DNA of 20,994 nt from positions 1 to 20,994 of the IMG/VR virus record IMGVR_UViG_3300032397_002834; one strand, written 5' to 3'. Shown piece after piece: positions 1-20,994 of this stretch. The first letter of the stretch is position 1; the number at the start of each line of letters is the position of its first letter. This DNA is from a virus. The notes under the pieces were generated by a model. The model did no database searches, was not told where the DNA came from, and was given only the letters and a program-made list of their open reading frames with translations. The position numbers and the translations under genes were made by a program.

Positions 1-26
1 CAACGATCACAAATAAAAACCGGCAT
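1..26 (-). CDS. 5' end of a further early gene, truncated by the window edge
   Basis: An ATG at 26-24 on the minus strand lies 5 nt after a strong GAGGAGG ribosome binding site, 10 bp past the stop of the preceding gene in the same direction. Only eight codons are visible (MPVFICDR) before the window ends. It shows that the leftward operon continues beyond base 1. No function can be assigned. Confidence 0.6.
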
Positions 27-35
27 GGTTCCTCC

Positions 36-548
36 TCACTTCCCCGGCCAGATTTCCTGGCGGGCGGTGGTGCGGCAGCCGCAGGTGGCGCGGGGCTGCC
101 GGCACTTCGGGCAGGGCGCGGTGGCGCAGTCGGCCGCGTGGCGCTTGCCCGGCCTCCGGCCGCACCCCGGACAACAGACCTTCTCCGCCGGGAGCGTGGC
201 CGTGGGCCGGGTTTTCCTGGTCTCGCGCTCCTCGCGCAGCCGTTCTTTCATCCCATCAACGATCATCCGGTCGCTGAGATATTCCAGAAACCAACCCTCG
301 GAATCGTGGGCGTTGCAGTAGAGGTCATTTTCCGCCAGGTCTTTCGTCCCGCGGCCATAGTTCCAAGAGTTCCGCAACCGTTGTAAACTGCCGCTCGGCC
401 GAACCCGCATGGCATACCAGTTGCCGAACTCGCCCCCGATTCCCCGACTGACCACCACCGGGCACCCGGCCGGATCGAACCAACAGGAATCGATCGGCGC
501 ATAGTCCGCTCTCAGAACTGTTTTCAATTGGGATTTAGTGATTTTCAT
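36..548 (-). CDS. Cys-rich phage protein, paralogue of the preceding gene product
   Basis: The product has 170 residues. I chose the ATG at 548 because GGAGG precedes it at good spacing and it overlaps the stop of the upstream gene as ATGA; an in-frame ATG nine codons earlier has no such support. The first 85 residues align with the whole upstream product (545-832): both begin M(R)KIT-x-x-Q and share a GN(W/F)YA-x-(R/K)VxPSG(S/N)LxR motif. The C-terminal third adds a basic linker and a Cys cluster (CCPGCG, then CPKC and CGC) that looks like a zinc-binding module. The family was not recognised. Its place after the transposition genes suggests an accessory early function. Confidence 0.75.
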   Translation of the reverse strand: MKITKSQLKTVLRADYAPIDSCWFDPAGCPVVVSRGIGGEFGNWYAMRVRPSGSLQRLRNSWNYGRGTKDLAENDLYCNAHDSEGWFLEYLSDRMIVDGMKERLREERETRKTRPTATLPAEKVCCPGCGRRPGKRHAADCATAPCPKCRQPRATCGCRTTARQEIWPGK

Positions 549-832
549 AACTCCACCTCCAACAGGTCGAACCATTCCTTTTCCCAGCCCCGCTGCGTGG
601 CGTACTTGATGAGGGCGGGCCGGACCTCATCCGGCCGGCCGCCCTTGATCTCTTTAATCCGGGTGAGGTTGCCGGAAGGCTGGACCTTGACGGCGTAGAA
701 GTTCCCGTAGCCGGCCTCGGTTAATTGAGTGACGATCACGGGGAGCTGCTGGTCGTTGATCCAGACATCGGTGTCGAGGCCGTAGCCGGCCCGCTTGATC
801 TGGAACATTTGATTGCGGGTGATTTTCCTCAT
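545..832 (-). CDS. Small early protein, founder of a tandem pair
   Basis: A 95-residue protein starting at ATG 832, ten bases after the TAA of the MuB-like gene, with AAGGGGG as ribosome binding site. It contains the same KIT-x-x-Q start and YGNFYAVKVQPSGNLTR block as the next gene, but lacks that gene's Cys-rich tail. The aromatic and beta-rich sequence suggests a small globular fold. It overlaps its paralogue by 4 bp (ATGA), so the two are probably translated together, perhaps as subunits of one assembly (inference). No family was recognised. Confidence 0.75.
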   Translation of the reverse strand: MRKITRNQMFQIKRAGYGLDTDVWINDQQLPVIVTQLTEAGYGNFYAVKVQPSGNLTRIKEIKGGRPDEVRPALIKYATQRGWEKEWFDLLEVEL

Positions 833-842
833 GACCGCCCCC

Positions 843-2312
843 TTACTCCGCGACCTTGAGGTCCGTCACGGCGGTCTTGCCCATCTCCCGCGCGGCCTCG
901 GCCTCGCGCGTAAACATCGAAACACATTCTTCCTCGACCCAGGCCTGGTCGAGCTTGCCCGACTCGCCCTTGCGCGCCGCCCGCTCCAGCGCCCCGGCGG
1001 CAATATTCGCGGCCTCCTGGTAGGTGCGGGCGTGTTTGGCAATGGCTTTGAGCGCGCCCTCGGTGAAGATCTCATCGGGCGCGCCTCCGACCTGGCGGAT
1101 GCGGTGGCGGAGGTAGGCCGGGATGGCGTCCTGGGGATTGGGCATGGCGATCACCACCACCCGCTCCGAAACCTCGCGGTAGTCCTGGACGGCGGTGAGC
1201 ATCCGTTCGAGTTTCTTCTGGCCGCTCATCACGATGGCGATCATCCGGGAGAGCGGCGCCTGGGGGTCCCGAATCTCAAAAATATTTTTCAGGCTGGCCA
1301 CCGTCTCCGCATGCAGCCGGTGGGCCTCGTCGAGCACCAGCAGAACGAGCTGGCCGGCGCGCGTGAGGTTGATGAGAATCTCGGCCACCTGGCGGTAGAG
1401 CGCGCCATGGTCATTGGCCGGAGTCTCCTCCGAGTGCTGATTGACGATGTAGGTGCAGATTGATCGGATGGTGAGCTTGCCGACCTGGGCGGCCATCGGA
1501 CGCAGGACGACGATGTTGTGGTCCTGGAGGCACCGGTCGCAAAAGAGGTTGAGCAGGGTGGTCTTACCGTCGCCGATGTCGCCGGTGAGCGCTACCCAGT
1601 TCTGATTGGCGACCGCGAGCTTGAGGGTTTTGAGGACGTGGGCCGCGCCCCTGGATTCGAAGACCGCCTCCGGGCCGTTGGGTTCGAGGTTGAAGGGGTC
1701 GCTCTCCAGGCCGAAACGGGCGAGAATTTCATAGGACAGCAGTTTACGGTTGTGCATTTTCATCCTCCGGGGTGACTGCGTCACCTCAAAAATGTTGGCG
1801 GTGGGGAGGCCTTCGGCCTCCAGGGCGGCCACGAGGGCATCCTTCAGGGCGGTGATGCTGTCGTAACCCGAAAGCCGGTCGGCGGTGGGCCACTGTCCCA
1901 GGCTGGCAATGCGGTGCAGCGTGGTCAGTCCGATGCCGAGCCGGACGGCCAGGGACCGCAAACTGAGATGCGACCGCTCGACCACATCTGCGAGCACGAG
2001 TCTATTCAACGTCTCCTCCTTATCGAGCCGGCTCAGCCGGCGCTTGCGCGCTTTGATTTCCGAGCACAGCCCGGCGTAGGTCCGGCCGAGACGGAGCGCG
2101 ATCTCTGTCAGCGGTTTTCCCTGATTGCGCCCGTCCTGGACCATCTGCCATTCCGACTCCGACCAGCGCTGCCCGGAATTGGTCGCCCCCAGGGTCCGCT
2201 CGTACAGCCGGGTGAATGACGAGGGCGGGACGGGGGGCGGGATGAGGCGCAACGCGACGTTGGGCTTTACGTCGCGCGTCACGCGCCTCGCTGTTGCCGT
2301 GGATCGTTTCAT
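843..2312 (-). CDS. MuB/ExeA-type AAA+ ATPase, transposition target-DNA activator
   Basis: The product has 489 residues. Residues 190-450 form an AAA+ ATPase: Walker A GDIGDGKTT at 244-252, Walker B VLLVLDEAH at 323-331, a sensor-1-like segment AIVMSGQ at 359-365, and Arg 402/404 as finger candidates. Such ATPases (MuB, TniB/TnsC-like, ExeA domain) bind target DNA, recruit the transposase and give target immunity. The N-terminal 185 residues hold two HTH-like segments, a Myb/SANT-like one near 48-92 and a second at 115-142. MuB also has an N-terminal HTH, but this region is much longer than in the 312-residue MuB. The start at 2312 follows GGAGGAGG. It lies directly after the transposase gene. 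A possible internal start at 1757 is described separately. Confidence 0.9.
   Translation of the reverse strand: MKRSTATARRVTRDVKPNVALRLIPPPVPPSSFTRLYERTLGATNSGQRWSESEWQMVQDGRNQGKPLTEIALRLGRTYAGLCSEIKARKRRLSRLDKEETLNRLVLADVVERSHLSLRSLAVRLGIGLTTLHRIASLGQWPTADRLSGYDSITALKDALVAALEAEGLPTANIFEVTQSPRRMKMHNRKLLSYEILARFGLESDPFNLEPNGPEAVFESRGAAHVLKTLKLAVANQNWVALTGDIGDGKTTLLNLFCDRCLQDHNIVVLRPMAAQVGKLTIRSICTYIVNQHSEETPANDHGALYRQVAEILINLTRAGQLVLLVLDEAHRLHAETVASLKNIFEIRDPQAPLSRMIAIVMSGQKKLERMLTAVQDYREVSERVVVIAMPNPQDAIPAYLRHRIRQVGGAPDEIFTEGALKAIAKHARTYQEAANIAAGALERAARKGESGKLDQAWVEEECVSMFTREAEAAREMGKTAVTDLKVAE
912..1757 (-). other. Candidate internal translation start giving an ATPase-only isoform
   Basis: Within the MuB-like gene, the minus strand reads GGAGG then ATGAAAATG at about 1768-1755. 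M186 therefore sits 6 nt after an ideal Shine-Dalgarno sequence. Translation from 1757 to the stop at 843 would give a 304-residue protein starting MKMHNRK, close to MuB and ExeA in length and lacking the HTH segments. The stated left boundary covers the ATPase core only; the reading frame runs on to 843. A 15-bp palindrome (1771-1785) lies just upstream. Whether the start is used is inference. Confidence 0.4.
1771..1785. repeat. Short palindrome at the HTH/ATPase junction
   Basis: GGTGAC, three loop bases, then GTCACC gives a perfect 6-bp stem. It lies in the coding sequence at about residues 176-181 of the MuB-like protein, exactly between the HTH region and the ATPase domain and just upstream of the internal ribosome binding site. 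It may be structural or only chance. Confidence 0.4.
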
Positions 2313-2336
2313 GTTTCCTCCTCCTGATTGCAGTCC

Positions 2337-2357
2337 GGGCGGGTCGGAGACCCGCCC
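2337..2357. repeat. Perfect 9-bp-stem palindrome abutting the transposase stop codon
   Basis: GGGCGGGTC and GACCCGCCC flank a GGA loop. The right arm ends at 2357, and the TAG stop of the transposase gene (2360-2358, minus strand) follows without a gap. It lies in the 45-bp spacer before the MuB-like gene. There is no T-run on either side, so it is not a standard terminator; it could attenuate transcription, protect the RNA 3' end, or be a small repetitive element. Confidence 0.7.
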
Positions 2358-4013
2358 CTACATTTCGACCGCGTGGATCGCGGCCATTTCGCTCAGAACC
2401 TTTTCAACCTCGGCGCGGGTGGGCGACCCGCTGAGGCGACTCTTGAACTCGGCCGCGAGCTGCGGCGTGAGGCAACCGAAACCCCCGACCAGGCGGCGCA
2501 CCGCCAGGTCGAGCGCGTCGGAAATCGAAATCACCGGGTCGGCCGGGGCCTCGACCATCACCGGCTCGGTCTGCGGATTCCAGAAGCCGATGACGTTTTT
2601 GTTGTCGGCCAGGTGGTGTCCCCATTTGGAGGCGGCGTTGACGGCGGTCGCGGTGTCGATGCCGGCGATCCGGTCGAGGGTCTGTTCCACCCGGTTGGCC
2701 TTGGGCCAGTGGTAATGCTCGGCGGTGGAGAACTCTCGCCACTCGATGATCGGGGCTTCGTATTCGCGGCCCTGCCAGAGCACCGTGATCTTGTCCAGCT
2801 CGTAGCGGTTCCAGCGGATGGTGGCGTGGAGGTTGGCCATCTCATTGAAGGGCGCGACGTCGGGCAACTGGAGGTGGTTACCCATCAGGCGGTAACTCAA
2901 GTCGCCGGCGATCAGGCAGTCGGCCTCGTCGTAGAACAGCCGGTCCCAGAGTTCGCGGTCGGGGATGGTGCGGATGACGCCGGCATTGCTGATGTAGCGT
3001 TCGAGCGGACGCTCGCCGCCCAGGGCGCGCGAGGGCGTCAGGTTATAGCCGACGCTGAAGTCGAGCAGCATCAGGTTGAACCAGTTCAGGTCGAGCTTGT
3101 GCAGGCGGGTCGAATTTTGAATGTCCTGCGAGGTCAGGAAACTCCGCTCGATTTTCCCGTTCCAGTTCGGGTTTTTCTTCGCCGTCTCGTGTTCAATGCC
3201 GATGGCGCGCATCCAGCGCTGGCTCGGCTCGCACAGCACGCGGCCGTCGCCGTCCGTCCGGAAGTGTTCGGGCCGGCCGTGCAGTGGGAAGAACCACGGC
3301 CACGCCTCCTTCGATTTCATGGCGATGAACATGAACTCGTTAAAGCAGGTCGAGTTCATGAAGGGGAAGCCCCGGTAAAAAACCATCCCCGAGAAATCGT
3401 CCTTGACCCCGAAGATCCAAAGCATGCGGCCCTTGGGGTTGGTCAGCGGCTTGTTCTTGCGCACCTCATCGGGCGACTGGTAACCGAGGCCGCCTTTGTG
3501 GTCGATGTAGAACTGCCCGGCGAGCGTGGCATCCCACTGCCAGGTGTGGTTGGGGTGCGGCGCCCGGTAGCGGAAATGCACGGTGCGGTGGGGACGGACC
3601 ACGCCGTTTTTTTCCTCGCGCAGCGCGCGGAGCCGGGACGCGCCCGCGCCCAGGCGCTTGACGATCTCGCGGGTCATGGTGGCGTTGGAAAAGCGGTCGG
3701 CGGGGATATGGCCGTCGCGCTTCATAATCTCGACGCAGCGCTTTACGGTGTAGTTCTCCGACCAGATCAGCGCCATCGCCAGGTCAATGGTGGCGTCGGA
3801 AATCCCGAGCCGGCCCGCGCCGGCGTCGGCCCGGCGCTTGCGGGTCGCCCGGACGGACCGCGTGAGGCGGTTGATCGTTGAGATGGTCACCCCGTAATAA
3901 GCGGCGGTCTCTTTGGCGTAGAGGGCCATCATGGCCCCTCGCAGGCCCTTCGCGCCCTCGACGATCCGCGCCACTGATTCATCCCCCAGCTTCCGCATTG
4001 GCATGGGACTCAC
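2358..4013 (-). CDS. MuA-like DDE transposase
   Basis: A 551-residue DDE/RNase H-fold transposase. An N-terminal HTH-like segment lies at about 33-57 (AAYYGVTISTINRL). The catalytic core has D161 (in WQWDAT), D254 (in FRTDGDG) and E289 (in NGKIERSF), the last two separated by 34 residues, close to the classic D,D(35)E spacing. Residues 365-430 are rich in beta strand and Trp/Arg, fitting the beta-barrel that follows the core in MuA. It is shorter than Mu A (663 residues). It overlaps the preceding DUF3102-like gene by ATGA at 4010-4013, and the MuB-like partner follows, so the pair should carry out replicative transposition. The stop TAG abuts a palindrome. Confidence 0.93.
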   Translation of the reverse strand: MSPMPMRKLGDESVARIVEGAKGLRGAMMALYAKETAAYYGVTISTINRLTRSVRATRKRRADAGAGRLGISDATIDLAMALIWSENYTVKRCVEIMKRDGHIPADRFSNATMTREIVKRLGAGASRLRALREEKNGVVRPHRTVHFRYRAPHPNHTWQWDATLAGQFYIDHKGGLGYQSPDEVRKNKPLTNPKGRMLWIFGVKDDFSGMVFYRGFPFMNSTCFNEFMFIAMKSKEAWPWFFPLHGRPEHFRTDGDGRVLCEPSQRWMRAIGIEHETAKKNPNWNGKIERSFLTSQDIQNSTRLHKLDLNWFNLMLLDFSVGYNLTPSRALGGERPLERYISNAGVIRTIPDRELWDRLFYDEADCLIAGDLSYRLMGNHLQLPDVAPFNEMANLHATIRWNRYELDKITVLWQGREYEAPIIEWREFSTAEHYHWPKANRVEQTLDRIAGIDTATAVNAASKWGHHLADNKNVIGFWNPQTEPVMVEAPADPVISISDALDLAVRRLVGGFGCLTPQLAAEFKSRLSGSPTRAEVEKVLSEMAAIHAVEM

Positions 4014-4858
4014 TCCTCGTCGGTCGGTTCCGAGTCCTCGTCCGCGGCTGCGGGGGTGACGGGTTTGATGTTTTTCCGCGCGCGCGCCGAGGCCTCGCGC
4101 TTGCCCAGTTCGACGTCGCCATCGACGGGGTACAACTCGGGGTGGACGCGGCGGTCGAGTTTGGCGAACAGGGATTTCAGCGCAATCACCTCGCGCTCCA
4201 GCGCGTCGCGCTCGACCTCGGTCAGGTCGGGCATGGTGGCGATGGAGGCCAGGCCCATTCGCGCCATCGAGACGAAGCGTGAGAATTCTTCGCTGACCGT
4301 GCCCGCGCCCTCGCGTGCGGCCTTCAACTCGCTCTTGATCTTGCCGACCTGTTCCTCGCCCTTTTTCAGCCGGTCGCGGTATTTCCGCACCAGGTCGCGG
4401 AGCTTGTCCTCGGGCAGGGCGTCGAGGTCGTCAACCGAGTGCCGGTCGAGCGCGCCCTTTTCCTGCAGGGTTTTCAGTTTCGCCTCGGGCAGGCTGTAGA
4501 GGATCTCGGTTTTGCGAAGGCTCAGCTTCTCCATGTTCTTGTTGTCGCCCACCACCATCGCGGCATGGACGTAGCGGTAGGCGGTGGCGGTGCTGATGCC
4601 GATGGAGTCGAGCGCCTGCAGGAAGGCGCCGTGTTCCTCGTGGGCCTGGATGAGGATCAGCGCCCGGCCCGCCTCGATCGCGGAGAGCATCAGGTTCATC
4701 GAGCAGGTGCGGGCCTTTTCGACCAGGCGCTCGCGGTCGTAGGGCTGGCCGTCGCCGAAGCGTTTGAGCGCCTCGACCTTGTTGGTCTGCAGCCGGACCA
4801 TCTCGGCGCTCAGGCTCTTTTTCACGATGGCGGGTTTCTCAGTTGGGTTCGGTTTCAT
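4010..4858 (-). CDS. DUF3102-like DNA-binding accessory protein
   Basis: A 282-residue, highly charged protein. Residues 58-100 (AIEAGRALILIQAHEEHGAFLQ, followed by GISTATAYRYVHAA) match the pattern of DUF3102-type domains, which pair a helix with an HTH and are common in phages and mobile elements. A coiled coil follows at about 150-190, then an acidic and Lys-rich tail (residues 245-282). The gene overlaps the upstream winged-helix gene by 20 bp and the transposase by 4 bp, so it belongs to the transposition operon. It may be a transposition or replication accessory factor comparable in position to early Mu genes (inference). Confidence 0.8.
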   Translation of the reverse strand: MKPNPTEKPAIVKKSLSAEMVRLQTNKVEALKRFGDGQPYDRERLVEKARTCSMNLMLSAIEAGRALILIQAHEEHGAFLQALDSIGISTATAYRYVHAAMVVGDNKNMEKLSLRKTEILYSLPEAKLKTLQEKGALDRHSVDDLDALPEDKLRDLVRKYRDRLKKGEEQVGKIKSELKAAREGAGTVSEEFSRFVSMARMGLASIATMPDLTEVERDALEREVIALKSLFAKLDRRVHPELYPVDGDVELGKREASARARKNIKPVTPAAADEDSEPTDEE

Positions 4859-5216
4859 CTGGGTCCTCCTCCAAAAGTTCTGTGTCGGACGCCGATGGCT
4901 CGGCGTCGATCAGCAGTAGTGAGTCAAGGTCGCCGCTGGCGAGGGCCTTGACCTGGTCGGCCTCGCGCTCGATGCGGCTGCGCATGCGGTTGAGCTGGCG
5001 CATCCACATCACCTGGGGCATCCAGTCGAGGGTGTAAAACCCCCGGTCGGCCACGATCCAGCGCCGGTCGAGAAGGGTTTTCAATGTGCGGGCGAGAGTG
5101 GCGCGAGAAGTGCGTTCATCACCCTCGCCGACCAACTCGGCTTCCAGGTCGCGGGCGTTCCGTCCGCCGTCCGCCAGCGACTCCATCACCGCCAGGGCGA
5201 CGTCAAGCCGGTCCAT
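4839..5216 (-). CDS. Winged-helix early protein
   Basis: A 125-residue protein starting MDRLDVALAVMESLADGG. Residues 1-65 have the spacing of a winged helix: helix, ARDLEAEL, a recognition helix RATLARTLKTLLDRRWI, then a short wing VADRGFYTL. A basic helix with IEREADQV follows, and the last 30 residues are acidic. I chose ATG 5216 because an in-frame upstream extension to 5435 is low-complexity translation of the neighbouring gene. No strong ribosome binding site precedes it, and it overlaps the end of the upstream gene by 14 bp, so reinitiation is likely. A regulatory or DNA-binding role in the early operon is inferred. Confidence 0.7.
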   Translation of the reverse strand: MDRLDVALAVMESLADGGRNARDLEAELVGEGDERTSRATLARTLKTLLDRRWIVADRGFYTLDWMPQVMWMRQLNRMRSRIEREADQVKALASGDLDSLLLIDAEPSASDTELLEEDPDETEPN

Positions 5217-5445
5217 GACTGGACCCCCGGGAAGAGGAGCTAGAAGCAAGGAGCAAGGAGCAAGGGCGAAGAGGCCGGACGCCGCGGGCGAGATGGAGCC
5301 GGGCCGCCAGGCGGCGAAAACTTTTGCGGGCGCGCAGCGCCCAGGCGGGCGGCTGCCGGTAGTGCCGCTCGCGCTCCTCCAGGTCGAGCTTCTTCCCGGC
5401 TGCGCGGGCGAGGCGGTCAACGTCGGAGAAGTCACGCTTAGGCAT
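5203..5445 (-). CDS. Small basic protein with repeat-encoded C terminus
   Basis: An 80-residue, Arg-rich protein (MPKRDFSDVDRLARAAGKKL...). The ATG at 5445 follows GGGAGG at good spacing; both belong to a 27-bp direct repeat that also begins the upstream microgene. Residues 1-55 look like an ordinary helical protein, while the last 20 (PCSLLLASSSSS...) are encoded by a 7-bp repeat tract and a Ser-rich extension. That suggests the original end was replaced by insertion of the repeat. It overlaps neighbours on both sides. No family was recognised. Confidence 0.6.
   Translation of the reverse strand: MPKRDFSDVDRLARAAGKKLDLEERERHYRQPPAWALRARKSFRRLAARLHLARGVRPLRPCSLLLASSSSSRGSSHGPA
5241..5266. 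repeat. 7-bp tandem repeat tract (AAGGAGC)n
   Basis: On the plus strand the tract reads TAGAAGC, then AAGGAGC twice, then AAGGG. It lies inside the 3' part of the 80-residue gene (minus strand), where it encodes the Ser/Leu-rich tail. The same heptamer recurs at 14603-14627 inside the portal fusion gene. Confidence 0.75.
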
Positions 5446-5578
5446 GACCGGCCTCCCTTCTAATCAGCGGGAGGCAGGGCTGAAGAGATCGCCGAATGAG
5501 GTCATAAATGCAGATATCGGCCAAAAACTCAGCCATTGCTTCTTCGGGTGTGTAGAAGCGCTCTTCGTCTTTAAACAT
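5438..5578 (-). CDS. 46-residue microprotein
   Basis: ATG 5578 to TAA 5438 encodes MFKDEERFYTPEEAMAEFLA followed by 26 more residues ending LIRREAGHA. GGGAGG lies upstream at good spacing, within the 27-bp repeat. It overlaps the genes on either side by exactly 8 bp each. The acidic N-terminal helix and the exact fit between two genes argue for a real microgene. Its last nine codons coincide with the ribosome binding site and start of the next gene. The function is unknown. Confidence 0.6.
   Translation of the reverse strand: MFKDEERFYTPEEAMAEFLADICIYDLIRRSLQPCLPLIRREAGHA
5443..5469. repeat. 27-bp direct repeat, copy 1 (gene-coupling cassette)
   Basis: This is identical to 5576-5602. On the minus strand it provides the C-terminal codons LIRREAGH of one gene and, in another frame, the GGGAGG ribosome binding site and ATG of the next gene. 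Confidence 0.9.
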
Positions 5579-5939
5579 GACCGGCCTCCCTTCTAATCAG
5601 CGCCAGGCGTTCGACCAAATATTTCCTCCGGCCGCAGTTATCCGTCCAGTCGCCGTCGCAGTGGTTCTCCGAGCAGAATACGCAGGTGGCGTTTCCGGGA
5701 ATGATGGTCTTGCGCATCTGCGGCTTTTTATAGCCGCGTTTCAGGCTCCGGCGGGTGAGGCAGCGACCGGCGGTGCGGCCGGGGGTGTAGTCGATGGCGA
5801 TGCGGCCGGGATAGGAGCAGGCGGTCGATTTACCCAGGCATTTATTTTTGGCAAACCGACAACCCGGACAACCGAGCATCTCCTGAATCTCGCCCCAGGG
5901 GGTGTCACCCCGGGGGGCGCGGCCCTTGACCGGTTCCAT
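5571..5939 (-). CDS. Cys-rich, probably zinc-binding early protein
   Basis: A 122-residue protein beginning MEPVKGRAPRGDTPWGEIQE. I chose ATG 5939 because it overlaps the stop of the DUF3850 gene as TAATG; the open frame further upstream is a shadow. Two Cys groups are visible: CPGCRFAKNKC near residues 20-40, and CVFCSENHCDGDWTDNC near 85-105. They suggest two zinc sites or a metal cluster. The protein ends ALIRREAGHV, encoded by the first-used copy of the 27-bp repeat. A GGGGTG/CACCCC palindrome (5899-5911) lies near its 5' end. The family was not recognised. Confidence 0.65.
   Translation of the reverse strand: MEPVKGRAPRGDTPWGEIQEMLGCPGCRFAKNKCLGKSTACSYPGRIAIDYTPGRTAGRCLTRRSLKRGYKKPQMRKTIIPGNATCVFCSENHCDGDWTDNCGRRKYLVERLALIRREAGHV
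5576..5602. repeat. 27-bp direct repeat, copy 2 (gene-coupling cassette)
   Basis: This is identical to 5443-5469, 133 bp away. It supplies the end of the Cys-rich gene and the ribosome binding site plus ATG of the 46-residue microgene. Confidence 0.9.
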
Positions 5940-6358
5940 TACTCCGCCTCTTCCTGGCCGGGGTAATTGTCTTCCGCCCGATAACTCGGTTTGGCGGGCG
6001 GCGGCTGCGGCTGCGGCTGCGCGGTGTGGAAATACTTGACGTTGATGCCGAGCACGCAGAGGTCGGCGGGCAGGCCCCATTTTTCCGGCGGGGTGAGGTG
6101 GATGATCTCGGCGCGGCAGGCGTTGCCGGAATACTGCCCGGTGGTCGGGTCCCACTCGCGCAAAATCACGGTGTCGCCGACCTGGTAGTCTCGGTCCGCG
6201 CGCCGGATTTCGTAACGCTTGGTGAAGTTCTTGAGCATGACGAACTCCGACGGCCAGATTTTCAGTTCGTGGATGCGCTCGCCGCCGGGGCCGGACTGCG
6301 CCGGCAGGCGTGACGCCTGCACCCCATGGACCGCGCATTGTTCCCGTTTCTCGTCCAT
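5939..6358 (-). CDS. DUF3850 (ASCH/PUA-like) protein
   Basis: A 139-residue protein. Residues 31-105 carry the DUF3850 pattern: HELKIWPSEF, then KRYEIRRADRDYQVGDTVIL, REWDPTTGQYSG and a C-terminal LGI. DUF3850 belongs to the ASCH/PUA-like group, thought to bind RNA or modified bases, and is frequent in phages. The Pro/Gln tail (TAQPQPQPPPAKP) is probably disordered. ATG 6358 follows AGGAGG by 8 nt. The first 30 residues are non-conserved, and part of them is encoded by a perfect palindrome (6304-6320), suggesting an insertion into the 5' end. A role in RNA control or in protection of modified DNA would be inference. Confidence 0.85.
   Translation of the reverse strand: MDEKREQCAVHGVQASRLPAQSGPGGERIHELKIWPSEFVMLKNFTKRYEIRRADRDYQVGDTVILREWDPTTGQYSGNACRAEIIHLTPPEKWGLPADLCVLGINVKYFHTAQPQPQPPPAKPSYRAEDNYPGQEEAE
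6304..6320. repeat. CGT-G-ACG palindrome, member 1
   Basis: GCAGGCGT, a central G, then ACGCCTGC gives a perfect 8-bp stem, followed by ACCCC. It is read in frame in the DUF3850 gene (minus strand). It belongs to the family at 9569, 9798, 10290 and 18336. Confidence 0.8.
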
Positions 6359-6385
6359 CGTTTTTTCCTCCTGTGGTTGCGAGCG

Positions 6386-6844
6386 TTATTCGTTGTCGAA
6401 CAAGTCGGGCTGTCTCTTGTCCGACGCCTTGACCATCTCGCGGGCTCGCGCCACCTCGGTCAGGCAGCGGTCCGCGCATTCGAGCGCCTGGGGTTTCTCA
6501 ATTTCGCCGTCGATGAAGTCGAGCAGCTTCTGAGAGAATTCAGCGAAAATTTTCTGGAGCTTGATAACGTCCTCGGGCCGCATCGCCCGGTTGCGCGGGA
6601 TTTTGATGGTGACGAAGCCCAGGGAGAGGGCGAGCGCCTGCAGGATGCGGTAGTCGCGGGTGAGCTGCATGAGCAGCGCGAGCTGGTGGGGTTTGAAGTA
6701 GGGACGCTTCTCGTCTTCCTCGGCCGGGCTCGGGTTGGCCGCTTTGTAGAAGGCCGAGGTGCTCATGCCGAGGGCCTCGGCGAGCTGCTCGACGGAGAGC
6801 TTCGATTCGCGGACCGTGCGGGCAATAATCTTGGCTAACGTCAT
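6386..6844 (-). CDS. Phage CII-like regulator (Phage_CP76 type)
   Basis: A 152-residue HTH protein. I chose ATG 6844 (MTLAKIIARTVRESKLSVEQ) because AGGAGG lies 8 nt upstream; the longer open frame to 7159 runs antisense to another gene. An HTH lies at about residues 17-38 (VEQLAEALGMSTSAFYKAANP). The following HQLALLMQLTRDYRILQALA block is typical of phage regulatory CII family proteins, which bind DNA as oligomers and control early promoters. The C-terminal half is helical. It is the first gene of the packed leftward operon and probably regulates it. I see no convincing sigma-70 promoter just upstream on this strand. Confidence 0.75.
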   Translation of the reverse strand: MTLAKIIARTVRESKLSVEQLAEALGMSTSAFYKAANPSPAEEDEKRPYFKPHQLALLMQLTRDYRILQALALSLGFVTIKIPRNRAMRPEDVIKLQKIFAEFSQKLLDFIDGEIEKPQALECADRCLTEVARAREMVKASDKRQPDLFDNE

Positions 6845-6912
6845 CGGCAAAACCTCCTGTAATTTGCAGACCGGGCGGGAACCACCTGTGCAGACACAAC
6901 CGAAAATTGCAG

Positions 6913-6942
6913 TTGACGGGCGGGGGCGGGGACGGCTAGAAT
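6913..6942 (+). promoter_or_regulatory. Promoter for the gene at 6949, predicted leaderless
   Basis: TTGACG (6913-6918) and TAGAAT (6937-6942) are separated by 18 bp, five and four or more matches to the sigma-70 boxes. The ATG begins 6 nt after the -10 box, so the transcript should start at or next to the start codon. There is no spaced ribosome binding site. Confidence 0.6.
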
Positions 6943-6948
6943 CGGGGT

Positions 6949-7326
6949 ATGAATCGAGAGGAAGCGATTGTGCAGATCGGCCGCTTTTTTGTCGGGCTGG
7001 CGACCGCCGCGCAGAAGGACCGGGCGAAGACCTTCGTGCTGGCCATGCCGCCGCCGGAGCGCGTCCGGTTTCTGATGGAGGGTAAGCAATTGGCCGCTTC
7101 TCTATTCGCCCGGGTGGTGGGCGACTACATGACCGGTTATGCCGAGCGCATCGAGCCACTTCCGCCCGGCGAGCAGGCGCTCCTCGTCAACTGGCTGGAG
7201 ATCGCATCCGACGAAGAGCTTCTCGATGAGAGCGCCAACGCGATCGGGGCCAGGTTGATTGCCGGCGAGGTCCCGGACCGCACCCGCGTTTTTGCAATTG
7301 TCCTTGATCGGATGATCTTGAGATGA
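6949..7326 (+). CDS. Unknown 125-residue protein facing the early operon
   Basis: This mostly helical protein (MNREEAIVQIGRFFVGLATA...) has high third-position GC in the plus frame, as its neighbours do. No motif was recognised. The sequence alternates charged helices with Pro turns (MPPPERVRFL, EPLPPGEQALL). It is the only plus-strand gene left of the repressor and ends 2 bp from the convergent Ner-like gene, so leftward early transcription from 7529 would cross it antisense. It could be a lysogeny-phase gene with its own promoter. A 76-codon minus-strand ORF (7102-7332) lies opposite its 3' part, with a perfect ribosome binding site, and remains an alternative. Confidence 0.65.
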   Translation: MNREEAIVQIGRFFVGLATAAQKDRAKTFVLAMPPPERVRFLMEGKQLAASLFARVVGDYMTGYAERIEPLPPGEQALLVNWLEIASDEELLDESANAIGARLIAGEVPDRTRVFAIVLDRMILR

Positions 7327-7332
7327 CTTCAT
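7102..7332 (-). CDS. Possible antisense ORF coupled to the Ner-like gene
   Basis: A 76-codon ORF (MKSSQDHPIKDNCKNAGAVR...) starts as ATGA on the stop of the 7329-7529 gene and has AGGAGG 5 nt upstream of its ATG. It lies entirely opposite the 3' half of 6949-7326 with codons aligned to that gene's codons, which is the usual pattern for an antisense shadow. The start signals are as good as any in the operon, so it is recorded at low confidence. Confidence 0.3.
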   Translation of the reverse strand: MKSSQDHPIKDNCKNAGAVRDLAGNQPGPDRVGALIEKLFVGCDLQPVDEERLLAGRKWLDALGITGHVVAHHPGE

Positions 7333-7529
7333 GCGGCCTCCTGATTTAAAAGGCGTTCGACTGATATGCCGGTGAGTTGGCTGATGACGGCGGCGACCTT
7401 GAGAGATGAATGCTGGCCGGAAATGAACTGACTGACGTTCTGGTGTCTGCAGTGGGCGGCCCGGGCAATTTCTTGCTGCGTGATTCCGCGGCGTTTTAGG
7501 GTGGCGAGTAAATAATAACGATCACTCAT
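7329..7529 (-). CDS. Small HTH regulator, Ner/Cro-like
   Basis: A 66-residue protein consisting of one XRE-type HTH: LKRRGITQQEIARAAHCRHQ, then NVSQFISGQHSSLKVAAVIS and a short GISVERLL end. This size and position, divergent from a larger HTH repressor, match Cro or Ner, which repress early and repressor promoters. ATG 7529 follows AAGGAGG by 6 nt. A good leftward promoter lies just upstream. Its transcript can continue into the transposition operon, at the cost of crossing 6949-7326 antisense. Confidence 0.8.
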   Translation of the reverse strand: MSDRYYLLATLKRRGITQQEIARAAHCRHQNVSQFISGQHSSLKVAAVISQLTGISVERLLNQEAA

Positions 7530-7550
7530 GCCGGCCTCCTTGCAAATTCA

Positions 7551-7566
7551 AGCCTAAAGAAAGGCT
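7551..7566. promoter_or_regulatory. Inverted repeat at the leftward promoter start site
   Basis: AGCCT and AGGCT flank six A/G-rich bases. The element covers the -10 box and probable start site of the leftward promoter, so it is a candidate operator for the repressor or the Ner-like protein. Confidence 0.45.
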
Positions 7567-7590
7567 ATCAGGATTGCTTATTGTTGTCAA
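7562..7590 (-). promoter_or_regulatory. Leftward early promoter
   Basis: On the minus strand, a perfect -35 TTGACA (7590-7585), a 17-bp spacer and a -10 TAGCCT (7567-7562) precede the Ner-like gene by about 30 bp. The first 14-bp operator-like repeat lies inside the spacer. Confidence 0.65.
7570..7583 (+). promoter_or_regulatory. Operator-like direct repeat O1
   Basis: AGGATTGCTTATTG differs from the copy at 7601-7614 at one base. It lies in the spacer of the leftward promoter, where a bound regulator would block it. Confidence 0.6.
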
Positions 7591-7612
7591 GAAAAAAAGA
7601 AGGATTACTTAT
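7584..7612 (+). promoter_or_regulatory. Weak rightward repressor promoter
   Basis: TTGTCA (7584-7589), a 17-bp spacer and a poor -10 ACTTAT (7607-7612) would start RNA within a few bases of ATG 7621. The -35 overlaps the leftward -35 back to back. A weak, regulator-dependent and nearly leaderless promoter resembles lambda PRM (established analogy; the function is inferred here). Confidence 0.45.
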
Positions 7613-7614
7613 TG
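7601..7614 (+). promoter_or_regulatory. Operator-like direct repeat O2
   Basis: AGGATTACTTATTG matches O1 at 13 of 14 positions, 31 bp downstream (about three helical turns). It overlaps the -10 of the rightward promoter. Confidence 0.6.
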
Positions 7615-7620
7615 GGCACA

Positions 7621-8028
7621 ATGCAAGACCGTCTCCGATCACTCCGAGGGGATGTTTCGCAGAAGGATTGGGCCGAGAAATTAACCGGCTTCAGCCAGAG
7701 CTACATTTCTCAGGTCGAGAGTGGAGTTGTTAAAAATCCCAGCATCGCCTACTTGATGAAAATTTCCCTGATTACCGAAGTCAATCTTCACTGGCTGCTG
7801 ACCGGCGAGGGCGAGGCCAAGCGGCTGGCGGCGAAGGCCACAAAAAAGATTACCGACCTTGACCGCGCTGAGTTAATATGTTCGTATATCGACGAGATGG
7901 GTTGCGGGTATGAAGCCCGCGAGGTGGTGAAGAACCTGATCCGGCTGGCGGTGAAAGATCACCGGACCCGCGACGAGGTCATCAGATACTTCGAGTTCCT
8001 GGAATTCAAACGGAGGCACGAGCCATGA
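7621..8028 (+). CDS. HTH repressor of the phage switch (CI/c-like)
   Basis: A 135-residue protein. An N-terminal XRE-type HTH (residues 3-60) reads DVSQKDWAEKLTGFSQSYIS, then VESGVVKNPSIAYLMKI, ending in the typical NLHWLLTGEGE. The rest is helical with no peptidase or LexA-like features, so SOS cleavage is not expected. An open frame extends to a TTG at 7612, but ATG 7621 fits the promoter better. No ribosome binding site precedes it, which fits a leaderless mRNA. It is divergent from the Ner-like gene across two operator-like repeats and overlaps the next gene by ATGA. It most likely maintains lysogeny. Confidence 0.8.
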   Translation: MQDRLRSLRGDVSQKDWAEKLTGFSQSYISQVESGVVKNPSIAYLMKISLITEVNLHWLLTGEGEAKRLAAKATKKITDLDRAELICSYIDEMGCGYEAREVVKNLIRLAVKDHRTRDEVIRYFEFLEFKRRHEP

Positions 8029-8195
8029 AGAAATGTCCGTGGTGCGCGAGCGAGATCAATGACGAGGCCATCGTCTGCCCGGTCTGCAAGAAGGACCCGA
8101 ACCTTTCGCGGGAGGACCGCCGCTACCGAATTCTGTGGTTGCTGATCGCGGGCGCGGTCGCCATTTTTGTGGTCTGGTTTGTCAAACAGTTCTAG
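8025..8195 (+). CDS. Zinc-ribbon, single-pass membrane microprotein
   Basis: A 56-residue protein missed by length cut-offs. Residues 4-22 form a zinc ribbon with two CxxC pairs (CPWC and CPVC). A charged linker (KKDPNLSREDRRYR) follows, then one membrane helix (ILWLLIAGAVAIFVVWFV) and a KQF end. The soluble zinc end should face the cytoplasm by the positive-inside rule. It overlaps the repressor stop as ATGA (8025-8028), so it should be made with the repressor in the lysogen. A superinfection-exclusion or membrane-signalling role would fit that expression but is inference. Confidence 0.8.
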   Translation: MKKCPWCASEINDEAIVCPVCKKDPNLSREDRRYRILWLLIAGAVAIFVVWFVKQF

Positions 8196-8223
8196 GCGAA
8201 AAACGCTTCCGACCAGACCAAAC

Positions 8224-8238
8224 TTATCACGGTGGTAA
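8224..8238. promoter_or_regulatory. Imperfect copy of the TTAyCACGGTGGTAA palindrome
   Basis: The core TTATCACGGTGGTAA differs from the copy at 8282-8296 at one base. Similarity outside the core is weak (CCAAAC on the left, TGGTT on the right). Its centre is 58 bp from that of the perfect copy. Confidence 0.55.
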
Positions 8239-8274
8239 ATGGTTCCGGACTAGGTAAAACCCGCCCCCCTCCAG

Positions 8275-8303
8275 GCCAAAGTTACCACGGTGGTAACTTT
8301 GGC
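8275..8303. promoter_or_regulatory. Perfect 29-bp palindrome (operator or terminator-like)
   Basis: The arm GCCAAAGTTACCAC is followed by a single central G and its exact complement. No T-run follows on either strand, so a protein-binding site is more likely than an intrinsic terminator. It sits between the repressor unit and the late operon, where a late regulator could act. Confidence 0.65.
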
Positions 8304-8532
8304 TGGAAGCCGAAAATCATTCAAATCCGTGCTTCTAACCCCCTGATTTAATTCGGGCGACCATCCGGCCGCGCCCGGCCTATTTTCTTCTATCCCATCG
8401 AAATATCACGTCAATACCGCCGAAAACTAATCTTTCTCATTTTATCCCCTGATTCACTCCGCCCGCTCTAGTGTTACCCCCTCCCGCGAAATTATCTGCA
8501 TACTCCCGCGTGCGTGTTTCATACCTCCTGGA

Positions 8533-8567
8533 GTCCCGGAGCGGGCTGGGGCGGCCCGCTCCGGGAC
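8533..8567. repeat. Strong hairpin just upstream of the endolysin gene
   Basis: Perfect 14-bp arms (GTCCCGGAGCGGGC and its complement) flank a 7-base G-rich loop. It ends 22 bp before the chosen endolysin start. It is followed by A residues rather than T residues on the plus strand, so it is not a terminator in the late direction. Confidence 0.75.
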
Positions 8568-8589
8568 AATGAAAAAAACGAGGGAGCCG

Positions 8590-9201
8590 ATGGAAGAAAA
8601 AAAACTGATCGTCATCGACGCCGGGCACGGCGGCCGGGACCCCGGCGCAGTGGCCGACAACGACCCCGGCCCGAAGGTCGACCTGGTCGAAGAAGAAGAC
8701 ATCAACCTCGCCGTCGCGCTGGCCGCGCAACGCGCCCTGGTTACCGCCGGGTTCGACGTGGCCCTCACCCGCTCCGACGATACCCACCCCTCCAACATCC
8801 AGCGCGTCCACCTCTCCAACCGCCTCGGCGCGGTCGCCTACGTGGCCGTTCACTGCAACGCCAGCCTGAACCCGGCCGCCCACGGCTGGGAGGTGCTGTA
8901 CGGCAACGGCTGTCGTGGCGGTCAGGCGCTGGCCGAGCAGCTTGCCAAGGCGCTCGAAATTGAACTGCCCATCTCCGCCCGCCCGCGCGCGGTCTTGAGC
9001 GAGGCCGAGGTCGGCCGCGGAACCAACTGGCGGCTCCGGGTCCTGCACGAAACCCTTTGCGGCGCGGCGCTGATCGAGGCCGGGTTCCTGACCAACCCCG
9101 CGGACCGGGCCTTCCTCATTACCGGCGCCGGCCAGCGCCGGATCGCCGAGGCCATCGCCGAGGGCGTGGCCCTTTACCTCGCTGCCCAGGAGGAAAAATG
9201 A
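8590..9201 (+). CDS. N-acetylmuramoyl-L-alanine amidase (amidase_3), endolysin
   Basis: A 203-residue zinc amidase cleaving the amide bond between MurNAc and the stem peptide. Expected residues are present: H13 in DAGHGG, E36, H88 in VAVHCNAS, and catalytic E163 in ALIEAGFLTNPAD. The protein is only the catalytic domain, with no signal peptide or wall-binding repeat. I chose ATG 8590 because GAGGGAG lies just upstream; an ATG at 8569 directly follows a strong hairpin and has no ribosome binding site. It opens the late operon, as lysis genes do in Mu, though Mu uses a muramidase. It overlaps the next gene by ATGA. Confidence 0.92.
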   Translation: MEEKKLIVIDAGHGGRDPGAVADNDPGPKVDLVEEEDINLAVALAAQRALVTAGFDVALTRSDDTHPSNIQRVHLSNRLGAVAYVAVHCNASLNPAAHGWEVLYGNGCRGGQALAEQLAKALEIELPISARPRAVLSEAEVGRGTNWRLRVLHETLCGAALIEAGFLTNPADRAFLITGAGQRRIAEAIAEGVALYLAAQEEK

Positions 9202-9605
9202 AACTCACTCCCGAGACCGTCAACCTCATCGTCATCCTCATTACCATCCTGCTGCCCGCGCTGGTTCTGGCCGTCATCCAGATTCTGCGGCTGACCCGCT
9301 GGGGCCGGGCGAACAAGACCAATCTCGACCAGGCCGAGGAGCAGGTGCGTTATGCACAAACGATCCTCCAGCACCAGGCCCGCGCGCTGGAAACCGTGGT
9401 CGAGGCGGTGGAGCGGGCGGACGCCAAAGCCGTCACCCTCCCCAAGCCGCCCACGCCTGCCGCCGCCGTCCGCGCGGTGATGACCGAACTGGAGGCCTCC
9501 GCCCAGCCGGAGGAAATGAACGCCTGGCAGAACGCCGTCGCCAAGGTGCGGGCGAAACTCGCCGCCGAGCAGCGTGACGCTGCACCCTCAAAGCCGAGGT
9601 CGTGA
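9198..9605 (+). CDS. Single-pass membrane protein of the lysis cassette (holin or spanin-like candidate)
   Basis: A 135-residue protein with a short N terminus, one strong membrane helix (VNLIVILITILLPALVLAVI, residues 8-30), then a basic stretch and a long coiled-coil helix (AEEQVRYAQTILQHQARALE...). AGGAGG lies 5 nt before ATG 9198, which overlaps the endolysin stop. The topology (N-terminal anchor plus periplasmic or cytoplasmic coiled coil) fits a holin accessory or an inner-membrane spanin, but no family motif decides. The C terminus (EQRDAAPSKPRS) is partly encoded by a palindrome (9569-9583). Confidence 0.7.
   Translation: MKLTPETVNLIVILITILLPALVLAVIQILRLTRWGRANKTNLDQAEEQVRYAQTILQHQARALETVVEAVERADAKAVTLPKPPTPAAAVRAVMTELEASAQPEEMNAWQNAVAKVRAKLAAEQRDAAPSKPRS
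9569..9583. repeat. CGT-G-ACG palindrome, member 2
   Basis: GCAGCGT, G, ACGCTGC, followed by ACCC, 20 bp before the stop of the membrane-protein gene. The 15-bp unit is identical to member 4 at 10290-10304. Confidence 0.8.
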
Positions 9606-9706
9606 TGCACAACGCGGTCGACTGGAACCTCGTCGGCCTGCTCTGGACCTACGCCGCGGCTGCCTTCGTCGCCGGCGTGATGATCTCCCGCCCGAGGCCG
9701 CGATGA
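9605..9706 (+). CDS. 33-residue membrane microprotein
   Basis: ATG 9605 overlaps the previous stop (TGATG), and its TGA overlaps the next start as ATGA. The peptide MHNAVDWNLVGLLWTYAAAA continues to a short basic end (RPRPR). One hydrophobic helix of about 20 residues with a positively charged C terminus resembles very small holins or antiholins, but the family cannot be named. The perfect fit between coupled genes supports it as real. Confidence 0.6.
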   Translation: MHNAVDWNLVGLLWTYAAAAFVAGVMISRPRPR

Positions 9707-9864
9707 AGCACACCCGCGATATCGAGGCGCTCGACCTGGCGGACTCCGCCCTCGCCCGCATCAGCCGGGTCGAGAAAATGATCGACGACTTTCTGGGGCA
9801 ACGTGACGTTGCATCCGAAAAACCCAAACCGCAACTCCGAGTAATTCAAGGAGGCAAATCGTGA
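9703..9864 (+). CDS. Small soluble protein of 53 residues
   Basis: The sequence begins MKHTRDIEALDLADSALARI and ends RVIQGGKS. It is a helical N-terminal half (ISRVEKMIDDFLG) followed by a segment encoded by a palindrome (QRDVAS) and a Lys-rich tail. It starts on ATGA at the previous stop and overlaps the next start (GTGA at 9861). The function is unknown. It may be a partner of the flanking membrane proteins. Confidence 0.6.
   Translation: MKHTRDIEALDLADSALARISRVEKMIDDFLGQRDVASEKPKPQLRVIQGGKS
9798..9812. repeat. CGT-G-ACG palindrome, member 3
   Basis: GCAACGT, G, ACGTTGC, followed by ATCC, read in frame in the 53-residue gene. Its outer arm bases differ from members 2 and 4 but pairing is kept. 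Confidence 0.8.
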
Positions 9865-10289
9865 AGGACCTCACCCCGCTGAGCATCGCCCAGTACTGGA
9901 CCGACAAGGCCGACGACGCGCGCAAGCACGCCGCCGCGGCCCGGAGCGAGAACGCGAAAAAGTTCTGGCTCAACCTGGCCGCGATCAACGACACCCTCGC
10001 CGCCCACACCATCAAGCAGGAGACGGTCGACCGGCTCAACGACATGGCGAAGGAAGGCAGCGACGGCCTCAAGGGCTTCGTGCTCGCCGTCATCCTGGGC
10101 GAGGAAGGCCGGGAAAAAATGGAGGCGCTCGGCGGTTCCTCCCAGATTTCCGAACGCGCGGCCTTCGAGTTCGGCCTCAAGGTGCGTCCGGTCGTGCGCG
10201 ACTGGCTCATCGGCCAGCTCTTCGGCGCCGCCGGCCTGCCCGGCCTCATCAAGGTCCTGCTCGACTGCCTGAAGAAGGCGACGCCGTGA
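9861..10289 (+). CDS. Unknown late protein, 142 residues
   Basis: It starts at GTG 9861 with AAGGAGG 6 nt upstream, overlapping the previous stop. The N-terminal 60 residues are helical and charged (IAQYWTDKADDARKHAAAAR...). The C-terminal 35 residues are hydrophobic and amphipathic (WLIGQLFGAAGLPGLIKVLL), which suggests membrane association. It could belong to the lysis cassette or be an unrelated accessory protein. No known family was recognised. It ends directly at a palindrome (10290). Confidence 0.7.
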   Translation: MKDLTPLSIAQYWTDKADDARKHAAAARSENAKKFWLNLAAINDTLAAHTIKQETVDRLNDMAKEGSDGLKGFVLAVILGEEGREKMEALGGSSQISERAAFEFGLKVRPVVRDWLIGQLFGAAGLPGLIKVLLDCLKKATP

Positions 10290-10332
10290 GCAGCGTGACG
10301 CTGCACCCATTCGGGTGCCGGTCATGACCGGC
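10290..10332. repeat. Three abutting hairpins over a gene start
   Basis: In order: GCAGCGT-G-ACGCTGC (10290-10304, family member 4, immediately after a TGA stop), GCACCC/GGGTGC with an ATTC loop (10303-10318), and the perfect 16-bp palindrome GCCGGTCATGACCGGC (10317-10332), whose centre is the ATG at 10324. Confidence 0.85.
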
Positions 10333-10698
10333 GGCTTCTGGTCGGCGGTCCCGCCCCAGGCCTGGAACTGGGGTCCGGCCTTCATCATTCTGATCGGCAT
10401 CTTCGTTCTGGCCCTGATGGGCGGCCGGGGATTTTCCCGGTTGATAGGCCCGGTGCTGGAGAAGTTCATCAAGGCCCAGGAACGCCAGGCCGATGCGATG
10501 ACGCGGCAGGCGGAGTCGATGAACCACCTGGCGGTTTGCATTGAGGGGCAGGCGGAGAAGACGGCCTTCCAGAACGAGCGGGTGATGGTCAGCCTCGAAT
10601 GCCTGCACAACGAATACAAGGCCTTCCGCGAGGAACTCGGCGACCTGATCGACGAGGTCAGGGTGCTGCACAAAAAAGAGGTATCCGATGGAGCATGA
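10315..10698 (+). CDS. N-anchored coiled-coil late protein (DUF2730-like position)
   Basis: A 127-residue protein with an N-terminal membrane helix (FIILIGIFVLALMGG, about 22-38) and a long helix (LEKFIKAQERQADAMTRQAE... to the end) predicted as coiled coil. Mu-like phages often have such a membrane-anchored coiled-coil protein before the terminase genes (for example DUF2730 proteins). That match is by layout, not by motif. The start is uncertain: GTG 10315 or ATG 10324, both buried in hairpins and without a ribosome binding site. It overlaps the next gene by 11 bp. Confidence 0.7.
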   Translation: MPVMTGGFWSAVPPQAWNWGPAFIILIGIFVLALMGGRGFSRLIGPVLEKFIKAQERQADAMTRQAESMNHLAVCIEGQAEKTAFQNERVMVSLECLHNEYKAFREELGDLIDEVRVLHKKEVSDGA

Positions 10699-11002
10699 TT
10701 CCAAATGGGTGCGGAGGAAAATTCTCCTCGTCCTGCATGCCCGCCACCCGCACTACGTCCGGGACGATGAGCTGCAGGTGCTGCTCCGCGACCAGGGCTG
10801 CACCCTCGACGCGCGCGAGCTGTCGAGCACGCTCACCTTCCTAGAGAACTGGCCGAACTATGGGCGCGGCTACATCCACATGAAGGAGATCCCGGGCAAG
10901 CGGCTGGCGGCGCGCGGCTTCGAGAGCTGCATCACCCCGCTCGGTCTCAACCTGCTCGACCCCACCACCCCCGACACCGACGAGTGCGTGGCGGAGTTTT
11001 AA
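10688..11002 (+). CDS. Winged-helix protein of the Mu-like pre-terminase region
   Basis: A 104-residue protein. The order of helices (RRKILLVLHARHP, DDELQVLLRDQG, ARELSSTLTFLENW), then a short strand (GYIHMKEI) and a late ITPLGLNLLD is that of a winged helix in which a T-x-x-G-x-x-LL motif closes the domain. Similar wHTH proteins (VpaChn25_0724 type) occur at this place in Mu-like phages. GAGG lies 7 nt before ATG 10688. The next gene starts on its stop (TAATG). A DNA-packaging or regulatory role is inferred. Confidence 0.7.
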   Translation: MEHDSKWVRRKILLVLHARHPHYVRDDELQVLLRDQGCTLDARELSSTLTFLENWPNYGRGYIHMKEIPGKRLAARGFESCITPLGLNLLDPTTPDTDECVAEF

Positions 11003-11547
11003 TGCCCAAGCCCCGCCGCAGCCCCGCCGAACGGCGCTCCGCCTGGGAGCGGTACGTCTTGCGCGGCATCGCCCTGGAGGTTATCGCCATCGGCAACCTC
11101 GACGACGAGGGCGGGGGCCACGCGGCGATCCCGCTCGGCACGCTGAAACGCTGGGCGGCCTCGGGTTACGAATCCCCCGACAAGAAATCCTGGCACGAAC
11201 AGCGCGCGGCGATCGCCCGCGACCAGGCCAACATCACCAGCCGGATGTATGCCCTGGCGGGCAAGACCCTCGACCAGGCCATCAAGTCCGGCGACTTCAG
11301 GGACGTGATATCGGCCGTATCGGCCAAGCGCGCGCTCGACGGCAGCGGCGACGCGGAACTCCGCGCGGTGCGGGTCGAGTTGGGGCGGGAAAAATTGAGC
11401 GCCCTCCGGGCGAAGCGCGAGGCCGCCGTCAAGGCGGAGAGCGCGGTCAAGGCCGTCACCGGCCGCAAGGAACTGACCGCCGAACAGCGGCGGATGATCC
11501 GCGACATTTACGGGCTGGCCTCGGACGATGCGGAGGCCTCGGCATGA
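11002..11547 (+). CDS. Terminase small subunit-like protein
   Basis: A 181-residue protein starting MPKPRRSPAERRSAWERYVL at ATG 11002, with GGAG 6 nt upstream. An N-terminal HTH-like region (residues 8-55, with IPLGTLKRWAASGYES) is followed by a long helical part (ITSRMYALAGKTLDQAIKSG...). This layout and its place before the large terminase match Mu gp27/DUF1804-type small subunits, which recognise the packaging site. It overlaps the large subunit gene by ATGA. The assignment is supported mainly by position and overall layout. Confidence 0.75.
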   Translation: MPKPRRSPAERRSAWERYVLRGIALEVIAIGNLDDEGGGHAAIPLGTLKRWAASGYESPDKKSWHEQRAAIARDQANITSRMYALAGKTLDQAIKSGDFRDVISAVSAKRALDGSGDAELRAVRVELGREKLSALRAKREAAVKAESAVKAVTGRKELTAEQRRMIRDIYGLASDDAEASA

Positions 11548-12860
11548 AGCCGATCATCAACCTCTACGACTGGCAAAAGTTCTTTATCCAGAGCCGCGCC
11601 CGGTTCGAGATTTTGAACTGCGCGCGCCAGGCGGGAAAGTCTTTTGCCCTCGCGCTCAAGCACACCCTCCGCGCGGTCGAGCGGCCGCGCGACCTGGAGG
11701 TGCTGCTGTCGAAAGGCGAGCGGCAGTCGAAGGAACTGATGGAGAAGTGCAAGATGCACGCGCGGGCGATGGACGTGGCCCTGGCCGACTGGCAGGAAGA
11801 TGTTTACAAGGTGCCCGACTCCGACACCGAATACCAGCGGCTCACCATCGTCTTCGATAACGGCTCCCGGATCATCGGGCTGCCGGCCAACCCGGACACG
11901 GCTCGCGGCTACACCGCCAACATCGGGCTCGACGAGTTCGCCATCCATAAAAACTCGCGCGACATTTTCACCGCGCTCTTTCCGTCCCTCACGCGCGGGT
12001 TCTCGCTCACCATCTCCAGCACGCCGAAGGGGAAGCAAAACAAGTTTTACGAACTGTGGAACAACAAAAAGTACGAGAAGCACCTGGTCACCATTGAGGA
12101 CGCGGTGGCCCAGGGGCTGGACCTGACCGACGAGGATGGGCAGCCCTGCACGGTTGAAGACCTGCGCCAGGCGATGGGCGACGACGAGGCCTTCGAGCAG
12201 GAATACATGTGCCGCTTCCTCGACGAGGCCACGGCCTGGCTGACCTACGAAATGATCTCCGAGGCCGAGCACGAGCAGTGCGCGGAACTGGCGGCGGCCG
12301 GCGTGGGTGATGTCTTTGCCGGGATCGACATCGGCCGCAAGCGGGACCTCACCGTCTACATCTCGCTCAAAAAACTCGGCGACGTGAAGTGGATGCTGCG
12401 GAAGGTCGAACTGTCGAAGACGAGTTTCAGCGACCAGCGCCGCGCGCTGAGCGCCTTCATCCGCGAGGACGGCTGCCGGCGCGTGGCGGTCGATGCGACC
12501 GGACTCGGCATGCAGCTCGCCGAGGAACTTGAAACCGAGTTCGGGCCGATGGTCGAAGGCATCACGTTCACGGCCGCCAACAAGGAAGCCATCGCCAACG
12601 AAACCAAGCGGAGCTTTGAAGACAAGCTCACGCGGGTCTTCATCGACGACAAACTCCGCGAGGATCTCCATCGCGTGAAGCGCGTGGTGACGAGCACCGG
12701 GAACTTCCGCTTCGACGCGGAGCGCACCGAGGACGGACACGCCGACCGGTTTTGGGCGCTGGCCCTGGCCGAGCACGCGAGTTGCGAGCCGGAGGGCGCG
12801 CAGTTTATCGGCGTGATGCCGGGCGGAGTGGACATCTACGGGAAGGAAGCAAGGAGTTAG
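11544..12860 (+). CDS. Terminase large subunit (Mu gp28-like)
   Basis: A 438-residue packaging motor and nuclease. The ATPase half has a Walker A-like CARQAGKS (26-33), Walker B with catalytic glutamate IGLDEFA (127-133), and a coupling motif ISSTPKG (157-163). The C-terminal RNase H-like nuclease has Asp candidates D262 (FAGIDIGRKRDL), D317 (VAVDATGLG) and D401 (DGHADRFWALALA). The length is typical. It drives headful packaging of phage DNA into proheads. GGAGG lies 8 nt upstream of the start. The 3' end (GGAAGCAAGGAGT) is shared with the end of the protease gene. Confidence 0.93.
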   Translation: MKPIINLYDWQKFFIQSRARFEILNCARQAGKSFALALKHTLRAVERPRDLEVLLSKGERQSKELMEKCKMHARAMDVALADWQEDVYKVPDSDTEYQRLTIVFDNGSRIIGLPANPDTARGYTANIGLDEFAIHKNSRDIFTALFPSLTRGFSLTISSTPKGKQNKFYELWNNKKYEKHLVTIEDAVAQGLDLTDEDGQPCTVEDLRQAMGDDEAFEQEYMCRFLDEATAWLTYEMISEAEHEQCAELAAAGVGDVFAGIDIGRKRDLTVYISLKKLGDVKWMLRKVELSKTSFSDQRRALSAFIREDGCRRVAVDATGLGMQLAEELETEFGPMVEGITFTAANKEAIANETKRSFEDKLTRVFIDDKLREDLHRVKRVVTSTGNFRFDAERTEDGHADRFWALALAEHASCEPEGAQFIGVMPGGVDIYGKEARS

Positions 12861-13140
12861 GAGATGCGGCGATAAGCCGCCGGCGGCGAAAGCCGCAACA
12901 GGGGACCGCCAAGCTGGCCTGTGCAGGCGGCGGACGCGACCGGAGCGGTGGGGCCGGGAGCAAAAAATGAGGGGGTCCGGGGGGAATCATTCCACCCGGG
13001 GATGAAAAGGACGGTTGTGATGGCCCCCAGATTTACGCGAGAAGGCCCCCAGGAACGTTCCTGAGGCCGGTCGGGGGTCGGGGGCGCAGAAACGGGCAGG
13101 GTCGAGAGGCTGAGGCCGCCACGGCGGGCCAGGGGTAAAA
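12861..13140. other. Non-coding, repeat-rich gap between terminase and portal
   Basis: In 280 bp no ORF longer than about 20 codons is credible. The gap is very G-rich and holds GGCCCCCAG twice (about 13022 and 13044), the perfect palindrome AGGAACGTTCCT (13051-13062), GCGGCG/GCCGC inverted repeats near 12880, and a near-perfect palindrome at 12977-12999. The packed neighbours make it unusual. It could hold a packaging (pac) site, an RNA, or repeat insertions. Confidence 0.55.
12977..12999. repeat. GGGGAATCATTCC palindrome, copy A
   Basis: Eleven-base arms around a central C with one mismatch. It shares the core GGGGGAATCATTCC with the perfect palindrome at 18384-18404. Confidence 0.7.
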
Positions 13141-15489
13141 ATGGGAAAGCGTAAAAAGGAACTGAAACGGGCGGCAAAAATGGAGGCGAAGGCCGCGGTG
13201 GCCGAACTCGCCCGGGTCGCCGCCTCCGCCGGCGGGTTCGTCCCGCCGGCCGTGGCCCGTTCCTCGATCGAGACCCCAACCTCATTGTCCGGCGCCATGT
13301 CCGGGTTCTCCAGTTCGTTTTCTACCCTCTCGCCCGTCATCCCGCCGTCGTACCTGGACTTCATTCAACTGATGGCCGTGGTCAACCCGATCATTGCCGA
13401 CATCGTCCGCAAAAACGTCACCCTCTCCAACACCGGGCACTCGCTGATCGTGACCGACGCCCCGGACCGCCAGGTCGAGATCGCGGTCGCGGAATTGAAC
13501 CGGCTGGCCCCGATCATCTATCCGGGCTCGGCCGGGGTGGACGGCCTGTTCGGACATTATTTTTACCAACTCGCCACCACCGGGGCGCTCTCGTCGGAGG
13601 ACGTGCTCACGGACGACCTGCGCGGGGTCCGGCGCGTGGCCCTGGTGCCGGTGCGGAGCATCGCCCACAAATACGAGGACGGCCAGTACGTCCAGTACCA
13701 GACCGGGGCGCTGAGCGCCGCCGGCGGCGTCCGGCTGGACCCGGCCACTTACCACTATTTCGCGGCCGACACGCTGGAGAACTCGCCTTACGCCATCCCG
13801 CCGCTGGTCTCGGCCATCCGCGCGGTGCTGATCCAAAACGACATGATGGACAGCTTCGAGTTCATCATGCGGAAGCTCGGGATGATGGGACTGGTGGTGG
13901 CCAAGGTCACGCCGCCCCCGCGCAAGTCCGGCGAGAGCGACAAGGAATACATGCGCCGGGTGCGCGACTACCTGGGCGACGTGGGCGCGGCCCTGGGCGA
14001 CAACTACCGGAAGGGGATGCTGGTCTTCCCCAACGACATCGACGTTGAAAACAAAGCGGTCAGCACCGCCGGCGCGGCGTCGGTCGAGTCGCTGATGAAG
14101 ATCATCAACCAGAACATTTTTTCCGGAGCGCATTCCGACCCGGGGTTGCACGGGTTCAACTACGGGACCACCGAGACCTTCGCGCGCGTGGTGTATACCG
14201 AGATGGTCAACGGCCAGGCGTTCAACCGCCTGTTGGTCAAGCGCCGGCAGGAGGCGACATATCGTCTGCACCTGCTGCTCGCTCTGAAAGGCCTGCAGCC
14301 CAACGTCGCGGTGGTGTTCAAGGACCCGCCGTCGCTCAACCCGAACATAGAGGAGCTGGCCGACACCTACAAGGTTTCCAACACCATCAAAAAAGTCCAG
14401 GGCGGATACATCACCCCGGACCAGGGCGCGCAGGAGATGGGCTACGACTCGGCCGCCGACCCGGAGCGGGCGCTGATGGCGCCGGCCGCCGCAGGTGGGT
14501 TGCCGTTCGGGCTCTCCCGGGATCGCCGAGCGCCAGCTCGGGCCTTCCGGTTCAATGCCCACCTGCAACGCTACGAGTTCGCGCGACCGAGGATCGAAGT
14601 CCAAGGAGCAAGGAGCAAGGAGCAAGGGAGCGCTCGCCCCTGCGGTTGCGGCCGCGGTCACGTCAACCTCGAAAAGCCGGACACGGACGAGGCCGCCTGG
14701 ATCGATGACTACCTGGCCGCGATCGCGCCCGGCTCCGAGAAGGCCCGCGCCGCGGCGGTCGCCGCCATCGACGAGCTGCTCGCGGGCTCACGCGCGGCCG
14801 ACTTCACCCCCGAGACGTTCGCCGACGCGGCCTACGCCGCGATCAAAAAATCCTACGGCGAGGCCTTCGCCGCGGCCGGGGTAGAGAAGTTGGTCGAAGA
14901 GCAGCTCTCGGACGCCTACAAATTTTATCGGACGGCGGACACGTCGCTGCTCGGCGCGGATGGCGTCGCCGGGTTCGCGTTCGACTCGGTTGACATGCGC
15001 TCGGTCGAGTTCCTGGTGAAGACCGATAAATATTATTTCTCCTCGTTCGTCGATAACGAGTCGATGCAGTCGCCGATGAAGTCCTTCCTCTCCGACAAGT
15101 ACCTGGAGCACGGCGAGGGCATTTTCGGCCGCACCAACCCGGACACGCTGACGGAATTCCGCAACCTGTTTGACGACCAGTTGACGTCGCTCAGCGACTC
15201 CGAGGTCCAGCGGATCGTCGATACCAGCGTCGCCCGCACCCGGAACTGGGGGCACATCGGGCAGCTCAATGAGGCCGGGTTCGACGAGGCTGTCATCCTC
15301 GCCGGCGTCTCCCCCTGCGCCGAGATCTGCCAGCCGATGATCGGCAAGACCTTCAAGGTCGTTGTCGCCCGCGATCGCATCGAGGAGATGCTCGGGATGA
15401 GCGAGGACGCCTTCCTCGACGCGCTCCGCGACGGCACGGACTTTCCCCCGTTTCATCCCAACTGCCACTGCCGTTTAGGAGCCAAATGA
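13141..15489 (+). CDS. Portal protein fused to a Mu F-like minor head protein
   Basis: A 782-residue protein with two parts. Residues 1 to about 470 look like a portal (long helical and beta segments, VNPIIADIVRKNVTLSNTGH early, and a late YITPDQGAQEMGYDS typical of portal C termini). Residues about 510-782 are a Mu F/SPP1 gp7-type head morphogenesis domain, ending in the expected signature: C726-A-E-I-C730, GK, then PPFHPNCHC (769-777). The two are usually separate genes (Mu gp29 and gp30). The join (residues 487-497) is encoded by an (AAGGAGC)n repeat, in frame. AGGGG lies 5 nt before ATG 13141. The next gene starts on its stop. Confidence 0.88.
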   Translation: MGKRKKELKRAAKMEAKAAVAELARVAASAGGFVPPAVARSSIETPTSLSGAMSGFSSSFSTLSPVIPPSYLDFIQLMAVVNPIIADIVRKNVTLSNTGHSLIVTDAPDRQVEIAVAELNRLAPIIYPGSAGVDGLFGHYFYQLATTGALSSEDVLTDDLRGVRRVALVPVRSIAHKYEDGQYVQYQTGALSAAGGVRLDPATYHYFAADTLENSPYAIPPLVSAIRAVLIQNDMMDSFEFIMRKLGMMGLVVAKVTPPPRKSGESDKEYMRRVRDYLGDVGAALGDNYRKGMLVFPNDIDVENKAVSTAGAASVESLMKIINQNIFSGAHSDPGLHGFNYGTTETFARVVYTEMVNGQAFNRLLVKRRQEATYRLHLLLALKGLQPNVAVVFKDPPSLNPNIEELADTYKVSNTIKKVQGGYITPDQGAQEMGYDSAADPERALMAPAAAGGLPFGLSRDRRAPARAFRFNAHLQRYEFARPRIEVQGARSKEQGSARPCGCGRGHVNLEKPDTDEAAWIDDYLAAIAPGSEKARAAAVAAIDELLAGSRAADFTPETFADAAYAAIKKSYGEAFAAAGVEKLVEEQLSDAYKFYRTADTSLLGADGVAGFAFDSVDMRSVEFLVKTDKYYFSSFVDNESMQSPMKSFLSDKYLEHGEGIFGRTNPDTLTEFRNLFDDQLTSLSDSEVQRIVDTSVARTRNWGHIGQLNEAGFDEAVILAGVSPCAEICQPMIGKTFKVVVARDRIEEMLGMSEDAFLDALRDGTDFPPFHPNCHCRLGAK
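14603..14627. repeat. (AAGGAGC)3.6 tract at the portal/Mu F junction
   Basis: Three full heptamers and a partial one, perfect, encoding GARSKEQG. All frames of the 21-bp period are open, so insertion of this repeat can link coding regions without stops. It matches the tract at 5248-5266. Confidence 0.85.
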
Positions 15490-16805
15490 TGAAGCCATTC
15501 TCCGACCGTTTGCAGATGTTCGTTGGCGGGGTGATCCACAACCTGGCCCTGCCCCGCATCACCCGCCGGGACGGCACCGAACTGGCCGGCTCGCCGACCT
15601 TCTGGCCCCGGATCATGCCGGCGGCGGGCTCGCCGGTCGTCGAGCCGAACATGGCGACCCGCTTCCTGAGTCCGGACCCCGACAGCTTCGTCTTCGCCAA
15701 GTTCCGCGGGCTGTCGACCATCATGCTCGACGCCTGGTCGGACTGGTACGAGGCCCCGGTGGTGCTCGACTTCACCGAGCCTGGGATGTTGGAGGCGGCG
15801 GTGCCGCTGGCGAAAGGCATCGCGGTCTACCCCGACCACTCCCACGGCGTGGCCGACTGGATCGGCGTGGTCACCAATTCCTGGTGGGGAGCGAATGACC
15901 CGGGCCTGCCGGTCCCCGGCATCGACCTCGAACTTCGCATCGACAGCTTCGTCTCGGACGTTGCCCGACGCGTGGCGATGGGCCTGCTGTCCGACCTGCC
16001 CACCGTCCGCTCCGGCAGCTTTGGGATGCGGAACTACCTGGAGATGTCCCACCCCAAAATGCTGATCGAGGAGTTCGTCCTGCGGCAGGGCGAGATCGTC
16101 GGCGGGCAGATCGTGCGCTTCATTGTCCGCGAGATTATCGAGCTGGGGGAATACTCGCTCGTTTACAAGGGGGCCGACCCCCTGGCGGTGAAACTGGCGC
16201 GGTCGCGCGAGCGCGTGGCCGTGCCCAACATCAACCCCCAACAGCCGGGCGAGGCGGCAGCGCCGCTGGCGGGCGACTCGCTGACCGGTAAAGAGGAGGA
16301 AGGCATGAAGATTTTTGGTGATGCGCAGCTCGCCCGGGTGGGGACCATCCTGGGCGCGGCTCCGCCGGTGGAAGACGACCAGATCGGCGAGGCGCTGCTT
16401 GCGCGGGCGGAAAAACTCGCCGCCGACACCGTCGAGTTGATGCGGAAAATCGCGGACCTCACCCCCAAGGCCGCCGCCGGCGACGTGCTGCTCGCGGCCG
16501 AGCGGGCGGAGGTCGTCCGCCTGGCCAAGATCGTCCAGGGCGATTCCGCGCCGGTGGCGCTCAAGGCCCTGGAGGACTCGATCAACGCCGCGGGAGCCGG
16601 CCGGCTCGTCGAGATGCACGCGGAGTTCGCGAAGCTCGCCGACGCGAAGCTCCCGCTGCGTTGCGCGGCGTGCGGGTCCACCACCGTCGAGCGCCGGAGT
16701 TCGGTCGAGCAGACTCCGGAGACGGGCCTCCACAAAACCCCGGCGTCCGCCGACCCGGCCGCCGCCAGACTGTCCCGCCGGTACGGGGACGGAAGCAAGG
16801 AGTAA
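15486..16805 (+). CDS. Prohead protease with C-terminal scaffold region
   Basis: A 439-residue protein. The N-terminal half resembles serine prohead proteases: YPDHSHGVADWIGVVTN with H118 or H120 as candidate catalytic His, GLPVPGIDLEL, then RSGSFGM with S176 or S178 as candidate Ser, and a closing REIIELGEYSLVYKGADPLA that matches the usual E-x-S-L-V...A-(N/D)-P end. Residues 240-439 are Ala/Glu-rich helices typical of a scaffold, plus a CxxC pair (CAAC) near the end. AGGAG lies 5 nt before ATG 15486, which overlaps the portal stop. Mu makes protease and scaffold from one reading frame, as seems to be the case here. Confidence 0.85.
   Translation: MMKPFSDRLQMFVGGVIHNLALPRITRRDGTELAGSPTFWPRIMPAAGSPVVEPNMATRFLSPDPDSFVFAKFRGLSTIMLDAWSDWYEAPVVLDFTEPGMLEAAVPLAKGIAVYPDHSHGVADWIGVVTNSWWGANDPGLPVPGIDLELRIDSFVSDVARRVAMGLLSDLPTVRSGSFGMRNYLEMSHPKMLIEEFVLRQGEIVGGQIVRFIVREIIELGEYSLVYKGADPLAVKLARSRERVAVPNINPQQPGEAAAPLAGDSLTGKEEEGMKIFGDAQLARVGTILGAAPPVEDDQIGEALLARAEKLAADTVELMRKIADLTPKAAAGDVLLAAERAEVVRLAKIVQGDSAPVALKALEDSINAAGAGRLVEMHAEFAKLADAKLPLRCAACGSTTVERRSSVEQTPETGLHKTPASADPAAARLSRRYGDGSKE
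16305..16805 (+). CDS. Nested scaffold protein from an internal start
   Basis: Inside the protease gene and in the same frame, GAGGAGG (16293-16299) lies 5 nt before ATG 16305, giving a 166-residue product MKIFGDAQLARVG and onward. It consists almost entirely of Ala/Glu/Arg-rich helix (ALLARAEKLAADTVELMRKI...), the character of a scaffold. The arrangement parallels Mu I/Z and lambda C/Nu3, where a start in the 3' part of the protease gene makes the scaffold in excess (established for those phages; inferred here). Confidence 0.75.
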   Translation: MKIFGDAQLARVGTILGAAPPVEDDQIGEALLARAEKLAADTVELMRKIADLTPKAAAGDVLLAAERAEVVRLAKIVQGDSAPVALKALEDSINAAGAGRLVEMHAEFAKLADAKLPLRCAACGSTTVERRSSVEQTPETGLHKTPASADPAAARLSRRYGDGSKE

Positions 16806-16808
16806 CTC

Positions 16809-17228
16809 ATGTCCGAGCAAACCCAGGACCACGGCATCCGCCAGGACGCGCCCGGCAGCTACGTCTCCCTCGGGGTGACGATGGCCGCCGCCGACTACCC
16901 GGTGAACGGCCTCGTCAACATCACCGACGACTACACCGTCACCCTCATCGTCGCCGCCGACAAGAAGTCGGTCGGCGAGGTCACCCAGACCGCCCACGTG
17001 GCCGGCGGCAAGGGCACCATCGCCACCCGTTTCCGCCGCATCCTGCACGACGCCAACGCCAACGCGGCCGTCGCCGCGGGCGCGGGCGCGAAAATCGTCG
17101 CGGACGTCGCCGGCGTCCAGACCTTCGACACCTTCACCGAGGGGGCCGATGGCGAAATCGAAAGGGTCGGGACGTTCCTGACCCACGCCGACGCGCAGGG
17201 CGACAAGGTTGACATCGGCCTGTACTAA
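16809..17228 (+). CDS. Head decoration or stabilisation protein
   Basis: A 139-residue Ala/Val/Thr-rich beta protein with no membrane helix or Cys, located between protease and major capsid genes, where decoration proteins (for example DUF2190 or lambda D types) lie. The N terminus is polar and flexible (MSEQTQDHGIRQDAPGSYVS), as in trimeric decoration proteins, followed by short strands (TVTLIVAADK, GEVTQTAHVAGG). The ribosome binding site AAGGAG belongs to the repeat-like GGAAGCAAGGAGT at the end of the preceding gene. The assignment rests on context and composition. Confidence 0.65.
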   Translation: MSEQTQDHGIRQDAPGSYVSLGVTMAAADYPVNGLVNITDDYTVTLIVAADKKSVGEVTQTAHVAGGKGTIATRFRRILHDANANAAVAAGAGAKIVADVAGVQTFDTFTEGADGEIERVGTFLTHADAQGDKVDIGLY

Positions 17229-17229
17229 C

Positions 17230-17247
17230 CCGCGACTGAAGTCGCGG
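17230..17247. repeat. Palindrome right after a stop codon
   Basis: CCGCGACT, GA, AGTCGCGG: a perfect 8-bp stem starting one base after the TAA of the decoration gene, followed by CCAC. There is no T-run, so it is not a classic terminator; it lies 30 bp before the major capsid gene. Confidence 0.8.
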
Positions 17248-17276
17248 CCACGAGAAAAAAAAGGAGACGGAAAAAC

Positions 17277-18335
17277 ATGAGCAGAAATTTCAAGGGGAAA
17301 ACCCCGGAACAGATGGCCGGCGAGATCAAGCTCGGCGGCTGGAAGAGTTTCGGCACCTATTGCCTGGGCGCGCTCGGGGCCTCCCCCGCGGACGTGCTCC
17401 GGGCACTGGCGATCAACCTCTCCGAAGTCCAGGTCTCGGCCCTGGTCACCGACCCGGCCCTGACCTGGCTCTATCCCGAGATGGTCAAGGAGGCCGTGCT
17501 CGAAGGCTTCGAGAACCCCGAGACCGCCTGGTGGCAGGACCTGATCTTCTCCCAGGCCGCGGTCAACGCCAAGGACATCCGCCAGCCGAGCTTCACCCTC
17601 AACCAGGACGCCGGCCCGCAGGAGACGCAGGAGGGCGAGTCGATGCAGGTGACCTTCATCACCTCCGGCTCGCGGTCCGTCACCCTGCGCAAAAACGCCG
17701 AGGCCATCGGTCTGACCTACGAGGTCACCAACTTCGCCACCGTGGACCAGGTGCAGATCTGGACCCGCCAGTACGGCTGCAACATGGCCAGCAAGCTCAA
17801 CGCCTACGCCGTCGACCGCCTGGTCAACGGCGATCAGGCCGACCTCTCGATGGCCGCCGCGGTCATCGGCGTCGCCTCCGTGGCCGACGGCTTCACCTGG
17901 AAGGACTTCCTCCGGGTGTGCGCGGTGATGGCCAAGCTCGGCAACCCCATCGACTTCTGCATCGTCGACCTCGCCGAGTACATGGACCTGGCCAACATGG
18001 ACGAGTTCAAGCGCCTGGCGGCGGGCGAGGCCCTGACCAAACTCAACCTGAAGACCCCGGTGCCGGCGGCGCTCAACACCTTCATCCACTCCGGGGTCGG
18101 CGCGGACAAGTTCCTCTTCGGCAGCAAGTCCAAGGCGCTGTGGAAGGCGAACGCGATCCCGCTGCTGATCGAGACCGACAAGGACATCCAGAAGCAGACC
18201 AACTTGGTGGCGGCCTCGGAGACGGCGGACATGGTCAACATGCTCCGCACCGCCCGCGTCATCGTCGACCGTACCCTGGAGTACGCGGCCAACCCGTTCC
18301 CGGCCTGGATGACCCCGGCCGGCGTGACGATGTAA
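17277..18335 (+). CDS. Major capsid protein (HK97 fold likely)
   Basis: A 352-residue protein with AAGGAG upstream of ATG 17277. The N-terminal region is helical (MAGEIKLGGWKSFGTYCLGA...), followed by a domain with an E-loop-like segment (QDAGPQETQEGESMQVTF). Then come LRKNAEAIGLTYEVTNFA and a C-terminal LVAASETADMVNMLRTARVI. This layout and its size fit Mu-like and other HK97-fold capsids that start with a short delta-domain-like segment. Its place after protease, scaffold and decoration genes supports it. Codon use is extremely GC-rich, as expected for a highly expressed gene of this genome. Confidence 0.85.
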   Translation: MSRNFKGKTPEQMAGEIKLGGWKSFGTYCLGALGASPADVLRALAINLSEVQVSALVTDPALTWLYPEMVKEAVLEGFENPETAWWQDLIFSQAAVNAKDIRQPSFTLNQDAGPQETQEGESMQVTFITSGSRSVTLRKNAEAIGLTYEVTNFATVDQVQIWTRQYGCNMASKLNAYAVDRLVNGDQADLSMAAAVIGVASVADGFTWKDFLRVCAVMAKLGNPIDFCIVDLAEYMDLANMDEFKRLAAGEALTKLNLKTPVPAALNTFIHSGVGADKFLFGSKSKALWKANAIPLLIETDKDIQKQTNLVAASETADMVNMLRTARVIVDRTLEYAANPFPAWMTPAGVTM

Positions 18336-18350
18336 CGAGCGTGACGCTCG
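18336..18350. repeat. CGT-G-ACG palindrome, member 5
   Basis: CGAGCGT, G, ACGCTCG, followed by ACCC, directly after the TAA of the capsid gene. Confidence 0.8.
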
Positions 18351-18383
18351 ACCCGAAGTGACGGACTCTGAATAACCGAGGGT

Positions 18384-18404
18384 GCGGGGGAATCATTCCC
18401 CCGC
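18384..18404. repeat. GGGGAATCATTCC palindrome, copy B
   Basis: Perfect 10-bp arms (GCGGGGGAAT) around a central C, 31 bp before the ATG of the signal-peptide gene and upstream of its AAAAAAAGGAG ribosome binding site. It shares its core with 12977-12999. Confidence 0.75.
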
Positions 18405-18434
18405 GCTCCCAAGAAAAAAAAGGAGAAAAGAACC

Positions 18435-19226
18435 ATGAAGCGACTGAAAGTAATCGTCCTCACCGCGATCGTCCTGTTCGCGGCTGTCATCGCCTTCTTC
18501 ACCATCGCGCCCCCCGCGACCACGGCGACGGCGTTGTCGACGCAGACGGCGCTCAACCGGCTGGAACGCTACCAGCGGCCGACTCCGCTCAACTACGCGC
18601 CGTCACGGACGGTGAGCGTCTTTACCGTCACCTATGCCGGGGCCGCGGCCACGGCGGACATCACCGTGGGCACGACCAACATCACCGCCGACGCCCCGGG
18701 CTCCACCGACTACCCCGCCTTCCTGGCGGCCGGCACCCAGTTGGGCGATTCCGCCACCGGGTGCGTCCGCGCCTACGACCTCTGTAAGACCATCGACGCC
18801 CTGACCGATTGGGAATGCGACCTCGCCCTCGGCGCCGACCCGTTTCTCTGCGCGGACTTTCTCACCGCCGGGGCCAACACCAACGCCCTGACGGGCGCGG
18901 CCGTGGTCGCGGCCACCGGGCTGGTGCGCGACTGGGGGATGGTGATCCCGGCGCAGGGCACCTACTACCCGATCTACCTGCACAGCGTCACGGCTTCGAT
19001 TACTGGGGCGGGCACCTGCAAACTGGAAGTCTATGACGGCACGTCGGCGACCGGCGACCTGATGTGGGCGCGAACGCTGGCGACCACCGTCACCTCGACC
19101 AATGAGTTCCCCGGCCCGGGTCTGATCGGCACCAACAACACGGACATGGTCATCCGAGGCACGTGCAGCGGCAACACCACCACCGCCGGGTTCGGCGCGG
19201 TCCAGGCCGAGACCCACGGCTATTGA
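18435..19226 (+). CDS. Signal-peptide or N-anchored virion-region protein
   Basis: A 263-residue protein. The N terminus is a classic Sec signal or anchor: a basic MKRLK, a hydrophobic core (VIVLTAIVLFAAVIAFFTIA) and a small-residue region (PPATTATA) as possible cleavage site. The rest is Thr/Ala/Gly-rich and beta-like (YAGAAATADITVGTTNITAD, TYYPIYLHSVTASITGAGTC) with six or more Cys that could form disulfides outside the cytoplasm. A secretion signal in a capsid operon is unusual. It may be an envelope or cell-surface protein, or a head fibre with a hydrophobic N terminus. The stop is part of a palindrome. No family was recognised. Confidence 0.75.
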   Translation: MKRLKVIVLTAIVLFAAVIAFFTIAPPATTATALSTQTALNRLERYQRPTPLNYAPSRTVSVFTVTYAGAAATADITVGTTNITADAPGSTDYPAFLAAGTQLGDSATGCVRAYDLCKTIDALTDWECDLALGADPFLCADFLTAGANTNALTGAAVVAATGLVRDWGMVIPAQGTYYPIYLHSVTASITGAGTCKLEVYDGTSATGDLMWARTLATTVTSTNEFPGPGLIGTNNTDMVIRGTCSGNTTTAGFGAVQAETHGY

Positions 19227-19240
19227 AGCCTACGGCTTCA
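19224..19240. repeat. Palindrome containing the stop codon
   Basis: TGAAGCC, TAC, GGCTTCA: a perfect 7-bp stem whose first three bases are the TGA stop of the signal-peptide gene, followed by CC. Confidence 0.8.
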
Positions 19241-19267
19241 CCAAACAGTTAGAGCTGGAGGTAATCA

Positions 19268-19597
19268 ATGGAAAGTGTGCTGAAGCCGGGCGACCTGGTC
19301 GCCCTGAAAAATACGGGCGGCGGTTTCACCGACCCCGGCCTGGGGAACTGGACGATCAGCCCCGGCCAGGTGAAGCCGCTGCCGAAGCGGATTTCGCCCC
19401 GGATCGCGGACCTGATCCGGCGCGGGCTGCTGGTGGCGTCCGCCCCGGCGGTGACCGCCCCGGTCGACGTGGACCCGGCCCCGGTGGTCCCGCCCGCGGA
19501 CCCGCCCGTGGACCCGCCCGTGGACCCGCCCGCGGAGGAGGCACCCACGCAGGAGTCCGAGCCGAGCGGCAAGAAGAAAAAGAAGGGCTGGCTGTAG
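19268..19597 (+). CDS. Small protein with Pro-rich repeat tail
   Basis: A 109-residue protein. The first 55 residues form a compact domain (MESVLKPGDLVALKNTGGGF, GNWTISPGQVKPLPKRISPR), possibly an SH3-like or head-completion fold. The tail is a Pro/Val/Asp linker with three 12-bp units (GACCCGCCC plus GTG or GCG, 19499-19534) encoding DPPV/A, then a basic KKKKKGWL end. GGAGG lies 6 nt before ATG 19268. It sits where Mu-like phages have small head-tail joining genes. The function is inferred only by place. Confidence 0.7.
   Translation: MESVLKPGDLVALKNTGGGFTDPGLGNWTISPGQVKPLPKRISPRIADLIRRGLLVASAPAVTAPVDVDPAPVVPPADPPVDPPVDPPAEEAPTQESEPSGKKKKKGWL
19499..19534 (+). repeat. 12-bp tandem repeat in the Pro-rich linker
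   Basis: Three in-frame units (two identical, the third differing at one base) encode DPPV, DPPV and DPPA. The repeat can vary linker length by slippage. Confidence 0.8.
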
Positions 19598-19623
19598 CAG
19601 CCGCTTAGTCAGAGCTTGAACGC

Positions 19624-19651
19624 ACTCTGCGGGCAACCGCGTCCGCAGAGT
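19624..19651 (+). terminator. Hairpin followed by a short T-rich run
   Basis: ACTCTGCGG and CCGCAGAGT (9-bp perfect stem, 10-base loop) are followed by TTATT. It could be a weak terminator or attenuator between the Pro-rich gene and the fibre gene, in a 76-bp spacer with no other feature. Confidence 0.4.
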
Positions 19652-19673
19652 TTATTGAGGCCCTGAAAAAACA

Positions 19674-20994
19674 ATGGCTAACAAATACGTCAGACAGGCC
19701 GGGAACTGGAGCGTGGCCGCAACTTGGTCAGACACCGGGTGGGGTGGGGCGGCCTCGGCCGCTGCTCCCGCGGCTACCGACGATTGTATTTTCGGAGCCG
19801 ACGCAACCGGCCTTGTGACCATCAACTCGGCGACGCTTTGCCTGGGCAAGACGACTGCATTTAATTCAGCAAATAACCGGATCGCTTTTACGGCTGGAAT
19901 GAAGCTCCTCCTCTCCGGTGGATGGAACACCGGCAACTTTGACATGACCGGCATCGTCTCCGGCACCGGGACGTTGCAGTTGAAGGCCGCGGCGACTTCG
20001 TATATCGGAACCTTCCCCGCCGCGCTGGAGTTCAACCTATCGGCGACTTACGTGATGGGAAACAACTGGACGATCGCCGGGCCGACGACGAACACGCTGG
20101 CCGCCGTCGTCAACAACGACGGCACCGCCAAAACCCTGACCTGCAACGGCGGCCTGGTCAACACCGCGGCCCTGTCCGGCTCGGCCAATATCGTGATTGG
20201 CGGCGGCACGTGGTCGGGCGCGGGCGGCTTGGCCAATAATTTGAGTTTCGCCAATTCTCCGATCATCGGCCCCGTAAATTACAAAACGGGCACGCTGTCC
20301 AAAGGCGCGGGCACGCCGACGGTGACGGCCGGGACCACGTTCACCATCACCGGGAGTTGCACGATTGATTCCGCCGGCATTCCCTGGGTGAACTGGCTGG
20401 TCAACGTGGCCGCCTCGATCACGCTGCAATCTGCTCCGGTCGGCACCGGATACCTGTGGGTGCTGTCGGCCAGCACCACGTTCCTCGGAAATTTTAATCC
20501 GACCTTCGCCGATTTGCGCGGAAATAATACCAGCGCAGTTTTGAACCTCACCCTCCCGGTAGGCGTTACGCTGAACATCACCACGTCGATTGAGTTGGCT
20601 GGGAGTGGGACGTCTGCCTTTACATTTAAGTCGGCCACCGGCGGCCAGCATTGTCATCTGAACTATGCGGGCACCCCGGCGAACTGCAAAATTTCCAATA
20701 TAGTTTTTACCGATGTTGATGCCAGCGGGAGCGCGCAGCGGTTGGATGACTGGTACGGGACGCTGTCCGGTTGCACCAACATCCGGGTGCTGGACTCCGC
20801 CCTCGTGGCGGCCACCGAGGCGGACCTGGCCCAGACCGACATTGATCTGGCCGCCGAGATCGCTCTCTACGATGCCGAGGTGATCGCGCACGACGCGGCG
20901 GTCGATCTGTACGACGCGGAAGCAATCGCTCACCAGGCGGCGGTTGATCTTTACGATGCGGAGGTTATTTTGTACGACGCGGAAGCAATCGCTC
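19674..20994 (+). CDS. Fibre-like beta-solenoid protein, incomplete at the right edge
   Basis: An open frame from ATG 19674 to the window end (at least 440 residues, no stop). It begins MANKYVRQAGNWSVAATWSD, and its Gly/Thr/Ala/Asn-rich, repeated short strands (for example LSGGWNTGNFDMTGIVSGTG, TLTCNGGLVNTAALSGSANI) suggest a beta-solenoid or trimeric fibre shaft. From residue 394 (20853) it changes to heptads of type AE(V/A)IAHD and AAVDLYD. The ribosome binding site is weak (GAGG 16 nt upstream). A tail fibre, head fibre or receptor-binding protein is likely, but its place directly after head genes, before any tail gene, is odd. Confidence 0.75.
   Translation, partial: MANKYVRQAGNWSVAATWSDTGWGGAASAAAPAATDDCIFGADATGLVTINSATLCLGKTTAFNSANNRIAFTAGMKLLLSGGWNTGNFDMTGIVSGTGTLQLKAAATSYIGTFPAALEFNLSATYVMGNNWTIAGPTTNTLAAVVNNDGTAKTLTCNGGLVNTAALSGSANIVIGGGTWSGAGGLANNLSFANSPIIGPVNYKTGTLSKGAGTPTVTAGTTFTITGSCTIDSAGIPWVNWLVNVAASITLQSAPVGTGYLWVLSASTTFLGNFNPTFADLRGNNTSAVLNLTLPVGVTLNITTSIELAGSGTSAFTFKSATGGQHCHLNYAGTPANCKISNIVFTDVDASGSAQRLDDWYGTLSGCTNIRVLDSALVAATEADLAQTDIDLAAEIALYDAEVIAHDAAVDLYDAEAIAHQAAVDLYDAEVILYDAEAIA
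20853..20994 (+). repeat. 21/42-bp tandem repeats encoding coiled-coil heptads
   Basis: Successive 21-bp units encode AEIALYD, AEVIAHD, AAVDLYD, AEAIAHQ, AAVDLYD, AEVILYD and AEAIA, and continue past the edge. A 42-bp higher-order unit is visible at 20874-20915 and 20916-20957. Confidence 0.85.

Follow-up and report, generated by a model that had tools for sequence, protein, structure and literature searches.

The window, a 20,994-base virus record analysed over its whole length, carries five short palindromes that share the centre CGTGACG and differ in their outer arms. The question raised by this locus is what these hairpins are and how their arms have come to differ while still pairing. 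The five palindromes probably belong to a single family of very small mobile elements, REP-like and non-autonomous; the evidence for this reading, and for the alternatives, is set out below.

Five tagged hairpins in the window

Judged from its gene content, the window is a fragment of a Mu-like transposable phage. A MuB-like protein marks the phage as such, and CII-like and HTH regulators, an amidase, a portal protein and a protease are encoded in addition to the genes listed here. The features used below are:

843..2312, minus strand: MuB-like DNA transposition protein (phrog_296, AAA_22)
2358..4013, minus strand: phage transposase (phrog_310)
6304..6324, plus strand: element 1, GCAGG-CGTGACG-CCTGC + ACCC, 5-bp arms (palindrome 6304-6320)
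9569..9587, plus strand: element 2, GCAG-CGTGACG-CTGC + ACCC, 4-bp arms
9798..9816, plus strand: element 3, GCAA-CGTGACG-TTGC + ATCC, 4-bp arms
9861..10289, plus strand: ORF of 142 aa whose stop codon abuts element 4
10290..10308, plus strand: element 4, GCAG-CGTGACG-CTGC + ACCC, 4-bp arms
11544..12860, plus strand: terminase large subunit (Terminase_6N/6C)
17277..18335, plus strand: gene for the major head protein (phrog_3922), its stop codon adjoining element 5
18336..18354, plus strand: element 5, CGAG-CGTGACG-CTCG + ACCC, 4-bp arms

Direct reading of the letters recovered all five N4-CGTGACG-N4' palindromes where the initial annotation had placed them. All are on the plus strand, and a search of the minus strand of the window for CGTGACG with 4-bp arms found none. 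The 3′ tag is ACCC in four copies and ATCC in the fifth, the GCAA copy. The annotation had required that the pattern exceed chance in a scan of the contig, and it does: 300 dinucleotide shuffles of the window gave a mean of 0.06 such palindromes and a maximum of 2. The same core is common to 5 of the 12 perfect 15-nt odd palindromes of the window, and to at most 2 in the shuffles.

Concerning their placement, said to be after stop codons for two copies and in frame inside genes for three, the first part and two of the in-frame copies stand. Element 4 starts 1 nt past the TGA stop of the 142-aa ORF and element 5 starts 1 nt past the TAA stop of the head protein gene. Elements 2 and 3 are translated as ..EQRDAAPSK.. 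and ..GQRDVASEK.., respectively, near the C-termini of small ORFs ending at 9605 and 9864. The site of element 1 is an N-terminal extension of a minus-strand DUF3850 gene, and this copy may lie outside the real coding region. Rfam gave no match at gathering score over the window and chance-level matches only over 6200-10500, none of them on the hairpin elements. Intrinsic terminators (GC-rich hairpin followed by a T-run) were also considered, and no terminator-like site was found at any element.

The search for close relatives of the window phage found none: its terminase is 44-48% identical to those of the best relatives, and hairpin elements were absent from 80 terminase relatives (1 Mb). 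Another phage, IMGVR_UViG_3300044712_001970 (L413, L478, L497), has an amidase 47% identical to that of the window phage and carries several hairpin copies, including GCAG, CCAG and CGAG types.

A 19-nt unit dispersed in phages and bacterial chromosomes

The family unit is R|NNAR-CGTGACG-YTNN-AYCC, 19 nt long, in which a 15-nt perfect palindrome (7-bp symmetric stem, central G) is followed by the 3′ tag AYCC. As RNA, the hairpin has a 6-bp stem with a UGA triloop. A purine lies 5′ of the unit in nearly every viral copy and in most copies from Clostridia. Some phage copies have a second hairpin downstream, with variable arms, making about 42 nt in total.

With the degenerate pattern, the genomes of three species from a single Verrucomicrobiota genus gave 161, 66 and 43 copies, and three genomes reached through Clostridia/Oscillospiraceae loci gave 29, 23 and 22; the reversed pattern, used as control, gave 0 in all six. 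Since most of 240 sampled Verrucomicrobiota genomes hold 0-1 copies, the family has the patchy distribution of a mobile repeat. The exact 19-mer GCAGCGTGACGCTGCACCC (GCAG..ACCC) is present in more than 116 bacterial genome stretches, mostly Oscillospiraceae/Ruminococcus and other Clostridia, with some Verrucomicrobiota and Planctomycetes, and three 19-mer variants occur in 27, 32 and 39 IMG/VR stretches. Carriers include bacteria of different phyla and unrelated phages, and chromosomal and viral copies, unlike those of the window, lie in both orientations. In the richest genome, many copies form tail-to-tail inverted pairs, tags inside, roughly 20-50 nt apart. The family, widespread across phages, Verrucomicrobia and gut Clostridia, is apparently undescribed; a text search of 5.39 million papers with six 15-mers returned no match, which says little, as sequences are often printed in figures.

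Stem and tag covary, and the arms are not repaired site by site

The inner stem pair predicts the tag, G-C being found with ACCC and A-T with ATCC. In IMG/VR, the matched forms GCAG+ACCC and GCAA+ATCC were found in 27 and 32 stretches and the swapped forms in 2 and 0 (Fisher p 3e-15). Verrucomicrobiota genomes show the same covariation (p 1e-23); in G008 the rule holds, with few exceptions, for other outer arms (GAAA, CCAA, CAAG, GAAG), and all window copies obey it. Stem and tag are read together by something. We infer that this is a mobilising enzyme, for which the covariation would be a strong constraint.

The initial annotation had taken the differing, still complementary arms as compensatory variation pointing either to selection on the structure or to an element that captures flanking sequence. 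Neither idea was borne out. Thirteen comparable orthologous chromosomal sites showed 7 one-sided stem-pair changes and 0 two-sided (compensated) ones; therefore, complementarity is not maintained site by site. At empty sites (see below) there is no 5′ arm, and all 19 nt are additional in the occupied allele. With one-sided changes in the stems and empty sites devoid of the 5′ arm, neither selection on each stem nor flank capture explains the arms. The variable arms look like copies of different variant mobile units. At one phage site, GCAG..ACCC in one phage corresponds to GCAA..ATCC in two relatives, an exchange that fits replacement or independent insertion.

The hairpins might also be operator-like binding sites of a protein from the phage or the host, comparable to the one-orientation stoperators of mycobacteriophage L5. 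The five window copies do share one orientation and the window phage encodes CII-like and HTH regulators, but chromosomes of different phyla contain the units in tens to 161 copies and in both orientations, unrelated phages have the same units, the half-sites covary with the tag, and there are inserts within structural genes. We consider such a role extremely unlikely.

Occupied and empty sites in related genomes

Two Verrucomicrobiota species were compared with each other at orthologous regions of roughly 85-98% identity, so that a difference may be a gain or a loss. In 66 mapped comparisons, the copy was present in both species in 38, absent in one in 21 and ambiguous in 7. At three sites the species differ by exactly 19 nt, corresponding to palindrome plus tag, with the caveats that L388/L210 may be a paralogue comparison and that the right flank is poorly conserved at L396/L332. 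Target duplication was not seen at these sites. Some losses of copies are clearly deletions (L386 versus L301).

Related phages gave a similar picture, in which the differences may likewise be gains or losses. An in-frame insert is found at the same position of the terminase in L419, L447 and L439, and L415 is without it. This insert is made of the element and the second hairpin, about 42 nt, and encodes the peptide QRDVASKGAAAQ or QRDAAPNSPAAQ. L415 has an insert near the start of the portal gene, which follows the terminase, and L447 and L439 have none there. Empty sites in relatives, on which the idea of a mobile element had been made to depend, therefore exist in other carriers; the window's own five copies stay outside this comparison because the window phage has no close relative. 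On the evidence of these alignments, the hairpin family is mobile in the evolutionary sense.

Copies dock one base past stop codons

Between 15 and 30% of Verrucomicrobiota and viral copies start one base past a gene stop, 50-140 times as often as by chance. This was the case for 18 of 74 copies in G001 (expected 0.37) and 14 of 48 in G002 (expected 0.10), two Verrucomicrobiota genomes of which about 1.87 Mb and 0.75 Mb were covered, for 12 of 67 copies in a first viral set (expected 0.19), and for 7 of 35 in a second one collected later with a different query (expected 0.09). Docking was weak in Clostridia (4/93, expected 0.33). Expectations were derived from nearby purine-preceded positions, and counts were based on long ORFs, a crude gene caller having performed unreliably on high-GC sequence.

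The docking peak is confined to the single position right after the stop, and docked copies follow all three stops, TAA, TAG and TGA. Judged by eye from their translations, upstream ORFs appear to encode, among others, MuA-like transposase, MuB-like, head and ClpP-like protease proteins. The TGA of the loop, in the same frame, terminates further ORFs, giving -AA* or -AT* C-termini. Many copies lie inside genes or away from stops. Start codons shortly 3′ of the tag show only a modest excess in viruses (14/101, expected 4.3) and none in bacterial copies.

A TRR sequence target independent of genes found no support: a stop trinucleotide precedes only 4 of 58 viral, 1 of 36 G002 and 6 of 107 clostridial non-docked copies. 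In G001 it precedes 17 of 75, largely in a GGATGA repeat context. Docking behind TAA, TAG and TGA of real genes, with no enrichment of the same trinucleotides elsewhere in the viral, G002 and clostridial sets, leads to a tentative reading in which insertion of the 19-nt hairpin would be tied to the termination of translation, or to the stop codon itself. We regard this as possible, though rather doubtful; if true, it would be a mobile element targeted by reading frame. Survival of harmless insertions alone leaves the exact docking unexplained, because positions 1-10 nt past the stop should be equally harmless. The docking itself replaces the vague notion that REPs lie near gene ends with a sharp rule that can be tested.

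The main rival explanation gives the hairpins a function at gene ends (as mRNA stabiliser, translation-termination/reinitiation signal or RNA-processing site), with selection placing and keeping them at stops and with their spread being secondary. It would account for docking one nt past stops in the four sets, where 0.1-0.4 copies are expected, for the ORFs terminated by the loop TGA and for hairpins that fold as RNA. However, orthologous copies carry the one-sided, uncompensated stem changes described above, many copies are intragenic or not at stops, the enrichment in Clostridia is weak, and the hairpins are not intrinsic terminators, a T-run being lacking on their 3′ side. We therefore judge this explanation unlikely.

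A probable REP-like mobile element and its putative enzyme

Copies of the unit are dispersed, orthologous loci occur with and without them, tag and stem are coupled, and copies dock at gene ends. To explain the hairpins as a non-autonomous mobile element, we propose that a putative enzyme copies the units in trans, recognising the folded single strand together with the tag; this single-strand route would be in the manner proposed for REP elements. The phage may have acquired its copies from its host, probably a member of the Verrucomicrobiota or a similar bacterium, and the arms would differ as variant units were copied in, not through selective repair of the stems. Copies would then persist where they are harmless: at gene ends, with the preceding stop codon or the loop TGA serving as stop, and wherever translation runs through them in the open QRD(A/V)A frame.

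The initial annotation had suggested looking for a REP-type Y1 transposase. Y1_Tnp (PF01797) had no match in two carrier genomes, G003 and G011, which are MAGs and possibly incomplete, and none of 30 loci around PF01797 matches contained the tagged element. A RAYT as mobiliser of these hairpins is not supported by the two MAGs and the 30 loci. The family adds a REP-like group with its own tag across Verrucomicrobiota, Clostridia and phages, shows phages carrying REP-like repeats, and accounts for the unusual QRDAA/QRDVAS peptides and for proteins ending in -AA* or -AT* in carrier genomes.

Comparison with known systems

The family resembles REPs, described as 20-40-nt palindromes with an unpaired tag and stem variants that stay paired, as well as dimers and clusters, copies located within genes or at their ends and a patchy distribution (PMC3733652). 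REPs lie close to 3′ ends, and GTAG REPs frequently provide flanking ORFs with their TAG stop (PMC3733652); Opitutus terrae, a member of the Verrucomicrobia, is listed as rich in GTAG REPs (Di Nocera 2013, PMC3733652). The hairpins could accordingly be members of the GTAG or CGTC superfamilies mobilised by a RAYT: their size, the tagged palindrome, the tail-to-tail pairing and the copies that lie within genes, abut stop codons or provide them all have counterparts among REPs (PMC3733652), and the AYCC(A) end is reminiscent of the CCA tail in the CGTC superfamily. We nevertheless find this very unlikely. Where GTAG REPs have an unpaired GTAG-like tag at one stem end, the hairpins have AYCC, read as GGRT on the other strand, and the associated RAYT (Y1 transposase) gene was not found in the two MAGs and 30 PF01797 loci. 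CGTC REPs have an unpaired CGTC tag, a stem of 8-9 bp with AT-AT at its base, and a CCA tail; no CGTC tag flanks the hairpins, 5′ of whose stem only a purine is preferred, and their AYCC(A) tail resembles the CCA end alone. The family further differs from REPs by its fixed centre CGTGACG, its unit of only 19 nt, a tag base tied to the inner stem pair, exact docking behind any of three stops and its presence in phages and Clostridia, the RAYT link not being found in the loci examined.

In the broad sense the hairpins are nonetheless REP-like, being a high-copy dispersed short palindrome (up to 161 per genome, 0 for the reversed control) that is present or absent in relatives (21/66 absent, three 19-nt gaps, the terminase insert). 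A dispersed REP-like mobile element, as initially suspected, is supported by copy number and presence/absence, and not by the GTAG/CGTC tag or a RAYT. The family works like a REP but is outside the GTAG and CGTC superfamilies, whose defining tag was sought and not found.

Two Rickettsia palindromic elements, RPE-4 and RPE-6, are CGTC REPs (PMC3733652). Like RPEs, the hairpins include palindromes in frame within protein genes; they differ from them in sequence and organisms, and their peptide is QRD(A/V)A(P/S). The stoperators of mycobacteriophage L5 are short, one-orientation sites near gene ends, as are the copies of the window near phage gene ends, but they are phage-specific and protein-bound and are not palindromic. 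Mitochondrial double-hairpin elements and yeast mitochondrial GC clusters are very small mobile hairpins; the second hairpin of some phage copies recalls them, although those elements are organellar and unrelated in sequence. A mobile hairpin of 19 nt would rank among the smallest mobile elements known.

Variant and composite forms of the element

One phage group (samples 3300006226 and 3300006045) carries what looks like a double-hairpin variant of the element:
L415:2105-2150, CGTGACG hairpin plus second hairpin; also in L424, L439, L447 and L450

The second hairpin lies 3′ of the CGTGACG hairpin and has variable, mostly paired arms and a cUNCGg-like loop (TGCG, TACG or TTCG); it is followed by GGGACGG.

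At clostridial loci (L085, L116 and others), a truncated half copy often stands immediately 5′ of the full element (GCAGCGTGACG|GCAGCGTGACGCTGC), as if such half copies were remnants of abortive copying. In the Verrucomicrobiota genome G001 (L203, L205, L206, L209), a second repeat, GATCCTTCGACAAGCTCAGGATGA, itself a GTCATCCTGAGC...-type palindrome, is the nesting site of many copies, and the two together form composite tandem units of ~85 nt.

An internal QRDAASKPAPASKAAP stretch, probably a peptide derived from the element, was found in a phage protein whose stop codon is adjoined by a further element:
L402 11276-11857, ORF of this protein

The window also holds a palindrome without kinship to the CGTGACG hairpin family:
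window 8276-8302, long perfect palindrome CCAAAGTTACCACGGTGGTAACTTTGG, upstream of the amidase gene

Comparison with Rfam families

Phage L447, which also bears CGTGACG hairpins, matched a known RNA family:
L447:1774-1821, minus strand, DUF3800-XI RNA (63 bits)

The hairpin of this phage weakly matches cow-rumen-3 RNA as well.
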